The notes beneath the pieces were generated by a model. It had not been told where the DNA came from, searched no databases, and was given only the letters and a program-made list of their open reading frames with translations. The position numbers were made by a program, and so were the translations under genes. This document shows positions 1 through 64,000 of a DNA stretch of 64,000 nt, in pieces. The number at the start of each line of letters is the position of its first letter. Within the stretch, counting starts at the first letter, position 1. This DNA comes from Verrucomicrobiota bacterium (lineage in GTDB: Bacteria > Verrucomicrobiota > Verrucomicrobiia > Opitutales > UBA953), in the NCBI GenBank assembly GCA_015061905.1, contig SUVQ01000001.1, positions 1 to 64,000 of the forward strand. The letters are read 5' to 3'.

Positions 1-805
1 TCCACATGGGCGTTGTCGTTTTTGTGATACGGGCGCGAACGCGTCAGAGAACAGCGCGGGAACGTTTCTTTTACGCTTCGAAAAACGAGCGAGTTTATCA
101 GCTCGGAGCCGTTGTCCGGGTGGATTTTCTAAAGGCGAAAACGGGAGCCGGAGGAGCAACTTTTTGAGCGCGCAAGCCGTGTTTTCTGCGGTTCTGTTCC
201 AACCCGGAGCGATCAGCGTGTAGCCGCTGAAAACGTCCGTCAGCGTTAGAATCCGGCAGAAAGCGCCGCTTGTGGAGCCGCCGCCGAGCGCAACCGTATC
301 GACGCCCAAATGCCCCGGCTCGGGACAGCGAGAAGCGCGCAGCGGGCGCATCGGAATCTCTTTGCGCAACGCATTGAGCGCGTTCCCGCGACGCTTTGCC
401 GGGCGATCCTGTTTCGCCGTTTTCAGCATCCGGTCAATGCTCGCAGGGCTGATTTTGAGAAGGTACTCCCGGACGCTTGCGGGAACGGCGATTCCGTCTT
501 TCTCAAAACTTTCGAACACGGCAGGAATCATCGTAGCAAGCAGTTTTCCGCAGAGAAAATCGCTTTCGCTCCAAACGCGTTTGAGCCACAGCAAGTCCTC
601 TTGCGTGTAGCGGCGTTGACGCGGTTTGGGCTTTTCTTTCAGCGGGAACGCTTTCGCGTTAAGCAGGCGAATAGCGTATTTGTTCGAGTAATCGCAGGTT
701 TGCGCAAGCTCGGCAATGATCTCGTGCTTTTGGCGCCTGTTTGCGCACAGCCGATACTCCCAGCGCTTTTTTCTTAAAAACTCTTTTTTTTGCAGATTTA
801 CTCAT
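1..805 (-). pseudogene. Frameshifted IS transposase (DDE integrase-type), cut by window start
   Basis: Translating the minus strand from the ATG at 805, which follows a good GAGG ribosome-binding site, gives a lysine-rich N-terminus. The frame then shifts near 722-730 into EIIAELAQTCDYSNKYAIRLL and continues to GHLGVDTVALGGGSTSGAF followed by LTLTDVFSGY. It shifts again near 125 into HPDNGSELINSL and RSRPYHKNDNAHVE. These are hallmarks of integrase-catalytic-domain transposases of the type with a GHLxxDTV first-Asp motif and an HxDNGSE second-Asp motif. At least two frameshifts mean the element is inactive. The plus-strand ORFs listed here are shadows. It contains several copies of the GGGAACG word, so it has probably been resident for some time. 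Confidence 0.85.
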
Positions 806-832
806 CGTAGGACCTCTTTGTCGCATGACTTA

Positions 833-856
833 TTCGGTGCACTTTATGATGAGGCA
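833..856 (-). repeat. Insertion-sequence end, copy A
   Basis: The sequence TTCGGTGCACTTTATGATGAGGCA lies just upstream of the degenerate transposase and reads outward as TGCCTCATCATAAAGTGCACCGAA. A near copy in the same orientation is at 2241-2265. Similarity is confined to this block, as expected for terminal inverted repeats of related elements. The exact outer boundary is inferred. Confidence 0.6.
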
Positions 857-994
857 ACGCGACTGAGGATTTGTGATTTAAAGACATTGACAATACGTGA
901 TTTTGTCGATGGATTATTGAAATTTGCAAAAGTCGTTAATGCCAAAGATGATACCATTAATATTGTTAAGGACATTGCAAGTAAAATATTTTAA
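857..994 (+). pseudogene. Truncated C-terminal gene stump next to IS end
   Basis: An open frame runs from the IS boundary to a TAA at 994 and encodes about 45 residues (CDLKTLTIRDFVDGLL through IVKDIASKIF). The base composition is AT-rich like the following protease gene and unlike the IS. It has no start of its own, so it is probably the C-terminal remnant of a gene cut by the insertion. It ends 17 bp before the protease reading frame, consistent with a former operon. I do not recognise the family. Confidence 0.45.
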
Positions 995-1011
995 TTAACA
1001 TACTGAATATT

Positions 1012-1848
1012 TTGATTATGTGTGCTCTATCTATATTAGAGCAGTTGTGTTTCAGTACAACTCGAATAGAAACAGAAGACTCTGCTGGAAGAAAATTTTC
1101 TGGTACAGGATTCTTTTATAATTTAATCATTGGCGATAAAACAATTCCCCTCATTGTAACAAACAAGCATGTTGTACAAAACATGAAAAAGGGGCTGTTT
1201 CGCTTAACTAAATCAAACTCTAACGGGAATCCTGACTATACCAATCATTTTACCAGATCTTATGATACCGATTTTGAAAAGATGTGGTATTTTCATCCTG
1301 ATGCAAATGTGGATTTATGCGTATTGCCGATAAATCCGCTATTAGAGACTGCTAATAAAATGGGAAGTCCTTTGTTTTATAGATGTTTAGATAATAGTCT
1401 AATACCATCTAAAACACAAATCACAGATTTAGATGCAACAGAAGATATTATAATGATTGGATATCCTAATGGCTTATGGGATTCTGTTAATAATATGCCC
1501 ATTGTTCGTAGAGGAATAACAGCTACATCTGTAGGCATAGACTATGAAGGAAGAAAAGAGTTTTTGATTGATGCTGCATGTTTTCCTGGTTCAAGCGGTT
1601 CTCCTGTACTTATATGCGATGTAGGAGGATACACCGATAAAAAGGGGAATTTGAATTAGGGTAAATCTCGTGTTTACCTATTGGGTATATTGTATGGTGG
1701 TCCACAACTAACTGTTACTGGCGAAATTAAAGTAGTGACAATTCCCAGTGTTCAACAAAAGGCATTGTCTGTATCTCGCATACCTAGTAATCTTGGATAT
1801 ATTATAAAATCAGAAAGGCTTTTGGATTTCGTTGATATATTTGGATAA
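1012..1848 (+). pseudogene. Trypsin-like serine protease interrupted by in-frame TAG
   Basis: The frame begins at TTG 1012 or, more likely, ATG 1018. It encodes an S1-type protease-like domain: FSGTGFFYN, the His motif VTNKHVV, the Asp motif VDLCVLPI and the Ser motif FPGSSGSPVL. A TAG at 1657-1659 stops the listed ORF at 215 residues, but the same frame stays open to TAA 1846-1848 (VYLLGILYGG and onward), where the C-terminal beta-barrel strands of this fold belong. The natural product would be about 278 residues. There is no signal peptide, so it would be cytoplasmic. The low GC, the lack of the GGGAACG word and the flanking IS ends all indicate foreign origin. Cytoplasmic trypsin-like proteases of this kind occur in bacterial defence loci, but no partner effector is visible here. 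Confidence 0.75.
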
Positions 1849-1872
1849 ACAATAAATAACACTAAGTAAGAA

Positions 1873-1916
1873 AAAGTAGCCAAACTCTTTGCCCTATTAA
1901 GAAGTTTGGCTACTTT
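1873..1916. terminator. Hairpin terminator after protease gene
   Basis: AAAGTAGCCAAACTCTT pairs with AAGAAGTTTGGCTACTTT across a short loop, 25 bp past the protease stop. The long stem with flanking A and T runs fits an intrinsic, possibly bidirectional terminator. Confidence 0.7.
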
Positions 1917-2044
1917 CGTATTAGAGTTGTTTGACAAAGCAGAATGCAGAAGATTGATGCAATCTCGAAATCGCCCAATCGTTACCAACAACTTTCTACC
2001 ATAGCATTCGCTATTTGTGTATCAATCAGATTCGGAATAATTGA

Positions 2045-2240
2045 TTATCCACTCCAAAGATAATGCGCAGGATCGCCGCTCTTTGCTACAAATTTGAATG
2101 TGTAGGTTTTGTCTGTCTCAAGGATGAACCCGTCAAAACTAAACGTTGAAGCATATCCTCTATCATGATTTCCGTCGTTAGCCTCCGCCACCTTTTGGGC
2201 AGTGAGAGTCTCTTTTGACGTGCCGATTAAATTATCTTCC
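2045..2240 (-). pseudogene. C-terminal fragment of an interrupted surface-type protein gene
   Basis: The minus strand has an open frame running from the second IS end (2241) to a TAA at 2045-2047, coding for about 64 residues. It starts at ...NLIGTSKETLTAQKV and ends ...TDKTYTFKFVAKSGDPAHYLWSG. There is no start codon because the 5' part is replaced by the IS end. The short beta-rich ending resembles the tail of an extracellular or adhesin-like protein, but the family is not identified. It is too short and start-less for the ORF track. Confidence 0.45.
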
Positions 2241-2265
2241 TTCGGTGCACTTTTTTATTGAGGCA
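2241..2265 (-). repeat. Insertion-sequence end, copy B (solo)
   Basis: TTCGGTGCACTTTTTTATTGAGGCA matches the end at 833-856 in the same orientation with few differences. No transposase is attached to it, so it is either a leftover from a deleted second copy or one boundary of a former composite element. Confidence 0.6.
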
Positions 2266-2430
2266 TCACGGGTATTTTGCGCGAGTAAAACGCGCTCCTG
2301 TTTTCGGATAAAACCTTCGCGTTCCCGTGCTTTCACAAGCGTCCGAACCTGTATTCACAAAAATCACGACAACGCCCGAACCGAACTTTAGCGTTTGCCC
2401 ACGGGAACGCGGAAAGTTTCCCGGACACGA

Positions 2431-2463
2431 AAAAGCCCGCGAACTGTTGATTCGCGGGCTTTT
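2431..2463 (-). terminator. Terminator of tRNA-Glu
   Basis: On the minus strand AAAAGCCCGCGAA pairs with TTCGCGGGCTTTTT just downstream of the tRNA. It is a GC-rich stem followed by a T run. Confidence 0.8.
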
Positions 2464-2468
2464 GAAAG

Positions 2469-2546
2469 TGGCGCCCCTTCAGGGATTCGAACCCTGGTCG
2501 CCTCAGTGAAAGCGAGGTGTCCTAGGCCGGGCTAGACGAAAGGGGC
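2469..2546 (-). tRNA. tRNA-Glu (anticodon TTC)
   Basis: The minus strand reads GCCCCTTTCGTCTAG...CGCTTTCACTG...GGTTCGAATCC...AAGGGGCGCCA. The acceptor stem, T-arm and encoded CCA are intact, and the anticodon loop CTTTCAC gives TTC. The accessory patch at 833-2265 lies just downstream of it, a common integration position. Confidence 0.95.
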
Positions 2547-2618
2547 GTAGAATTGACTGTTTCAAGAGCATCTCAAAAAGCGACGTTCCCGTCAAGCAGT
2601 TTTTCAAAAAATTTTAAA

Positions 2619-3266
2619 TTATTTTGCTTTTTCTTTCAAATAGGCGATTAAGTCCTGAATGGAAACGAGCGGGAACGCATATTTTTTTGCATATTCGGCA
2701 ACTTCCGGCAAGCGCGACATGGTGCCGTCGGGATTTGTCAGCTCACAAAGCACGCCGCAGGGTTTAAGCCCGGCGAGACGCATAAGATCGACGGTCGCCT
2801 CCGTGTGTCCGGGGCGCTCAAGCACGCCGCCGCTTTTTGCCACGAGCGGGAACATATGCCCCGGAGCGACAAGATTTTCGCGCGAAGCGTTATCGGCGAC
2901 AACGGCGCGCACGGCTTCAAGACGGTCTGCGGCGGAAACGCCGGTGGTTACATTTTCCTTCGCATCAATCGAAATCGTAAACGCTGTTCCGTAGCGACTG
3001 GTATTTTCCGGAACCATCATCGGAAGATTCAGCTCGCGAGCTTTCTCCGGCGTAATGCAGATGCAAATGATGCCGCTGCAGTCGCGGATTTGCATGGCGA
3101 TTTGCTCCGTCGTCAGCGTTTCCGAGGCAAAAATCAGGTCGCCTTCATTTTCGCGATCCTCGTCGTCGACAACGAGCACGCCGCGCCCGGCGCGAATTGC
3201 CGCGACGGCGTTTTCGACACGGGAACGTGCGTCGGCTCCAAAATCTTCCAAAAAGTTTTTTTCCAT
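2619..3266 (-). CDS. ribB: 3,4-dihydroxy-2-butanone-4-phosphate synthase
   Basis: This enzyme converts ribulose 5-phosphate to the four-carbon riboflavin precursor plus formate. The 215-residue protein is a stand-alone RibB without a fused GTP cyclohydrolase II domain. The acidic metal-binding motif [13 protein letters not shown] is at about residues 32-44, and the second signature GHTEATVDL is near residue 155. It is a single gene here, with no other rib genes and no recognisable FMN riboswitch upstream. The upstream spacer instead holds a structured repeat. Its stop lies about 70 bp from tRNA-Glu on the same strand. Confidence 0.95.
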
Positions 3267-3312
3267 AAAAAGAAATCGTTTTCGGATTTTAACGCAAAAG
3301 CGCGGGAGCGTA

Positions 3313-3519
3313 AAATTGAAATTTGCCGAGGCGTGTGCTTCGGCAAAAGTTTAAAAGCTTAAGAGCTTAGAAGTTTAGTTGTTTCACAAGCGAAACAAGG
3401 AAAAGAATCCTTTTTTTATTTTTATAAAAGTAAAGCTCTCGGCAAAGCCGATTAAACTTTTCAACTTCTTAGCTTTTAAACATTTAACGAATGCGCTGCG
3501 TTCGCTAAATTTCAATTTG
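3313..3519. repeat. Structured intergenic repeat, copy 1
   Basis: This about 205-bp block fills the spacer between the divergent ribB and sdaAB genes. It starts with AAATTGAAATTTG and ends with the inverted form TAAATTTCAATTTG. Inside it are a TTGCCGA/TCGGCAA hairpin, long inverted arms (AAGCTTAAGAGCTTAGAAGTTTA against AAACTTTTCAACTTCTTAGCTTTT) and a right-hand hairpin. A second copy is at 48971-49174. The ORFs listed here (3379-3600 and its antisense) are translations of the repeat and not genes. Confidence 0.8.
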
Positions 3520-3577
3520 CCGAGAAAAACCGTATGCGGTAGAAATCGGGAAGTGCGTTCCCGTCTGTTTTGTAGCC

Positions 3578-4261
3578 ATGAATACTTATTCCGCATTTGA
3601 CATTATCGGTCCGGCGATGATCGGTCCGTCCAGCTCCCACACGGCGGGCGCCGTTCGGCTCGGGTTGCTCGCTCGAGGGATTTGCGGAAGCGCCACCACG
3701 TTTTATCCGAATATTCTGATTGAGCTTCACGGCTCTTTCGCGGCAACGGGCGAAGGTCACGCCACCGATCGCGGAATCGTCGCCGGGCTTCTCGGCTTGT
3801 TGCCGGACGACGAGCGCCTCAAGGATTCCCTGAAGCTTGCCCAGGCGAACGACATCAACATCGAGTTTCGCAAAGTCGATCTCGGTGTCAACGCGCATCC
3901 CAATACCGCGCGCATCACCTATTTTTTCCCCAACGGGCAACAGCTTTCCGTTACCGGCGCAAGCATCGGCGGCGGGAACGTCCGCATTCAGGAAATTGAC
4001 GGCTTCGAAACCGATCTCAACGGAGAACTCGACGCCGTCATTTTCTGGCACATGGACCGCCCGGGCTTTCTTGCCCGCGTAACCGGGCTTCTTGCCTGCA
4101 TCGAAGTCAACATCGCCGCCATTCAAACCACGCGCCGCATGCGCAACAGCGAAGCGCTGACCATCATCAAAATTGATGCGCCCCTGCCCGCCGATTGTAT
4201 GAGCGTTTTGCGAAAAATTCCCTTCGTTCACCGCCTCCTTGCCGTTCCGAAACTTCCGTAG
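3578..4261 (+). CDS. sdaAB: L-serine dehydratase, iron-sulfur type, beta subunit
   Basis: This is the small subunit of the two-subunit [4Fe-4S] L-serine ammonia-lyase that deaminates serine to pyruvate and ammonia. The 227-residue protein has the family signature IGPAMIGPSSSHTAGAVRLG near the N-terminus. A C-terminal ACT-like domain covers roughly residues 150-225 (RPGFLARVTGLLACIEVNIAAIQTTRR). It is followed after 37 bp by the alpha subunit, so the two are co-transcribed. No Shine-Dalgarno sequence precedes the ATG. Confidence 0.93.
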   Translation: MNTYSAFDIIGPAMIGPSSSHTAGAVRLGLLARGICGSATTFYPNILIELHGSFAATGEGHATDRGIVAGLLGLLPDDERLKDSLKLAQANDINIEFRKVDLGVNAHPNTARITYFFPNGQQLSVTGASIGGGNVRIQEIDGFETDLNGELDAVIFWHMDRPGFLARVTGLLACIEVNIAAIQTTRRMRNSEALTIIKIDAPLPADCMSVLRKIPFVHRLLAVPKLP

Positions 4262-4298
4262 AAACGTTCTTTTCATCACCTCCAAATCATTTTTCCCG

Positions 4299-5171
4299 AT
4301 GCACGATTACACAACCGCCGCCGAACTTCTCGCCATTTGCGATCGCGAAAAAATTTCAATCGGAGAACTCGCCCTCCTCCGCGAAATTGAAATATCCGGG
4401 CGTTCCCGCGACGAAATTTTCGCGAAAATGAAAACGCATTTTCAAACAATGCGCACATCCATCCGCCGCGGCCTGGAAATCCGAACGCCCTCGCCCAGCG
4501 GGCTTTCCGGCGGCGACGCCGCAAAAGTTCTCGAATACGCACAAAGCGGGAACGCACTTCTCGGGGAAGATCTGACACGACTTGTCGCCTACAGTTGTGC
4601 CGTTTTGGAAACCAACGCCCAGTTCGGGCGCATTGTCGCCACGCCCACGGCAGGCTCCGCCGGCATCGTTCCCGCCTGCCTCGTTTTACTCGAAGAAACG
4701 CGCCGTCTTAGCGAGGACAAACTCACGCACGCGCTGTTCGCGGCAAGCGGGATCGGGGTTGTCATCGCCGGCAACGCATTCCTCGCAGGCGCACAAGGCG
4801 GGTGCCAAGCGGAAGTCGGAAGCGCGTCCTGCATCGCGGCAGCGGCAATCGTCGAAGCACTCGACGGCACGCCGGAACGCGCCTGCGCGGCGGGAACGTT
4901 CGCGCTAATCAATACACTCGGGCTGGTTTGCGACCCGATAGGAGGCTACGTCGAAGTGCCCTGCGTTTCACGCAACGGCATGTTTGCCGTTCATTCCTGG
5001 CTCGCCGCCACACTCGCCCTCGCCGGCGCAAATCCGCGCGTCTCGCTCGACGATGCGATTTTCGCCATGCGCGACATCGGGCGTCGCATGCCTCGCGAAT
5101 TGCGCGAAACTTCTCTCGGCGGACTCGCTATTTGCCCGGGTGCCTGCGCTCTTCAAAAAAGCCGCCGCTAA
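4299..5171 (+). CDS. sdaAA: L-serine dehydratase, iron-sulfur type, alpha subunit
   Basis: This is the catalytic subunit partner of the preceding gene. The ORF is open from 4239, but the start at ATG 4299 (MHDYTTAAELL) gives the normal length of 290 residues and avoids overlap with sdaAB. Visible family blocks are TPTAGSAGIVPACLV, GCQAEVGSASCIAAAAIVEAL and LGLVCDPIGGYVEVPC, which include conserved cysteines that ligate the iron-sulfur cluster. The enzyme is cytoplasmic and oxygen-sensitive, in keeping with an anaerobic lifestyle. Confidence 0.93.
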   Translation: MHDYTTAAELLAICDREKISIGELALLREIEISGRSRDEIFAKMKTHFQTMRTSIRRGLEIRTPSPSGLSGGDAAKVLEYAQSGNALLGEDLTRLVAYSCAVLETNAQFGRIVATPTAGSAGIVPACLVLLEETRRLSEDKLTHALFAASGIGVVIAGNAFLAGAQGGCQAEVGSASCIAAAAIVEALDGTPERACAAGTFALINTLGLVCDPIGGYVEVPCVSRNGMFAVHSWLAATLALAGANPRVSLDDAIFAMRDIGRRMPRELRETSLGGLAICPGACALQKSRR

Positions 5172-5194
5172 AAATCCTCTTTCGCACGGGAGCA

Positions 5195-5392
5195 GAATCT
5201 CGCGCAAAGACGCAAAATCGCAAAGTTTTTTGCGGTTTATTTTTCCCACGGATAAAACAGATTTTCGCAGATGTCCTGATTCTTCTTCGCGGTTGAATCA
5301 TTCGTGGAAATTCGTGTTTATTCGCGGTTCCTAAAAACATTGCGGCTTAGCGCGTAAAAAAAACGTTCCCGCAACCGAAGCCGCGGGAACGC
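5195..5392. repeat. Intergenic repeat family C, copy 1, with terminator
   Basis: The block begins GAATCTCGCGCAAAGACGC, passes through TTTATTTTTCCCACGGATAAAACAG and ATTCGTGGAAATTCGTG, and ends in the CGTTCCCGC/GCGGGAACG hairpin. It is nearly identical to 6272-6480, closely related to 59620-59839, and present inverted at 60771-60958. The sequence fills the gap between sdaAA and the PEP-CTERM gene and contains no credible ORF. Confidence 0.8.
5356..5392 (-). terminator. Terminator of PEP-CTERM gene 1, built from the dispersed word
   Basis: On the minus strand AGCGTTCCCGC pairs with GCGGGAACG across a GGCTTCGGTT loop and is followed by eight T residues. It lies about 35 bp past the stop of the PEP-CTERM gene. 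Confidence 0.85.
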
Positions 5393-5426
5393 TAACCATA
5401 ATCTATGAATTAATATATTACAGAAA

Positions 5427-6101
5427 TTATTTGCGGCGGCGACGCGATGCCACCAACGCAAGCGCGCCAAGCCCAGCAAGCATTCCGAACGCCGACGGCT
5501 CGGGGATCGTCGTGAAAGAACCGCCCGTGATGCCGGAATAAGTGTTGTAACTCTTCGCGCCCCCCATCGTAAGCGCAAATTCCACAGAACCTCCTGCAGA
5601 CACTTCTAAACCGCCCTCACCGAAAGAAATCGTTCCGGCACTCGTCTGACCTCCATAGCCAAGGTTAAACTCAGAGGACGAGACTGATTCTCCGTTGTAT
5701 CCGAGCGTCAGCGTTACAGGGATTGCCGCGTTCTTGTCCGAGCCTCCTCCGTTGATGCCATAGCAATCAAATGCAAACTGAGTCAATACGACATCCTCCG
5801 TTCCGTTGTTGGTAAAAGTGAACTTCATCGTCCAGGAGTCAGTAGTCCCGCTACGAAGTTGCGCATCCGGAGAAAATGTATTCTGGTAAGCGGCATTCGT
5901 GGGAGTCTGCCACGCCCCATCATTGTAATTTCCGCTTCCGTTGTATGCCCAATTTGTATAAGCCAGTTCGAAGCTTGTGGCGTCTAATTCGGAGAACGTA
6001 ATAGTATCGCCAGATCGCTCGATACCAAACTCGATTGTTTCCGCGTTAGCGAATGTTGTTCCGGCGGCGAGGAGCGCCGCGAGTGTTATGTATTTTTTCA
6101 T
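5427..6101 (-). CDS. PEP-CTERM surface protein 1
   Basis: This is a predicted exported protein of 224 residues. It has a classic signal peptide (MKKYITLAALLAAGTTFANA, cleavage near residue 20), a low-complexity Gly/Ser/Asn/Thr-rich extracellular region and a C-terminal sorting signal: IPEPSAFGMLAGLGALALV, a membrane segment, then ASRRRRK. In the PEP-CTERM/exosortase system the tail is cut and the protein is delivered to the surface or matrix. No exosortase gene is in the window. The 5' flank, signal peptide, sorting tail and 3' flank are nearly identical to those of the gene at 59873-60592, while the core is unrelated. The function of the core is not recognisable. Confidence 0.9.
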   Translation of the reverse strand: MKKYITLAALLAAGTTFANAETIEFGIERSGDTITFSELDATSFELAYTNWAYNGSGNYNDGAWQTPTNAAYQNTFSPDAQLRSGTTDSWTMKFTFTNNGTEDVVLTQFAFDCYGINGGGSDKNAAIPVTLTLGYNGESVSSSEFNLGYGGQTSAGTISFGEGGLEVSAGGSVEFALTMGGAKSYNTYSGITGGSFTTIPEPSAFGMLAGLGALALVASRRRRK

Positions 6102-6271
6102 AATGATTAAGTTTGATTGTGAGTGTTAAAAGTATTTGTGGATAAAAACCGAGACAAACGCGGCGTTACCGCCGATTTGTCCCAATTCTTAGCAGCGATT
6201 GTCGCAAAAAAAAACGTGCCCGTCAAGCACGTTTTGAAAAAAAATCCGTAAATTTCATCAATTACACAAAA
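6102..6271 (-). promoter_or_regulatory. Conserved leader of PEP-CTERM module 1
   Basis: The 170 bp upstream of the PEP-CTERM start are shared almost base for base with the second module (60593-60770). They include two inverted repeats: GACAAACGCGGCG/CGCCGATTTGTC about 45-75 bp upstream of the start, and AACGTGC/GCACGTT at about 6213-6236. On the minus strand the latter is followed by a long T run, so it can terminate incoming transcription. The conservation suggests a shared promoter or 5'-UTR control. Confidence 0.6.
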
Positions 6272-6480
6272 GAATCTCGCGCAAAGACGCAAAATCGCAA
6301 AGTTTTTTGCGGTTTATTTTTCCCACAGATAAAACAGATTTTCTCAGATGTCCTGATTTCTTCTTCGCGGTTGAATCATTCGTGGAAATTCGTGTTGATT
6401 CGCGGTTCCTAAAAACTTCGCGGCTTGGCGGCTTCGCGCGAAAAAAAAAAACGTTCCCGCGACTGAAGCCGCGGGAACGC
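6272..6480. repeat. Intergenic repeat family C, copy 2
   Basis: Near-identical copy of 5195-5392, again starting GAATCTCGCGCAAAGACGC and ending in a CGTTCCCGC/GCGGGAACG hairpin. The two copies bracket the first PEP-CTERM gene as direct repeats. Confidence 0.8.
6441..6480 (-). terminator. Terminator of the kinase/receiver operon
   Basis: On the minus strand GCGTTCCCGC pairs with GCGGGAACG and is followed by ten T residues. It is placed just past the stop of the response regulator. Confidence 0.8.
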
Positions 6481-6511
6481 AAAGTTTTTATAATTTCGAG
6501 CAAAGACGTTT

Positions 6512-6991
6512 TTACGCTCCGCGGAGATTTTCGAGGAGTGTCGCCTGATCCAAAATCGGCATGTAATCCTTGTAATCAATGCCTTTTTTCAGAATGAAGC
6601 GCGTGAGAAGTTTTTTCGCCGTAGCGACGAGATCTTCCGGCTTCCACGGTTTTTCAAAATAATTATCGATGCGCGCTTCGTTGATGGCGCGGATGGTATC
6701 GGCGTGGTTTGCCTGCCCGGTCAAAAGAATTTTCTTTGTGTCGGAAAAACGGTCGTCGCGAAAAATCGCGCCAAGGAGCTCGACGCCGGTTTCTCCGGGC
6801 ATGACGTGGTCGGAAATCACGAGTCCGACGTAATCGCCGGAGCGCACGGTTTCGTCGATGATTTTTTTTGCTTCTTCGGCGCTTCCGGCTTCTTCGACGC
6901 GGAAAAATTTCTGCAACGGGCGCAAATCGCGCACGACGGCATCGAGCACTTCCGCTTGGTCGTCAACACAGAGGATGGTGATGTTTTCCAT
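6512..6991 (-). CDS. Stand-alone receiver-domain response regulator
   Basis: The 159-residue protein is a CheY-like receiver domain plus a short C-terminal tail with no DNA-binding or enzymatic domain. The acidic pocket CVDDQ is at residues 8-12, the phospho-acceptor Asp lies in VISDHVMPGETG at about residue 61, the switch Thr is in LLTGQ, and the conserved Lys is in FEKPWKPEDL. It sits 15 bp downstream of the histidine kinase gene on the same strand, so the two almost certainly form a phosphorelay pair. With no output domain it probably acts through protein contacts. Confidence 0.88.
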   Translation of the reverse strand: MENITILCVDDQAEVLDAVVRDLRPLQKFFRVEEAGSAEEAKKIIDETVRSGDYVGLVISDHVMPGETGVELLGAIFRDDRFSDTKKILLTGQANHADTIRAINEARIDNYFEKPWKPEDLVATAKKLLTRFILKKGIDYKDYMPILDQATLLENLRGA

Positions 6992-7006
6992 GAATGGTTC
7001 CTTGAT

Positions 7007-8398
7007 TTATTGGGGTTTATGAATGGGTAAGGTGATGGTAAAAGTAGTGCATCCGGAAACGCTGTCGAGCTGAATCGTTCCGCCGTAATCATCTACGATT
7101 CGACGCACGATTGCCAGCCCTAAGCCGAGCCCGAAAGAGAGACCGCTTTTCTTGGTGGAAAAATCCGGCTGGAAAATTTTTTCCTTGAGCGATTCGGGAA
7201 CGCCGGGACCGTTGTCGGTGATGGCGACGGAAACGGACTCCGCCGTTGCCGTTGTTGAAATACGCACGGTCGGGTTTTGCGTTCCCGCGAGATTCATTGC
7301 GTCGCAGGCGTTTTTGATGATGTTGACCCAAAGCTGAACAAGCTCGGTAATGTCGCCGAAAATTTTCGGGAACGTTTCGACTTCGGCGAGGTCGGCGATG
7401 AGGTTTTTTCCTCGAAGTTGCGGTTTGAGCAAAGAAACCGCTTCGGAAATGGACTCGGAAACGTCGGTGCCTTCTTCGCGACGGATATTTCCTCCGCCGA
7501 GAATTTTTACGGAGCGCACGATTCCGGCGGCGTGCTTTGCGGCGAGTTGCATGTCGCGAATATCGTGACCGATTTCCCAAAAGCGCGCGAGGTCTTCAAT
7601 TCCTGCAAGGACCTTTTTATCCAGTTTCTTGGCGGAATCCGGATTCGGGGCAATCCGCGCGAGAACTTTTGCCGCCGGCTGGGAAATTTTAAAAAGCCGC
7701 TCGTATTCGCGGGCGCGGGAACGCAAATCTTCGCTGGAATAAACGGCTTGGTTGTCGCGCCCGAGGCAAAACAATTCCGATTCGCGTTTACCGAAAGAGC
7801 GCAAAAATTCTTCGATGAACGCGGAGATAAAGTCTGTTTTTCTTGCGAGAACGCCGACGGCATTGTTCAGCTCATGCGCCAAACCGGCGGCGAGTTGTCC
7901 CAAGGTCGCCGACATTTCCGAGCGGTGCATACGGTGGATTGCCGCTTCCTTTTCCGCGGCGTGCTCGAAAACGCGGGAATTTCTCAGTGCGAGTTCGTGC
8001 ACCATCGTCGGAACAAACTGCTCAATGAGAGAACCGTATTTTTCCGGCTCAACGACTTCGACCGTTTCGTCAATGTAAGCGACTTCAATATTGGTTTCCG
8101 CAACGATTTCGCAGGAACTTTGAAAAAGCCGTGAAAAAAAACTTTGAACGCCGATATACGAGCCGGGTCCGGCGCGGAAAACTTCGTAAAGAGACTCCGG
8201 AATGCGCTCGCCTTTTTCGTCGCGCCGATGGCGATAAGCGACGACGTTCCCGCTGAGCAAAAGGTAAAGACGCTTGGACGGTTCGCCTTCCCGCACCAGC
8301 GTTTCTCCTTTTTTGAGCGCGAAAATCCGCTCCGGGAACGCGAAATAATCCGCGTTAATCCGGGAGAGCTTTTTGTGGAATGCCGCGCTCTGAATCAT
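7007..8398 (-). CDS. Histidine kinase with N-terminal cNMP-binding-type domain
   Basis: The chosen start is ATG 8398 (MIQSAAFHKK), because the upstream TTG at 8416 would fall inside a GCCCGGC/GCCGGGC hairpin. About residues 15-125 form a cyclic-nucleotide-binding/Crp-type beta-roll (LVREGEPSKRLYLLLSGNVVAY). A helical linker follows, then the H-box GQLAAGLAHELNNAVGV. The C-terminal ATPase has an N-box (NIIKNACDAM), a G1 box (DNGPGVPES) and a G2 box (GLGLGLAIVRRIVDDYGG). No transmembrane segment is seen, so it is a cytoplasmic sensor. It is co-transcribed with the receiver protein just downstream. The signal is unknown. Confidence 0.88.
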   Translation of the reverse strand: MIQSAAFHKKLSRINADYFAFPERIFALKKGETLVREGEPSKRLYLLLSGNVVAYRHRRDEKGERIPESLYEVFRAGPGSYIGVQSFFSRLFQSSCEIVAETNIEVAYIDETVEVVEPEKYGSLIEQFVPTMVHELALRNSRVFEHAAEKEAAIHRMHRSEMSATLGQLAAGLAHELNNAVGVLARKTDFISAFIEEFLRSFGKRESELFCLGRDNQAVYSSEDLRSRAREYERLFKISQPAAKVLARIAPNPDSAKKLDKKVLAGIEDLARFWEIGHDIRDMQLAAKHAAGIVRSVKILGGGNIRREEGTDVSESISEAVSLLKPQLRGKNLIADLAEVETFPKIFGDITELVQLWVNIIKNACDAMNLAGTQNPTVRISTTATAESVSVAITDNGPGVPESLKEKIFQPDFSTKKSGLSFGLGLGLAIVRRIVDDYGGTIQLDSVSGCTTFTITLPIHKPQ

Positions 8399-8440
8399 GG
8401 GAAGTTCGCCCGGCAAAAAACGCCGGGCGGGAACGTAAAA

Positions 8441-9994
8441 TTACTTTTGAACGGGAGTCGCAACCGTAGCGACGGGAACGGCGACGGCAGTTTCCTGCGC
8501 GGGAACGCTCGCTGTTTCTTCCGAAGTCGGAAGCGGCTTAAAAACGCCGAGCGAAGCAAGCAGAATCATCATCGCGTAGGTCAAAACCATTCCCAAAACG
8601 CCGATAATTACGCCGGTTCTTGCCATTCCCTTCGTGTCGACCAAGCCGGTCGCGTGCGCGAGCGCATTCGGCGGGGTGGAAATCGGGAGCGACATTCCGA
8701 GCGAGGACGCAAATGCCACGGAAACGAGAAGCGCAATCACGCCGCCGAGAACGTCCAACGAGGCGCCGACGTTCACGCCGACAACCGCGATAATCGGAAC
8801 CAAAAGCGAAGCCGTCGCCGTGTGCGACATAAAGTTCGCCATGAAAAGGCAAATCACGCCGGCGCCGACCATCAGCCCGAAAGCCGGCCAGGACGCGAAC
8901 GGAATCGCGCCGATGAGGTGTTCCGCCAAGCCGGTTTTCTGCAAGCCCACGCCGAGTGCAAAGCCGCCGGCAACAAGCCAAAGCACGTCCCAACTCATTC
9001 CGTTCAGGTCTTTTTTGGTGATAACCTGCGAAAGCGCAAAAACCGCCATCGGAACCATCGCAACGATATTCGAATCAATCCCGACGATGTCTTTTCCGAG
9101 CACCCAGAGCAAAACGGTAATCGCGAACGTAATGTAAACGATGATTGCCTTCGGCGTTTTCAAAAATTCGCCGCCGACATTCAATTCCATCGTTTTCTTG
9201 GAAATCGGGAACATCCAAAGCAAAAGTGCCCAAGAAAGCAAAATCAGGATAATGACATACGGAACACCAAACGCCATCCAGGTGCCGAACGAAACCGTTG
9301 CATCCATATCGGCAAGCGCCTTGAGCGCAATCGCGTTCGGCGGCGTCCCGATCGGCGTGCCCATTCCGCCGACGTTTGCGGCAATCGGAATCGCAAGCGC
9401 AAATGCCGCTCGACCTTTGTCGTTTTCGTCAAAAAGCGAAAGCACGGGAGCGAGAATCGCAAGCATCATCGCCGCCGTTGCAGTGTTGGACATAAACATC
9501 GAGAAAAGCGCCGTAATCGCCATCAATCCGAGCAAAACGAATTTCGGATTTTTCCCGAAGGGCTTCAGAAGGAAGCGCGCCAAATTCATGTCCAATTTAT
9601 ACTTCGTTGCCGCCGCCGCGAGGAAGAAGCCTCCGAGGAAGAGCATGATAATCGGATCGGCAAAAGTCGCCATCAACCCTTTAGAGCTCACCAGATTCGC
9701 GTATTTTTCACCGGAAGCCGGATCCGCCTGGAAGGAGAAAAATGTTTCTCCGCCCCACGAGAGCATCAAACCTTTATCAGACACCGTGAGCAACATCAGC
9801 ACGATGACGAACATCGAAGTCGTCCAGATCGGGAACGGTTCGAGAATCCAGAACAGCGCGGCGAGCACGAAAATCGCAATCACGCGGATCTCGACGGCGT
9901 TCAGTGCCAAGCCGAGAGATTCATACGGCAAGAAAAGGCACCCGGCAGCAAGTGCGAGGGCAATCAGGGCCTTTAGAGCTTTTACTTTTGTCAT
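8441..9994 (-). CDS. SLC13/DASS-family sodium:dicarboxylate symporter
   Basis: This 517-residue membrane protein has about twelve hydrophobic segments. It carries the two family substrate-binding motifs in inverted-repeat halves: FMSNTATAAMM with GTPIGTPPNAIALK, and FMSHTATASLL with SLPISTPPNALAH. Members import di- or tricarboxylates such as succinate, malate or citrate with sodium, but the substrate cannot be told from sequence alone. The last 30 residues are a Val/Ala/Pro/Thr-rich tail encoded partly by copies of the dispersed word. It is the only gene of its transcription unit here. The interior from about 8520 to 9830 lacks the word. Confidence 0.9.
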   Translation of the reverse strand: MTKVKALKALIALALAAGCLFLPYESLGLALNAVEIRVIAIFVLAALFWILEPFPIWTTSMFVIVLMLLTVSDKGLMLSWGGETFFSFQADPASGEKYANLVSSKGLMATFADPIIMLFLGGFFLAAAATKYKLDMNLARFLLKPFGKNPKFVLLGLMAITALFSMFMSNTATAAMMLAILAPVLSLFDENDKGRAAFALAIPIAANVGGMGTPIGTPPNAIALKALADMDATVSFGTWMAFGVPYVIILILLSWALLLWMFPISKKTMELNVGGEFLKTPKAIIVYITFAITVLLWVLGKDIVGIDSNIVAMVPMAVFALSQVITKKDLNGMSWDVLWLVAGGFALGVGLQKTGLAEHLIGAIPFASWPAFGLMVGAGVICLFMANFMSHTATASLLVPIIAVVGVNVGASLDVLGGVIALLVSVAFASSLGMSLPISTPPNALAHATGLVDTKGMARTGVIIGVLGMVLTYAMMILLASLGVFKPLPTSEETASVPAQETAVAVPVATVATPVQK

Positions 9995-10043
9995 GATTTT
10001 GGAGGATTAAGAAAAATTTGGAGAAAAAGTGAGTTTTTCGTTT

Positions 10044-10088
10044 AAAAAAAACGTTCCCCTGCGGATAAAAAATCCGATGGGGGAACGA
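10044..10088 (-). terminator. Terminator of coiled-coil/lipoprotein operon
   Basis: On the minus strand CGTTCCCCCATCGGATT pairs with AATCCGCAGGGGAACG and is followed by a T8 run. It is another terminator made from an inverted pair of the dispersed word, in a GGGGAACG variant. Confidence 0.8.
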
Positions 10089-10102
10089 TTTTTTGAAGCG
10101 TT

Positions 10103-10273
10103 TTAGCGATTTTCGGGAACGACGGAACCCATTCCGGGCATTCCCGTTTCCCAGTCTTTGGGACCGCCGGTTCCGGAAAGCCCGGAATCTGTCGGTCTCG
10201 CCGTTTCCACACAGGAAACAAGCATCAAAGCGGCGAAAACCGCGAACGAAAACGCCTTGAGAAAACGGAGCAT
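10103..10273 (-). CDS. Small predicted lipoprotein, 56 residues
   Basis: This ORF is too short for the ORF track. It encodes a signal peptide with a lipobox-like end (FAALMLVSC) followed by a short Gly/Pro/Thr-rich mature part ending GMGSVVPENR. The start codon lies 2 bp after the stop of the coiled-coil membrane protein, so the two are translationally linked. A terminator follows directly. It is probably anchored in the outer membrane or periplasm. No family is recognised. Confidence 0.7.
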   Translation of the reverse strand: MLRFLKAFSFAVFAALMLVSCVETARPTDSGLSGTGGPKDWETGMPGMGSVVPENR

Positions 10274-10275
10274 AC

Positions 10276-11178
10276 TTATTTCTTAACGACGGTCGGAATC
10301 ACCTTTACGTAGGTGCCTTCCGCAAGTTTCTGAATCTGGGCGCCGGGAAGCAAACCGAGCGTCGTGCGGCTCGGACGCGGGTCGGTAACGCGGGCTTCGC
10401 CGACACGTTCCCCGTTGACTTCGAGCACCACCGGAATGCCGTTGAGAATCGCCGGATTTTCATCACCGACACCGATAACGATTTGACCGCGAACGTGGTC
10501 AAGCGCGACAACCGTCGTCAAAACATACGGAGCTTCAAATTCAACGACCACGCCGCCCTTCGCTTCCGCGTAGAGGTCGACCGGGAATTCGGTCGGAACG
10601 GATTCGCCGCGTTGAAGCACCCAAGTGCGGAAACGCGCATAACGCTGTCCGGCGGCGACTTTCGTCTTTTGCAATTCTTCAATTTCTGCGAGCTTTTGGT
10701 CGTATTCTTCCTTGGAATACATATTGCTCTTTTCTTCCGTCAACTGAGCGACGCGTTCCTTTTCGGAGCGGAGTTGACCTTCGAGATCGCTGACTTTGCC
10801 GTTAAGATCGCTGACTTCGGACGTAAGAGCTTCCTTGTCGCGCGTAAGCTGGTTTGCTTCTTCCGTTTTTGCGTCGAGGTCGGATTTCAAACCGTCGATT
10901 TCATCATTTTTCTGATTAATCGTAGCTTTGAGAGACGCAATTTGGTTTTCGTTGCGTTCTTTCGTCTCGCGCAATTCAAAAACTTCGTCGGCAACCACCT
11001 TGGTTTTTTCCACACGCTTATCCAAAGTTTGCGTCTTCACGCCGAGGACCGTGTCAAGCGGCTGAGTTTTGAGGAAGGCATTTTCCATCTGCCCTTTTAC
11101 CATAAAATAAAGGCCGATGGCGGCGCCGGCAGCGAGGATAGCGACAATGCGCAGAACAAGAGAAACTTTTTTGTTCAT
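10276..11178 (-). CDS. Membrane-anchored coiled-coil periplasmic protein
   Basis: The 300-residue protein has one N-terminal transmembrane helix (about residues 8-27, LVLRIVAILAAGAAIGLYFMV). A long heptad-rich coiled coil follows from about 50 to 170 (QIASLKATINQKNDEIDGLKSDL and repeats). The C-terminal domain of about 120 residues is beta-rich (VVVEFEAPYVLTTVVALDHVRGQIVIGVG). The layout suggests an envelope protein that spans or organises the periplasm. It is followed 2 bp later by a small lipoprotein and preceded 11 bp away by pgi on the same strand. I do not recognise a named family. Confidence 0.75.
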   Translation of the reverse strand: MNKKVSLVLRIVAILAAGAAIGLYFMVKGQMENAFLKTQPLDTVLGVKTQTLDKRVEKTKVVADEVFELRETKERNENQIASLKATINQKNDEIDGLKSDLDAKTEEANQLTRDKEALTSEVSDLNGKVSDLEGQLRSEKERVAQLTEEKSNMYSKEEYDQKLAEIEELQKTKVAAGQRYARFRTWVLQRGESVPTEFPVDLYAEAKGGVVVEFEAPYVLTTVVALDHVRGQIVIGVGDENPAILNGIPVVLEVNGERVGEARVTDPRPSRTTLGLLPGAQIQKLAEGTYVKVIPTVVKK

Positions 11179-11189
11179 CGTAAGCGGGG

Positions 11190-12770
11190 TTAATTTTTGT
11201 AATTGAAAGTGGAGTTGCAGAACGGGGTTTCAACCTGACGTTGAATATTTTTAGAGGGACTCAACGCCAAATGTTGGCAAATTTTAAATACGAGTTCCGT
11301 GCGGTTTTCAAGCTCTAATTTTTCGGCGATAGCGTCCGCAGAGAATTTTTCGGGCGCATTTGCCTTCAAAAATTCAACGATTTGCGTTTGAAGTTTTAAA
11401 ATCCCCGCAGCGGCTTTTTTCCCGGCTTCGACGCCCGGCTGGTGGTAGGCATTGATGCCGATAAACGTCGCGTAAAAACCGACTGCGCGTTCGAAGAGCG
11501 CAATCAGCGCGCCGATGCTTTGCGGCGTCACGTCTTCGACGGTGAGCGTTACCGAGGCGCGCCCTTTTTCGGTCAGAGCTTCACGCGTGCCAAGGAGGAA
11601 GCCTTCAAGATAGTCGCCGGCGGAAATTCCCGGATCGACTTCCGTGCTTTCGCCTGCGCGATCCCGTAAAACTTCGATAAACGTCGCGAAGAAATTCGGA
11701 ACGCCTTCGCGCAATTGCTGAATGTAGGCGTGCTGGTCGGTCGAACCCTTGTTCCCGTAAACGGAAATTCCTTGGTTGACGACGTTCCCGGCGAGGTCTT
11801 TTTCCTTGCCGAGCGATTCCATAATCAGCTGCTGCAAATAGCGCGCGAAAAGCAAAAGGCGATCTTTGTAAGGCAAAATCACCATATCTTTCGTGCCTTT
11901 TCCGTCCGTCAGAAAATACCAAGCGAGCGCGAGCAAAGCCGCCGGATTTTCGAGTGCTTCGCGGGAACGCGTTTGCGCGTCCATCGCCGCCGCGCCCGCG
12001 AGCATTCCGCGAATATCCAAGCCCTGAAGAGCAGCCGGAAGCAAGCCGACCGCCGCCATTTCGCTGGTGCGACCGCCGACCCAATCCCACATCGGGAAAC
12101 GCTCGATAAAACCTTGCGCGACCGCCGTTTTATCGAGCTGGGAACCGACTCCGGTAACGGCGACTGCGTGCTTCGCAAAATCCAATCCCGCCGCTTTGTA
12201 TTGCGCGACGGTTTCAATCATCGCGTTGCGCGGTTCGGGCGTGCTTCCGGATTTCGACGTTACGATGCAGAGCGTTTCGCCGAGCTTTCCTTTGAGCTCG
12301 GCAAAAACGATGTCAAAACCGTCCGCATCCGTGTTATCGAGGAAGAAAACCTTCATTTTGTCGCGCCCGGGCATTCCGAGAGCGGAGGCGACGAACTGCG
12401 GACCGAGCGCGCTCCCGCCGATGCCGATGCAGAGAAGATTTTTGAACGTTCCCGCGCTACCGGAAATTTCGCCGGAATGAACTTTGTTTGCAAAAACTTC
12501 GATTTTTTCGAGCGTTCCCGCGATTTCGGCGGCAAGCTCGGCTGTCGGCGCGAGTTGCGGCGCGCGCAACCAATAATGCCCGACCATGCGGTTTTCGTCC
12601 GGATTGGCGATTGCGCCCTTTTCGAGTTCCGCCATTGCGTCAAACGCCTTGTCGAGCATCGGCTTTGCGTCGGCGATGTAATCCGTCGGGAACCCGACGC
12701 GGCTCAAGTCGATGGCAAAATTGAGCGCATCAAACGCGATATAATTTTTCTTAAAATTTTCCCAGCTCAT
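11190..12770 (-). CDS. pgi: Glucose-6-phosphate isomerase
   Basis: This enzyme interconverts glucose 6-phosphate and fructose 6-phosphate in glycolysis and gluconeogenesis. The 526-residue protein has the sugar-phosphate binding block [20 protein letters not shown] and the signature segments [27 protein letters not shown] and [19 protein letters not shown]. It belongs to the bacterial branch with a C-terminal helical extension. It lies between secG and the coiled-coil gene on the same strand with short spacers, suggesting a shared transcript. Confidence 0.96.
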
Positions 12771-12803
12771 AGCTTTGAAAAGAGGATTGCCCTAACGGCA
12801 AAA

Positions 12804-13199
12804 TTATTTGGCGGGAACGCTCTCCGGAGCGACCGGAGCCGGCGTTTCTTCGACGGGAACGATTGCCGCTGCCGGAGCGGTTTCGACCGCAACCGGAGCT
12901 TCCGTTGCCGCGGGAGCTTCTTCAAGCTTCAAACCTTCGCCTTCGCCCTTGTCCTGCGTGGCAAGAAACGCAAAATAAAGCACCGCGCACAGAATAAAAA
13001 ACGCGGAAATAAAAACGACTGTCGCCTTGGAAAGCACGCCGGCGGCTTCTCCGCCGAAAACGCTTTCGGACGCCGCGCCGCCCAACGCGGACCCCATGCC
13101 GGCGTTCGCGCTCGGTTTTTGCATCAGCACAAAGAGAACGACGAGAACGCTCACAAACGCAAGCACCGTCAACGCACCATAAATAAGAATACTGCCCAT
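12804..13199 (-). CDS. secG: Preprotein translocase subunit SecG
   Basis: This is the small membrane subunit of the SecYEG channel that helps protein translocation. It has the two expected hydrophobic segments (about residues 4-25 and 58-80) separated by the diagnostic loop LMQKPSANAGMGSALGGAASESVFGG. An extra 45-residue Ala/Pro/Val/Glu-rich tail follows, which is longer than in Escherichia coli SecG and partly encoded by the dispersed word. It sits upstream of pgi on the same strand. Confidence 0.93.
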   Translation of the reverse strand: MGSILIYGALTVLAFVSVLVVLFVLMQKPSANAGMGSALGGAASESVFGGEAAGVLSKATVVFISAFFILCAVLYFAFLATQDKGEGEGLKLEEAPAATEAPVAVETAPAAAIVPVEETPAPVAPESVPAK

Positions 13200-13246
13200 A
13201 AAAAATTAAAGGGACATTAAATCGCGTTCCGCTTGTATTGAAAAGC

Positions 13247-15178
13247 TTAAATTAAAATTTGTTCGGCAAGCGATTCCCAAAGCTCATAGGCTTCGGCTAT
13301 TTCCTTTTTCACGGCTTCGTAACGCGCCATTTCGGATTTTGTGGCTTCGCCGCGCGAAAAAAATTCCGGCTCCGCCATTTTTGTTTCCCACTCGCCCTGC
13401 TCCGCTTCGAGCCGAGCGATGAGTTCTTCGGTTTCTTTGATTTTTTTGCGGAGCGGAGCAAGTTGTTTCGCCCGTTCGGCGTTGGCGCGACGGCGTTCCC
13501 GCGGATCGTTCGTCGGTGCTTTCTCTCCGGAAAGTTTTTTGGAAGAAATGCGCTCGCGTTCCCGCGCCCGCTCTTCCGCCGTCGCCGCGAGATAATCGCT
13601 GACGTTTCCGAGAAAAACGCGGATTCCGTGATTTTTGACCTCTAAAACTTTCGTCACCAGCGGATCGAGAAAATCCCGATCGTGCGAGACGATCACGAAC
13701 GTTCCCGTGTATTGCTTGAGTGCCTGCGCGAGCACCGCCTTGGAGCGCATGTCGAGGTGATTCGTCGGCTCGTCCAAAATCAGGAAATTGAACGGTCGCA
13801 AAAGCATGCGGGCAAGCGCGAGGCGGTTGCGTTCGCCGCCGGAAAGAACGCCCACGGGCTTAAAAACATCTTCTCCGCGAAACAAAAACGCGCCGAGCAA
13901 AGTGCGAAGCCGCGTCGTTCCGAGCCCGGCGGCGACATCGTTAACCGTCGTCAGCACGTCGATATTCGGATCGAGCTCTTTTGCCTGATGCTGTGCGAAA
14001 TAAGAAACGGCGACATTGAGTCCTTCCGTTCGCGTTCCCGCCGTTTGCGCTTCCGTTCCCGCGAGCATGCGGATAAGCGTCGATTTCCCGGCACCGTTCA
14101 CGCCGACGACGGCGATGCGCTCTCCGCGCTCTATTTTAAAATTTATATTTTTGAGAACATTCAGCGAGCCGTAGCTTTTGTCCAAATTTTCAAGTTCGAG
14201 CACGACCTGCCCGCTCTGCGGTGCGGGCGGGAACGCAAACGCGATTTGAGAATCGTCTTCTTCCTCAAATTCCACGCGGTCTATTTTTTCCAAAGCTTTG
14301 ATGCGCGATTGCACCTGCGCCGCCTTCGTCGCCTTAGCGCGAAAACGTTCGATAAACTCTTCGGTTTTTGCAATTTCCCGAGCCTGATTTTGAGCCGCCC
14401 GGCGGAGCGATTCCCGGCGTTCCCGCGAAGTTTTTTCAAAATAAGAATAATTTCCGTTGTAAACTTCAAGCCGCCCGGCGGTGAGCGCAAAAGTTTTTCC
14501 GCAAATCGTATCGAGAAACGCGCGGTCGTGCGAAACAATCATGACCGTCCCCGCATAGCGCAACAGCCAATTTTCGAGCCAATCCTGCGATTCGATGTCG
14601 AGATGGTTCGTCGGCTCGTCAAGAAGCAAAAGGGACGGCTCGCGCAGGAGCAATTTGGCGAGCGCGATGCGCATTTGCCACCCGCCGGAAAATTCTCCCG
14701 TATCGCGCGCCATGTCGCTTTGCGAAAAGCCGAGTCCGTGCAAAATCGTTTCTACGCGGGAACGCAATTTTTCCGCATCCGCATCTTCGAGGCGGCGTTC
14801 CCAAGCGGAAATCATTTCCAAGGTTTCGCGGTATTCGTCGGAATCCGGCTCAAGTGTTTGCAGCTGCTCGTCGGCGTCGGCGATTTTCCGGCGCAGCGAA
14901 AGAATGTCTTCAAATGCCGTCTCAACTTCCGCGTAAAGCGTTTTCCCGTGCGTTTCCAAACCGTCCTGCGGCAGGTAACCGACCGTCGCATTTTTTGCGA
15001 AAACGAGCGTTCCCGAATCGTAATCCGTTTCCCCCGCCAGAATTTTCAAAAGCGTGGATTTTCCCGCACCGTTGGAGCCGACCAAGCCGATGCGTTCCCG
15101 CTCATTAATGGTTCCGGAAATTCCGTTAAACAAAATGCGCGGTCCGTATTGCAGGCGAATGTCGTTGAGCGTGAACAT
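13247..15178 (-). CDS. ABC-F family ATPase (Uup/EttA-like)
   Basis: This soluble protein of 643 residues has two ABC ATPase domains and no membrane segments, typical of ABC-F translation factors. The first domain carries Walker A GSNGAGKS, signature FSGGWQMR and Walker B LLLLDEPTNHLD. The second carries GVNGAGKS, LSGGERNR and LILDEPTNHLD. The inter-domain linker is rich in Arg and Lys, and a charged coiled coil forms the C-terminus (EELIARLEAEQGEWETKM). ATG 15178 is chosen over the TTG at 15202. It could act on stalled ribosomes or be a Uup-like factor. There is no antibiotic-resistance context. Confidence 0.92.
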   Translation of the reverse strand: MFTLNDIRLQYGPRILFNGISGTINERERIGLVGSNGAGKSTLLKILAGETDYDSGTLVFAKNATVGYLPQDGLETHGKTLYAEVETAFEDILSLRRKIADADEQLQTLEPDSDEYRETLEMISAWERRLEDADAEKLRSRVETILHGLGFSQSDMARDTGEFSGGWQMRIALAKLLLREPSLLLLDEPTNHLDIESQDWLENWLLRYAGTVMIVSHDRAFLDTICGKTFALTAGRLEVYNGNYSYFEKTSRERRESLRRAAQNQAREIAKTEEFIERFRAKATKAAQVQSRIKALEKIDRVEFEEEDDSQIAFAFPPAPQSGQVVLELENLDKSYGSLNVLKNINFKIERGERIAVVGVNGAGKSTLIRMLAGTEAQTAGTRTEGLNVAVSYFAQHQAKELDPNIDVLTTVNDVAAGLGTTRLRTLLGAFLFRGEDVFKPVGVLSGGERNRLALARMLLRPFNFLILDEPTNHLDMRSKAVLAQALKQYTGTFVIVSHDRDFLDPLVTKVLEVKNHGIRVFLGNVSDYLAATAEERARERERISSKKLSGEKAPTNDPRERRRANAERAKQLAPLRKKIKETEELIARLEAEQGEWETKMAEPEFFSRGEATKSEMARYEAVKKEIAEAYELWESLAEQILI

Positions 15179-15343
15179 TGAAAAAACGATAAAAACCGAC
15201 AAGGGAAACGTTCCCGCCCGCGCCTTTCAACACGAAAAAAAGTAAGCCAACTCGCGCGGCACGGTGTTGGTGTGCGGAAAATTTAAGCGACGGCTCCGTT
15301 TCTTTGTTTTCCTGCCAAAAGCCATGCGCTATAATTTTGTGCC

Positions 15344-17602
15344 ATGCTGAAAACCCTTCCCCTTGTTTTTGCGGCACTGCTCGCGACGTGTGTTTCCCTT
15401 TTTGCGCAAGTCAATCCCGCGGCGGCGGCGGCACTTGCCAAGCGCATTTCTCCGGCGATTGCCGAAAACGTGGTCTTCGAAGCCCTCCCCGGCGTTCCCG
15501 CCAAGGAAAAAATCGTTTACGAGCTTGAATCTGCGCCGAACGGAAAGCTCATTGTCCGCGGGAACACAACCGTTGCGCTGACCGGCGGGTTTTATCAGTT
15601 TTTGAAAGAATTTTGCCATGTGCAAATCACTTGGGGCGCGCACAGCGTTCCCGCGCTCAAAAAAGGCGTCGCTCTCCCGAAAGTTCCGAAGAAAATCCGC
15701 GTCGAGTCTCCGCTGGTGCTTCGCTACGCCTACAATTACTGCACGCACGGCTACACGATGTCTTGGTGGGATTGGAATGACTGGGAAAAAGAAATCGATT
15801 GGCTCGCCTTGCACGGGTTCAACCTCGCCCTCGTCATACAAGGGCAGGAAGCCGTTTGGCAAAACACTTTTCCCCGATTCGGCTACACAAAAGAAGAAAT
15901 GCGCCGCTGGCTCTGCGCCCCGACACACATGCCCTGGCAGTTCATGGGCAACATGGAAGCGATGATGCCGCCGCCGCAAAGTATTATCGACAAACGCGCC
16001 AAGCTCGGAAAAGCCATCGTCGCCCGCATGCGCGAGCTCGGAATCAGCCCCGTCCTGCAAGGCTACTACGGCATGGTTCCCCACGGATTTAAGGGGAAAC
16101 ACCCCGCCGCACAAATCTGCCCGCAAGGCGGCTGGGCAGGCGGACAACGCCGCCCGGACATGCTCAATCCCGGCGACCCGCTTTTCGCCCCCATCGCAAA
16201 AACATTTTACGAAGAACAGAAAAAAATCTTCGGCAAATGCCTCTATTTCGCCGCAGACCCGTTCCACGAAGGCGGCTCCTCCGCCGGAATGGATCGCGGG
16301 ACCGTCTATCGCCAAGTGCAGGACGCGATGCTCGCCTTCGAGCCGGACGCAACACTCGTTAAACAATGTTGGCAAAACTCCAACGCCGAAATGTTCAACG
16401 CCGGGAAAAAAGACCACAGCCTCGCGCTCGATCTCTACGCCGACCGCGCACCGTTTTGGCAAAAATGCAACGGCTACAACGGCACGCCCTGGCTGTGGTG
16501 CCTGCTCCAAAACTTCGGCGGAAACACGGGAACGGAAGGCGATTTACAGGGATTGTGCAACGGCTTGAAAAAAGCGCTAACCGCGCCGGACCGGGGAAAA
16601 CTCGTCGGCATCGGAATCGTCCCCGAAGGCACGTTTAACAATCCGGTAATTTTTGAACTGCTCTCCGATATCGCCGTGCGCGGGAACGTTCCCGAAAGCC
16701 TCGACGATTGGCTCGACGGCTACTTAAAATCCCGCTACGGAAAAAGCTCCCAAGCACTCACCGACGCATGGAAAATTCTTCAAAAAACCGCCTACGGCTA
16801 CACGGCAAAAGAAGGTCCCGTCAACTCCGCCCTGCCCGCGCGTCCACGTTTCGGCAAATTCATCAAAGCGCGCTTTTGGGCTTCCAACATGGCTGTGCCT
16901 TACGAAAACGCGGAACTGCTCAAAGCGCTCCGACTTTTCGATTCGCAGAAGGAACGCTTTGCCCGAAAATCGACCTTCCGCTACGATTACGCGGATCTTC
17001 AACGCCAGGTTATAGACAATCTTTCCCACGCCGTTTACGCTAAATTAAACGAAGCATGGGAAGCCAAAGACAAAGCCGCTTTCTCCGCCGCTTCCAAAGA
17101 TTTTCTTCGCCTCTTCGCCCTCTGCGATTCCCGCTTTTCCCAATTCCCGAAATACAAAAACGACGCCGCCCTCTTTTCTCAAAGCTTAGAAAAATGGCTC
17201 GCCGACGCTCAAAGATTCGGCTCCAAAAAAGCAGAGAAAGAATACCTGTCCGCCTGCGCCCAACTCCTGCTCACGCGCTGGGTGCCCAACGCCGGAACCA
17301 ATCTCGACGACTACGCGTTCCGCGAATGGACCGGACTCACCTCCGCCTACTACGCCAAACGCTGGGAAATGTTTTTTGACGAAGCTCAAAAATCCCTCGC
17401 AACGGGAACGCCCTTCGACCAAAACGCATTTAATCAGAAACTCAACGCATTTGAAAACAACTGGCGCGCGCCCGCAAAACACCGAGGGAAAATCATTTCC
17501 GACAGCTCCGCAGAAATCGCCAAACTCGTCAAAAAATACGCGGGAACGCAAATCTCGGACAATCGCCCGGACGATTCCCCGCTCGGCGTCCAGGACCGCT
17601 AA
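15344..17602 (+). CDS. Alpha-N-acetylglucosaminidase, glycoside hydrolase family 89
   Basis: This exported 752-residue protein has a signal peptide (MLKTLPLVFAALLATCVSLFA). It matches the NAGLU/GH89 architecture: an N-terminal domain (about 25-100), a TIM barrel with RYAYNYCTHGYTMSWWDWNDWEKEIDWLALHGFNLAL, QGQEAVWQ, LQGYYGMVP and YFAADPFHEGG, and a helical C-terminal domain. GH89 enzymes remove terminal alpha-linked GlcNAc from mucin O-glycans or heparan-type chains. The catalytic glutamates are probably those in the EAVWQ and NNPVIFE regions, which is inference. The gene stands alone and fits a host-glycan feeder. Confidence 0.94.
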   Translation: MLKTLPLVFAALLATCVSLFAQVNPAAAAALAKRISPAIAENVVFEALPGVPAKEKIVYELESAPNGKLIVRGNTTVALTGGFYQFLKEFCHVQITWGAHSVPALKKGVALPKVPKKIRVESPLVLRYAYNYCTHGYTMSWWDWNDWEKEIDWLALHGFNLALVIQGQEAVWQNTFPRFGYTKEEMRRWLCAPTHMPWQFMGNMEAMMPPPQSIIDKRAKLGKAIVARMRELGISPVLQGYYGMVPHGFKGKHPAAQICPQGGWAGGQRRPDMLNPGDPLFAPIAKTFYEEQKKIFGKCLYFAADPFHEGGSSAGMDRGTVYRQVQDAMLAFEPDATLVKQCWQNSNAEMFNAGKKDHSLALDLYADRAPFWQKCNGYNGTPWLWCLLQNFGGNTGTEGDLQGLCNGLKKALTAPDRGKLVGIGIVPEGTFNNPVIFELLSDIAVRGNVPESLDDWLDGYLKSRYGKSSQALTDAWKILQKTAYGYTAKEGPVNSALPARPRFGKFIKARFWASNMAVPYENAELLKALRLFDSQKERFARKSTFRYDYADLQRQVIDNLSHAVYAKLNEAWEAKDKAAFSAASKDFLRLFALCDSRFSQFPKYKNDAALFSQSLEKWLADAQRFGSKKAEKEYLSACAQLLLTRWVPNAGTNLDDYAFREWTGLTSAYYAKRWEMFFDEAQKSLATGTPFDQNAFNQKLNAFENNWRAPAKHRGKIISDSSAEIAKLVKKYAGTQISDNRPDDSPLGVQDR

Positions 17603-17661
17603 AACGTCTTCCCTCGAACCCGGTCAAAAACTTCCCCGCGTTCCCGCGCAGAAACGCCGGC

Positions 17662-17943
17662 TCACGAAATCCGCTTTTTCTTTCCGGCGCGAGCCCGTTC
17701 GGCTTGCCGTCGCAGTTCGGGCAACTTTTTCCGTTTCGCCTGCGGATTCATCAAGTCCGTGCGTTGTGCTCGGCGAAACGTTCCTAATTTTTCGTCCAAG
17801 TCAAAACCGAACTCTTCATTTAATCGCCGAATGGTCGCCTCTCTCACAAACGAGGTAAAATTCTTCATGCTTTGACACGATTCATAAGCCGCAAGAATTT
17901 CCTTCGGGAACGCAATGAAAAACTGCTTGGAGCTTTTAGACAT
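17662..17943 (-). CDS. Small ribbon-helix-helix-like protein
   Basis: This 93-residue basic protein starts MSKSSKQFFIAFPKEILAAYESCQSMKNFTSFVREATIRRLNEEFG. That is one predicted beta strand and two helices, the pattern of CopG/Arc-type DNA-binding domains, with a Lys/Arg-rich tail. Its start codon lies inside the 8-bp inverted repeat TTAGACAT-N6-ATGTCTAA, which is typical of an autoregulated operator. It is transcribed divergently from the gene at 18036 and may control it. The family assignment is tentative. Confidence 0.6.
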   Translation of the reverse strand: MSKSSKQFFIAFPKEILAAYESCQSMKNFTSFVREATIRRLNEEFGFDLDEKLGTFRRAQRTDLMNPQAKRKKLPELRRQAERARAGKKKRIS

Positions 17944-18042
17944 CCCAATATGTCTAACACAATCTCAACCCGATGCGGAAAACTCGCCATTTGACATAAT
18001 ATTATGTTAAATACATAGTCTGTAGACTAAATATTATGTCAA
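17936..18042. promoter_or_regulatory. Divergent operator region with inverted repeats over both start codons
   Basis: TTAGACAT/ATGTCTAA (17936-17957) covers the start of the minus-strand gene. The 13-base arms TTGACATAATATT (17991-18003) and AATATTATGTCAA (18030-18042) are exact complements, and the right arm contains the ATG at 18036. Between them are ACATAATATTATGT (17994-18007, a perfect palindrome) and AGTCT-GT-AGACT (18017-18028). All except the last share the core GACAT. Confidence 0.65.
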
Positions 18043-19424
18043 ACAAATCGCATTCAGTATCCGAATTTGATTTACGGGATCCGGCATTTTTTACGCAGGA
18101 AGACCCGCTTTTCCCGATTTCCGAAAATCAGCGCGCGGCGGAGAAGCAGGCACTTGCAGAGCTCGCGACTCCGTTTTTCGAAGATTTTTTCTGTGACCGG
18201 CAAAACACAGATACGCCCGTGCGCACGATTACAATCCGCCGCCCCCGCGTGGAAAATCGGCACGGAAGAGCACGACTTTCGGCTCAAATCGACGTCGACG
18301 GAGAATGCAGAGAAGTTTGGTTTGAGGTCGAAGAAAAATACGGGAAATATCTTTGTTATGAACGCTCCGACGCATTTTTAATCGGATTGCTGAACTGGGC
18401 GATGCGGGAACGTTGCGACTTCATTTGCGAAGCACCCGTGGGAGAAGAGCTCATTTACCAAATTCGCACTTACCTGATTCCGGCAGTTGTCAAGGCAAGT
18501 AAAACACTTTATGCGCCGAGAATCACGGCTGACATTGACACGGGAACGCTTCCTTGCGCGGGAGCGGTGGGCACGGGAATTTCCTGCGGCGTGGATTCCC
18601 TCCACGTTGTTGCCAACCAAGCGAGAAGCGCGTTCCCGCATCTTCGACTCACGCATTTAATTTTAAACAATGTCGGAGCGTTTTCCAAAGAGGAAGGGAA
18701 GAATCAGTTTTCCTGGCAAACGGAGCACGCCAAGCAATTCGCCGAAGAATACGGGTTTGAATTTATCCAAACGAATTCCAATTTTTCGGAGGCGTTCCCG
18801 CAAAACCATTTGCTGACGCATACCTACTCAAGCTGTTTCGGAATTTACGTTTTGCAAAAACTTTGGCGCGTATATTTTTATGCATCAAGCGGATACGATT
18901 TCACGGAATTTCGCTTGGAGAAAAACGAAGATTTCTCTTCGGATCATTATGAACTTTTATCCCTGAATGTTTTTTCGCATAGAAATTTAAAAATTTATTC
19001 GGAGGGAGGCGCCAAAACGAGATTTGAAAAAACACGTGCTCTCGTCAATTTCGTTCCCGCGCAAAAATACTTGCACGTTTGCACGAGCGACCTCGGCGAA
19101 AACTGTAATATCTGCGGAAAATGCAAGCGAACGCTTGTTACACTGGACGCGCTGGGCGCACTTGAAAAATTTCGCGCCGTCTTCGATATTGATTACTACA
19201 AAAAACATCGGCGAAGCTATCTGCGCTGGCTCGTTGCCCAACAAATTTTACCGCACGGCGATTTAATGCTGAAAGAGCCGTTCCAAATCCTTCGAAAGGA
19301 TATTTCGTTGCTTATCCGGCTCGAAGCGTTCCCGTATGCGGCAATCGGCTTTGCACGCTCCCACCTTGCCAAAATCCCTTTTCTGAAAGCGATTTACCGA
19401 AAATATTTCAAGCGAAAGAAATAG
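18036..19424 (+). CDS. ATP-pyrophosphatase-like protein with Cys cluster
   Basis: The 462-residue protein has an adenine-nucleotide PP-loop-type motif, GISCGVDSLH, near residue 185, and a Cys-rich segment, CTSDLGENCNICGKCKRTLV, near 355-375. This combination is seen in QueC/ThiI-like and sugar-amidotransferase-like enzymes that adenylate a substrate. The N-terminal third is unrecognised. The gene is directly followed by a polysaccharide flippase, so a role in modifying a surface sugar or lipid-linked precursor is inferred. It is controlled from the palindrome-rich divergent promoter. Confidence 0.55.
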   Translation: MSNKSHSVSEFDLRDPAFFTQEDPLFPISENQRAAEKQALAELATPFFEDFFCDRQNTDTPVRTITIRRPRVENRHGRARLSAQIDVDGECREVWFEVEEKYGKYLCYERSDAFLIGLLNWAMRERCDFICEAPVGEELIYQIRTYLIPAVVKASKTLYAPRITADIDTGTLPCAGAVGTGISCGVDSLHVVANQARSAFPHLRLTHLILNNVGAFSKEEGKNQFSWQTEHAKQFAEEYGFEFIQTNSNFSEAFPQNHLLTHTYSSCFGIYVLQKLWRVYFYASSGYDFTEFRLEKNEDFSSDHYELLSLNVFSHRNLKIYSEGGAKTRFEKTRALVNFVPAQKYLHVCTSDLGENCNICGKCKRTLVTLDALGALEKFRAVFDIDYYKKHRRSYLRWLVAQQILPHGDLMLKEPFQILRKDISLLIRLEAFPYAAIGFARSHLAKIPFLKAIYRKYFKRKK

Positions 19425-19463
19425 TTTCGCTTCCGTTTGTAATCCGTATTCGAGATTCCGAAT

Positions 19464-20999
19464 ATGTCCGAGCACGCCGACACAAAACGCCTGATGCGAA
19501 ATACGCTGATGCTGTATTTCCGGATGCTTCTCTCCACGTGTATCGGGCTTTATACATCGCGTATCGTTTTAGAGGCGTTAGGGATTGATGATTTCGGTAT
19601 TTACAACGTTGTCGGCGGCATCGTTACCCTGCTCGCGTTTTTGAATACGTCGATGTCACGCGGCACGGAGCGTTTTCTGCTCGTCGAACTCGGAAAAAAA
19701 GATTTCGAAGAATTAAAAAAGACCTTTGCGCTAACCGTAACCATTCACTGCGGCTTGGCTCTTGTCATTTTAATTTTCGCGGAAACGCTCGGGCTCTGGT
19801 TCATAAACGCGCACTTGAACGTTCCCGCAGAGCGTATATGCGCCGTCAATTGGGTTTACCAATGTTCTGTGTTTTCGTTTATTGTCGGGGTTTTGCAAGT
19901 TCCGTATATGGCAAGTATTGTCGCCCGCGAACGCATGAGCATATACGCCTATGTAAGCCTCGGCGAAGCCGCGCTGAAACTTCTTCTTGTTTTTTTGCTA
20001 ACGCATCTCGGCGGAGACAAACTCATTATTTACGCCCTGCTCTGCGCGGGAACGTCTTTCTCCGTCGCAATGACTTATCGGTTTTTTTGCCGGATTCTTT
20101 TTGAGGAATGCCGCTTTCGGTTTTATTTCGATGCAAAAAAAGCTCGCGAAATTGTTTCCTTTACGGGCTGGAGTCTCGTTTCTCATTTTACGGGCGCGCT
20201 TTCCGGACAGGGAACGAACATTTTGTTGAATCAATTCTTCGGACCTGCAGTCAACGCCGCACGCGGGATCGCATTTCAGGTTTCCGGAACAATTCAAAAT
20301 TTTGTTTCGAATTTTCAAACCGCCGCCGGTCCGCAAATCGTGAAAACACACGTCGCCGGAGAAATCGCGCAGGAACGGGCCCTGATTTTAAAAACCTGCC
20401 GATTATCGTTTTTCCTGCTGATGATTTTTGCTATTCCGGTGATTTTGGAATGCGGATTCATTTTGAAAATTTGGTTAGTCAGCGTTCCCGCGCAGACGGA
20501 AATATTTTTGCAAATCATCATCATCCAGGGGCTTGTAACCACGTCCGCCCTGCCGATGTTTCAAGCTCTGATGGCGACAGGAAATATTCGCGCGCACCAA
20601 ATCGGGTTTGCCGCTCTTCACGCACTTTATTTTGCAGGAAGCTACGCCGCGCTTTGTTTCGGCGCAACCGCGACAAGTGTTTTCCTCCTTGGCGTTATCA
20701 TGGAAGCTCTCATGATGTGCTGGAGAGTTCTGCTTTTGAAAAAACAAATTCAATTCTCCGTGCGGATTTATTTTCGGCAAGTCGTCGTTCCCGCCGGGGT
20801 TGTTTTCATATTGGCGGGAACGCTTCCGCTTTTTATTCATCTTTCTCTCGGAGAAGGTTGGCTTCGCCTGCTTGCGGTTGGAATCTCCTCGCTTGTTTGT
20901 TGCGCCATCTCCATTTTTTTCTTCGGAGTAACACTGTCCGAGCGCAAATTTCTGCTCGAAAAAAGCGTTTTAAAATTTCGCAACCTTTGGCGGGCTTAG
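19464..20999 (+). CDS. Wzx-like polysaccharide flippase (MOP superfamily)
   Basis: The 511-residue integral membrane protein has about twelve to fourteen hydrophobic segments. Its N-terminus RMLLSTCIGLYTSRIVLEALGIDDFGIYNVVGGIV is characteristic of oligosaccharide flippases of the MviN/MATE/Wzx superfamily. These move undecaprenyl-linked oligosaccharides across the inner membrane. It is 39 bp downstream of the ATP-pyrophosphatase-like gene and probably in its operon. No glycosyltransferases are adjacent, so the substrate cannot be stated. Confidence 0.85.
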   Translation: MSEHADTKRLMRNTLMLYFRMLLSTCIGLYTSRIVLEALGIDDFGIYNVVGGIVTLLAFLNTSMSRGTERFLLVELGKKDFEELKKTFALTVTIHCGLALVILIFAETLGLWFINAHLNVPAERICAVNWVYQCSVFSFIVGVLQVPYMASIVARERMSIYAYVSLGEAALKLLLVFLLTHLGGDKLIIYALLCAGTSFSVAMTYRFFCRILFEECRFRFYFDAKKAREIVSFTGWSLVSHFTGALSGQGTNILLNQFFGPAVNAARGIAFQVSGTIQNFVSNFQTAAGPQIVKTHVAGEIAQERALILKTCRLSFFLLMIFAIPVILECGFILKIWLVSVPAQTEIFLQIIIIQGLVTTSALPMFQALMATGNIRAHQIGFAALHALYFAGSYAALCFGATATSVFLLGVIMEALMMCWRVLLLKKQIQFSVRIYFRQVVVPAGVVFILAGTLPLFIHLSLGEGWLRLLAVGISSLVCCAISIFFFGVTLSERKFLLEKSVLKFRNLWRA

Positions 21000-21241
21000 C
21001 GCGAGGAATCCGTCAAAACAAATCGCGCTCGTCCTCAACAGCCAGAATGCCTATTCCGGATTTCCGGGAAACAGCAGGCGCGAACGACGAGGTCATAAAC
21101 GTCTTCGCGCCCGAAAAGCCCTATCCATACAAATCGTTCGTAAAATAAAAAAAAACGGCATCGGCAGGGGAAAATCCCCTTGCGGGAACGGGCGGACGGA
21201 AACAGAATCTGAGGCATTCGTTCCCGTTTCCTTTTCTTCTT

Positions 21242-22402
21242 ATGAAAAAAAGTTTCTCCCTGTTGTTCTCTTCCTTGGCGGCGTTGTGCGTTCCCGCGTT
21301 TGCGGGGTGCGCAGCGGAAAGCCTGACTGTGTCGGACGTTGCGCCCGGCGTGGAAATTTCCGTCAAAAAACTGCCTCCGCTCGTTGTTGAAGGAACGAAT
21401 CCCGCGCAGGGCGTTGCGGGCGCGTTCGTGCGGATTAGTGAAACGCCCTACGTTGCCGGCGGCGCGCTTTTCCCGGAAAAAGGTCCCGCGGACGGAGGAA
21501 AGAAAAAGTTTTACGACACTGTTTGGAAGCTGGACTTCGAGAAAAACGCGTGGGTCGTTTGCGGCGAAAAACTTCCCGTTCCCGCCGGCTACGGCGTTTC
21601 GCGCGGGCGAATGTGGCTCGGCGGCGAAAATGCTGACGGCAAGCTTGATTCGCAGTGGGATTTTTCCGGCGCGACGGAAGAAAAAATCCGCGCGTGGAAA
21701 AAAATGCCCGTAACGCTCGACAACGCGGCAGGCGCGGCGATGTTTGTCGGCGGCGGCAACGCGAACGGCGTTCCCGCGAACAAGGCTTTTGAGTATTGGA
21801 TTAATTCTTTTCCGGGAAAAGAGTGCGAATGGAAAGTGCTTCCGGATTTTCCGGGAACTCCGCGTGTTCAGCCCGTTGCCGGGCTTTTGCAAACGCCGCG
21901 CGGGAACGCGTTTGTGCTCGTCGGCGGATTTTATTTTGACAAGGAAACGAAAAAAGCGACCGTCGATCGCGCGGGCGTGATTTATTACCCGCGTGAGAAA
22001 AAATGGGAAATGCTTCCGCCGCTTCCGGAGGAAATTTCCAAAGCCGGACTTGTCGGTTCCTGTGCCGTTGCGGACAGTCGCGGCGGAATGCTGATTTTCG
22101 GCGGCGTGAACGCGAAGATTTTCAAGGAAGCTCTCGAAAATCCCGCGCCGGATTACCTGCGCCACGATCCCGCGTGGTATAGATTTAACGCGGATGTTTT
22201 GCGCCTTTATTTTGACAAAGACGGGAACGCGAAATGGGAAAAGCTCGCGACCGTTCCCGCGACTGCGCGTGCCGGCGCGTCCGCCGTTTCTCCGATTTCA
22301 ATCAAAGCCGATCGCGAAAAAATTTATTTCATCTGCGGCGAACTCAAACCCGGCTTCCGTTCCCCGGATTGCTGCTTGATTGAAATAAAGCTTAAAGATT
22401 AA
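21242..22402 (+). CDS. Kelch-type cyclically permuted mutarotase, NanM-like
   Basis: This exported 386-residue protein has a signal peptide (MKKSFSLLFSSLAALCVPAFAGCAA). A possible lipobox lies at AFAGC. It contains Kelch-like blades (GAFVRISETPYVAGGA, AAMFVGGGNANG, AFVLVGGFYF, GGMLIFGGVN). The order fits the cyclically permuted mutarotase family that includes N-acetylneuraminate epimerase, which converts alpha- to beta-sialic acid in the periplasm. It is followed by an MFS transporter, the usual partner for sialate uptake. The substrate is inferred from that context. Confidence 0.75.
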   Translation: MKKSFSLLFSSLAALCVPAFAGCAAESLTVSDVAPGVEISVKKLPPLVVEGTNPAQGVAGAFVRISETPYVAGGALFPEKGPADGGKKKFYDTVWKLDFEKNAWVVCGEKLPVPAGYGVSRGRMWLGGENADGKLDSQWDFSGATEEKIRAWKKMPVTLDNAAGAAMFVGGGNANGVPANKAFEYWINSFPGKECEWKVLPDFPGTPRVQPVAGLLQTPRGNAFVLVGGFYFDKETKKATVDRAGVIYYPREKKWEMLPPLPEEISKAGLVGSCAVADSRGGMLIFGGVNAKIFKEALENPAPDYLRHDPAWYRFNADVLRLYFDKDGNAKWEKLATVPATARAGASAVSPISIKADREKIYFICGELKPGFRSPDCCLIEIKLKD

Positions 22403-22492
22403 TGCTCAGAGCTTAAAGAAAGGTGGGCTCATCCATCACCTATCACCTGTCTTTAAGCATTAAGCTTTAAGCTCTAATCTTTTTTTTAAACT
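22403..22492. repeat. Inverted AAGCTTTAAGCTC-type spacer
   Basis: TAATGCTCAGAGCTTAAAG is complementary, with small differences, to CTTTAAGCATTAAGCTTTAAGCTC. Related AGCTTTAAGCTCTTTCTTTAATCTT runs occur near 25260 and 28710. It is probably a degenerate intergenic repeat; no gene is seen. Confidence 0.5.
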
Positions 22493-24013
22493 ATGAATGC
22501 TATCGTAAACTACATTAAAGGACTTGAGGATCCGGCGACGGGAACGTCTCCGACCTTCGACGCATTGGTCATTGTGCTGATGCTCGTCGTTATCGCGATT
22601 GTCGCGATTCAGGCGTGGCGCAAAGGCGTGCGCAACGTCGCGAACCTCGCCGATGCGAGCACCGCGCCGGGAAAATGGGCGTGGATTGCCGTCGGCTTGC
22701 TCTGGATCGTCGTGATGCTCAATTATTTCGACCGACAGTTGCTCTCGGTCGTGCGCGCGCCGATTGTCGAAGATATTCCGATGACGGATGCGCAGTTCGG
22801 CTTAATCACTTCGGCGTTTCTCGTTATTTACGCGGTGCTTAGCCCCGTCGGCGGTTTCCTCGCCGACCGCTATTCCCGCCGCTTGGTCATCCTTTGCTCG
22901 CTCGTCGTTTGGTCCACGGTAACGTGGTGGACGGGGCATGCGGAAGATTACACGACGCTCTTCATCGCGCGTGCCGCGATGGGCGTTTCCGAAGCATTTT
23001 ACATTCCTGCCGCACTCGCGCTTATCACCGACTACCACCGCGGGAGCACGCGCTCGCTCGCAACCGGGATCCACATGAGCGGGATTTACGCCGGGATGGC
23101 ACTCGCAGGCTACGGCGCAACAATGTCCGACGCCATCGGCTGGCGTATGACTTTTGCCGTCTTCGGTCTCGTCGGCGTGCTTTACGGATTTGTTCTTATC
23201 GTTTTCCTGCGCGATCCGAGCAAGGCTCCCGCAGACAACGCGCGTGAGCAACTTCGCGCAGAAGCCGACGTTCCCGCCGCTACGGAAGAAAAAGCCGTTC
23301 CCGCCGCCGATTTTGAAAAAATGTCCGGCGCGCAGGTTTTCAAAAGCCTGCTCAGCTCCCGCCCGATGTGGATTTTGCTGACCGTCGTCGCCTTCGCGGG
23401 CGCAGGCAACTGGTTCCTGCTCACGTGGTATCCGACGCTTTTGACTGACACCTTTAAGGTAATCCAAGACGTTTCCGTCCCGCTTGCCGAAGCGAAGGGC
23501 ATGGGCGACGTCATCAGCCTCACGACGGGTGAAGCCGGACCGGCGGCAACGCTGTGGAGCTCCATTGCGAAATACATTGCCGTCATCGTCGCCGCGATTA
23601 TCGCCGACCGTTGGGTGCAGAAAAATCTCAAGGCGCGCGCGCTCGTTCCCGGGATTTCGTTCGTGCTCGCGGGACCGTGCGTCATTCTCGCCGTCGTGCT
23701 CGCGGGAATGTTCGGCGGTGTCGCTTGGCTGTTTTACACGATGCTCGCGCTCGTTGCGACACAGGGAATTGCGCAGGGCTCGCTCGACGCGACGCTCATG
23801 CCCGTCATGCGCTCGCATATCGACGAACGCTACTCCGCGACCGGCTACGGCTTGCTGAATTTGACCTCGGCGGGCGTCGGCGCGCTGATTTCCTTCTTCG
23901 GCGGCTGGTTCAAAGACCAGGGCGTGCCGCTGACCACGACGCTTGCCGTCGCCGGCGGCTTGATGTTCATCTGCGGTATTCTCTTCTTCGCGCTCCCGAA
24001 ACCGCAGAAGTAA
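22493..24013 (+). CDS. MFS transporter, probably sugar acid/sialate uptake
   Basis: This 506-residue major facilitator protein has twelve predicted helices plus an extra N-terminal helix (TFDALVIVLMLVVIAIVAIQAW). It carries the MFS loop 2-3 motif GGFLADRYSRRLVIL and an early YFDRQ element typical of anion:cation and organic-acid symporters. The cytoplasmic loop (about 240-275) has VPAATEEKAVPAA, encoded by the dispersed word. It follows a NanM-like mutarotase by 90 bp, so sialic acid or a related sugar acid is the likely substrate. This is inference from neighbourhood. Confidence 0.85.
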   Translation: MNAIVNYIKGLEDPATGTSPTFDALVIVLMLVVIAIVAIQAWRKGVRNVANLADASTAPGKWAWIAVGLLWIVVMLNYFDRQLLSVVRAPIVEDIPMTDAQFGLITSAFLVIYAVLSPVGGFLADRYSRRLVILCSLVVWSTVTWWTGHAEDYTTLFIARAAMGVSEAFYIPAALALITDYHRGSTRSLATGIHMSGIYAGMALAGYGATMSDAIGWRMTFAVFGLVGVLYGFVLIVFLRDPSKAPADNAREQLRAEADVPAATEEKAVPAADFEKMSGAQVFKSLLSSRPMWILLTVVAFAGAGNWFLLTWYPTLLTDTFKVIQDVSVPLAEAKGMGDVISLTTGEAGPAATLWSSIAKYIAVIVAAIIADRWVQKNLKARALVPGISFVLAGPCVILAVVLAGMFGGVAWLFYTMLALVATQGIAQGSLDATLMPVMRSHIDERYSATGYGLLNLTSAGVGALISFFGGWFKDQGVPLTTTLAVAGGLMFICGILFFALPKPQK

Positions 24014-24045
24014 GGAGAACGAGATTAAAGAAACTCGAGCTCAGT

Positions 24046-24901
24046 CAGACATAGGTAACACTTTAGAGTCAGAGATAGGTTACACTTCTAAGGTTACAGA
24101 GAGACTACAAGGTTGGGGATTGGAAGCAAGACTTTGAGTTGTCGAAGAAGAATCCTCCCCTATGACGCCCCCTAGGGGGGGGGGGCGCCGGCCTCGGGAT
24201 GAAGCGCCAGCTCTTCGTCCGAGATAAACTTGGCAATGTCCGAGTGATACTCTCCGAGGAAGACCTCGTAGAGATAAACACTGAAAGCGTCTCCGCTGTC
24301 CCGAGGTAACAATCCGACTGTGTGCTCCCGCAAGGAAGTGCTCAGGAAGACCTGGCGCTTTTGGTCGAGGCAAACACTTCCCACCTTTGTGACTTTACGC
24401 TCCAACATCCCGCGATACTTAAAACGAAGGTTGCAGGAATATTTACGTTCGCTTTTTCTGTAAACATCTGCGGGGACGGCATTGGCTAAAGCCGCATGCG
24501 GACGTTCGCAGTTAAAGCTCTCACGCCACGCGTCCGGCTCTGCTTGGGACGAACAACGATTCGCCTCAAGCAGAAGCATGTCGCGGTGCATGCGTTCGTG
24601 AGTGCTAAGCGTAACTTGATGAGCCGGCTTGCTACCTCTTCGTTCCAGAGAAGATCTGTCTTATCCGGACGCCGAGACCGTTCGTGCAACCCCGGGTCGC
24701 CTTCTTGCTCGTAACGACGCTTCCACTTATAGAGCGTTTTTCGTGATATTGAATAGCGTAAGGCAATCGAACTGACGCTCTCTTGCCCCTGCGCTAATGC
24801 AGCCATTATTTCTTTTTTCATATCGATAACACTTTTGTTTTCCCACGGCATCGCACCGTAGCTTTTAACACAAACCCCCAAAAAGTGTTACCTATCTGTG
24901 A
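24046..24901 (-). mobile_element. IS481-type insertion sequence, internally deleted
   Basis: The element has inverted ends CAGACATAGGTAACACTTT (24046-24064) and, at the other side, AAAGTGTTACCTATCTGTG (24882-24900). These match the TGTTACC...ATCTG ends of many IS481 members. A second left-end-like block, CAGAGATAGGTTACACTT, follows at 24070-24087. It contains a broken transposase lacking its central catalytic region and has no copies of the dispersed word. It sits between the MFS gene and a probable former terminator of that transcript at 25341. Confidence 0.8.
24172..24851 (-). pseudogene. IS481-family transposase with central deletion and frameshift
   Basis: The N-terminal part starts at ATG 24851 (MPWENKSVIDMKKEIMAAL) and carries the helix-turn-helix ISRKTLYKWKRRYEQEGDPGLHERSRRP. 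After VASRLIKLR the sequence jumps near 24605 to the C-terminal part in another frame: STHERMHRDMLLLEAN, FNCERPHAALANAVPADVYRKSERKY. About 150 residues holding the first two catalytic Asp residues are missing, so it cannot be active. Normal family length is about 300-400 residues. The two listed ORFs (24172-24591 and 24486-24881) are these two pieces. Confidence 0.85.
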
Positions 24902-25340
24902 ATTTCCGCCCAAAAAGGGATAACGGATAGGGTTCTTTATGAAAAAGATTAAAGATGCCGCAGGCACTTTCGGCATCCGCGTTCCACTGCGCCGCAAAAA
25001 CGGCAGGGGCGCAGACACGCCTCCGAGCGGCGCATGACGGTAGAGCCGCTTGCCTGCGGGTTTCGGCTGCGCCACACCCGCGGTTATCCTATGTCGTGCA
25101 CCTCCGGAGCACAGCCTCGAAGAGGCAATTACAAATAGCAAATCCTAAATGCTTATCGCGAAAGTGATAACTGATAGTTGATAACGGATAAGTGAAGACG
25201 CCTGCGGCGAGAGATAAAGCACTAAGCATTGAGTATCAAGGTTACCGATCTCTGGCTTCTTAAGCTTTAAGCTCTTTCTTTAATCTTTGACCTCTCTTAT
25301 CGGACGAATCAAGCAACACACTCCTCCACCGCACGCGGTC
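24902..25340. other. Non-coding spacer after IS element
   Basis: No credible gene is seen. The stretch holds a GC-rich piece (about 24955-25085) with small inverted repeats and then AT-rich runs such as GTGATAACTGATAGTTGATAACGGATAAGTG. A similar GATAACTGATAAG run occurs near 45415. It also has an AGCTTTAAGCTC repeat. None of it contains the dispersed word. Confidence 0.6.
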
Positions 25341-25373
25341 CACCTCCCCTAACTTAGGGGAGGTGCTTTTTTT
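25341..25373 (+). terminator. Strong plus-strand terminator
   Basis: CACCTCCCCTA pairs perfectly with TAGGGGAGGTG across a three-base loop and is followed by CTTTTTTT. No plus-strand gene ends nearby, so it may be the original terminator of the NanM-like/MFS transcript, separated from it by the IS insertion. Confidence 0.8.
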
Positions 25374-25433
25374 ATTTCCCGATTCGATGCGCCCAAGAGT
25401 TTCCGCGGGACGCGTGCGCTCCCGCGGGTGTCT

Positions 25434-26699
25434 TTACGCGAGGCGGACTTGACCGGAGCCTTCGATCAGATATTTGTAAGTCGTTAAGGCGTCCAAGCCC
25501 ATCGGTCCTCGGGCGTGGAGTTTTTGCGTAGAGATGCCGATTTCGGCACCGAAGCCGAATTGCCCGCCGTCGGTAAAGGCTGTGGACGCATTCGCATAAA
25601 CGCAGGCGGCATCAACGCGTTTCAGAAATTCGGAAACGGCAGCTTCGTTTTCGGCGACAATGGCTTCGCTGTGGTGCGAGCCGTGGCGTGCAATGTGTGC
25701 CAGTGCGTCTTCCAGAGCGGGGACGCAACGGACGCTCATTTTATAATCCAAAAATTCCGTCCCGAAGCTTTCCGGTTTCGCGCGGTGCAACAGTCTTTCG
25801 GGGTAATTTCCCGACAAGGCGTCAAAAGCGCAGTCGTCGGCAAAGATTTCGACATCTTTTTCGGCGAGTTTTCCGCAAATTTCGGGTAAGTCGGCGAGAC
25901 GGGCGGCATGAACGAGCAGACAATCCAACGCGTTACAAACGCTGACCCGGCGTGTCTTGGCGTTGAAAACGATTTCCCGGGCTTTTCCGATATCGGCGGA
26001 AGCATCCGCGTAAACGTGGCAAATGCCGGCTCCGGTTTCGATGACGGGAATACGCGCATTATCACGGACAAAATCAATCAGTGCACGCGAACCGCGCGGG
26101 ATGGCGAGATCGACTTCGCCGACGGCATTCAGAAGCGCCGTTGTTGCTTCGCGCGGCGACGGCAGGAGCGAGCAAACGGCGGGAGGCAATTCTCGGGCGG
26201 CAAGCGCTTTTCTGACGTTTCGGACAAGTGCGTCGTTGGAGGCTTCCGCGTCATGCGATCCTTTCAGGATGCAGGCGTTTCCGCTTTTCAGGCAAAGAGA
26301 AAAAACATCGAGTGTCACGTTGGGGCGTGCTTCGTAAATCACGCCGACAACTCCGATCGGGACGGAAACTTTGCAAATGCGCAAGCCGTTCGGACGGATG
26401 TTTTCCGCAATAATTTTTCCGAGCGGCGACGGCAATTCCGCGACGCTGCGCATGTCCGCCGTGATTGCGGCGAGGCGTTCGCGTGTGATCAGAAGACGAT
26501 CGTATTTCGGATTATCTTTCGCCATACGCGAGCAGTCTTCGCGGTTGGCGGCAAGGATCGCTTCCGCTTCGCGGTCCACGGCATCGGCAACGGCGCAAAG
26601 CGTTTGCGCAATGGCGGAGTCGCTCAGATTGGCGGTTACGAGAGCGGCTTCGCGCGCTTCGGCAAAAATTCGTTTACACGTTTCGGGTACGGATTCCAT
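25434..26699 (-). CDS. proA: Gamma-glutamyl phosphate reductase
   Basis: This enzyme makes glutamate 5-semialdehyde from gamma-glutamyl phosphate with NADPH in proline synthesis. The start ATG 26699 ([20 protein letters not shown]) is chosen because the upstream part of the ORF overlaps proB and is not family-like. The 421-residue length is normal. Visible blocks are [34 protein letters not shown], the catalytic Cys region [16 protein letters not shown] and [22 protein letters not shown]. It is the last gene of a proC-proB-proA operon and has no copy of the dispersed word. Confidence 0.95.
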
Positions 26700-26781
26700 G
26701 AAACTACTTCGATTGATTCGGGATTGAGAGAAAAGCAGTCGGCAGAAACCGGTTCTGAATTCCGGTCTCGTCGAAAAAAAA

Positions 26782-27843
26782 TTAATCCAGGAAAAGATAA
26801 TCGTAATGAACGACCGGATGCATTTCCTCCGGAGCATTTTCGAGCCAGGAGCTTAATTCCGCCGCCGAGCAAAGGATTTTCCCGCAGCCGATATTTTCGC
26901 CCTGCCCGTTGACGATTCGGACGAGTTCGTCCCGGAAAAATTCGCCGGAGCAACGCAAAACGTCGGCAGCATTCAAACTGCGCGGATGTCCGGAGCGGAG
27001 TTCGTTTTCCGCCGATTCCGTAATTACAATTTCCCGCCGCGCAAAAACACGTTTCCCGGAATCCGGTTTTTCCTCCGGAATAAAACGCGTGCAGAGCGTT
27101 TCCGCCGGATTATCGATTAAATGAAGCAAGATATCTTCCCGCTTTCCGTTGGCAATAACCACGGGAATTCCGCCGGATGCGATGCGCCGCGCAATATTGC
27201 ATTTTGTAATCATGCCGCCGCGTCCGAATTGCGATTTCCCGCGCGTCACGCACATCGAAAAATCATTGTCTTCGGGTTTAATTTCGCGAATGACCCGTGC
27301 GCCGGGCTTGGCGGGATCGCCGTCAAAAATGCCGTCCACATTCGAAAGAATAATCAGCATGTCCGCGTCCATCATTTCGGCGACGAGACCGGAAAGCTCG
27401 TCGTTGTCCGTAAACATCAATTCGGTAATCGAAATGGTGTCGTTTTCGTTGACGATCGGCACGACTCCGTTGGCGAGCATAACGTCCATGCAACGTTTCT
27501 GATTGCGGTAATGCGAGCGTGTCGTAAAAAACTCTTTCGTCGTCAACACTTGTCCGCAAGCGCTTCCGTTGCTCCGGAAAAAATCGAAGTAGCGATTCAT
27601 CAGTTTGGCCTGTCCGACGGCAGAAAAGAGTTGGCGGGCGGAGACGGAATCGAGTCGGTCGGCGGGAATGCGCAACTCACTGCGTCCGGAGGCAACGGCA
27701 CCGGACGAAACCAGCACGACTTCGATGCCGCGTCGGTTAAGTGCGACGACCTGATCGACGATTGCCGACATGCGCGTGACATCGAGTGTACCGTCTTCCC
27801 GTGCCAGGACGTTGGAACCGACTTTTACAGTAATGCGTTTCAT
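26782..27843 (-). CDS. proB: Glutamate 5-kinase with PUA domain
   Basis: This 353-residue enzyme phosphorylates glutamate in the first step of proline synthesis. The amino-acid kinase domain covers about residues 1-250 ([27 protein letters not shown] and [14 protein letters not shown]). The C-terminal PUA domain includes [32 protein letters not shown]. It lies between proC (20 bp upstream) and proA (82 bp downstream) on the same strand. It lacks the dispersed word throughout. Confidence 0.95.
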
Positions 27844-27863
27844 GGGTTTCCGAAGGTAGAAAA

Positions 27864-28649
27864 TTAAAGAGCGGAAGCTTTGAGTCCCGCGATGACGGCG
27901 GGCGTGAATCCGGCGGCTTCCATAGCGTTGAGACCGCGGATCGTTATGCCGCCCGGCGTGGTCACGCGGTCAATCGCCGCTTCGGGATGTTCGCCGCTTT
28001 CTTCGAGCAATTCGACGGCGCCGCGCAAGGTTTGCAAAACAAATTCCCGGGATGCTTCGGGATAGAAGCCGAGTTCAACGCCGCCTTCGCATGCCGCACG
28101 GATGTAGCGCATGGCGAAAGCGATTCCGCAGGAAGCGAGTGCCGTCGCGGCAGCCATTTGTTTTTCTTCGATAAATGCCGTTTTCCCGAGAGCGTTTAAA
28201 ATCGTCTGCACGTATTCGATTTGGGGCTCGGAAGCATTTTTTGCGGCAAAGAACGTCATGCTTTCCCCGCAAGCGGCGGCGGTGTTCGGCATAACGCGGA
28301 AAAGCGTACGCGTTCCCGAATTGCCGAAAAAGGTCTCCAGTTGTTCGAGCGAAATTCCGGCGGCGACGCTTGCGACAATTGTGTTTCCGGAAACGTGTCC
28401 TCGAATTTCTTCGATGATTTTTTCAAGCAGCCACGGTTTGACGCAAAGCAGGATCAAATCCGCGCCTTCTGCGGCGGCTGCGTTGTCGCACGAAACACCA
28501 AGTCCGGGAAAATTCACCGCCAACGCGCTCAGGGTTTCGACGGATTTTGCGGTGCAAACGATTTCTCCGGCGAAGCAAACCCGTTTTGCCAACAATCCGC
28601 GCACGATTGCGCCGCCCATATTTCCGCTTCCGAGTACAGCAATTTTCAT
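27864..28649 (-). CDS. proC: Pyrroline-5-carboxylate reductase
   Basis: This enzyme catalyses the last proline step. The start ATG 28649 (MKIAVLGSGNMGGAIVRGLL) places the Rossmann motif GSGNMG at the N-terminus. The 261-residue protein shows LLCVKPWLLEKIIEEI, the VMPNTAAACGESMT segment, and the C-terminal signature VTTPGGITIRGLNAMEAAGFTPAV. It is the first gene of the pro operon. The single dispersed-word copy at about 28307 inside it marks the edge of a 4.6-kb word-free stretch. Confidence 0.95.
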   Translation of the reverse strand: MKIAVLGSGNMGGAIVRGLLAKRVCFAGEIVCTAKSVETLSALAVNFPGLGVSCDNAAAAEGADLILLCVKPWLLEKIIEEIRGHVSGNTIVASVAAGISLEQLETFFGNSGTRTLFRVMPNTAAACGESMTFFAAKNASEPQIEYVQTILNALGKTAFIEEKQMAAATALASCGIAFAMRYIRAACEGGVELGFYPEASREFVLQTLRGAVELLEESGEHPEAAIDRVTTPGGITIRGLNAMEAAGFTPAVIAGLKASAL

Positions 28650-28747
28650 ACGCGTGTTTTTTATCACTTTGCAAAGCTTCCCGCAAGCGGGCGATAGAGG
28701 GGAAAGATCTTAAAGATTAGAGTTTAAAGATTAAAGAAACTCAGAAG

Positions 28748-28785
28748 AAGCGTTCCCGTGGTGCATTTCGCGGGAACGCTTTTTT
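28748..28785 (+). terminator. Word-pair hairpin with T run, left flank of metallopeptidase gene
   Basis: AAGCGTTCCCG-TGGTGCATTTCG-CGGGAACGCTTTTTT forms a perfect stem and T run reading on the plus strand, although no plus-strand gene precedes it. The same 36 bases recur at 30182-30218 after the next gene. Confidence 0.8.
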
Positions 28786-28929
28786 GTGCGAGAAGGAATC
28801 ACTTTATAAAAGTTTGTTCCTGACCACTCCACGCAGGATAAAACCTGCGTTCCTGTGCGACGAGTTGCAATATTCTTGATTCTCCGTGTCGGCTTTGTTC
28901 TTCTTTCGTTACCTCCCCTTATTTACCCT

Positions 28930-30159
28930 ATGTCTTATTTCAAAAAAAAATTGTCGTTAGGCGTATTGTCTGCAATTTGCGTTGTTGCTTCCCCAATTGC
29001 ACATGCGGTTGAAATTGATACGAGTTCCAATGCCGTGTTTGACCTTTATTTTTTCGGCAACGGAGAAGTCGCTCAACTCGGCGAAAATCTTTCCGGATTT
29101 AAGGATTACAACACCGGATTGGATTCCCAACAGATTACCGGATGGACGGATTGGACGGGAACGCCTTCAGTCGCCAACGAAAATTCTTGGACACAGGCGC
29201 AGAAACAGGCGATGACGGAAGCCGTTGCAGCATGGACTGACGCAATCCGAAACGTCTACGATACTCAAGGCGGGACACGTCGGAAAATGCGTATCGGCTT
29301 TTTTCTTGATGACGCGACGCGAAGCGAGTCGCTTATGGAAACATCAATGACCGGCTACGCTTCTTACGCAACGACGACTTCTGACTTTGCAAACGGAAGT
29401 CCCGTAAATCTGTATTCGGTTCCGGAATGGCTGTGGCGAGACGGGAAGTCAGCGACAGTCTCTCCGCCGAGCTCTTCAACATCGGGCTCGTTTTGGAATT
29501 ACAATTTGCTCCCTAATGCGGAAAATTGCATTGAAGTCGCGATTGTCATTAATCCGGAACAGCTTGTTTATTCGAATGGTCTGGCAACGCGAGTGGAGCG
29601 GTCTGCGGAAGACCTCAAAAAAGTCGCAATGCACGAACTCGGACATGCCATGGGAATGGACAGCAAAATGTATACCGCAAGCGAAGCGTATCCGAAATCT
29701 AATTTGGTAACCACGTGGGACTCGCTGATGATGATTGGAGAAAACCAACGTGTTATTACGCTCGGTCCAGACGGAAAATTAGATTATGCCTATGAAAATT
29801 TTCGCCTGCTTTGCGCTGAAGGCTGGTCGCTTTACGAGGCTTGGTTTAATTCAGGCGAAGGCGAAGAAAAATTAATCCGCCTACAAAATGCCGACGGCGA
29901 AGTTGTGAATCTTTTGGTTACGGCGGGAACGAACGTGGAAGGAAATTCGCTGGTTCACCTTTTAGGTGAACTCGGAAAGCAAAACGATGTTCTCGGTCCC
30001 GGCGGACTACAAGGCGCAGAATTTACGGAGCTTGATTTAACTGCGTTGCGTATGCTCGGTTGGCAGGTTGCCATTCCCGAGCCGTCCGTTTTCGGATTGC
30101 TTGCGAGTCTGGGCGCATTCGTGCTCGTCGGTGTCCGCCGCAGGAAAAGGAACATTTAA
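28930..30159 (+). CDS. PEP-CTERM zinc metallopeptidase
   Basis: The start ATG 28930 (MSYFKKKLSLGVLSAICVVASPIAHA) gives a good signal peptide; the ORF upstream of it is spacer. The 409-residue protein carries the metzincin-like zinc site MHELGHAMGMDS at about residue 240. It ends with a PEP-CTERM sorting tail (AIPEPSVFGLLASLGAFVLVGVRRRKRNI). It is therefore a surface-delivered protease-like protein. A Trp/Asn-rich insert precedes the active site, and a Met-turn candidate (DSLMMIGE) follows it. It is a single-gene unit bracketed by identical terminator hairpins. Confidence 0.85.
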   Translation: MSYFKKKLSLGVLSAICVVASPIAHAVEIDTSSNAVFDLYFFGNGEVAQLGENLSGFKDYNTGLDSQQITGWTDWTGTPSVANENSWTQAQKQAMTEAVAAWTDAIRNVYDTQGGTRRKMRIGFFLDDATRSESLMETSMTGYASYATTTSDFANGSPVNLYSVPEWLWRDGKSATVSPPSSSTSGSFWNYNLLPNAENCIEVAIVINPEQLVYSNGLATRVERSAEDLKKVAMHELGHAMGMDSKMYTASEAYPKSNLVTTWDSLMMIGENQRVITLGPDGKLDYAYENFRLLCAEGWSLYEAWFNSGEGEEKLIRLQNADGEVVNLLVTAGTNVEGNSLVHLLGELGKQNDVLGPGGLQGAEFTELDLTALRMLGWQVAIPEPSVFGLLASLGAFVLVGVRRRKRNI

Positions 30160-30181
30160 AGATTAAAAGAGCTCGAAAGAA

Positions 30182-30218
30182 AAGCGTTCCCGTGGTGCAT
30201 TTCGCGGGAACGCTTTTT
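30182..30218 (+). terminator. Terminator of metallopeptidase gene
   Basis: AAGCGTTCCCGTGGTGCATTTCGCGGGAACGCTTTTT is a stem of the dispersed word with a T run, placed about 23 bp past the stop codon. Confidence 0.85.
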
Positions 30219-30264
30219 CTGTAAGAAGGAATAATGACTTTTCTTTAATAAAAATGAATACTAA

Positions 30265-30270
30265 TATAAT
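30265..30270 (+). promoter_or_regulatory. Candidate -10 element for small peptide locus
   Basis: A perfect TATAAT lies in an AT-rich stretch about 120 bp before the hydrophobic peptide ORF. The -35 match is weak. Confidence 0.4.
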
Positions 30271-30340
30271 AGACTTTATTGCTCGCGGTTACGTCCTCGC
30301 GGGCAAGTAAAACAGACACACGGACCGAAACAAAAAAGAA

Positions 30341-30391
30341 ACCGTGAGAGTCGCCACTCTCACGGTCTTATTTGGAAAGGAGCTTCCAAAT
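30341..30391 (+). promoter_or_regulatory. Structured 5' leader with ribosome-binding site in a hairpin loop
   Basis: ACCGTGAGAGT-CGCC-ACTCTCACGGT (30341-30366) is a perfect 11-bp stem. Directly after it ATTTGGAA-AGGAGC-TTCCAAAT (30370-30391) places an AGGAG Shine-Dalgarno in a loop and the first two bases of the start codon in the stem. Such folding restrains translation in type I toxin mRNAs. Confidence 0.6.
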
Positions 30392-30452
30392 GGAATCATT
30401 AATCCTGATTCTCATTTTGATTCTACTTATTTTGGAGTCAATAAAGAAATGA
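30390..30452 (+). CDS. 20-residue hydrophobic peptide, candidate type I toxin
   Basis: The tiny ORF encodes MESLILILILILLILESIKK: a run of Leu/Ile long enough for one membrane helix, with charged ends. Size and composition resemble Ibs, Ldr and Fst-like membrane toxins of type I toxin-antitoxin systems. A strong AGGAG lies 5-10 bp upstream within a hairpin, unlike most genes in this window, and a bidirectional terminator follows directly. It lies in a 485-bp gap between unrelated genes. No antisense promoter could be assigned with confidence. It might also be a small membrane regulator. It is too short for the ORF track. Confidence 0.5.
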   Translation: MESLILILILILLILESIKK

Positions 30453-30458
30453 GGTAAA

Positions 30459-30492
30459 AAGCCCTCGCCGTTTTTTTTTCGGCGGGGGCTTT
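30459..30492. terminator. Bidirectional terminator of peptide locus
   Basis: AAGCCCTCGCCG pairs with CGGCGGGGGCTT across a T9 loop, with T-rich sequence on the plus side and a T5 run on the minus strand. It could end both the peptide mRNA and an antisense RNA. Confidence 0.7.
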
Positions 30493-30644
30493 CCCAAAAC
30501 GGGAATCCGTGTGTTTTCTTGCTTTTTTAAATTCGCAACTTTGCGACTTACGTGAAATAAGCCCGTTGCATCGGCGTAAAATTATTTGCATATTTAGAAA
30601 TGCGTTCTGACGCTTTTAAACTCTGTTTCCCGCGAATTTAAACG

Positions 30645-31853
30645 ATGAACTTTGTATCCAAAATTTACTGTCGCGCTTTCCAGACGGCGTTCCGCTTGGC
30701 TTTACCCGTTTTGCCGTATCGGGAGCCGCAAATCGTCAATTCCTGTGCCGGGCTCAAAAGCATTTTCGAAAAAGAACACGTGAAATCGGTGCTCGTCGTT
30801 ACGGACAAGGGTATCGTGGCAAACGGCTTGTTGGCGCCGCTCGAAAAAGTTCTGACGGAAAGCGGCGTAAAATTTACCGTTTACGCGGGAACGCAACCGA
30901 ACCCGACGGTTGAAAATGTGGAGACGGCGCTTGAGTTGTATCGCGGGAACGCCTGCAATTGCCTAATCGCCGTCGGCGGCGGGTCTTCCATGGACTGCGC
31001 GAAAGCCGTCGGCGCGCGTGTCGCTTATCCAAAGAAAACCATCGGGCAAATGAAAGGCGTTTTGCGTATCCTGCGTCGCTTGCCGACATTGATCGCAGTG
31101 CCGACAACGGCGGGAACGGGGAGCGAAGTTACGCTCGCCGCAATTATTACCGATAGCGAAAAACAGCACAAATACGCGTTAATGAGTTTCCCGCTCATTC
31201 CGCATTACGCCGTATTGGACGCTTCGCTGACGTATTCTTTGCCGCCGCATCTGACTGCGACAACCGGCATGGACGCACTCACGCACGCAGTCGAAGCCTA
31301 CATCGGGCGTTCCACCACCAAGGAAACCCGCCGCCTCGCTCTCGAAGCCGTGAAACTGGTTTTTGACAACATCGAACCCGCCTGCGGGAACGGCAAAAAT
31401 CACGCTGCGAGAGAAAATATGCTTCACGCCGCCTACAAAGCAGGCGTGGCGTTTTCAAAATCCTACGTCGGCTACATTCACGCGGTCGCGCACTCTTTGG
31501 GCGGGCAATACGGCACACCTCACGGACTCGCGAACGCCGTTATTATGCCTTACGTTTTGGAAGCTTACGGAAAATCCGTATATAAAAAACTACATACACT
31601 CGGCACCGTCGCCGGCGTATGCGACGGAAACGACACCGACAAGATCGGTGCCGAAAAATTCATCGCGGCAATCAAAACGTTGAACAAAAAAATCGGCATT
31701 CCCGCCAAGCTCGCCGGAATCCGCCGGGAAGATGTTCCCGTCATGGCGAAACACGCCGCGAAGGAGGCGAACCCGCTTTATCCCGTTCCGAAACTGATGA
31801 CGCAAAACGAACTTGCCGAATTTTACGCGCAGTGCGCAGATTGGAGTAATTAA
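30645..31853 (+). CDS. Iron-containing alcohol dehydrogenase
   Basis: This 402-residue protein belongs to the group III (Fe-dependent) alcohol dehydrogenases that reduce aldehydes with NAD(P)H or the reverse. It shows the nucleotide-binding GGGSSMDCAK, PTTAGTGSEVT, the first metal-binding stretch TGMDALTHAVEAY, and the His-containing metal region SKSYVGYIHAVAHSLGGQYGTPHGLANAV. An aldehyde dehydrogenase starts 1 bp after its stop, so the pair is an operon that interconverts an alcohol, its aldehyde and the acid. The specific substrate is unknown. Confidence 0.93.
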   Translation: MNFVSKIYCRAFQTAFRLALPVLPYREPQIVNSCAGLKSIFEKEHVKSVLVVTDKGIVANGLLAPLEKVLTESGVKFTVYAGTQPNPTVENVETALELYRGNACNCLIAVGGGSSMDCAKAVGARVAYPKKTIGQMKGVLRILRRLPTLIAVPTTAGTGSEVTLAAIITDSEKQHKYALMSFPLIPHYAVLDASLTYSLPPHLTATTGMDALTHAVEAYIGRSTTKETRRLALEAVKLVFDNIEPACGNGKNHAARENMLHAAYKAGVAFSKSYVGYIHAVAHSLGGQYGTPHGLANAVIMPYVLEAYGKSVYKKLHTLGTVAGVCDGNDTDKIGAEKFIAAIKTLNKKIGIPAKLAGIRREDVPVMAKHAAKEANPLYPVPKLMTQNELAEFYAQCADWSN

Positions 31854-31854
31854 A

Positions 31855-33237
31855 ATGACTGAAGAACAAATCCGTAGTTTACTTGAAAAACAGCGAAACT
31901 TTTTCAAAAGCGGGACAAGCGTTCCCGTGGCGTTTCGCATAGAGCAACTCAAAAAACTCTACGCCGCCGTAAAAAAATACGAAGCTGAAATTTGCGCCGC
32001 GCTGACTGCCGACCTCGGGAAAAGCGCTTACGAAGGCTTCATGTGTGAAGTCGGCTTAGTGCTTTCCGAAATTTCGTATATGCTCCGGCATGTTAAACGC
32101 TTCGCGAAAAAAACACCGGTGCGCACGCCGCTTGCGCAGTTTGCTTCCCGTAGCTTCAAGCAGCCTGTGCCTTACGGGAACGTGCTGATTATGAGTCCGT
32201 GGAATTACCCGTTTCTTCTGACGTTGGGACCGCTCGTCGATGCGATCGCCGCCGGGAACACCGCGATCGTAAAGCCCGGCGCGTATTCTGCGGCAACGTG
32301 CAAAATCATCGAAAAGCTCGTCACGGAAACGTTCCCGCCCGAATACGTTGCCGTCGTTACCGGAGGTAGAGCCGAAAACGCCGCGCTCCTTGAGCAGAAA
32401 TTCGATTTCGTTTTCTTCACGGGAAGCCAAGCCGTCGGCAAAGAAGTTTTGCGTCGCACTGCGGAGCATTTGACTCCCGCTGTTTTGGAGCTCGGAGGGA
32501 AAAGCCCCTGCATCGTTGACGCGACGGCAAATCTCAAACTCGCCGCCAAGCGCATCGTTTTCGGCAAATATCTCAACTGCGGGCAAACCTGCGTCGCGCC
32601 CGACTACATTCTTTGCGAGCGTTCCGTGAAAGACGCGTTCGTCTCGGCGGTCGTCGAGGAAATCAAAACGCAATACGGCGAAAACCCGCTTGAGAACAAA
32701 GATTACGGCAAAATCATCAATCGTAGGCACTTCGACAGGCTCGTCGGCTTAATCGACAAAGAAAAAGTCGTCGCGGGCGGGAACGCCGATCCCGCGACCT
32801 GCCGCATTGCGCCGACGGTGATGGACAACGTGACGGAAGCCGACGCCGTCATGGGCGAAGAAATTTTCGGCCCGATTATGCCCGTGTTGAGCTTTGAGAA
32901 TTTCGACGCGCTTGTCGACGGGCTGAAAAACAAGGATAAGCCGCTCGCGCTGTATATTTTTTCAAACGACAAAAAGCGCATCGATCGCGTGTTGACGGAG
33001 CTGAGCTACGGCGGCGGTTGCATCAACGACGTCGTCATTCATCTCGCGACGAGCGAAATGGGCTTCGGCGGTGTCGGCGAAAGCGGCATGGGCGCTTATC
33101 ACGGAAAAACCGGCTTTGATGCGTTTACGCACTACAAATCCGTCGTGGATAAAAAAACGTGGCTCGACTTGCCGATGCGCTATCAGCCTTACAAAAGCAA
33201 GCTCTACGAAAAGCTTTTGCATTTTTTCCTGAAATAA
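31855..33237 (+). CDS. Aldehyde dehydrogenase (class 3-like)
   Basis: The start ATG 31855 (MTEEQIRSLLEKQRNFF) follows the upstream stop by one base, and the ORF portion before it lies inside the alcohol dehydrogenase. The 460-residue protein is a short ALDH of the fatty-aldehyde/CALDH type. It has MSPWNYPFLLTLGPL, the NAD-binding FFTGSQAVGKEV, the catalytic Glu in LELGGKSP and the catalytic Cys in NCGQTCVAPDY. The C-terminus is rich in aromatic and basic residues. It probably oxidises the aldehyde made or used by its partner. Confidence 0.93.
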   Translation: MTEEQIRSLLEKQRNFFKSGTSVPVAFRIEQLKKLYAAVKKYEAEICAALTADLGKSAYEGFMCEVGLVLSEISYMLRHVKRFAKKTPVRTPLAQFASRSFKQPVPYGNVLIMSPWNYPFLLTLGPLVDAIAAGNTAIVKPGAYSAATCKIIEKLVTETFPPEYVAVVTGGRAENAALLEQKFDFVFFTGSQAVGKEVLRRTAEHLTPAVLELGGKSPCIVDATANLKLAAKRIVFGKYLNCGQTCVAPDYILCERSVKDAFVSAVVEEIKTQYGENPLENKDYGKIINRRHFDRLVGLIDKEKVVAGGNADPATCRIAPTVMDNVTEADAVMGEEIFGPIMPVLSFENFDALVDGLKNKDKPLALYIFSNDKKRIDRVLTELSYGGGCINDVVIHLATSEMGFGGVGESGMGAYHGKTGFDAFTHYKSVVDKKTWLDLPMRYQPYKSKLYEKLLHFFLK

Positions 33238-33431
33238 CTTCCGCTTTGCGGGCGTTCCCGCGCGAAGCAAAATCGCCCGTCGCCAAAAGCATAAAAATTT
33301 TTCCGAGGAACAAGGCGTTCCCGCGCGCCAAAGCTTCGGCGAAAGCGACTGATGGCGCATTCCGGCACGCCGTTTTTCTTGTTTTTTGCCGCGAGTCGCG
33401 TATCATCTCGAATTTTCCTTAACACAAAAAA

Positions 33432-35360
33432 ATGAAAGCTTTTTTTAAACAAGTCGTTGCGAGTTTTTTCGGTTCCTGCTTCTCCGTTCTCGCACTCGGA
33501 ATTTTTATCGTTATCGGGTTTTTCGGTGCTGTCGGCGCGATGGTGATGTCGTTTCAAGCGACAATTGACGGAGAAAAGCCCGCCGATTTCCCGCGCGAAG
33601 GCTCCGTTCTCGTCATTGATCTCTCGCGCGGTTTTTCCGACGCTCCCACATTTTCTCCCGCCAATAATTTCGGGATTTTCTCAAACGAAAAAGGTGCTTA
33701 CGGACTTCTCGACACGCTCCGCGCGTTGGAAGCGGCACGCTTCGACGAATCCGTCAGCGGGATTTTGCTACTCGGCGGGAACGTTTCCGGCGCGCACGGC
33801 TTCGCCTCGGTGATGGAGCTTCGCGATGCGCTTATGCATTTTCGCAGCGAAAGCCAAAAACCCGTTTTCGCCTATTTGCCGACGCCCGGCTACAAGGATT
33901 ATTTGCTCGCAACGGCGGCAGACGAGATTTGGATTCACCCGCTCGCGGAACTTCCGCTTACCGGCTTGAGCTCCACCGGGCTTTATTTCAAAAACGCGCT
34001 CGAAAATTTCGGCGTCGGCGTTCAAATCACGCGCGTCGGGACGCACAAATCCGCCGTCGAGCCGCTGATTTCGGACAAAATGAGCCCGGAAGACCGCGAA
34101 CAGCGTTCCCGCATCACGGGCGATCTTTGGAAGCTGACTTTGCTGAATATTTTCTCCGCGCGTAGCGAAAAAGCGGAATCCGACGAAGCGAAAAACCTGC
34201 TCGCACAACACCTCTCCGTTGCCGTCGAAACCGAAGGCTACGTTCCCGCGCAAGCCGCTTTGGAGAAAAAATTTGTCGATGCCGTTTATTATGAAGACGA
34301 AATGCTGGAACGCCTGAAAACGCTCACCGGCGCGAACGAGCAAACCCATTCGTTTCACCAAATCGCGCTTGATGATTACTTGCGCGCGAGCGGGCTTTCG
34401 GTGGAGCCGCCGCTGATGACCGCCGCGTTCCCGCCTGCGACGGCTGATGCTGCCGCAGAGTTTCCATCGAGCCTCGCCGTCGTTTACGCGGAAGGAGAAA
34501 TTGTGGACGGCTACGGCGCGGTCAACGAAGTCGGCGGCGCATGGTTTTCGCGAGCGTTGCGCGAACTGCGCAACGACGATTCCGTAAAAGCCGTTGTTTT
34601 GCGCATCAACAGCCCGGGCGGTTCGGTTTTTGCAAGCGAGCAAATCCGTCGGGAAGCGGAGTTGCTGGCGAAGAAAAAAACGCTCGTCGTTTCGATGGGC
34701 GATGTTGCGGCAAGCGGCGGCTACTGGATTTCCACTCCGGCGAAAAGAGTTTTTGCCGATCCCGCAACGATTACCGGCTCCATCGGCGTTTTCGGCGTGC
34801 TTTTCAATTTTGAAAATCTCGGAAAAAAAATCGGCGTTACGTCCGAAGCGGTGCTGACGGCTCCTTTTGCGGAATTAAACTCGGCGCGACGCCCGAAAAC
34901 CCCGGCGGAAATGGCGGTTTTCCAAAAATCAACGGATAAAATTTACGCCGATTTTCTCAATCTCGTTGCGAAAGCTCGCGGAATTTCCGTGCAGGAAGCG
35001 GACGCGCTCGGGCAAGGGCAAGTCTGGAGCGGCATTTCCGCGACGGAAACCAAGCTGGTCGACGAGCTCGGAGGACTTGCCGCCGCAATCGCATTCGCTA
35101 AAAAAGATTCGGAGCTTGGCGACGACATCGAAATCATTTCCGTTCCCGGCGAAGTTCACCGCTTTCAGGAACTGTTTGACCGCTTCAGCGACGCGCCGGT
35201 TCCCGTCGCAACTGCGGGAACGCAACACGCGCTTGTCGGCAAGCATCCCGCGCTCCGCTCCGTTTTGAAAAATCTGGAGCGCGTCGCACAACGCCTGCGC
35301 GCATTTAACGATCCCAACGGGCTTTACGCAAGAATGCCTTTCGACGTCGAGGCGAAATAA
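33432..35360 (+). CDS. sppA: Signal peptide peptidase SppA, long (67K) type
   Basis: The 642-residue membrane-anchored protein cleaves leftover signal peptides. It has one N-terminal transmembrane helix (about 12-40) and two tandem protease-like halves. The general-base Lys is in RVGTHKSAVEPL in the N-terminal half and the nucleophilic Ser is in GDVAASGGYWIS in the C-terminal half, as in the Escherichia coli enzyme. Length and arrangement fit the 67K family. It is likely co-transcribed with the uracil-DNA glycosylase gene 39 bp downstream. Confidence 0.93.
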   Translation: MKAFFKQVVASFFGSCFSVLALGIFIVIGFFGAVGAMVMSFQATIDGEKPADFPREGSVLVIDLSRGFSDAPTFSPANNFGIFSNEKGAYGLLDTLRALEAARFDESVSGILLLGGNVSGAHGFASVMELRDALMHFRSESQKPVFAYLPTPGYKDYLLATAADEIWIHPLAELPLTGLSSTGLYFKNALENFGVGVQITRVGTHKSAVEPLISDKMSPEDREQRSRITGDLWKLTLLNIFSARSEKAESDEAKNLLAQHLSVAVETEGYVPAQAALEKKFVDAVYYEDEMLERLKTLTGANEQTHSFHQIALDDYLRASGLSVEPPLMTAAFPPATADAAAEFPSSLAVVYAEGEIVDGYGAVNEVGGAWFSRALRELRNDDSVKAVVLRINSPGGSVFASEQIRREAELLAKKKTLVVSMGDVAASGGYWISTPAKRVFADPATITGSIGVFGVLFNFENLGKKIGVTSEAVLTAPFAELNSARRPKTPAEMAVFQKSTDKIYADFLNLVAKARGISVQEADALGQGQVWSGISATETKLVDELGGLAAAIAFAKKDSELGDDIEIISVPGEVHRFQELFDRFSDAPVPVATAGTQHALVGKHPALRSVLKNLERVAQRLRAFNDPNGLYARMPFDVEAK

Positions 35361-35399
35361 AGAAGATTAAAACCTGCGAATTAGAAATCAGAAAAAAAA

Positions 35400-36128
35400 A
35401 TGAATCGAGCCCGACAACTGATTGCCGCGACGCGGGAACTTTCCGCCGCCGTCGGTTCGCTGAAATTTTCCGATCCCGTTGCCTACGTTTACAATCCGTT
35501 AGATTACGCACGCGAAATGCACGAGCTTTTTCTGAGCCGCTACGGGAACGGACGCAAGCGCGTCGTTTTTCTCGGAATGAATCCGGGACCGTTCGGAATG
35601 GCGCAGACCGGAATTCCCTTCGGAGAAATCGATGCCGTGCAAAACTGGTTGGAAATTTTCGGCTTTGTCGGGAAGCCGCCTAAGGAACATCCCGCCAAGC
35701 CCGTGGACGGCTTCGGTTGCCCGCGTTCGGAAGTCAGCGGACGCCGGCTCTGGGGGCTTTTTCGGGAACGCTTCGGCGCGCCGGAAAACTTTTTTGAAAA
35801 CCATTTTGTAACCAATTTTTGTCCGCTTCTTTTTGTTGCCGGGAACGAACGCGGAAAAAACCTGACACCGGAAGATCTCGTTCCCGCCGAGCGAGACGCC
35901 GTGAACGCGCCCTGCGATCTTTTTCTGAAAAGGCTGGCGGAAATTCTGGAGCCGGAATGGCTCGTCGGTGTCGGCAATTTTGCGGAAACGGCGGCAAAGC
36001 GTGCGCTCGCGGGAACGCCCGTCAAATTTACGCGCATCATTCACCCCTCGCCCGCAAGCCCCGCCGCGAACAAAGATTGGGCGGGAAAAGCGACATCCAA
36101 GCTTGTCGCGGAAGGCATTTGGAAATAG
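35400..36128 (+). CDS. SMUG1-type uracil-DNA glycosylase
   Basis: This 242-residue DNA repair enzyme removes uracil and related damaged bases. Motif 1 is GMNPGPFGMAQTGIPFGE near residue 60, and the C-terminal motif is HPSPASPAANKDW near residue 215. Both are close to the animal and bacterial SMUG1 signature and not to Ung. The gene follows sppA and precedes rubrerythrin on the same strand. No frame damage is seen. Confidence 0.9.
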   Translation: MNRARQLIAATRELSAAVGSLKFSDPVAYVYNPLDYAREMHELFLSRYGNGRKRVVFLGMNPGPFGMAQTGIPFGEIDAVQNWLEIFGFVGKPPKEHPAKPVDGFGCPRSEVSGRRLWGLFRERFGAPENFFENHFVTNFCPLLFVAGNERGKNLTPEDLVPAERDAVNAPCDLFLKRLAEILEPEWLVGVGNFAETAAKRALAGTPVKFTRIIHPSPASPAANKDWAGKATSKLVAEGIWK

Positions 36129-36178
36129 ATTTTTCCCGCAGTTACACTTTTTTTCTAACTATTCATAAAAATATCGCT

Positions 36179-36724
36179 ATGGAAAAAACCAAACAAAACC
36201 TTATCGCCGGCATCATCGGCGAATCCACAGCCGGAGCCACCTACGCCGCATTTGCCGCGCAAGCCGCACGCGAAGGTTATCCGGAAATCCAAAAAATGTT
36301 TGAAGCCACCTCGAAAGCTGAAAGCATCCACGCCGCCAACCACGCGCGCGTGCTCAAAAAGCTCGGCGGAGAACTCCCGAAGTTCAAAATCGAAATCGAA
36401 GTCGGCACCACGCTCGAAAACCTCGCGCACGCGAAAGCCGGCGAAGTTTACGAGTTTTCCGAAATGTATCCGGCGTTTTTGAAAGACGCGGAAGAAGAAG
36501 ATGCGAAGGCGGCGATTGTTACATTCGCGCAAGCACTCGAAGTGGAAAAAGTTCACGCCAAGCTCTATCAGGCGGCAATTGATGCCGTCAACGCGGGAAC
36601 GGTTTCTTCGCTTCCGAAAAAATACCTCGTTTGCCCGGTTTGCGGCGACACCGTCGCGGAAGCCGATCTTCCCGCGAAATGCCCGTATTGCGGCGTTCCC
36701 GGCGCAAAGTATTTGGCGCTCTAA
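36179..36724 (+). CDS. Rubrerythrin
   Basis: The start ATG 36179 (MEKTKQNLIAGIIGESTAGATYAAFA) gives the normal two-domain layout of 181 residues; the ORF track start at 35819 overlaps the glycosylase. A ferritin-like di-iron four-helix domain supplies Glu ligands (GESTAGATY, ESIHAANH, EVEKVHAKLY). A C-terminal rubredoxin domain has two CxxC pairs (CPVCGD and CPYCG). The protein reduces peroxide in anaerobes. A bidirectional terminator follows. Confidence 0.95.
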   Translation: MEKTKQNLIAGIIGESTAGATYAAFAAQAAREGYPEIQKMFEATSKAESIHAANHARVLKKLGGELPKFKIEIEVGTTLENLAHAKAGEVYEFSEMYPAFLKDAEEEDAKAAIVTFAQALEVEKVHAKLYQAAIDAVNAGTVSSLPKKYLVCPVCGDTVAEADLPAKCPYCGVPGAKYLAL

Positions 36725-36741
36725 AGATTTCGGCTTTTAAC

Positions 36742-36797
36742 AAAAAAAATTAAGGACTTTGAGTTCGCCGAAGAGCTCAAAGTCCTTAATTTTTTTT
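36742..36797. terminator. Bidirectional terminator between rubrerythrin and metK
   Basis: AAAAAAAATTAAGGACTTTGAG pairs with CTCAAAGTCCTTAATTTTTTTT, giving T runs on both strands between two convergent genes. Confidence 0.9.
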
Positions 36798-36818
36798 GCG
36801 GGAACGCAAAGTGAAAAA

Positions 36819-37994
36819 TCAGCGAATCGCCGCCTTAAGTTCGGCAACTTTGTTCACCTGCTCCCAAGGCAAGTCCGCCTTGGTAAAATGCCCGTATTGC
36901 ACGGTGCGCGCATAAATCGGACGCAACAAACCGAGCCGGCTCACAATTTCCGCCGGTTTGAACGAAAATACTTTTTTGACGGCGGAAATAATTTTTTCGT
37001 CCGACACCGTTCCCGTCCCGAAAGTGTCAACGTGAATGCTCGTCGGCTCCGGTTCGCCGATGGCGTAAGCGACCTGGAGCTCGCAACGTTTTGCCAAGCC
37101 CGCCGCCACAATATTTTTCGCGACCCAGCGGCACATGTAGGCACCGGAACGGTCCACCTTCGACGGATCTTTTCCGGAAAACGCGCCGCCGCCGTGGCGA
37201 CCGACTCCACCGTAAGTATCCACGATGATTTTGCGCCCTGTCAGCCCGGCATCGCCGTTCGGTCCGCCGATGACGAATTTTCCCGTCGGATTGATGAAAA
37301 ATTTTGTTTCGGAGGAAATAAATTCCGGCGGCAAAACCGAGCGTATCAACGCTTCGCCGAATTTTACGATTTCCGCGTGTTCGACGTCTTCCGTGTGTTG
37401 CGTCGAGAGCACCACGTTTTCGATGGCGGCGGGAACGCCGTTTTCGTAGCGCACGGCAACTTGCGATTTGCAATCCGGGCGCAACCAACGCGCGGCAGGC
37501 TCTGCGGGGTTTTTGCGGATTTCTTCCAATTTTTTCAAAATACGATGCGCGAACATAATCGGAGCCGGCATAAATTCCGGAGTTTCGTCCGTCGCATAGC
37601 CGAACATAATTCCCTGGTCTCCCGCGCCCTGCTCTGCCGTGCTTTTTCCGGCGGCGGCGGCGGCATCCACGCCCTGCGCAATATCGGGCGACTGCCGACC
37701 GAGCAAATTCAGAATTTTCACCGTTCCCGCATGGAAAACGGCATCGTCGCGTTCATCTACATAGCCGATTTCGCGAATAGCGTCGCGCACGATTTTTTCC
37801 GCATCAAAATTCGCGGCTGTCGTTATTTCTCCGGCGAGCACAACGTTCCCGTCCTTCACAAGCGTTTCGCAAGCGACACGCGATTGCGGATCCTGAGCCA
37901 AGCAGGCATCGAGGATGCAATCCGAAATGAAGTCCGCAACTTTGTCGGGATGCCCCGCGCCGACGGATTCCGAAGAAAATGTGAACGTTTCCAT
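36819..37994 (-). CDS. metK: S-adenosylmethionine synthetase
   Basis: This enzyme makes SAM from methionine and ATP. The 391-residue protein shows [23 protein letters not shown] near the N-terminus, the hexapeptide-type [12 protein letters not shown], the active-site loop and the P-loop-like [16 protein letters not shown] near 255-270. No SAM riboswitch-like structure was recognised upstream. The gene is convergent with rubrerythrin. Confidence 0.96.
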
Positions 37995-38008
37995 AAATCG
38001 AAAAATCG

Positions 38009-38050
38009 AAAAAAGAGGAACGGAGATTTTCTAAAAACCGCTCCTCTTTG
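38009..38050 (-). terminator. Terminator of OppD-like gene
   Basis: On the minus strand AAAGAGGAGCGG pairs, with one mismatch, with CCGTTCCTCTTTTTT across a short loop. It lies between the OppD-like stop and metK. Confidence 0.65.
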
Positions 38051-38088
38051 GCAAGGGGGAACTTTTTAGAGAAAAAACGAAATCACGC

Positions 38089-38904
38089 TCACTCCGCCGA
38101 TTTTCCGGAATGCTCCTTAAGACGCGGAACGCAGGCGAGAAGCGCTTTCGTGTAAGCGTGCTGCGGATTTTTTATAAGCTCCGCGGCGATGCCTTCCTCC
38201 ACTTTTTCTCCGCGAAAAAGCACGACTGCACGATCAGCGATTTGAGCGACAATCCCAAAGTTGTGCGTAATCAGCAGAACGCTCATTTTGAAGCATTCCC
38301 GTAAAGCAACGAGCAAGTCCGTAATTTGTTTTTGGATTGTAACATCGAGCGCGGTTGTCGGTTCGTCCGCCACCAAAATTTTCGGTTCGCAGGCGAGAGC
38401 CATCGCGATCATCGCGCGCTGTTGCATCCCGCCGGAAAACTGATGCGGGAACGCATCCGCCAAATCCGGCTTAATGCCGACAGCCGCCAAAACTTCCCGC
38501 ACGCGTTCCCGCCGCGCGCGCGCCGTTTTCAGCGCGGGAACGTGGAAGCGCAAGGCCTCCTCTATTTGCCAACCGATGGTGTAAACCGGATTGAGCGAGC
38601 TCATAGGATCCTGAAAAATGTAAGCGATTTCCCTCCCGCGAATTTTTCTCAATTCCCGCTCCGGCAATCCGAGAATTTCGCGCCCTTCGAGCTTCACGCT
38701 CCCGCGCACCCGGCAAAGCGGTTCTCCCGGCAACAAGCCGACTAAGGACTGCGAAGTTACGGATTTCCCGCTACCGCTTTCGCCGACGACAGCGAGAATT
38801 TCTCCCCGATTTAAATCAAAAGAAACGTTTTTGACCGCCTGCAATACGTTCCCGCGAGAACAAAAATCAACGCATAAATCTCTGACTTCCAAAATCGGGT
38901 TCAT
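38089..38904 (-). CDS. Oligopeptide/dipeptide ABC transporter ATP-binding protein (OppD/DppD-like)
   Basis: The start ATG 38904 (MNPILEVRDLCVDF) gives 271 residues; the longer ORF runs through non-coding spacer. Walker A is GESGSGKS, the signature is FSGGMQQRAMIAMAL and Walker B is ILVADEPTTALDVT. The C-terminal end has HAYTKALLACVP, diagnostic of the peptide/nickel subfamily. No permease, binding protein or second ATPase gene is adjacent, so its partners must be elsewhere. Confidence 0.9.
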   Translation of the reverse strand: MNPILEVRDLCVDFCSRGNVLQAVKNVSFDLNRGEILAVVGESGSGKSVTSQSLVGLLPGEPLCRVRGSVKLEGREILGLPERELRKIRGREIAYIFQDPMSSLNPVYTIGWQIEEALRFHVPALKTARARRERVREVLAAVGIKPDLADAFPHQFSGGMQQRAMIAMALACEPKILVADEPTTALDVTIQKQITDLLVALRECFKMSVLLITHNFGIVAQIADRAVVLFRGEKVEEGIAAELIKNPQHAYTKALLACVPRLKEHSGKSAE

Positions 38905-39017
38905 CGCGGAAATCTTTATGCTTTTTTCCGCGAAATTCAAATTCGAAAAAAATTTAAACTTCGCGCGGAACGCCAACCGCCGCAAGAAAAAAGCCGAAAG
39001 GTTTTTACGAAAAAAAA

Positions 39018-40319
39018 TCAGCCTTCCGCCGTTGCAAGTTTTTCCAATTCGGCAAAGTCTATTTCCGGCGGCCTTTTCAGCGGAACACGTTCCAGCGACG
39101 TTCGCGTAGACACGTTCCCGTCGAAGAATCCGCAATTTGCCAACACGAAAACGCGGTTTTCGGCAGCGACGCCGCCCGCGTAGTCAATGCGCACACCGGC
39201 ATTCCCGGTCGCGTCGCAGGAAAACACGGCGTGATTGAGTTCGTGCCAGTTCCCGCTCGTGTCGCGAAGCCATTGGTTTGAATATCCGCAGCAGCGCGTC
39301 AGCCAGCCCATTTCGGGTTTAAAATTTTCCAAAAACGAGTTCGGAGCTTTGAGCCAGGTTTGTGTTTTGGGGCGACGGAACGTGGCAATCAGCGTCCATT
39401 TTTTTTCTTCCGGTGCAAAGAAAAATCCCGAGTATTCGGACGTTCCGTCGTCGCAGGGGCGCACGCGCACGAGGAACTTGTAGGGCGTTCCCGCGCGCCA
39501 CGGGAAAACGAGAAAGCTTTGCCCGCCGTTTCCTTCCGCGCCGAAAGTTCCCACATGCACCTTTTCGCCTTTTTTCTTCAGGAGCACGCGGTCTTCCTCG
39601 GGAACATCTCCCGGGTGGTCGGAATCATACGGGCTCCACACGGAAAAAAGCACGCGCCGCTCTTTTTCGGAATTTACCTGCGCGCCGAAATACCCTTCTC
39701 CGAATCCGCAAACCATATAAAACGAACCGATCGGGTCCATTCCTTCCGGCACATACATTTCGTTGTAAAAATACTCTGCGGTAACGCCTTTCGGCTGCCA
39801 GTAGCTGAGATGCACCGAAGGACCGCGCCGCCCCCAATACGGGGAAAAATCGTGCACGAAGTTCATCTCGCTTACTTCCACGCCGTCGAGCTCAAGCGCG
39901 GAAATTTCGCCGAAATTATCTCCTTCTTCCGAAACGGCGCGAATGTCCGCACGCTGATAGCCGGATTTGTCAAAGCTCACCGTCCCGACGGGAACGCGTT
40001 CAAAATCCTCGGAGTTGACCGCAACGTTGAATTTTTTCCCGCCGACGGAGACTTCATACTCGGCGGTCCCGCGTGCTTTCAAAAAGAGCTTTACGCCTTC
40101 TTTCGGCTTCTTCAGCGAGAAAAATACGCTGACAACGGCATCTGCATTTTTCCATTCGTGAACCCCGGTTTTCCCGATTTTTGCTCCGTCAAATCCGTCA
40201 GTAATATACGCGTTCCCGTCCAATCCGACCTCTGCGGATGCGCCTTGCGAGACCGCCGCACCAAGACAAAACGCGCCCATCGCGGATAAAACGAGATTCC
40301 GAAAAATTTTGTTCTTCAT
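39018..40319 (-). CDS. Exported DUF3472-type protein
   Basis: This 433-residue secreted protein has a signal peptide (MKNKIFRNLVLSAMGAFCLGAAVSQGASA). An N-terminal beta-sandwich, similar to the DUF5077 region (VSVFFSLKKPKEGVKLFLKARG), precedes a DUF3472-like domain (HLSYWQPKGVTAEYFYNEMYVPEG, FGEGYFGAQVNS, WLTRCCGYSNQWLRD). Such proteins occur in gut Bacteroidota and Verrucomicrobiota, often with glycan-use genes, but no enzymatic activity is established. It is transcribed alone, upstream of the OppD-like gene on the same strand. Confidence 0.75.
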   Translation of the reverse strand: MKNKIFRNLVLSAMGAFCLGAAVSQGASAEVGLDGNAYITDGFDGAKIGKTGVHEWKNADAVVSVFFSLKKPKEGVKLFLKARGTAEYEVSVGGKKFNVAVNSEDFERVPVGTVSFDKSGYQRADIRAVSEEGDNFGEISALELDGVEVSEMNFVHDFSPYWGRRGPSVHLSYWQPKGVTAEYFYNEMYVPEGMDPIGSFYMVCGFGEGYFGAQVNSEKERRVLFSVWSPYDSDHPGDVPEEDRVLLKKKGEKVHVGTFGAEGNGGQSFLVFPWRAGTPYKFLVRVRPCDDGTSEYSGFFFAPEEKKWTLIATFRRPKTQTWLKAPNSFLENFKPEMGWLTRCCGYSNQWLRDTSGNWHELNHAVFSCDATGNAGVRIDYAGGVAAENRVFVLANCGFFDGNVSTRTSLERVPLKRPPEIDFAELEKLATAEG

Positions 40320-40442
40320 AAGACGTAAACGGGGTTGGGGGTATTCCGGAAGAAGAAACGCGTCCGGCGCGCAAATGTTTCAAAAAAAAACAGCGGGGAG
40401 AAAAATGCGCGTTCCGCCGCCTCGTGGCAAAACAAAATTAAA

Positions 40443-40468
40443 GGAAGCCCTACAAATGTAGAGCTTCC
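40443..40468 (-). terminator. Terminator of porin gene
   Basis: On the minus strand GGAAGCTCTACATTTGTAGGGCTTCC forms a hairpin followed by a T-rich run, about 70 bp past the porin stop. Confidence 0.75.
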
Positions 40469-40535
40469 GAAAGAAAGATACGAGAAATCCGCGAGCCGGG
40501 AAGCCGGAAACCCGACGCCACTCAGCCCCGGTCGT

Positions 40536-41702
40536 TTAGAACGAAATCTGGAGCATGGAGCGGAACGCGCCGGAATCGTCTGCGTGCGCGCCTTTGCCGA
40601 AGTAATGCCCGTATTCGTAGCCGGCGGCGAGCTTTACGTGTTTGTTGAAATAATAATTTGCGCCGAGAAAATACGTTGTCGCGTTGTTGTGCCCGTCCGT
40701 GGCGGGAACGCGATTCTGCGTGCTTGCGCTCACGATTCCGGAATCCGTGTTCAGATAAGTAAAGCGCACGGCAGGCTCCAACCCGCATTCAAAGCGATAC
40801 GCCGCCGTAAGATTGATGCCGTAAACGGAATGAACTTTCGACGCGCTGTCGCCGTTGACATAGAAAAAGTCCGCAATTCCCGTAAAACCGCCGCAGGTAT
40901 ATTGAACATAAGGCTCAATTCCGTAGACCGTTCCCGCGTTGGTCAATTCGTCTTTGGAAACGCCGGGAAGAGCCCCGTCGTCGCCGAAATTCACGACGCC
41001 GTTCACGCCGAAATACAGCGCGGAATCCTTCGCAAGTTTCAGGTTGTAGCCCGCGTAGCCGGTTACGGCGAGGTCGTTGGATTTCGCGTCGTAATCTTTC
41101 GCCACGGCATTGGTCAAAGACGCGCCGTAATCAAAATTTTTACCGGTTTTCCCTTCCCAAAACACGCCGATGTGGTAGCTGGAAAGCCCGCGCACGTAGT
41201 TATTTCCGGTTACGAAATTGGAATTTAGGGAACGCTCGATGCAAAGGAACTTCGAAGAAGGCGAATATTCTTCGAGCAAAAAATGCGTTTTCTTGTGCCC
41301 GACGAGTAACGTTCCCGCGTCAAACTTCCGGGAAATCGTCGCCGTATCGATGTAGTCGGAATAACCGTCGCCGCCGTTTGCGCCGCTGTCGATTTCGTAA
41401 ACAAGCCTTGCGCTCCAGTTTTCACCGACATCCGCCGTAACGCCGATATTAGAGCGGCGAATCGAAAATCCGTTTTGGTCGGACGCGCTCCCGCTCGCCT
41501 GCGAAGCAACAAACTGCGCCTGAACGAGCCCGGTAATTTTGATTTTCACGTCCTCCGTCGTCGGAATTTCCGGAAGCTCGATAACAATTTTTTTGCCGCC
41601 GGAGCCCGTCGTCGCGGCGGGAACGTTTTCCTGAGCAAATGCGCCAAGCGGAACCAAAGCGAGCGCTCCGAGAGAGAGAAATGTATTTTTCGAAATAATC
41701 AT
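40536..41702 (-). CDS. Outer-membrane porin, OprO/OprP-like
   Basis: This 388-residue predicted beta-barrel protein has a signal peptide (MIISKNTFLSLGALALVPLGAFA) and ends in aromatic Phe (SMLQISF), as outer-membrane barrels do. Alternating strands with aromatic girdles run from about residue 55 (IKITGLVQAQFVAS, GFSIRRSNIGVTADVGENWSARLVYEID). The pattern fits the phosphate-selective porin family. The substrate is not inferable. Confidence 0.82.
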   Translation of the reverse strand: MIISKNTFLSLGALALVPLGAFAQENVPAATTGSGGKKIVIELPEIPTTEDVKIKITGLVQAQFVASQASGSASDQNGFSIRRSNIGVTADVGENWSARLVYEIDSGANGGDGYSDYIDTATISRKFDAGTLLVGHKKTHFLLEEYSPSSKFLCIERSLNSNFVTGNNYVRGLSSYHIGVFWEGKTGKNFDYGASLTNAVAKDYDAKSNDLAVTGYAGYNLKLAKDSALYFGVNGVVNFGDDGALPGVSKDELTNAGTVYGIEPYVQYTCGGFTGIADFFYVNGDSASKVHSVYGINLTAAYRFECGLEPAVRFTYLNTDSGIVSASTQNRVPATDGHNNATTYFLGANYYFNKHVKLAAGYEYGHYFGKGAHADDSGAFRSMLQISF

Positions 41703-41956
41703 AAAAAAGTAAGCAAAAGTTTAAAATCGAGTGGCTTTCATTTTAGCGAACAAAAATAAAAACGCACGGGAAAAACGTTGTTGCACAGGGCGGGAACGCA
41801 GCGCGAAAACTGCGGAACGCGTCGTTTCTTACAACGGGAACGCAATGCGGAACCGGAAAATCCGGGTCGCCGACGGAGCATATTTTTACGGATACTTTCA
41901 TTTGTTTTGTGCGGATTGTGTTTTTGAATTTCGTGAAAAAAAAGAAATTTGCGGAC
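41703..41956. other. Spacer upstream of porin
   Basis: The AT-rich spacer includes the porin leader and two copies of the dispersed word. The listed ORFs here are short, overlapping and without family resemblance, so I see no gene. Confidence 0.6.
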
Positions 41957-41995
41957 AAAAAAAAGAGGCACGCTGTTCTCGTGCCTCTAAAAAAA
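41957..41995 (-). terminator. Terminator downstream of small ORF/sRNA
   Basis: On the minus strand AGAGGCACG pairs with CGTGCCTCT and is followed by eight T residues. It is 20-odd bases past the stop of the small ORF at 42013-42111. Confidence 0.8.
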
Positions 41996-42012
41996 TCGAA
42001 TCGTTTTTATTT

Positions 42013-42111
42013 TCATACGCAACAAAGCGTTGCCGAGGCGAGAATCTTTACGTCACGCATCGGCATCATCATTTTCGCAGCCGCGAATAAAATGGCTTTG
42101 TTTTTGTTCAT
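42013..42111 (-). CDS. Candidate 32-residue small protein or sRNA
   Basis: The minus strand has a promoter-like TTGACG-N16-TAATTT (42158 to 42131), an ATG at 42111, a 32-codon ORF (MNKNKAILFAAAKMMMPMRDVKILASATLCCV) and then a strong terminator. The unit is separated from rbfA upstream by that gene's own terminator. Coding evidence is only the tight promoter-ORF-terminator arrangement, and the transcript could equally be an untranslated small RNA of about 160 nt. Confidence 0.35.
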   Translation of the reverse strand: MNKNKAILFAAAKMMMPMRDVKILASATLCCV

Positions 42112-42159
42112 AAAAAAAATAATTTCGCCTAAATTAGTAGTTTTAAATTTTTCGTCAAC

Positions 42160-42190
42160 AAAAAACCGCGAATAAAATACCCGCGATTTT
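42160..42190 (-). terminator. Probable rbfA terminator
   Basis: On the minus strand AAAAATCGCGG/CCGCG-type pairing (CGCGGGTATTTTATTCGCGG) is followed by TTTTTT. Confidence 0.5.
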
Positions 42191-42211
42191 TCGACCGACC
42201 GGTTGGCTTGG

Positions 42212-42592
42212 CTACTCGTCGGAATGCGTTCCGTAGCGGGCGTCGCGCGCCGCGTCTTCGGCGGCGATTTCGTCGAGGCGGTTGAGCAACGAAACGCCCT
42301 GCTCCGCGCCGAGATCTTCGATGAAGCGATACGCCGGCGTGTATTTTAAAATCACGCGTTTGGAAACTTCCATGCGCAGGGTTTTGGTCACGCGCTCGAG
42401 CAAACGGCGCGCGGCGGCTTTTTCCTCGTGTCCGCCGAGCACGGCATAATAAATACGCGCATCGCGCAAATCCGGAGAAATATCCACGGCGGTAATCGTG
42501 ATGCGCACGCTTTCGCTGCGCCAGCGATTGTGAAGTTGGTCGCTGATTTCGTGGCGGAGCAATTCGTTGATGCGTGTCGTTCGCTGAGACAT
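42212..42592 (-). CDS. rbfA: Ribosome-binding factor A
   Basis: The 126-residue protein assists 30S subunit maturation and binds the 16S rRNA 5' helix region. It has the N-terminal RINELLRHEISDQL and the KH-like core ITAVDISPDLRDARIYYAVLG, with KYTPAYRFIEDLGAEQG near the end. It stands outside the usual nusA-infB-rbfA cluster. Upstream on the same strand is parB, 111 bp away. Confidence 0.93.
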   Translation of the reverse strand: MSQRTTRINELLRHEISDQLHNRWRSESVRITITAVDISPDLRDARIYYAVLGGHEEKAAARRLLERVTKTLRMEVSKRVILKYTPAYRFIEDLGAEQGVSLLNRLDEIAAEDAARDARYGTHSDE

Positions 42593-42703
42593 TTTCGTTT
42601 TCTATATAAAAAATTTAAGAATAAAAAAAACCGGAAATCGGGAAGCGAAAACCGGAGCAATTCGCCCGGCGCATTTTTAACTTTCGATTTCCGGCGCAGC
42701 TTT

Positions 42704-43813
42704 TCAGTTTTCCTTCACGCCGAAGCATTCGAGCAGGCGCGCAAGCTCATCGTTCCCGCGATATTCAATCAAAATTTTTCCGGATTTTTTTCCGTGTTTG
42801 ACCAAAACTTTCGTGTGGAAAAATGAGCACAACGTTTTTTCAATACGGAAAATTTCCTCGGAAATCTGGCGGATTACCGGTTCGGCAGTCGTCGGCGTTC
42901 CCGTGAATTTGCCTTCCTTCATGCGTTTTGCCAAATCTTCCGCCACGCGCACGCTACACTGCGTTTCGACAAAACGGCGCGCAAGCACAAGCTGTTGCGC
43001 TTTATCTTCAATCCCGAGCAAAACTTTCGCATGCCCGACGGAAAGCATTCCCGTCGCGATAAAGCCTTGGATTTCCGGCTCCAGCGAAAGCAGGCGCAAC
43101 ATATTGGCGATGGACGAGCGGGCCTTACCGACGCGCTCGGAAACCGCTTCCTGCGTAAGATTGAAATCCCGCATCAGGCTTCCGAGCCCGAGTGCTTCTT
43201 CAATGGGATTCAAATCGGCACGTTGCAAATTTTCGATGAGTGTCATCGCCGCACTCGAAGCATCGCTCGCTTTCACGACGCGCGCCGGAATCATTTTCAG
43301 CTTCAAAATTTGGAACGCACGCCAACGGCGCTCTCCGGCGATCAGCTCAAACTGCCCGTCGGCAATTTCGCGCACAACAATCGGTTGCAAAAGCCCTTCC
43401 GCGCGAATGGAATCCGCGAGCTCACGCAATGCCGCATCATCAAAGGTTTTGCGCGACTGATGCGGCGCGGGAACGATTGCCGTAACGGAAATCTCGCGAA
43501 ACGGGAGCGGGCTCGGCGCGGTAACGGGGGGCGGAGGCGGCGTCTGCTGCGGAGCCGGCGCGGGAACGTTTTCCGGCGGTTTTTTCTCCGATGCCGGTTG
43601 TTGCACCGAAGTTTTTACCGTCGGCTTCGTCGGCGTTTTAATCGGCACGGCTGTCGCTTTTTTCTCGATCGGAGTTACCGGCTTTTTCGCCTGCGCGGGA
43701 ACGTTTTTTCCCTTGCGGTTAAACGAGGCAGTTTTCGCCTGCGCCACCATCGAATTAGAAATCAAAGAACCGAGCCCGCGCCCCAGTCCGCTGTTTTTTT
43801 TCTGCTGTGCCAT
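42704..43813 (-). CDS. parB: Chromosome partitioning protein ParB
   Basis: The 369-residue protein binds parS sites and spreads with CTP. It has the conserved N-terminus GLGRGLGSLIS that contacts ParA. A Pro/Lys/Thr-rich linker (about 25-100) follows, partly encoded by dispersed-word copies. The ParB/Srx CTPase domain has GERRWRAFQ and ENLQRADLNPIEEA, and the helix-turn-helix is TQEAVSERVGKARSSIANMLRLL. A C-terminal dimer domain ends the protein. No parA is next to it, and no TGTTTCACGTGAAACA-type parS site was noticed. Confidence 0.95.
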   Translation of the reverse strand: MAQQKKNSGLGRGLGSLISNSMVAQAKTASFNRKGKNVPAQAKKPVTPIEKKATAVPIKTPTKPTVKTSVQQPASEKKPPENVPAPAPQQTPPPPPVTAPSPLPFREISVTAIVPAPHQSRKTFDDAALRELADSIRAEGLLQPIVVREIADGQFELIAGERRWRAFQILKLKMIPARVVKASDASSAAMTLIENLQRADLNPIEEALGLGSLMRDFNLTQEAVSERVGKARSSIANMLRLLSLEPEIQGFIATGMLSVGHAKVLLGIEDKAQQLVLARRFVETQCSVRVAEDLAKRMKEGKFTGTPTTAEPVIRQISEEIFRIEKTLCSFFHTKVLVKHGKKSGKILIEYRGNDELARLLECFGVKEN

Positions 43814-43832
43814 CTTCTTAAATTAAAGGAAA

Positions 43833-44426
43833 TCAATTTTTTTGCGGAACAAAAAGAACCTGCCCCGGGAAAATTTTGTTCGGGTCCAAGCCCGGGTTCG
43901 CGTAGAGAATCCAGCTTTGCTTCGACCTGTTTTTGGAAATAATTTTTCCGAGCGTGTCTCCGGCTTTTACTGTGTATTCGATTCCGCTTTCCGGAAAATC
44001 CTTCGGCTTGGCAATCGGCTCTGCGCCCGACGTTCCCGCCGAGACCGCGTTTACGCTACGCGATAAATCCGCCAATGCACGGTTCACTTCCTTGCCGAGC
44101 GTCTTAATTTTTTCGTCCGTTTCCGCCGTAATTTCACGGCGTTGAACAGCGCTTGCTTCACGCATTTCCGCACGCAACGAAGCGACTTTTGCCGAAACAT
44201 CGTCCGCCGGATTTACTTTTTTTTCCGCAAGTTGCAAAAGCCGAGCATTTTCCGCTCGCAATTCCTCCAGCTCCGTCCGCAGGCGCGCAACTTCGCTTCG
44301 GAGAGCCGCAACGTCTTCGAGCAAGCCGGCAAGCTTTGCTTGAGAAATCTGCTGGGAATACGCGGGAACGGAAAAAACGGCAAAAATTAACGCCGCAAGA
44401 AAGAAAAATTTTGTCTTAAAAATCAT
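43833..44426 (-). CDS. Exported coiled-coil LysM protein
   Basis: The 197-residue protein has a signal peptide (MIFKTKFFFLAALIFAVFSVPAYS). A coiled coil covers about 30-130 (VAALRSEVARLRTELEELRAENARLLQL), and one C-terminal LysM motif covers about 150-195 (IEYTVKAGDTLGKIISKNRSKQSWILYANPGLDPNKIFPGQVLFVP). LysM binds peptidoglycan GlcNAc chains, so this is probably a periplasmic cell-wall-associated protein. It is 19 bp upstream of parB on the same strand, perhaps in one transcript. Confidence 0.88.
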   Translation of the reverse strand: MIFKTKFFFLAALIFAVFSVPAYSQQISQAKLAGLLEDVAALRSEVARLRTELEELRAENARLLQLAEKKVNPADDVSAKVASLRAEMREASAVQRREITAETDEKIKTLGKEVNRALADLSRSVNAVSAGTSGAEPIAKPKDFPESGIEYTVKAGDTLGKIISKNRSKQSWILYANPGLDPNKIFPGQVLFVPQKN

Positions 44427-44585
44427 CGCTTTTCCCGATGATTCTCCGAAAAACTCGGCATATTGTCAAAAAGGAAGAATCAGAAATTTATAATTAAGAG
44501 CGGAAAATCGGAGGCAAGGCGCGACTCTGCCGACTCGCGCCCCGTTTCCGTTTTTTTTCACTCCCCGATCCCGAATGCCGTCGCC

Positions 44586-45314
44586 TTATTCCAAACCGAG
44601 GACGGCATCCATGCCGTAAATCGCCGGAGCTTTGCCGACAACCCAGCTCGCCGCGTGAACGGCTCCGTTGGCAAAAATCGCACGCGATTCCGCCTTGTGC
44701 GTGAGTTCCACGCGCTCGCCCTCGCCCGCAAAAATCACCGTGTGATCGCCGACAACGCTCCCGCCGCGCAATGCATGCACTCCGATTTCGCTGCGGGAAC
44801 GCTCCCCGACCAAGCCGGAACGCCCGTGACGCTCCGCCGATTTGTCCGCGCCGCGCGCCGCTTCAACCACCGCAAGCAACTTTTCCGCCGTTCCCGAAGG
44901 CGCGTCTTTTTTGTGACGGTGATGCATTTCGACAACTTCAATTTCAAACGACGAATCAAGGAGCTTTGCCGCCTTGCCGACAAGCCAATTGAGCACATTT
45001 ACGCCGACGGAATAATTTCCCGCCCAGACGATCGGGATTTTTTTCGCTGCCGCTTCAATGCGGGAACGCTCTTCCGCCGTATGCCCGGTGGTGCCGATAA
45101 CGAGAGGCTTTCCGGCATCCGCACAAGCCTCCGCCAACGCCGGAGTTACTTCGTGAAAAGAAAAATCAACGGCAACATCACACGCGGCAACAGCCGCCGG
45201 CGTGAACACTTCACCGATATCACACTTCGAGACAATCTCCGCTCCCGCACTCTGCGCGGCGGCGATAATCGCCTGCCCCATGCGCCCCTTGTATCCGTTC
45301 AATAAAATTTTCAT
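44586..45314 (-). CDS. dapB: 4-hydroxy-tetrahydrodipicolinate reductase
   Basis: This enzyme of lysine and diaminopimelate synthesis uses NAD(P)H. The 242-residue protein starts with a nucleotide-binding GYKGRMGQAI motif. It has VIGTTGHTAEER, the catalytic EVVEMHHRHKKDAPSGTA and GRSGLVGERSRSEIGVHALRGGSVVGDHTV. It is a little shorter than the Escherichia coli protein. It is a single gene, with no lysine riboswitch recognised upstream. Confidence 0.95.
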   Translation of the reverse strand: MKILLNGYKGRMGQAIIAAAQSAGAEIVSKCDIGEVFTPAAVAACDVAVDFSFHEVTPALAEACADAGKPLVIGTTGHTAEERSRIEAAAKKIPIVWAGNYSVGVNVLNWLVGKAAKLLDSSFEIEVVEMHHRHKKDAPSGTAEKLLAVVEAARGADKSAERHGRSGLVGERSRSEIGVHALRGGSVVGDHTVIFAGEGERVELTHKAESRAIFANGAVHAASWVVGKAPAIYGMDAVLGLE

Positions 45315-45536
45315 GCGTCTTTTTAATCACGAAACGAAAAGAAAGAAAAATAAAAAGAGAAACACACTCAAAAAACGAACCGGAAAGCTAACTATTAGCT
45401 AATAGCTGAAAACGGATAACTGATAAGTAAAAGAAGCCTACAACAGCGCGGGTTTTAAGCGGTCTAGCGAAAGTCTAAAACCATATGGCTAAAAACGCCC
45501 CTTTTTGCCTATTTATTCACAATTTGTAATATATAC
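45315..45536. other. AT-rich spacer between dapB and tRNA cluster
   Basis: This non-coding stretch contains CTATTAGCTAATAG, a short palindrome, and a GATAACTGATAAG run like that near 25160. No gene or recognised RNA is seen. Confidence 0.5.
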
Positions 45537-45579
45537 AAAAAAAAGCCCGCAAACCCTTTATTTATCAGGTTTGCAGGCA
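45537..45579 (-). terminator. Terminator of tRNA cluster
   Basis: On the minus strand GCCTGCAAACC pairs with GGGTTTGCGGGC and is followed by T8, just downstream of tRNA-Ser. Confidence 0.85.
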
Positions 45580-45588
45580 ATTTTATAG

Positions 45589-45680
45589 TGGCGGAGAGAG
45601 GGGGATTCGAACCCCCGGTAGGTTGTGACACCTACGACGATTTAGCAAACCGCTGCCTTCAGCCACTCAGCCATCTCTCC
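45589..45680 (-). tRNA. tRNA-Ser (anticodon GCT)
   Basis: The minus strand reads GGAGAGATGGCTGAGTGG...GGTTTGCTAAATCG...GGTTCGAATCC...CTCTCCGCCA. It has a long variable arm (class II), a TTGCTAA anticodon loop and an encoded CCA. Confidence 0.95.
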
Positions 45681-45691
45681 TATAAAAAAAT

Positions 45692-45766
45692 TGGTGCGGC
45701 TAACCAGATTCGAACTGGTGTCACCACTTTGGAAGAGTGGGGTCCTACCACTGAACGATAGCCGCA
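45692..45766 (-). tRNA. tRNA-Gly (anticodon TCC)
   Basis: The minus strand reads TGCGGCTATCGTTCAGTGG...CACTCTTCCAAAGTG...AGTTCGAATCT...AGCCGCACCA. The anticodon loop contains TCC, and CCA is encoded. Confidence 0.93.
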
Positions 45767-45776
45767 CAAAAAGGAA

Positions 45777-45853
45777 TGGTGGGAGTAGCAGAAGTCGAAT
45801 CTGCGACCTTTTGCGTGTCATGCAAACGCTCTAACCAACTGAGCTATACCCCC
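45777..45853 (-). tRNA. tRNA-Val (anticodon GAC)
   Basis: The minus strand reads GGGGGTATAGCTCAGTTGG...TTTGCATGACACGCAAA...GATTCGACTTC...TACTCCCACCA. The seven-base loop ATGACAC gives anticodon GAC. CCA is encoded. Confidence 0.9.
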
Positions 45854-45927
45854 GTAAAAGAAGTAAGAGCAAGTATCTTACTTTTTTCCGACATTGGCAA
45901 GTCTTTTTTTTTTAATTCTTTTTTTCT

Positions 45928-47229
45928 TTATTTCAAAAGCCAAACCTGATTTCCCTGCGAAACGAGTTCGGCATCCTTGAAGCGCACCCAGTGTTCTTTC
46001 GCAAAATCTCCCCACGAATTAGACACGCACAATTCTTTTGTTTTCATGTTGTAGCCGATAATCAGGCACACATGAGCCGATTTTCGAGCCTCCTCCGGAG
46101 AAAATTCCAAATCCTCCATTGCGTTTAAGTGCTTTGCCCAGGCGGGAACGCCGGCGGCAGCCGCCCTTTCCGAGGTCTGCGCGGTCATCCGGTCCTCGTA
46201 TTCCGGCGTGCTATACATCGCCCAAATCAGCGGCACGCCTCGATCCACGGATTGGCGCACCTTCGACAAACTTAATTTCTGAGAAGAAAACGCCAGCTTA
46301 TTCTTTTTCACAACAGGCGCCAAACCTCGCACCGTAGACGAAAGCGAAGTTCCGCCGCCGACACCCGTTCCCGCGAGCTCTGCGATTTTATGCATATCCA
46401 AATCGTCGATACCGTAATAACGCAACACGCGCTCCACGGTCGCGGGAACGCAGTAGCCTTTCTGCCCCTGGTTCACCATGGGAATGTTGGAGATGAGCAC
46501 ATCTCCGTTTTTCCGTTTTTCCAAATTCAGGGAAAGTTTCCCGCCGGATTTTGCGCGCTCTGCGACCGAAGTTGTCAATTCTCCGAATCGCGAAACGGGC
46601 ACGACAAAAACACGGACAAATTCATTCCTCTGCGCATCTAAAACAAAAACCGTTTCACCGCGCTTCCACGCCTCCGCCCTACGGCGCAATTTTCCCGCGC
46701 CGATTGAACATCTCCGCTTTTCTCCTAACGACTCAAGCGCAACCATTACCCGTTCCAGGCAATCCCGCCACGCGCTTTCGGAAAACTCCACTTTTTGCGA
46801 AGCCTGCGCTTCACTTCCGTATCCCATCCCCGCCCGTGAAGTAGAATCCCCTTTGTTGAAAAACATTATTTCGACACGCACGGGAACGCCTTTTTCGGAC
46901 TCAACCTTAACCTGCTCCGCGCCGACACCGAAAATTTTTCTTCCCGCCCAATAAGCCGACGCCACCGTGCGCCCGCCGGAAGCCGTCGCCTCCGCAAGCT
47001 CCCAACGCGCCTGCCACGCGGAAAGCAATTTGCGCACAGGTGCTCCCCACAAAGAGCCGACAGAATCCGCAAACGCTTCCGCCGAGCTCACGCTTACCGT
47101 TCCCGCCGTCCCGTCCTCACCGGAAACAGCCTTTTCCTGCGCCCGCGCACCCGAAAATCCGACGCCCCAAAATCCGGCGGCAAGCACGAATACAAGTAAG
47201 TAAACGATTTTTCTAACTTTGTTTATCAT
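45928..47229 (-). CDS. Exported C39-like cysteine peptidase
   Basis: The start ATG 47229 (MINKVRKIVYLLVFVLAAGFWGVGFSGARA) gives a signal peptide and 433 residues. The N-terminal half is unrecognised. The C-terminal half (about 265-433) is a papain-like C39-like domain: QGQKGYCVPATVERVLRYYG supplies the Cys, KSAHVCLIIGYN the His, and VSNSWGD the third residue. The protein is predicted to be periplasmic or secreted. Its start lies inside the end of the DUF167 gene (12-bp overlap), so the two are translationally coupled. Confidence 0.8.
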   Translation of the reverse strand: MINKVRKIVYLLVFVLAAGFWGVGFSGARAQEKAVSGEDGTAGTVSVSSAEAFADSVGSLWGAPVRKLLSAWQARWELAEATASGGRTVASAYWAGRKIFGVGAEQVKVESEKGVPVRVEIMFFNKGDSTSRAGMGYGSEAQASQKVEFSESAWRDCLERVMVALESLGEKRRCSIGAGKLRRRAEAWKRGETVFVLDAQRNEFVRVFVVPVSRFGELTTSVAERAKSGGKLSLNLEKRKNGDVLISNIPMVNQGQKGYCVPATVERVLRYYGIDDLDMHKIAELAGTGVGGGTSLSSTVRGLAPVVKKNKLAFSSQKLSLSKVRQSVDRGVPLIWAMYSTPEYEDRMTAQTSERAAAAGVPAWAKHLNAMEDLEFSPEEARKSAHVCLIIGYNMKTKELCVSNSWGDFAKEHWVRFKDAELVSQGNQVWLLK

Positions 47230-47239
47230 CAAAAAACCC

Positions 47240-47536
47240 TCACTTGCGCCCGTTTTCCGGCAAAGCAAAACCGAACACAGCCTCCGCGCGCGTCCGCGAA
47301 CAGCCCTCCACCCGCAAAATTTTGTCGCGGGAAGTTTCTCCGGAAACCACAGAAACCGCCCGCTTGGGAAGCGATAGCGTTCCCGCCAAAAAAGCCGCGA
47401 GCTCCGCGTTTGCCCGCCCGCCCTCCGGCACCGCCTGAACCTTGATTTTTACGGCATCACCGAGCGTTCCCGCGAATTGCGTTTTTTTCGCATTCGGAAC
47501 CGCCCGCACACGCAACAGAAAAAAATCGTCCGCCAT
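47240..47536 (-). CDS. DUF167 (YggU-like) protein
   Basis: This small conserved protein of 98 residues has the family pattern LRVRAVPNAKKTQFAG, KIKVQAVPEGGRANAELAAFLA and VVSGETSRDKILRVEG. Its function is unknown across bacteria. It lies between the FtsB-like gene (6 bp upstream) and the C39-like peptidase (overlapping). Confidence 0.85.
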   Translation of the reverse strand: MADDFFLLRVRAVPNAKKTQFAGTLGDAVKIKVQAVPEGGRANAELAAFLAGTLSLPKRAVSVVSGETSRDKILRVEGCSRTRAEAVFGFALPENGRK

Positions 47537-47542
47537 AAAAAG

Positions 47543-47845
47543 TCAGACTCCGTCAGGACGAATCACCACTTCTCCCTCGACTGCGCCACCCGTAATTTCC
47601 CGCGCCTCGGCACCGACGAAATCCGGATCCTTAATCATCCTGTCCGTATATTCGCGCAACTCTTCCGCCCGGCGCTCAAACTGCGCGCGCTCCTCCGCCT
47701 TCACGCGTTCCTGCTCCACCAAACGATCCCGTTCCTCCTGCGCACGATCTAAACTCTCGTAAAAAAATATAATCTCCACCCCCCAAAGAACGGCGAGAAC
47801 GGCAAAAACAACAACGGAAACTGTATTATTTTTCTTCGGAGGCAT
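47543..47845 (-). CDS. FtsB/DivIC-like septum protein
   Basis: The 100-residue bitopic protein has one N-terminal transmembrane helix (about 9-28) and a charged coiled coil (about 30-70). It ends DRMIKDPDFVGAEAREITGGAVEGEVVIRP, which resembles the DPxYxExxAREKLGxxxPGE signature of FtsB/DivIC division proteins. It is the first gene of a three-gene minus-strand operon. The assignment rests on layout and the short C-terminal pattern. Confidence 0.6.
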   Translation of the reverse strand: MPPKKNNTVSVVVFAVLAVLWGVEIIFFYESLDRAQEERDRLVEQERVKAEERAQFERRAEELREYTDRMIKDPDFVGAEAREITGGAVEGEVVIRPDGV

Positions 47846-47848
47846 AGC

Positions 47849-47884
47849 AAAAAAAGCGTTCCCGAATTTACCCCCGGGAACGCA
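47849..47884 (-). terminator. Terminator of enoyl-reductase-like gene
   Basis: On the minus strand GCGTTCCCGGGGGTAAATTCGGGAACGCTTTTTTT forms a word-pair hairpin with a T run, between the reductase stop and the FtsB-like start. Confidence 0.8.
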
Positions 47885-47941
47885 ACGCGAAAAGAAAAAA
47901 AGTGTGCGGCATAGATACGGGTGTTTTATGGGCGGGAAAAG

Positions 47942-48934
47942 CTACGCCTTAAACAACACTTTGCCGTTACGCCCGCCTTCGAGCGCGCGCGCGATCGCGG
48001 ATTTGTATTCATCGAGTGAATACACGGCATCGACGGCCATGTTGAGCTTTCCGTCACGCATCATGGCGAAAATTTTGTCCGCCATTTCCGCTTTCGCTTC
48101 GGCGGAAGCCGCGCGATTCCAGCGGTCCATCCAAAATCCGCGCAGGCGCAAATCGTTGAAAATAAATTCGCGCGTGGGGAAGCGAATCAAATCGCCGGTC
48201 ATTCCGCCAAACGTAACTATCGTTCCCGCAAAGCCGACCATGCGCGTGAGGCGCGCCGCGCTTTCGCCGCCGATGGAATTGAGCGCGAGCTTCGGCAAAT
48301 TCGCCTTCCCGCCGACGATTTCCGCGATTTTTTTAATCGAATCTTTTTCTTCCGGCAAAACGGCATCGGCGCCGAGATTTTTCAAAACCGGTTCCCATTT
48401 TTCAACATTGCGCACCATCGAAACGGTTTTCAAACCGAGCGCGTGCGCCATTTGCACAAGGCATTGCCCGAGCGCGGAACTTCCCGCGTTCTGCAACACC
48501 CAATCGCCGGGCTTGAGTTCGACAAAATCGTGAAGAATGCGCCAAACCGTCATCGGGTTGATAAACGCCATCGACGCGAGTTCGGCGGGAACGTCCGCCG
48601 GCACTTTTTCGACTTCGTCGGCGGGAACGGTAATCGCTTCGCGCCAAACGCCGGCGTCCTCCGGCATGCGCACGCGGTCGCCCACGGCGAGATTTTTAAC
48701 ATTTTCGCCGACGGCGGAAATGCGCCCTACGCCCTCGCGCCCGGCGACGGCGGGAAGTTCGCGCAAGCGACCGTAAGTTCCGCCGATCATTCCCATGTCG
48801 GACGGATGAACGACTGCCATTTCGAGCGCGATTGTAACTTCGTCGGCGCGCGGCGCGGGAACGTCGATTTCCTGCAGAGTTAAAACTTCGAGCGGTTTTC
48901 CGGTTTCGTTATAAACAAGGGCTTTTGCTTTCAT
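47942..48934 (-). CDS. Medium-chain dehydrogenase/reductase, 2-enoyl thioester reductase-like
   Basis: The 330-residue zinc-independent MDR protein has VVHPSDMGMIGGTYGRLRELPAVAGREGVGRI, then FINPMTVWRILHDFVELKPGDWVLQNAGSSALGQ and a Rossmann core. The segment order matches MECR/ETR enzymes that reduce trans-2-enoyl-CoA or -ACP with NADPH. It could equally be a quinone-oxidoreductase-like enzyme. It is a single-gene unit. Confidence 0.8.
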   Translation of the reverse strand: MKAKALVYNETGKPLEVLTLQEIDVPAPRADEVTIALEMAVVHPSDMGMIGGTYGRLRELPAVAGREGVGRISAVGENVKNLAVGDRVRMPEDAGVWREAITVPADEVEKVPADVPAELASMAFINPMTVWRILHDFVELKPGDWVLQNAGSSALGQCLVQMAHALGLKTVSMVRNVEKWEPVLKNLGADAVLPEEKDSIKKIAEIVGGKANLPKLALNSIGGESAARLTRMVGFAGTIVTFGGMTGDLIRFPTREFIFNDLRLRGFWMDRWNRAASAEAKAEMADKIFAMMRDGKLNMAVDAVYSLDEYKSAIARALEGGRNGKVLFKA

Positions 48935-48970
48935 ACGATTTTATATGAAACAGCGTTCCCGCGCGTCCCG

Positions 48971-49174
48971 CAAATTGAAATTTGTTGCTCGTTTCGAGCA
49001 ACAAATGCTGAAAAGCTTAAGAGCTTAGAAGTTTAGTTGTTTCGCAAGCAAAACAAAGAAAAGAATCCTTTTTATTTTATAAAAGTAAAACTCTCGGCGA
49101 AGCCGATTAAACTTTTCAGCTTCTCTGCTTTTAAACATTTAGCGACCGCGTCGCGTTCGCTAAATTTCTATTTG
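48971..49174. repeat. Structured intergenic repeat, copy 2
   Basis: This block matches 3313-3519. It has the outer inverted ends CAAATTGAAATTTG/TAAATTTCTATTTG, the AAGCTTAAGAGCTTAGAAGTTTAGTTGTTTC arm, AAAGAAAAGAATCCTTTTTATTTTATAAAAGTAAA, and the complementary AAACTTTTCAGCTTCTCTGCTTTTAAAC arm. The left hairpin here is TTTGTTGCTCG/CGAGCAACAAA, different in sequence from copy 1 but equally well paired. It again fills the spacer between divergently transcribed genes. Confidence 0.8.
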
Positions 49175-49206
49175 CGGGAACGCATTTTTTTTCGGAAAAT
49201 TGCGGC

Positions 49207-50502
49207 ATGCCCAACCCTTTCTTACTCGAAGAACTCCCCATCACGGAACTCGGCTGGACGTTGCTCGCAACAGCGTGCCTCGGGGGCTTGGTCGGCATCG
49301 TTCGCCAACGCCGCGGAACAACGACGGCGGGAATGCGCACATTCGCGCTTTGGGCGGTGCTCGGATTTGTCGCCATTCAATTTGAAAAACTCGGCATCAA
49401 AAATTTTGTCGTCGCCACGCTTTGCCTTTTGGGAATTTTTTCCACCGCTTTTTTGGTGCGCGGGAAAAAGCGTATTCGAGAATCGGATCAGTCTTCCTAC
49501 GAAGCGAGCTTCGGGCTGACGACGGCGGCGGCTTCTCTCGCCATGTTTTCCGTCGGGATTCTGATGGGGCTGAAACAGGCACAATACGCCGTCATGCTCG
49601 CAATCGTTATCGCCGTAACCATCGGTTCGCGAACCTGGACGGACAAATGGAGCGCGTCCGTCACGGGAACGGACATTCGCGCCGGGCTTCAGTTTGCCTG
49701 CCTTACGGGAATTTTGCTTCCGCTCGTTCCCGACCAAACGCTTTGGGGCGTTATCAATCCGTATTCTACCTGGCTGATGGTCGTGCTGATAACGGGCGTC
49801 AATTTTGTCGGCTACATCGCGATGCGCTGGCTTGGCGCAAACGCCGGAGCCGCCGTCACGGGGCTCATCGGCGGGCTTGCTTCGAGCACGGCGGTTACGC
49901 TTTCCTTTAGCCGCCGAAGCGTTAAGGAGCCGGAAGACGGCGGCTCTTTTGCCGTGGCGATTATGCTGGCACAGCTTTCCATGGTGGTGCGCTTAGTCGT
50001 GCTGATGTTTGTGCTGAATGTCGCTCTCGGCTATTTTATGCTGATTCCGTGGTTTGTGCTGATGCTCGCCGGGCTTGGCGCCTGTGCCGTGGTCGCGTTC
50101 AGGCACAGCGCAAAAGCGGAGGGGCGCGTTCCCGTCATCAAAAATCCGCTCGACCTTGCGTCCGCGTTAAAATTCGGGTTGCTTTACGCCGCAATCGTTT
50201 TTCTTATCGAAAAAACCGGAGACGTGGCGGGAACGGGATTTTTTGCCGTAAGCTTCATTTCCGGGATTCCGGACACGGCGGCGGTCGTCATGTCGCTTTC
50301 CAATCAGGCGGCAGGAACGGGACTTGCGTTCCCGCTTGCAACGCTCGGCGTGCTCGTCGGGGTGCTTTCCAATACGCTTGTAAAGCTCGGCATCGCGTTT
50401 TTCATCGGGCGCGGGGCGTTCCGCAAATACGTCGGACTCGGCTTCGGTTCGATGATTCTTGCAAACGCCGCGCTCATCATTTGGTTTTCCTTGCGCATTT
50501 AA
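49207..50502 (+). CDS. MgtC/SapB-type N-terminal plus DUF4010 membrane protein
   Basis: The 431-residue protein has about twelve membrane helices. The N-terminal third contains ACLGGLVGIVRQRRGTTTAGMRTFAL, the arginine-flanked motif of MgtC/SapB-like domains. The rest matches DUF4010 (GANAGAAVTGLIGGLASSTAVTLSFSRRS, FISGIPDTAAVVMSLSNQAA). Such proteins are common, but their role is not established; Mg2+ homeostasis is suggested only by the MgtC relation. Confidence 0.82.
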   Translation: MPNPFLLEELPITELGWTLLATACLGGLVGIVRQRRGTTTAGMRTFALWAVLGFVAIQFEKLGIKNFVVATLCLLGIFSTAFLVRGKKRIRESDQSSYEASFGLTTAAASLAMFSVGILMGLKQAQYAVMLAIVIAVTIGSRTWTDKWSASVTGTDIRAGLQFACLTGILLPLVPDQTLWGVINPYSTWLMVVLITGVNFVGYIAMRWLGANAGAAVTGLIGGLASSTAVTLSFSRRSVKEPEDGGSFAVAIMLAQLSMVVRLVVLMFVLNVALGYFMLIPWFVLMLAGLGACAVVAFRHSAKAEGRVPVIKNPLDLASALKFGLLYAAIVFLIEKTGDVAGTGFFAVSFISGIPDTAAVVMSLSNQAAGTGLAFPLATLGVLVGVLSNTLVKLGIAFFIGRGAFRKYVGLGFGSMILANAALIIWFSLRI

Positions 50503-50571
50503 TACCGTTTCCCGGGAAAAAATTTCGCTTCACTCTTTTGAGTTCGCCCCTCACACTTGCGGGAAAGTCTT

Positions 50572-51165
50572 ATGATTAGTCAGTCTAATGATAGAATTTT
50601 GAAGCGCGACGTCGATGCGACCGTTATCCCTTCCGGAGACCCCGCCCTCCTGCCTGCGGGAACGCAAGTTAATATCACGCATCGCTTAGGCGGAAATTTC
50701 ACCGTCGTCTGCGATGTCGGCATGTTTCGTATTTTAGGAAAAGACCACGATGCTCTCGACGAGCCTGCCCCCGAAACCGCCGCACTCGCCAAAGGCGAAA
50801 CAAACGCTTACGGCTCTTTCGGCACGGCGGAGCATCCGGGGCATGTCGGCAAACCCGATTCTGAAGAAATTTGGACTCAGCTCCACAATGTTTACGACCC
50901 GGAAATCCCCGTCGATGTCGTAAATCTCGGACTTATTTACAAGCTTGAAGTGCTTCCGCTCGGCGACGACCGCTGGTGTGCGCAAATCGCCATGTCGCTG
51001 ACGGCACCCGGTTGCGGCATGGGTCCCGTCATTGCCGAAGACGTGCGCAACCGCGCGCTTGCCGTCCCCGGCGTCCACGAAGCCCGAGTCGAAATCGTTT
51101 GGGAACCGCCGTGGACGCAGGACATGATTTCCGAAGAAGGAAAAATGGAACTCGGGCTTATTTAA
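50572..51165 (+). CDS. sufT: SufT-like Fe-S cluster maturation protein
   Basis: The start ATG 50572 (MISQSNDRILKRDVDATVIPSG) gives 197 residues. The N-terminal part (about 10-60) is the SufT-specific segment. The C-terminal MIP18/PaaD-like domain carries NVYDPEIPVDVVNLGLIYKLEV, LTAPGCGMGPVIAEDV and VEIVWEPPWTQDMISEEGKMELGL. SufT helps mature Fe-S proteins. No other suf genes are adjacent, though the window encodes an Fe-S serine dehydratase. Confidence 0.9.
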   Translation: MISQSNDRILKRDVDATVIPSGDPALLPAGTQVNITHRLGGNFTVVCDVGMFRILGKDHDALDEPAPETAALAKGETNAYGSFGTAEHPGHVGKPDSEEIWTQLHNVYDPEIPVDVVNLGLIYKLEVLPLGDDRWCAQIAMSLTAPGCGMGPVIAEDVRNRALAVPGVHEARVEIVWEPPWTQDMISEEGKMELGLI

Positions 51166-51192
51166 AAAAAGCCCGCCGCATCGACTTTGCTT

Positions 51193-52008
51193 ATGAGTTT
51201 CCCGGGAAAAATCGACGCGGGAACGCTCGCCGATTTCCAGAAAAAAATCGGCTCAAAGCTCCGCATTTTCTGCATCGAAGAAACGCAAAGCACGAACGCG
51301 GATGCCGCGAAAATGCTCGCTTCGGGAACGCCGCCGCACGACTTTGCAATTTGCGCCAACTCGCAAACCGCCGGGCGCGGACGCCTTCCCGGACGCCGCT
51401 GGGAAAGCCGCCCCGGAAACATTTTGCTCTCGCTCGCCTTTCGCCCGGAAAAACTTTCGCCGGAAAAACTCACGAATTTCACGCTTTGGCTCGGCGTCGC
51501 CGTCGCCCGAATGCTACGAAAAAACTTCGACGTTCCCGCACTGGTAAAATGGCCCAACGACATTTTTTGCCGAGGAAAAAAAATGGCGGGAATGCTCACC
51601 GAAGCGCATATAACGACCGCGCACGTGCACGGCATCATTTTCGGAATCGGGCTCAATGTAAACCTCCGCGAAAGCGAACTTCCGCACGAACTGAAAAACA
51701 GCACGACCTCGCTTTCCCGGGAACTCGGCGGGAACGCGCTCGACGTAAACGCCGTTTGCGCAGCTCTTTTACTCACACTCGAAACCGCTTACACGGAATT
51801 TCTCTCGGGAACGCACCAAAAAATTCTCGCCGAAGCTTGGAAAGAATACGACTGCCTCTTCGGGCAACGCGTCGTCGCAACTTTCGCCGATGAAGAAATC
51901 TGCGGCATCGCCGACGGAATCGACGAGCAAGGCAGAATCAAAATTCTGGGCGACGACGGCACGACACACGCATTTTCCGCCGGAGATGTCGTCATGAAAA
52001 AAAATTAG
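51193..52008 (+). CDS. birA: Biotin-[acetyl-CoA-carboxylase] ligase
   Basis: The start ATG 51193 (MSFPGKIDAG) is preferred over the TTG two codons upstream. The 271-residue protein attaches biotin to carrier proteins through biotinyl-AMP. It has ETQSTNADAA, the adenylate loop TAGRGRLPGRRW, VKWPNDIF and KKMAGMLTE, plus a C-terminal SH3-like domain ending HAFSAGDVV. There is no N-terminal DNA-binding domain, so it is a monofunctional ligase and not a repressor. Confidence 0.93.
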   Translation: MSFPGKIDAGTLADFQKKIGSKLRIFCIEETQSTNADAAKMLASGTPPHDFAICANSQTAGRGRLPGRRWESRPGNILLSLAFRPEKLSPEKLTNFTLWLGVAVARMLRKNFDVPALVKWPNDIFCRGKKMAGMLTEAHITTAHVHGIIFGIGLNVNLRESELPHELKNSTTSLSRELGGNALDVNAVCAALLLTLETAYTEFLSGTHQKILAEAWKEYDCLFGQRVVATFADEEICGIADGIDEQGRIKILGDDGTTHAFSAGDVVMKKN

Positions 52009-52163
52009 AAATCAAAAAGCGCAAACAACGCTCACGGGAACGCAAAAACAGTAGCCCACTTCCGCACTCTTTTTCAAATACCTTGAGACATTTCCTTTTC
52101 TTGAAAAAAAACAAAGCCCGGACACCAAGCAGAAACGCCGCGAGCGGGAACGTTTTTTGGGTA

Positions 52164-52192
52164 TTGACAACTCGAATGCAAAAAAGTTTAAT
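52164..52192 (+). promoter_or_regulatory. Sigma-70-type promoter of rpsP operon
   Basis: A perfect TTGACA is followed after 17 bp by TTTAAT, 40 bp before the rpsP ATG. The leader ends ACAAAGACAGACAAAA without a Shine-Dalgarno sequence. Confidence 0.75.
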
Positions 52193-52231
52193 GCGTCATT
52201 CCAATTTCAAATTTAACAAAGACAGACAAAA

Positions 52232-52498
52232 ATGCTTCGTATCAGACTGCAACGCCACGGTTCAATCCACGCTCCGATTTATCGTATCGCCGTTTGCGAA
52301 AACACGGCTCGCCGCGACGGACGTTTCGTTGAAATCCTCGGCACCTACAATCCTTCGCCGAAAGGCAAGGCTATCGGCCTGACGCTCGACCTCGCTCGCG
52401 CTGACTACTGGATCAAGTGCGGTGCTCAGCCGTCCGACACGGCTCGCTCGCTGATTAAGCGCGCCCGCAAGGAAGCAGCCGCCGCTCCGGCAGCGTAA
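52232..52498 (+). CDS. rpsP: Ribosomal protein bS16
   Basis: The 88-residue 30S subunit protein starts MLRIRLQRHGSIHAPIYRIAVCE and contains RRDGRFVEILGTYNP and CGAQPSDTARSLIKRA, all canonical. It is the first gene of an rpsP-trmD-rplS group. A hairpin follows it, which may tune downstream expression. Confidence 0.97.
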   Translation: MLRIRLQRHGSIHAPIYRIAVCENTARRDGRFVEILGTYNPSPKGKAIGLTLDLARADYWIKCGAQPSDTARSLIKRARKEAAAAPAA

Positions 52499-52516
52499 TT
52501 TCCCTACGAGCCTTTG

Positions 52517-52553
52517 AAAAAACGGCGTTCCCGTGTAAGGAAGCGCCGTTTTT
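52517..52553 (+). terminator. Attenuator-like terminator between rpsP and trmD
   Basis: AAAACGGCG pairs with CGCCGTTTTT around a loop containing one CGTTCCCG word. It lies between the two genes, so it may reduce transcription into trmD and rplS. Confidence 0.7.
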
Positions 52554-52580
52554 CTTTTCCTCTTTTTCGCTCTTTCGCCC

Positions 52581-53285
52581 GTGCAAATCGATATTCTCAC
52601 CCTCTTTCCGGAAATGGTTTCGGGATTTTTCTCCGAAAGCATCCTCGGGCGCGCCGTAAAAAACGGCATTTTGGACATTCGCCTGCACAACATTCGCGAT
52701 TGGTCGACAGACAAACACAAGCGAGTGGACGACCGTCCGTTCGGCGGCGGAGCAGGAATGCTGATGACCCCGCAACCCGTTTTCGATGCAATTGAAAGCC
52801 TGCGCGGGAACGCTCCGGAAGACGCGGGAACGCCCGTCATTTACCTCTGTCCGGACGGAGAACCGCTCACGAACGATATCGCGCGCGAACTTTCCGCACA
52901 AAAACGCTTGATTCTGCTTAGCGGGCACTACGAAGGAATCGACCAACGCATACGCGACGCGCTCGTTACGCGCGAAATTTCCATCGGAGACTACGTGTTG
53001 ACCAACGGCACGATTGCCGCCGCCGTCCTTGTCGACTGCCTCGCTCGCCAGATTCCCGGCGTTTTAGGTGAAGAAAATTCCTTGACGAGCGACAGCTTCA
53101 ATGACAAGCTGTTGTCCTTTCCGCAGTTTACGCGCCCGGAAGTCTTTCGCGAGATGCCCGTTCCGCCCGTTCTCCTCTCGGGGAACCACGCTGAAATTCA
53201 ACGTTGGCGGCGGGAACAGCAGATTCTTAAGACGAAGGCACGTCGCCCGGATTTATTAATTTCAAAAGAAAACAACCAGTTATGA
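52581..53285 (+). CDS. trmD: tRNA (guanine-N1-)-methyltransferase
   Basis: This enzyme methylates G37 of tRNAs. It starts at a GTG (QIDILTLFPEMVSGFFSESILGRA) and is 234 residues long. It has FGGGAGMLM, the trefoil-knot SAM-binding LLSGHYEGIDQRI and IGDYVLTNGTIAA. Its stop overlaps the rplS start by ATGA, indicating coupling. The usual rimM gene between rpsP and trmD is missing. Confidence 0.96.
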   Translation: MQIDILTLFPEMVSGFFSESILGRAVKNGILDIRLHNIRDWSTDKHKRVDDRPFGGGAGMLMTPQPVFDAIESLRGNAPEDAGTPVIYLCPDGEPLTNDIARELSAQKRLILLSGHYEGIDQRIRDALVTREISIGDYVLTNGTIAAAVLVDCLARQIPGVLGEENSLTSDSFNDKLLSFPQFTRPEVFREMPVPPVLLSGNHAEIQRWRREQQILKTKARRPDLLISKENNQL

Positions 53286-53641
53286 GCCAGCAATTAATCA
53301 ATTCGCTTACACAAGCCCAGATTAAGACCGACCGCACGAATTTCCGCGTCGGCGACGGTGTTCGCGTTCACACGAAAGTTCGCGAAGGCGACAAAGAACG
53401 TATCCAGATCTTCTCCGGCATCGTAATCAGCCACAAGGGTTCGGGAATCCAGGAAGCTTTCACGGTTCGCCGCATTTCCTACGGCGAAGGCGTTGAGCGC
53501 GTTTTCCCGGTGAACAGCCCGAACGTGGTCAAAATCGAAGTCGAACGCAAGTCCGTTCCGATGAAAGCCCGTTTGTTCTACCTCCGTAGCCGCCTCGGTA
53601 AAAGCGCGACCAAGGTTAAAGAACAAGCTCGCGAAGCGTAA
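53282..53641 (+). CDS. rplS: Ribosomal protein bL19
   Basis: The 119-residue 50S protein has FRVGDGVRVHTKVREGDKERIQIFSGIVI and FTVRRISYGEGVERVFPVNSPNV, with LFYLRSRLGKSATKVKE at the end. It overlaps trmD by four bases and is followed by a strong word-pair terminator. Confidence 0.97.
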   Translation: MSQQLINSLTQAQIKTDRTNFRVGDGVRVHTKVREGDKERIQIFSGIVISHKGSGIQEAFTVRRISYGEGVERVFPVNSPNVVKIEVERKSVPMKARLFYLRSRLGKSATKVKEQAREA

Positions 53642-53663
53642 TTCTCCGTTAGCTTTTGCAAAA

Positions 53664-53707
53664 AGCGTTCCCGCACGGCAAATGCCGGCTCTGCGGGAAC
53701 GCTTTTT
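53664..53707 (+). terminator. Terminator of rpsP-trmD-rplS operon
   Basis: AGCGTTCCCGCA pairs with TGCGGGAACGCTTTTTT; an inner GCCGGC-rich segment extends the fold. It is the clearest case of an inverted pair of the dispersed word used as a terminator. Confidence 0.9.
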
Positions 53708-53750
53708 TGTTTGGAAAAATCGGCATATTCCAGTTTGTTTTTAGCCGCAG

Positions 53751-54863
53751 ATGAATATTTTTCAAAAAATACTTTTGTTGCTCGCCCTTTTCGCAACGGG
53801 AACGCTTGCAACAATTCCGGCAAACGCCGCGCCGAAAAGCAAAAAAACAAACACAAAAGTCATCGTCGCCGACGACACGGAAAACGAACTCTACGACGGC
53901 AAGGAAAACCTGCCCGGCGAAAATTTTTCGGCGGCGTGGCCGACGCTCACCCGCATTCCCGACATGCTCCCGGCGCGCACGGTTCAGGACGGTCCGGACA
54001 CATGGATTTACGAGACGCAACATTTCCGTTTCACATCCAACGCACCGATTGCGCTTGGTGCAATCAAAGAAATTGCGCGCATTTTTGAAGGCACTTACGC
54101 CGCCAACCTCGCTCTCCCGATTAATTCTCCCTGCAATCATTTCCAAGTTTGCGAAAAAGGAAAGTTCAACGCGTTTCTTTTCAGAACTTACGAAGATTAT
54201 CTCGCGGCGGGAGCGCTCGAAGGCTCCGCCGGCGTCTTCATCGGCACCAACGCCGGGCTTGCCTCGGGGCGCGTTTTGGTGCCGTTCGCCTCGCTCGGGC
54301 TGGAAAAGCGCGGAAACCGCTACGTTAAAGGCGGCAAGCGCGTCAACGGACACACGCTCGCGCACGAAATCACGCACCACATGTCGATCGGCTCCTACAC
54401 GTATCCGACTTGGTTTGTCGAAGGGCTCGCCGAATACGTCGGACTTTCTTACGACGGGAACGGGCAGGTGCGTTTCAGCGGAAATAAAACTCCGATTTCA
54501 AAATTTGTTGCCGGATACGGCGAAAAAGGCGGCGGCGGACGCGCCATCGGAAAACAGCCGCAAGTCGGCATGTCGCTCCAAGAATTTCTCAACTACAAAG
54601 GACTTTTCGTGGGAAGCGATTCCGTTCAAATCGGCTACGGCGTTTCCGCGCTTCTCGTCTATTATTTCTTTCATCTCGACGGCAAGCGCGACGCCGCCCG
54701 CATCAAAAAATATCTCGCCGTGCTTCAAAACGGCGGTAGTTTCGAACAGGCGAACGAAGAACTTCTCGGCGGGCGCACCTGGGCGCAACTCGAAAAAGAC
54801 ATTTGCCGCCGCCTAAAGTCCGTAATGAAAGTGGAGCCGAAATTCGCTTCCGGCGAACGCTAA
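53751..54863 (+). CDS. Exported gluzincin-like metallopeptidase
   Basis: The 370-residue protein has a signal peptide (MNIFQKILLLLALFATGTLATIPANA). The zinc motif is HEITHH at about residue 206, followed by WFVEGLAEYVGLSY, whose Glu is the likely third ligand of a gluzincin. It resembles DUF1570/peptidase-MA-type proteins. It is predicted to be periplasmic or secreted. It is a single gene convergent with the ExbD-like gene. Confidence 0.78.
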   Translation: MNIFQKILLLLALFATGTLATIPANAAPKSKKTNTKVIVADDTENELYDGKENLPGENFSAAWPTLTRIPDMLPARTVQDGPDTWIYETQHFRFTSNAPIALGAIKEIARIFEGTYAANLALPINSPCNHFQVCEKGKFNAFLFRTYEDYLAAGALEGSAGVFIGTNAGLASGRVLVPFASLGLEKRGNRYVKGGKRVNGHTLAHEITHHMSIGSYTYPTWFVEGLAEYVGLSYDGNGQVRFSGNKTPISKFVAGYGEKGGGGRAIGKQPQVGMSLQEFLNYKGLFVGSDSVQIGYGVSALLVYYFFHLDGKRDAARIKKYLAVLQNGGSFEQANEELLGGRTWAQLEKDICRRLKSVMKVEPKFASGER

Positions 54864-54870
54864 ATCCGCG

Positions 54871-55434
54871 TTAATGCGCCGGCAGATAAACGACGTTCAC
54901 GTCCGCAAGCCCGCATTTTTTCAGCATCTCAAGCGCGACGGACAAATCGGCGGCGAGAACATCCGCCTTCACGGAAATTTTAATCTCGGCACGTTGCGAA
55001 GGCGGAAGTTTCGCATTGTTTTCCGCCAAGCTCCGCAACGCGGCTTCATCTGCGGGAACGCCGTTTCGAGTCAAAGCGTTCCCGCTCAGCACAAGCTCGA
55101 TTGGCGGCAGAGGAGATTTCCGTAAAGATTTCGCCAAATTTTTCAACGATTCCGGCGCGTCCGCAGGCGGAATGATATTTGCGACCCAAATTTCTCCGTC
55201 GTGCATTTCTGTCTCGTAAAAAAGGAAACCGTCCGCAAGCTGCACGGATTTTGTATTCGGCATCGGCAAAATCCGGGAAATCGTGTCCAAGCGTTCAAGC
55301 CAAACCTCCTCAAAAACCCCGCCGTCATAAAGCCTTAGAGCCTCTTCTCTGGAAACTTCCGAAGACAAACCCGGACCGATGCATCCGAAATTAAAAACCG
55401 ATAAAAGAGAAAAAGCCCAAAAATATTTTTTCAT
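54871..55434 (-). CDS. Exported protein with ExbD/TolR-like C-terminal domain
   Basis: The start ATG 55434 (MKKYFWAFSLLSVFNFGC) gives 187 residues with a signal peptide that may end in a lipobox Cys. The C-terminal part KISVKADVLAADLSVALEMLKKCGLADVNVVYLP follows the pattern of the periplasmic domain of ExbD/TolR. The usual transmembrane anchor is replaced by the export signal. No ExbB/TolQ partner is adjacent. Function is unknown. Confidence 0.6.
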   Translation of the reverse strand: MKKYFWAFSLLSVFNFGCIGPGLSSEVSREEALRLYDGGVFEEVWLERLDTISRILPMPNTKSVQLADGFLFYETEMHDGEIWVANIIPPADAPESLKNLAKSLRKSPLPPIELVLSGNALTRNGVPADEAALRSLAENNAKLPPSQRAEIKISVKADVLAADLSVALEMLKKCGLADVNVVYLPAH

Positions 55435-55597
55435 GAGCAAAATATTTTCGCCTCATTCAACTCTTGCAACTCTTATTTTGTGCGTTCCCGCAAAAATCAC
55501 TTTGCGGCAAACCTGTTTTCTGCTATCTTCGAAGCCGCTTCGGAAAGCAATTTCATTTGTTTTTCGAACCTGAACCCTCCAACATACATATCTTCCA

Positions 55598-55918
55598 ATG
55601 AAAAAATACATTACGCTTACGATTGCCGCTCTCGTCGCCGCCATCGCTTCCGGTTGCGCCAGCTATACGCCCAAAGGAGCTCTCCTCACGGATATCTCCC
55701 TCCCGATCGCGCTCGCCGACGCCAATGCGAAAGTCGACGCTCTCAAAGTCGGCAAATCCCAATGCAAAGACGTTCTCGCTCTTATCGCACAGGGTGACGC
55801 TTCTATCGCCGCCGCGATGAAAAACGGCAACATCACGAAAGTTCACTTCGTGGACTGGAAGGCGAATAACATTCTCGGTCTCGTCGGGACCTACGAATGC
55901 ACCGTTTACGGCGAATAA
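55598..55918 (+). CDS. TRL-like lipoprotein
   Basis: The 106-residue protein has a lipoprotein signal (MKKYITLTIAALVAAIASGC, Cys at about 20). It has the TRL-family pattern PKGALLTDISLP, KVGKSQCKDVLALIAQGDASIAAAMKNGNITKVHFVDWKANNILGLVGTYECTVYGE. It is probably envelope-anchored, and its function is unknown. The MKKYITL start is shared with both PEP-CTERM modules. Confidence 0.85.
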   Translation: MKKYITLTIAALVAAIASGCASYTPKGALLTDISLPIALADANAKVDALKVGKSQCKDVLALIAQGDASIAAAMKNGNITKVHFVDWKANNILGLVGTYECTVYGE

Positions 55919-56012
55919 TTTTTAAGTAAACAGCTTTCAATCACGGCGGTTGCAAAATGCAGCCGCCTTTTTTTTGTCGTGAAAAATCCCGTTTCCCGTA
56001 AAAATTTTCGTT

Positions 56013-56861
56013 ATGAATTCCCTTCTCGAACTGCTCAAAAAAAGCACCGATTTTTTAGCGAAAAAAGGAATCGATAATGCGCGCCTTCAAAGCGAGCTGA
56101 TTTTCGCGGGAACGCTACATTGCCGGCGCCTTGATTTGTATTTGCAATTCGAACGCCCGCTCACGCAAGCGCAGGTCGACACTTTGCGGGAACGCATTCT
56201 ACGCCGTGCGCGACGCGAGCCCGTGCAATACATTGTGGGCGATACGGACTTCCGCACGCTCACGCTCAAATGCGACCCGCGCGCGCTCATTCCGCGCCCG
56301 GAAACGGAAGAACTCGTCGGATTCGTTCTCGAAAAACTAAACACCTTGCGCCCTGCGGGAACGCCCGCCCGCGTTCTCGACCTCGGCACGGGAACGGGCG
56401 CCATCGCGCTTTCCGTCGCCGCCGAGCGCCCGGAAACCGAAGTCGTCGCCGTCGACAAATCCGCCGACGCGCTCGCACTCGCCGGGGAAAACGCTTCCGC
56501 GCTCGGAATTTCCTCCGTCCGCTTTCTCCGAAGCGACTGGTTTGAAAACGTAACGGGAACGTTTGACGCCATCGTTTCCAACCCGCCCTACCTCACCCAA
56601 GACGAATGGGAATGCGCCCAACCGGAAGTCCGCGACCACGAACCGCTTTTCGCACTCGTCGCCGACAATGCCGGGCTCGCCGACCTCGAAAAAATTCTTC
56701 GCGGCGCGCGGGAACGCCTTTCTTCCGGCGGCTTCGTCGCGTTCGAAACCGGAATCGCGCAACACGACGCACTCGCGCGCATCGCCGCCGAATGCGGTTT
56801 TTCAAAAACGGAATCGAGAACGGATCTTTCCGAGCGTCCGCGCTTTTTTTTCGCCGAGTAA
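56013..56861 (+). CDS. prmC: Release factor glutamine methyltransferase
   Basis: The 282-residue protein methylates the GGQ glutamine of peptide release factors. The N-terminal helical domain (about 1-85) is followed by the SAM-binding VLDLGTGTGAIALSVA and the substrate motif SNPPYLTQDEW. It heads a plus-strand group with pyrE and an RNA methyltransferase. It is exceptionally rich in the dispersed word (seven or so copies). Confidence 0.95.
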   Translation: MNSLLELLKKSTDFLAKKGIDNARLQSELIFAGTLHCRRLDLYLQFERPLTQAQVDTLRERILRRARREPVQYIVGDTDFRTLTLKCDPRALIPRPETEELVGFVLEKLNTLRPAGTPARVLDLGTGTGAIALSVAAERPETEVVAVDKSADALALAGENASALGISSVRFLRSDWFENVTGTFDAIVSNPPYLTQDEWECAQPEVRDHEPLFALVADNAGLADLEKILRGARERLSSGGFVAFETGIAQHDALARIAAECGFSKTESRTDLSERPRFFFAE

Positions 56862-56907
56862 TTTCAATTTGAGGAAAAACTCACAAACGCGCATACTTCC
56901 CGCCATT

Positions 56908-57480
56908 ATGAACTCTGAAATCCAAAACGAAGTCCTCAATATTTTCAAAGAAAGCAAAGCACTCCTTTCCGGGCATTTTATCCTGCGTAGCGGCTTACAC
57001 AGCGCAAACTATTTTCAATGCGCGCAGGTTTGCCAATACATGGACAAAGTTTCCCGCCTCGTCGAACTCCTTTTGCCGAAACTGAAAAACCTCGGCATCG
57101 AGACCGTGCTCGCCCCCGCGATGGGCGGCTTGGTCGTCGGACAGGAAATCGCCCGCCAGCTCGGCGTGCGCTTCATTTTTGCGGAAAAAGAAGACAACAA
57201 ACTCGTTTTGCGCCGCAATTTTAAAATCGCGCCGGGCGAAAAAATCCTCGTCGCGGAAGACGTCGTAACTCGCGGCGGGCGCGTCATTGAATGCGCAGAC
57301 ATCATCAAAGCGTGGGGCGGCGTTCCCGTTGCCTGCGCGATGCTCGTGGATCGCTCCGCCGGAAATGCCACGCTTCCCATGCCGGCAGTTTCGTTGCTCG
57401 AACTTTCGTTCCCGACGTATCAGCCGGACGCGCTCCCGCCGGAACTTGCCGCCATTCCCGCCACGCATCCGGGCTCCTAA
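56908..57480 (+). CDS. pyrE: Orotate phosphoribosyltransferase
   Basis: The start ATG 56908 (MNSEIQNEVLNIFKESKALLSGHFILRSGLHS) gives 190 residues; the longer ORF overlaps prmC. It has the PRPP-binding motif ILVAEDVVTRGGRVIE and the upstream APAMGGLVVGQEIARQLGVRFIFAEK. It makes OMP in pyrimidine synthesis. It lies 46 bp after prmC. Confidence 0.94.
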   Translation: MNSEIQNEVLNIFKESKALLSGHFILRSGLHSANYFQCAQVCQYMDKVSRLVELLLPKLKNLGIETVLAPAMGGLVVGQEIARQLGVRFIFAEKEDNKLVLRRNFKIAPGEKILVAEDVVTRGGRVIECADIIKAWGGVPVACAMLVDRSAGNATLPMPAVSLLELSFPTYQPDALPPELAAIPATHPGS

Positions 57481-57513
57481 GCCGGGTAACAACTGAAAGT
57501 TTTCAAAACTTTC

Positions 57514-58770
57514 ATGAAAACGGATTTTCAAAATAAAGCCGCGCGCGTTCCCGCGAAATTTAAGCCGGAACCGTTCGCCTATCATCAGGAATTGGAGCTC
57601 GAAATCGCGACGCTGACCAACCTCGGCGAAGGCGTCGCGCGGCATGGCGGCTGGGTCATTTTCGTTCCCGGCGCGCTTCCGGGCGAACGCATTCGCGCGC
57701 GCATCTGGCACAACGCGAAAAATTTTTCCCGCGCGGATTTGGTTGAAGTTCTCGTTCCCGCGAGAGAACGCGTCGAGCCGCGTTGCCCGCTTTTCGGCAC
57801 CTGCGGCGGATGCCAGTATCAAAATTTTAATTACGAAGGACAACTTGCCTGGAAAACGCAACAGGTTTCGGATTTGCTCGAACGTCTCGGAAAAATTTCG
57901 TTTCCGGTCAATCCCTGCCGCGGCTCGCCGAAGCAATACGGCTACCGCTCGAAAATCACGCCGCACTTCGAACGTCCGCGCCAAGGCGAAAAGGATTTTC
58001 CCATCGGCTTTCTCGCCGCGGGAACGTCGCGCCGCATCGTCGATGTGCCCGCCTGCCCGATCGCGACCGACGCCGTCAACGCCGCGCTCCCGCGCCTGCG
58101 CGAGCAAATGCGTTCCCGCGCCGCCCGAGGGGAATTTCGTCGCGGCGTAACAATGCTCATTCGCGAAACGCTCGAAGGAATCGCGACCGACCACAAAGCG
58201 CCTGTTTCCGAGCGCGTCGGCGATTTGGTTTTAAAATTCGTTGCCGGAGATTTTTTCCAAAACAATCCGTTTATTCTTCCGGAATTTGTCGACTTCGGCG
58301 TGCGCGCCGCGCGCGGGAACGGCGAGTGTAAATATCTTGTAGATACATATTGCGGGAGCGGTCTTTTCGCGCTTTCCGCCGCGAAGTATTTTGAAAAAGT
58401 GCTCGGCGTGGAAGTCAGCGAAGACGCCGTTGTTAAAGCACGCGAGAACGCAAAATCCAACGGGCTGAGCAACTGCGAATTTACGGCGGGCTCCTCGGAA
58501 ATTATTTTCGCGAAAGTGCCGTTTTCGCCGGACGAAACCGCGCTCATCATCGACCCGCCGCGCAAAGGTTGCGACGAAGCGTTTATCTCGCAGCTGCTCG
58601 CGTTCGCGCCGCGCCGCGTCGTTTACGTTTCCTGCGGTCCGGACACGCAGGCGCGCGACCTGCAGATGATTCTCGCAAGCGGGAAATACGCGCTTGAGGA
58701 AGTCCAGCCCTTCGACTTGTTCCCGCAAACGCGCCACATCGAAAACATCGCCGTTCTCGTGCGAAAATGA
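57514..58770 (+). CDS. TrmA/RlmD-family RNA 5-methyluridine methyltransferase
   Basis: The 418-residue protein has an N-terminal TRAM-like RNA-binding domain (LELEIATLTNLGEGVARHGGWVIFVPGALPGERIRARI). Four Cys, including C-FGTCGGCQYQ and VPACPI, could hold a [4Fe-4S] cluster as in RlmD. The SAM-binding LVDTYCGSGLFALSAA and the motifs IIDPPRKGCDEAF and YVSCGPDTQARDL, with the catalytic Cys, complete it. Whether it modifies 23S rRNA or tRNA is not decidable here. It overlaps the next gene by ATGA. Confidence 0.9.
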   Translation: MKTDFQNKAARVPAKFKPEPFAYHQELELEIATLTNLGEGVARHGGWVIFVPGALPGERIRARIWHNAKNFSRADLVEVLVPARERVEPRCPLFGTCGGCQYQNFNYEGQLAWKTQQVSDLLERLGKISFPVNPCRGSPKQYGYRSKITPHFERPRQGEKDFPIGFLAAGTSRRIVDVPACPIATDAVNAALPRLREQMRSRAARGEFRRGVTMLIRETLEGIATDHKAPVSERVGDLVLKFVAGDFFQNNPFILPEFVDFGVRAARGNGECKYLVDTYCGSGLFALSAAKYFEKVLGVEVSEDAVVKARENAKSNGLSNCEFTAGSSEIIFAKVPFSPDETALIIDPPRKGCDEAFISQLLAFAPRRVVYVSCGPDTQARDLQMILASGKYALEEVQPFDLFPQTRHIENIAVLVRK

Positions 58771-59537
58771 GCGTTCCCGCAAACAGAGAAATCGACGTTC
58801 CCGGCGTAAAAAATTTTCGCGACCTCGGCGGACTTATCGGCGAAAACGGAAAACGCGTGCGCCGGGGACTCGTTTTTCGAAGCGCGAAACTTGATAAAAT
58901 CACACCGGAAGGCGAAGCCGTATTGGACAGGCTCGGCATACGCACCATCGTCGATTTCCGCTCTCCCGGCGAACAGCGCAGAAACCCGACGCGTTACGAA
59001 CGCGGGAACGTCCGGCAAATTCGCCTGCCTGTTTTCAAAGACACACCGGAAGGCTATTTCGAAGAACGGCTCACGCCCGGGCTCACGCCGCAAGGCGCGC
59101 TTGCGCTGATGGAGGCGGCAAACCGCTCGTTCGCGCGGGAACGCTGTGAAGCTTTTCGGGATTTTTTTGAACTTTTTAATGATGAGAAGAATTTCCCGCT
59201 CGTCTTCCATTGCACCGGCGGGAAAGACCGCACCGGCTTTGCCGCCGCGATGATTTACTCCGCGCTCGGCGTTTCCGACGCTGATATTCGGGCGGATTTT
59301 TTGCTCTCTCAAAAAAATACGATTCCGCGCACCGAGCGTTCCGTGCACCGCTTTCTCGAAATCGTTCCCGCAGAAACCTTGGACGTGTTGCTGACCGTTT
59401 TCCCTCAGTTTTTAGACGCCGCCTTAAATGAAATAAACAACGACTGGGGAACGCGGGAACGCTTTTTGAGAGACGCGCTCGGTCTTACGCCGGAACGCGC
59501 GGAAAGACTGCGCCGGTTCCTCCTCGCCGAAAAATAA
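58767..59537 (+). CDS. Tyrosine phosphatase family protein
   Basis: The 256-residue protein has FRDLGGLIGENGKRVRRGLVFRSAKLD and IVDFRSPGEQ, then the P-loop FHCTGGKDRTGFAAA with catalytic Cys and Arg. This is the atypical LipA/Y_phosphatase3 family of protein-tyrosine or phosphoinositide phosphatases. It has no signal peptide. It is translationally coupled (4-bp overlap) to the RNA methyltransferase gene. Confidence 0.9.
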   Translation: MSVPANREIDVPGVKNFRDLGGLIGENGKRVRRGLVFRSAKLDKITPEGEAVLDRLGIRTIVDFRSPGEQRRNPTRYERGNVRQIRLPVFKDTPEGYFEERLTPGLTPQGALALMEAANRSFARERCEAFRDFFELFNDEKNFPLVFHCTGGKDRTGFAAAMIYSALGVSDADIRADFLLSQKNTIPRTERSVHRFLEIVPAETLDVLLTVFPQFLDAALNEINNDWGTRERFLRDALGLTPERAERLRRFLLAEK

Positions 59538-59839
59538 AAAACCACGAATAGACGCGAATTTTCACGAAGTATTTTCGTGTAAAGCCATCGCCTTCCGTGG
59601 CTCTTTATTTTCTTATTTCGCGCAAAGACGCTGAGACGCGAAGTTTTTTTTGCGGTTTATTTTTCCCACGGATGAAACAGATACTCACAGATGTCCTGAT
59701 TTCATCTTCGCGTTAAAAAGCATTCGTGAAAATTCGTGGTTATTCGCGGTTTCTTTTTTTTCCTATTTTTTAAAAACTTCGCGGCTTTGCGGCTTAGCGC
59801 GAAAAAAAACGTTCCCGCGACCGAAGCCGCGGGAACGCT
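59538..59839. repeat. Intergenic repeat family C, copy 3, with terminator
   Basis: The stretch from about 59620 carries CGCGCAAAGACGCTGAGACGCGAAG, TTTATTTTTCCCACGGATGAAACAGA, ATTCGTGAAAATTCGTGGTTATTCGCGG and ends in the word-pair hairpin. It aligns with 5195-5392 and 6272-6480. A preceding piece has CACGAATAGACGCGAATTTTCACGAA. No gene is seen. Confidence 0.78.
59802..59839 (-). terminator. Terminator of PEP-CTERM gene 2
   Basis: On the minus strand AGCGTTCCCGCGG pairs with TCGCGGGAACG and is followed by T8, about 35 bp past the stop, as in module 1. Confidence 0.85.
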
Positions 59840-59872
59840 AACCATAATCTATGAATTAATATATTACAGAAA

Positions 59873-60592
59873 TTATTTGCGGCGGCGACGCGATGCCACC
59901 AACGCCAACGCGCCCAAGCCCGCAAGCATTCCGAACGCCGACGGCTCCGGAACAACGCTTACTTCTTGCTTAATAGTTTTTAAGCCGACAAAGGTTCCAT
60001 TATCAAGGGTTTCCGTTAGAGCTAACTTCATCGTAAAAGAATCTGTAGAGCTAAGATCAACGGCAGACGCACTGCTCAAGCTGACTGTAAAGGGGGTTGA
60101 ACCCTGACCTTGTTTCGGAATCAACGAACCCCCAAACGAGCCAAGTTCAAGGTCGTTTTCATCAAGAATCGTCGCTGTAAAGGTAATGGATCCTTCCCAT
60201 ACAGCAGCCCACTGCCCCCCTTGTTGATAAGCTCCGGAGGAGTTAAACAAGACGACATCAAGCCCGATGCTTTGCAAGCTTTTCACTTCTACCGTGCCGC
60301 CCAGCGTATACTTAAATTCTGCCGTCCAAGGCGCCCCGGTTCCGACATTCGTATCGGGAGAAAAAATCGCGGCGTCCGTTCCAGCCGTGCCGGCGGTCTT
60401 AATAGACACGTTCCCAGCACTATTTACCAAAGAAACCACATCGGCAGTTACACCTTCCAATCCTTCAACAGATAACTCGACATCAGCCACGGACGATTGA
60501 TTAGCGGTACCGAACGTTGTCGTAAGAGTTTCCGCGTTAGCGAATGTTGTTCCGGCGGCGAGGAGTGCCGCGAGTGTTATGTATTTTTTCAT
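59873..60592 (-). CDS. PEP-CTERM surface protein 2
   Basis: The 239-residue exported protein shares its signal peptide (MKKYITLAALLAAGTTFANAETL) with protein 1 at 5427-6101. It also shares the sorting tail (PEPSAFGMLAGLGALALVASRRRRK). The 195-residue core between them is unrelated in sequence, though again rich in Ser, Thr, Gly and beta-prone residues. It is exported and probably processed by an exosortase encoded elsewhere. The function of the core is unknown. Confidence 0.9.
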   Translation of the reverse strand: MKKYITLAALLAAGTTFANAETLTTTFGTANQSSVADVELSVEGLEGVTADVVSLVNSAGNVSIKTAGTAGTDAAIFSPDTNVGTGAPWTAEFKYTLGGTVEVKSLQSIGLDVVLFNSSGAYQQGGQWAAVWEGSITFTATILDENDLELGSFGGSLIPKQGQGSTPFTVSLSSASAVDLSSTDSFTMKLALTETLDNGTFVGLKTIKQEVSVVPEPSAFGMLAGLGALALVASRRRRK

Positions 60593-60770
60593 AATGATTA
60601 AGTTTGATTGTGAGTGTTAAAAGTATTTTGTGGGTAAAAACCGAGACAAACGCGGCGTTCCCGCCGATTTGTCTCAATTCTTAGTGCGGATTGTCGCAAA
60701 AAAAAAAACGTGCCCGTCAAGCACGTTTTGAAAAAAAAAATCCGCAAATTTCACCAGTTACACAAAAGAA
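60593..60770 (-). promoter_or_regulatory. Conserved leader of PEP-CTERM module 2
   Basis: Nearly identical to 6102-6271. It contains the GACAAACGCGGCG/CGCCGATTTGTC hairpin and the AACGTGC/GCACGTT hairpin with a T run on the minus strand. One base change here turns GCGTTACCGCC into GCGTTCCCGCC, creating a dispersed-word copy absent from module 1. Confidence 0.6.
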
Positions 60771-60958
60771 TCTCGCGCAAAGCCGCGAAGACGCGAAGTT
60801 TTAAAAGAGGTAAGAAACCACGAATAACCACGAATTTTCACGAATGCTTTTTAACGCAAAGAAGAAATCAGGACATCTGTGAGTATCTGTTTCATCCGTG
60901 GGAAAAATAAACCGCAAAAAAACTTTGCGGCTTTGCGCGAAAAAAAACGTTCCCGCGA
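60771..60958. repeat. Intergenic repeat family C, copy 4, partly inverted
   Basis: GAATCTCGCGCAAAGCCGCGAAG begins as in the other copies. The next section (ACCACGAATTTTCACGAATGC, ATCAGGACATCTGTGAGTATCTGTTTCATCCGTGGGAAAAATAAACCGC) is the reverse complement of the family. The module is thus bounded by inverted copies here and direct copies at module 1. Confidence 0.75.
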
Positions 60959-61046
60959 CTTTCGTCACAAGAACGCGTTTTCTCCTAAATCTTTCAAAAT
61001 TTCATCTTTCAACCCTACGCGGGAACGCGTTATACTACGCGGCGTT

Positions 61047-62042
61047 ATGCACGATATCTCGCAAGGAAAAATCCTCGTTACCGGCGGCTCCGGGCTTATC
61101 GGAAGCGCCATCATCGCCCGCCTAAACGCCCTCGGGCACACAAACATTCTCGTAACCGACAAGCTCGGCACGGATTTGCGCTACAAAAACCTCGTTCCGC
61201 TCAAATTCGCCGAATACATGGAATACGAGGATTTCGACCGCGCGCTTGAAAGCGATCCCGCGCAGTTTGCCGACATTAAAACGATTTTCCACCTCGGAGC
61301 CTGCTCCGCAACGACGGAAAAAGACTGCACTTACCTCATTCACAACAATTACGAATACACGAAAAAGCTCGCCGTGTTCGCGCTCGGAAACGGCGCGCGC
61401 TTCGTTTACGCCTCCTCCGCCGCGACTTACGGGAACGGCGAAAACGGCATGGACGACGAAGGCGACATCCTTCCGCTCAAGCCGCTCAATATGTATGGCT
61501 ATTCGAAACATCTTTTCGACCTGCACGCGTTGCGCAACGGCTACCTGAACAAAATCACGGGCATCAAATATTTCAACGTTTTCGGTCCGAACGAAAACCA
61601 CAAGGCGCACATGGTCAGCATGGTTTTCCGCGCGTTTAACCAAATCAGGGAAACCGGCGGCGTGAAGCTTTTCAAAAGCTACAAGCCGGAATACGCGGAC
61701 GGCTGCCAGATGCGCGATTTTCTCGGCGCGAAAGAAGCGGCAGCGATTACCGTGCATCTTGCGCAAAACGAGGAAGCGACGGGCTTGGTCAATGTCGGTG
61801 CGGGCAAGGCGCGCACTTGGCTCGAACTCGTGCGCCCGATTTTCGCGGCGATGGGCGTTCCCGAAAAAATCGAATTTATCGACATGCCGGAATCGCTTCG
61901 CGCGCAGTATCAGTATTTTACGCAGGCGAAAATCGACAAGCTGACACGCTTGGGCGGCGCACAATATCTCGTCCCGCTCGAAGAATCCGTTACCGACTAC
62001 GTCAAAAACTACCTTATTCCCGACAAGCATCTCGGCGAATAA
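61047..62042 (+). CDS. hldD: ADP-L-glycero-D-manno-heptose 6-epimerase
   Basis: The start ATG 61047 (MHDISQGKILVTGGSGLIGSAII) gives 331 residues; the upstream ORF crosses a repeat. This SDR-fold epimerase makes the heptose donor for the LPS inner core. It has the nucleotide-binding TGGSGLIGSA, FHLGACSATTEKD, the catalytic Ser/Tyr/Lys set (ASSAATYG, YGYSKHLFD) and YFNVFGPNENHK. It implies a heptose-containing LPS. Confidence 0.94.
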   Translation: MHDISQGKILVTGGSGLIGSAIIARLNALGHTNILVTDKLGTDLRYKNLVPLKFAEYMEYEDFDRALESDPAQFADIKTIFHLGACSATTEKDCTYLIHNNYEYTKKLAVFALGNGARFVYASSAATYGNGENGMDDEGDILPLKPLNMYGYSKHLFDLHALRNGYLNKITGIKYFNVFGPNENHKAHMVSMVFRAFNQIRETGGVKLFKSYKPEYADGCQMRDFLGAKEAAAITVHLAQNEEATGLVNVGAGKARTWLELVRPIFAAMGVPEKIEFIDMPESLRAQYQYFTQAKIDKLTRLGGAQYLVPLEESVTDYVKNYLIPDKHLGE

Positions 62043-62136
62043 GAAAGTTACGGGAGAGGCGCGTTTTCGCGGCTTAAGCCCGAAGCGTTTCTCCCGTAAA
62101 ACCGAACCTCATTTTTATAAAAAAACAGACAAAAAC

Positions 62137-63120
62137 ATGAAAATCATCACAGCAATCGCCCTACTCGCGCTCGTTCCGTTTGCCGCGTTCGCGCAAGAAA
62201 AAACCGGCGTTCCCGCCGAAAGCGCACGCACCGAAATCGCACCGAAGAAAACTTCCACGCCGCAAGGCTGGACGGATAATTTTGAAGCCGCAAAAAAGCA
62301 GGCGGGAACGGAAGGCAAAGACCTGCTTGTCGCGTTCTCCGGCTCGGACTGGTGCGGCTGGTGCGTGCGACTCGAAAAAGAAGTTTTTTCTGAAGGAGAT
62401 TTCACCGAAAAAGTTTCAGAGCATTTCGTTCCCGTTTATATCGATAACCCGAACGATTTATCGCTTCTCTCCGAGCACGCACAAAAGCAAAATCGCGCAC
62501 TTACGGATCACTACCGCATCGAGGGCTTCCCCACGGTTCTGCTTATGGACGCTTCCGGGTGCATCTTTGCGCAAACCGGCTACGCGTCAGGCGGACCGGA
62601 AAAATATCTCGAAATGCTGAAAAAACTGCGCGACGACGGAAAAAACGCGCCGGAATATAAAACACAAAAGGCTCTGAACGTCGTCCCGAAAGGTCCCGAT
62701 CGCGTTCGGAAGCTTGACGAGCTTCTTGCTCCGCTCCCGCTTCCGCTTCAGATTGCCAACGAAAATTATATCGATGAAATTCTCGCGGCAGATGCCGACG
62801 GCTCCTTAGGTTTGCGCTCCAAGTATCCGTATTTCACGGTCGTTCGTCCCTTAAAACAAGATTTGCAGGCGGAAATTATCCGGCTTTCACAACTCACGGA
62901 CGAAGCGCTCAAGGCACAAGGCTCGCCCGCGGACAAAGCAAAGCGCATGAAAATCGCAACGGAAGTTCTTCGAAAAAATGCCGACACCTTGCGCAAGCTT
63001 CGCCAACGCGCCGACGAAGCACGGAAAATGTTTGCCGAAAACACGCACGCAGCAAGACGCGTGGGAGCCATTCATCAGCAACTCCACTACCTGTTTTCCA
63101 ATTACATCGACAAAGAGTAA
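62137..63120 (+). CDS. Exported thioredoxin-fold protein
   Basis: The 327-residue protein has a signal peptide (MKIITAIALLALVPFAAFA). A thioredoxin-like domain covers about 45-170, with the active site GSDWCGWCVRLEKEVF and the cis-Pro region IEGFPTVLLMDASG. The C-terminal 150 residues are helical and unrecognised (IRLSQLTDEALKAQGSPADKAKRMKI). It is probably a periplasmic disulfide reductase or isomerase. It has an A-rich leader (ACAGACAAAAAC) without a Shine-Dalgarno. Confidence 0.85.
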   Translation: MKIITAIALLALVPFAAFAQEKTGVPAESARTEIAPKKTSTPQGWTDNFEAAKKQAGTEGKDLLVAFSGSDWCGWCVRLEKEVFSEGDFTEKVSEHFVPVYIDNPNDLSLLSEHAQKQNRALTDHYRIEGFPTVLLMDASGCIFAQTGYASGGPEKYLEMLKKLRDDGKNAPEYKTQKALNVVPKGPDRVRKLDELLAPLPLPLQIANENYIDEILAADADGSLGLRSKYPYFTVVRPLKQDLQAEIIRLSQLTDEALKAQGSPADKAKRMKIATEVLRKNADTLRKLRQRADEARKMFAENTHAARRVGAIHQQLHYLFSNYIDKE

Positions 63121-63149
63121 GCGCGGTCGCAGGCATTCGCTAATTTTGT

Positions 63150-63188
63150 GCGTTCCCGCGAAAAAAAAATCCGCGGGAACGCCGTTTT
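63150..63188 (+). terminator. Terminator of thioredoxin-like gene
   Basis: GCGTTCCCGCG pairs with CGCGGGAACGC across an A9 loop, followed by CGTTTTAATTTTT. It is another inverted pair of the dispersed word. Confidence 0.8.
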
Positions 63189-63205
63189 AATTTTTGATTC
63201 CATTC

Positions 63206-64000
63206 ATGTTTGACTCCTTTTACAACAAAACGATTTTCCTTGCTCCGCTTCTGCTCGGGCTAAGCGCGTGCATGTCTCCGGAAAAAGAAACGGAAGAAAA
63301 TTTACCCGCCGCCACACCGGAAAACGTCGAAATCCGGGAACGCGTCGAGAATGCCGAAGTTTTTGAAGCCAAACTGAAGAAAGCCCTTGCCGACGGGGAC
63401 TCCGCCCTCGCCTCGTATTTTGCCGAATACGTGCTTTCCGTAGAAGAACTTCTCGAGTTCGTCGAAAAATATTACTCGGAAAAAACCTGGCTTCCCGGCG
63501 ACCCCAACTCCATCGACTCCGCGACGGAAACCGCACGGGAAATTCGCTACACGCTCGCGCGGAGGCTCTTGCGCGAAGGCAGATGGGCAAAAGCACGGCA
63601 ATATTTTCCGGAGGATCTTCTCCCGACGTTTAATGCCTACGTTGCCGCCATCCAGCGCGGCTACAACGCTAAACTTTCCGACACCGAGCGCGCACGCGGC
63701 TTCTGGGACGCCGCGCTAATCGTGCGCACCGACGGAGACGCGCTCTTTCTCGCCGCCGCCGGCCCCACTTATGTTTCCGGCGGAGAGTGGGAAGAAAACC
63801 CCATTCTCAAACTGCGTTTTTCGGAAAATATCGCTTCCGAAGAAGAGCGTTCCCGCGCGGAATCTCGCGACATTTCCCGCTTCGTCAACGATCGCCGTTT
63901 TCGCGCCGCGATGCTCGTGCAAAACGCCGCAAGCCTCCTGCCGAACAACGACGACCGCACCGCCCGCCTGCTTTGCACCGCCGGCGTTTGGCTTCGCTAC
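63206..64000 (+). CDS. Predicted lipoprotein, cut by window end
   Basis: The frame from ATG 63206 is open to the end of the window (265 codons) and is absent from the ORF track because no stop is reached. It starts MFDSFYNKTIFLAPLLLGLSAC, a lipobox-bearing signal peptide, followed by an acidic linker and a helical, charged domain (RVENAVFEAKLKKAL-type, FAEYVLSVEELLEFVEKYY, ARGFWDAALIVRTDGDALFLAAAGPTYVSGGEW). Helical pairs suggest TPR-like repeats, but no family is recognised. Confidence 0.75.
   Translation, partial: MFDSFYNKTIFLAPLLLGLSACMSPEKETEENLPAATPENVEIRERVENAEVFEAKLKKALADGDSALASYFAEYVLSVEELLEFVEKYYSEKTWLPGDPNSIDSATETAREIRYTLARRLLREGRWAKARQYFPEDLLPTFNAYVAAIQRGYNAKLSDTERARGFWDAALIVRTDGDALFLAAAGPTYVSGGEWEENPILKLRFSENIASEEERSRAESRDISRFVNDRRFRAAMLVQNAASLLPNNDDRTARLLCTAGVWLRY

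Follow-up and report, generated by a model that had tools for sequence, protein, structure and literature searches.

Likely exchange of variable cores between constant gene ends in a class of predicted PEP-CTERM surface proteins of ruminant-gut Opitutales

Many environmental and gut bacteria carry dozens of PEP-CTERM/exosortase proteins, whose extreme diversity and scarcity of recognisable domains have been on record since 2006. In the sections of Haft et al. (2006; PMC1569441) drawn on here, the sorting tail spreads as a module by paralogous expansion, and many of the proteins are unique to one of two close species. The genes described below resemble that system in having the tail, a putative signal peptide, an accompanying exosortase, tens of copies in a genome and diverse mature parts, and the same sections likewise report tails that are more alike within than between species, as well as upstream DNA conserved in some lineages. 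On the other hand, the site reported there is of a sigma-54 type found in Proteobacteria, and those sections describe no fixed-slot core replacement, core/tail mosaics or T-tract promoter. PEP-CTERM genes of gut Verrucomicrobiota are also targets of genetic variation in the Akkermansia invertons (PMC11892184), which differ from the present case in that promoters are inverted at inverted repeats near PEP-CTERM genes. Our search of the open-access literature found no paper on core exchange in PEP-CTERM proteins.

The window, that is the whole 64-kb stretch analysed here, is the beginning of a 359-kb contig in a 2.08-Mb genome of 17 contigs, from a group of uncultured ruminant-gut bacteria within the Opitutales. 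Two Opitutales MAGs served as main references: G007, a sister species from sheep rectum (corresponding to RGIG6493; 1.53 Mb fetched), and G004, from goat rectum (corresponding to RGIG2967). All named relatives are MAGs, and the comparison uses one genome per species. Regions of our own genome were fetched piecewise and its PEP-CTERM genes were placed in G007 by their flanks, which are short for genes outside the class studied, making the mapping of those genes less reliable. Our genome and G007 are about 91–95% alike, and 38 window ORFs have a G007 counterpart at 79–100% amino acid identity over the full or nearly full length, a few ORFs being overlapping and spurious. The two modules treated here, m1 and m2, had no G007 counterpart in this comparison, nor did seven other window ORFs.

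Architecture and membership of the class

The ORFs of m1 (5427–6101, 224 aa) and m2 (59873–60592, 239 aa) both lie on the minus strand, and each module runs from a repeat through a leader (promoter-like site and 5'UTR), signal peptide, core, PEP-CTERM tail, 32-bp spacer and hairpin to a further repeat. The initial annotation had proposed, from the letters of the window, that the two share leader, signal-peptide and sorting-tail codons, 3' spacer and flanking repeats but not their cores, and BLASTN confirmed a common leader and signal peptide (92.4% over 275 bp, E 1e-112), a common tail, terminator and 3' repeat (83.7% over 338 bp) and an identical spacer, CTAACCATAATCTATGAATTAATATATTACAG. The parts are as follows.

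6271–6483, minus strand: m1 5'-side dispersed repeat, a direct repeat of 5194–5395 (90.1% over 213 bp), with about 80 related places in the genome
6198–6226, minus strand: m1 promoter-like TTGACG-GGCACG-T9-GC-GACAAT, 17-bp spacer, an element present at 25 of our genome's PEP-CTERM genes (reversed control, 0)
6102–6197, minus strand: m1 constant 5' untranslated leader, within the 92% block common to m2, at 17 genome places
6042–6101, minus strand: m1 constant signal-peptide codons 1–20 (MKKYITLAALLAAGTTFANA), from the m1/m2 alignment and synonymous identity
5505–6041, minus strand: m1 variable core, codons 21–199, matched in G004 at dS 0.02 and by none in G007
5427–5504, minus strand: m1 constant PEP-CTERM tail codons and stop, dS 0.72 to G004 against 0.02 for the core
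5392–5423, minus strand: m1 constant 32-bp 3' spacer, identical in m2
5364–5391, minus strand: m1 terminator-like hairpin with paired CGTTCCCGC / GCGGGAACG motifs and then a T run, from sequence and motif counts
5194–5395, minus strand: m1 3'-side dispersed repeat, overlapping the terminator, from alignment and repeat search
60690–60720, minus strand: m2 promoter-like TTGACG-GGCACG-T11-GC-GACAAT, 19-bp spacer, from the promoter scan
60593–60689, minus strand: m2 constant 5' untranslated leader (m1/m2 BLASTN)
60533–60592, minus strand: m2 constant signal-peptide codons 1–20 (m1/m2 BLASTN)
59951–60532, minus strand: m2 variable core, codons 21–214, a predicted beta-sandwich, with the G007 counterpart absent
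59873–59950, minus strand: m2 constant PEP-CTERM tail codons and stop (tail model)
59838–59869, minus strand: m2 constant 32-bp 3' spacer, identical in m1
59810–59837, minus strand: m2 terminator-like hairpin with paired CGTTCCCGC / GCGGGAACG motifs, from sequence and motif counts
59615–59841, minus strand: m2 3'-side dispersed repeat, from alignment and repeat search
60767–60945, no strand assigned: m2 5'-side repeat copies, mostly inverted relative to 59634–59802 (BLASTN)

The repeats flanking m1 are thus direct and those of m2 mostly inverted. They are built of the short phrases CACGAATTTTCACGAATG, AATCTGTTTTATCCGTGGG and CGCGAAGACGCAAAG, as at 5194–5395, 6271–6483 and 60773–60945, and copies in either orientation stand around modules and at their empty sites. 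An Rfam search of seven class or related loci returned tRNAs only, and RNAalifold found no consensus structure in 35 aligned 5'UTRs.

The mature cores of m1 and m2 gave no significant DNA alignment in BLASTN. The earlier statement that they do not align therefore stands at the DNA level, with the correction that they are 'not detectably related' as opposed to proven unrelated. One 47-residue patch (FSPD..W..F) common to the two gave a weak profile match (42% probability) and, with single sequences, did not exceed the best of the other cores; we rejected core homology, this single patch being no better than controls.

Both modules score above the curated cut-offs for TIGR02595 / PF07589 (C-terminal PEP motif, hydrophobic helix, basic cluster), their constant first codons have the form of a signal peptide as judged by eye, and an exosortase (EpsH family, PF09721) is present in eight of eight genus genomes. 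We place m1 and m2 in a genus-specific class of surface proteins that exosortase is predicted to sort and cleave. The possibility that only these two copies exist did not survive a search of the genome, in which the leader matches 17 places (m1, m2 and 15 more), tail DNA matches 37, and the tail model gives 65 matches above cut-off. We studied as the class the 17 catalogue genes starting MKKYIT or MKKYIM, among about 65 PEP-CTERM genes. All 17 are full ORFs with a putative signal peptide, and a strict scan placed the promoter at 16, the 17th (C6:38708) having a variant promoter. Promoterless or duplicated cores were not found among the 17, and antigenic variation from a silent archive of the pilE/pilS type was rejected for this reason. 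Two short tail remnants lie at C14:1133 and C14:115577.

The constant ends are conserved at sites where the protein is indifferent. At four-fold synonymous sites the 17 copies agree at 0.66 across the signal peptide and at 0.71 across the tail. Codon usage in the cores predicts 0.31, and the tails of other PEP-CTERM genes agree at 0.47. The ends lie far above expectation and so are either homogenised or of recent common DNA ancestry. The m1 tail with 60 bp beyond it is 98.6% identical to the copy at C10:65104 in the same genome, compared with 86.2% to its G007 slot partner. The cores are a different matter: aligning 36 class cores from three species (our genome, G007 and G004), as had been proposed at the outset, yielded 22 groups, of which 15 are singletons and seven hold more than one core. 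Some class cores are laminin-G/concanavalin-like, and the structure model of the m2 core is a beta-sandwich that weakly resembles CBM6 and other carbohydrate-binding modules. The structure model of m1 was too poor for use (pLDDT 56).

Core replacement at slots and silent-site contrasts

When the 17 class genes were mapped to G007, two (C15:48579 and C6:38708) had both flanks and the same core there, and one (C8:19376) had both flanks with a different core. For five (C12:9657, C2:11579, C12:55807, C7:36410 and C15:32055) the G007 flanks are closely adjacent and the module is absent. The remaining nine, m1 and m2 among them, have flanks that map to separate places in G007. Viewed from G007, all eight of its MKKY-type genes sit on the 5'-flank slot of a class gene of our genome, three with the same core and five with another; one of these G007 genes joins the m2 3' flank to the m1 leader and 5' flank, and its core resembles that of neither module. 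Core swaps at orthologous positions, which the initial annotation had recommended seeking between strains, are thus found between species: one of the five different-core slots is a clean double-ended swap, and the other four keep the 5' flank and leader with a changed 3' flank, which implies that rearrangement or whole-segment replacement contributes.

Gene order in general is much rearranged between our genome and G007, with breakpoints at modules and elsewhere, and rearrangement is very frequent between species about 91% alike. Synteny breaks away from class modules lie at about 17656–21167, 24037–30160, 33244–33369, 47901–47943, 48934–49003 and 51986–52145. Because both genomes are rearranged throughout, module breakpoints are not special; we dropped them as a module-specific signal and do not use them as evidence.

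The clean swap is that between C8:19376 and G007 C11:367791. In 50-bp windows the 5' flank is mostly 90–100% identical. The leader shows a two-base difference at the T tract and a few point changes, and together with 16 codons is about 97% identical. Identity runs to about codon 16, stops, and resumes at the PEP codons, continuing through the tail (95%), spacer and hairpin and, past a short indel-rich stretch, through the 3' flank. Between these break points, one within the signal peptide and one at the PEP codons, the cores align at about 36%, which is the random level. The slot carries a third core in G004 (flank 88%) and a fourth, with another signal peptide, in G005 (flank 88%), so that four species hold four unrelated cores. 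The stretches retrieved for this slot from G002, G001 and G006 revealed no PEP-CTERM gene. In a search for its donor, the G007 core of this slot proved absent from our genome, and G001 has one relative at 48%. The case is strong that cores are replaced at fixed slots while ends and flanks are kept.

Mis-assembly could in principle mimic such swaps if repeats had joined the wrong flanks and cores in the MAGs, repeat copies being up to 99% alike and some contigs ending near PEP-CTERM genes (C7:242, C17:3876). We regard this as very improbable, since the C8 swap would need two mis-joins that left a core in frame between correct flanks on a 490-kb contig, the slot is variable in four species, and the silent-site contrasts given below fall within single continuous genes.

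Some sites have the whole module and others lack it. A more serious alternative is that complete genes with their repeats insert or delete at repeat-rich intergenic hot spots, and that different cores at one slot are independent insertions. The five class genes with an intact empty G007 site, some bounded by direct repeats or a common terminator motif, fit this, as do the four of five different-core slots in which the 3' flank differs too; moreover, the C8 leader is hardly closer to its slot partner (89.6%) than to its best paralogue (88.7%). Nonetheless, we consider whole-module gain and loss unlikely to explain the cores, because at C8 unbroken identity links the flank to codon 16 through the leader, and the PEP codons to the 3' flank, because the boundaries of the five empty sites show no consistent target-site duplication, and because the silent-site contrasts below put the joint inside the gene. 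The differing boundaries and lack of a common duplication at these sites, together with a module that encodes only the PEP-CTERM protein, also speak against a transposon or site-specific cassette (integron, MITE), as far as the module and its empty sites go.

Silent sites give the second line of evidence. The m1 core stands at dS 0.02 to G004, compared with 0.72 for its own tail and 0.79, 1.02 and 0.82 for its neighbours, and G007 has a different core at the m1 slot although it is closer than G004 to our genome at most genes tested there. Similar contrasts are seen in C15:48579 against G007 (core 0.05, tail 0.51) and in a core common to G007 and G004 in different surroundings (the L203/L211 pair; core 0.03, tail 0.74), and the shared cores other than m1 range over dS 0.03–0.08. 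Contrasts of this kind within one gene mean that core and tail differ in their history and meet near the PEP motif. Some cores are thus common to species at a silent divergence far below that of nearly all neighbours tested, beside a resident tail; in the case of m1, the dS values indicate a core passed between species next to a tail that stayed. Among other PEP-CTERM genes dS is mostly 0.3–1.2 with dN/dS near 0.1, and three outside the class also have low core dS. The gene at 8441–9994, with dS 0.22 to G004 where its neighbours have 0.8–1.0, may itself have been transferred between species.

The same data bear on the null of the initial annotation, namely an old paralogous family whose cores diverged vertically and very fast while selection held the ends. 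Raised dN/dS in several cores is in keeping with it, and so is the distant homology (30–38% identity) of some cores within our genome. It is nevertheless the least credible of the explanations weighed here, and we rejected it: replaced cores are at random identity beside ends that are 90–97% identical, shared cores are less diverged at silent sites than their neighbours and not more so, the m1 core has its match in G004, the more distant species, and none in G007, and silent sites in the ends are conserved beyond what protein selection would require.

Diversifying selection may act on the exposed core all the same. In four of five shared class cores dN/dS is 1.2–2.4, the fifth (C6:38708; 0.18) being conservative. 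When the four are pooled, dN exceeds dS, with differences at 6.5% of nonsynonymous sites compared with 3.7% of synonymous sites (Fisher p=0.012), a result that is suggestive only, as omission of the fifth core favours it.

Taken together, it is likely that these genes are exchange cassettes in which incoming DNA recombines in constant ends. Each has a constant 5' block (promoter, 5'UTR and signal peptide) and a constant 3' block (PEP-CTERM tail, spacer, terminator and repeats), and the variable core between them, where its type can be recognised, is a beta-sandwich or lectin-like. DNA from related species would enter, probably by natural transformation, and recombine homologously with the resident copy within its constant 5' and 3' blocks. 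New variants would be favoured by diversifying selection acting on the core, which is exposed, and the constant ends would keep each incoming core expressed, exported and sorted. The cassette-like exchange originally proposed is thus supported by the slot swaps, one of them double-ended. Transformation, selection and promoter switching merit less confidence than exchange; in favour of natural transformation as the route stand ComEC and the uptake-like motif described below.

Promoter element and uptake-like motif

The element TTGAC-N-T(9-12)-GCGANAAT lies about 110–130 bp before the start codon of the 25 PEP-CTERM genes noted above. In the fetched sequence of G007 all 11 sites precede PEP-CTERM genes, a reversed control pattern gave no matches, and outside the genus the T-tract promoter was found in none of 53 family genomes. 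The tracts, which lie between the -35-like and -10-like elements, run from T9 to T12 and spacers from 17 to 20 bp, with single-step differences between copies and between slot partners in G007. The modal spacer of 19 bp is unusually long for a sigma-70 promoter; most copies may therefore be weak, or the factor may differ. The tract-length steps would fit slippage and, possibly, phase variation, with the promoter poly-T of H. pylori sabA (PMC2715451) as a precedent for homopolymer-tract phase variation; the present tract differs in being a genus-specific spacer element on dozens of genes.

A further site with a similar 5'UTR lies at C1:8798-8828 (region C1:8000-14300), ahead of a gene whose product looks secreted and coiled-coil-like but lacks a PEP-CTERM tail; the regulon may therefore extend further. 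In 35 aligned class leaders, AATTGRG follows the -10-like element by about 8–10 bases and is kept even in the leaders that have diverged most; it could represent an operator or belong to the initially transcribed region.

The motif (G)CGGGAACG(C), with a flanking preference for G..C, is strand-neutral and abundant. CGGGAACG/CGTTCCCG occurs 210 times in the window (e.g. at 5364, 5383, 6452, 6471, 59810 and 59829), and G007 has 4,684 such 8-mers in 1.53 Mb (contigs L260-L338). In the same 1.53 Mb the 9-mer GCGGGAACG occurs 2,769 times compared with 14 expected (1326/1443 by strand), about 190 times expectation. Inverted CGTTCCCG..CGGGAACG pairs within 40 bp number 172 there. Such pairs often form part of terminator-like hairpins, among them those of m1 and m2. 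In these respects the motif resembles a DNA uptake sequence and is a candidate for one: those of Neisseriaceae and Pasteurellaceae are likewise short, non-palindromic, over-represented on both strands and present as inverted pairs in terminators, whereas the motif here is a different one in another phylum, with putative uptake specificity. The open-access literature yielded no paper on DNA uptake sequences in this phylum. ComEC is present in eight of eight genus genomes and also in 10 of 14 control genomes, and so is not specific. It is common in bacteria.

Two layers of surface diversity can tentatively be imagined in gut Verrucomicrobiota: exchange of cores among species by transformation into the constant ends, guided by uptake sequences and under diversifying selection, and a T-tract promoter switch on each cassette, such that cells might show shifting combinations from a genus-wide pool of cores. 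We consider this combined scheme possible but doubtful.

Comparison with known exchange systems

Fixed-slot core replacement, together with silent-site evidence for transfer, offers a concrete and testable mechanism for PEP-CTERM diversity. The PEP-CTERM proteins of ruminant-gut Opitutales are candidate targets of phage, immune or glycan-driven selection, and the uptake-like motif is an entry point to competence in this phylum.

The initial annotation had likened the logic to that of antigenic-variation cassettes. In outline this holds: pilE/pilS of Neisseria (PMC3848433) likewise combines constant ends, a variable interior and homologous recombination. In contrast to that system, however, there is here no single expression locus with silent promoterless copies; the genes are complete, mostly with their own promoters, no core is duplicated, and the exchanges seen are between species and chromosome slots, in place of a programmed switch fed by silent copies. 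The nearest described exchange logic is that of meningococcal tpsA/tpsC (PMC3848433), in which homologous recombination likewise replaces part of the gene for a surface or secreted protein; the DNA is acquired from outside, and uptake sequences lie close to the cassettes. There, truncated tpsC cassettes stand beside one tpsA and it is only the 3' end that changes, whereas in the present class complete genes occupy many scattered slots and it is the middle that changes.
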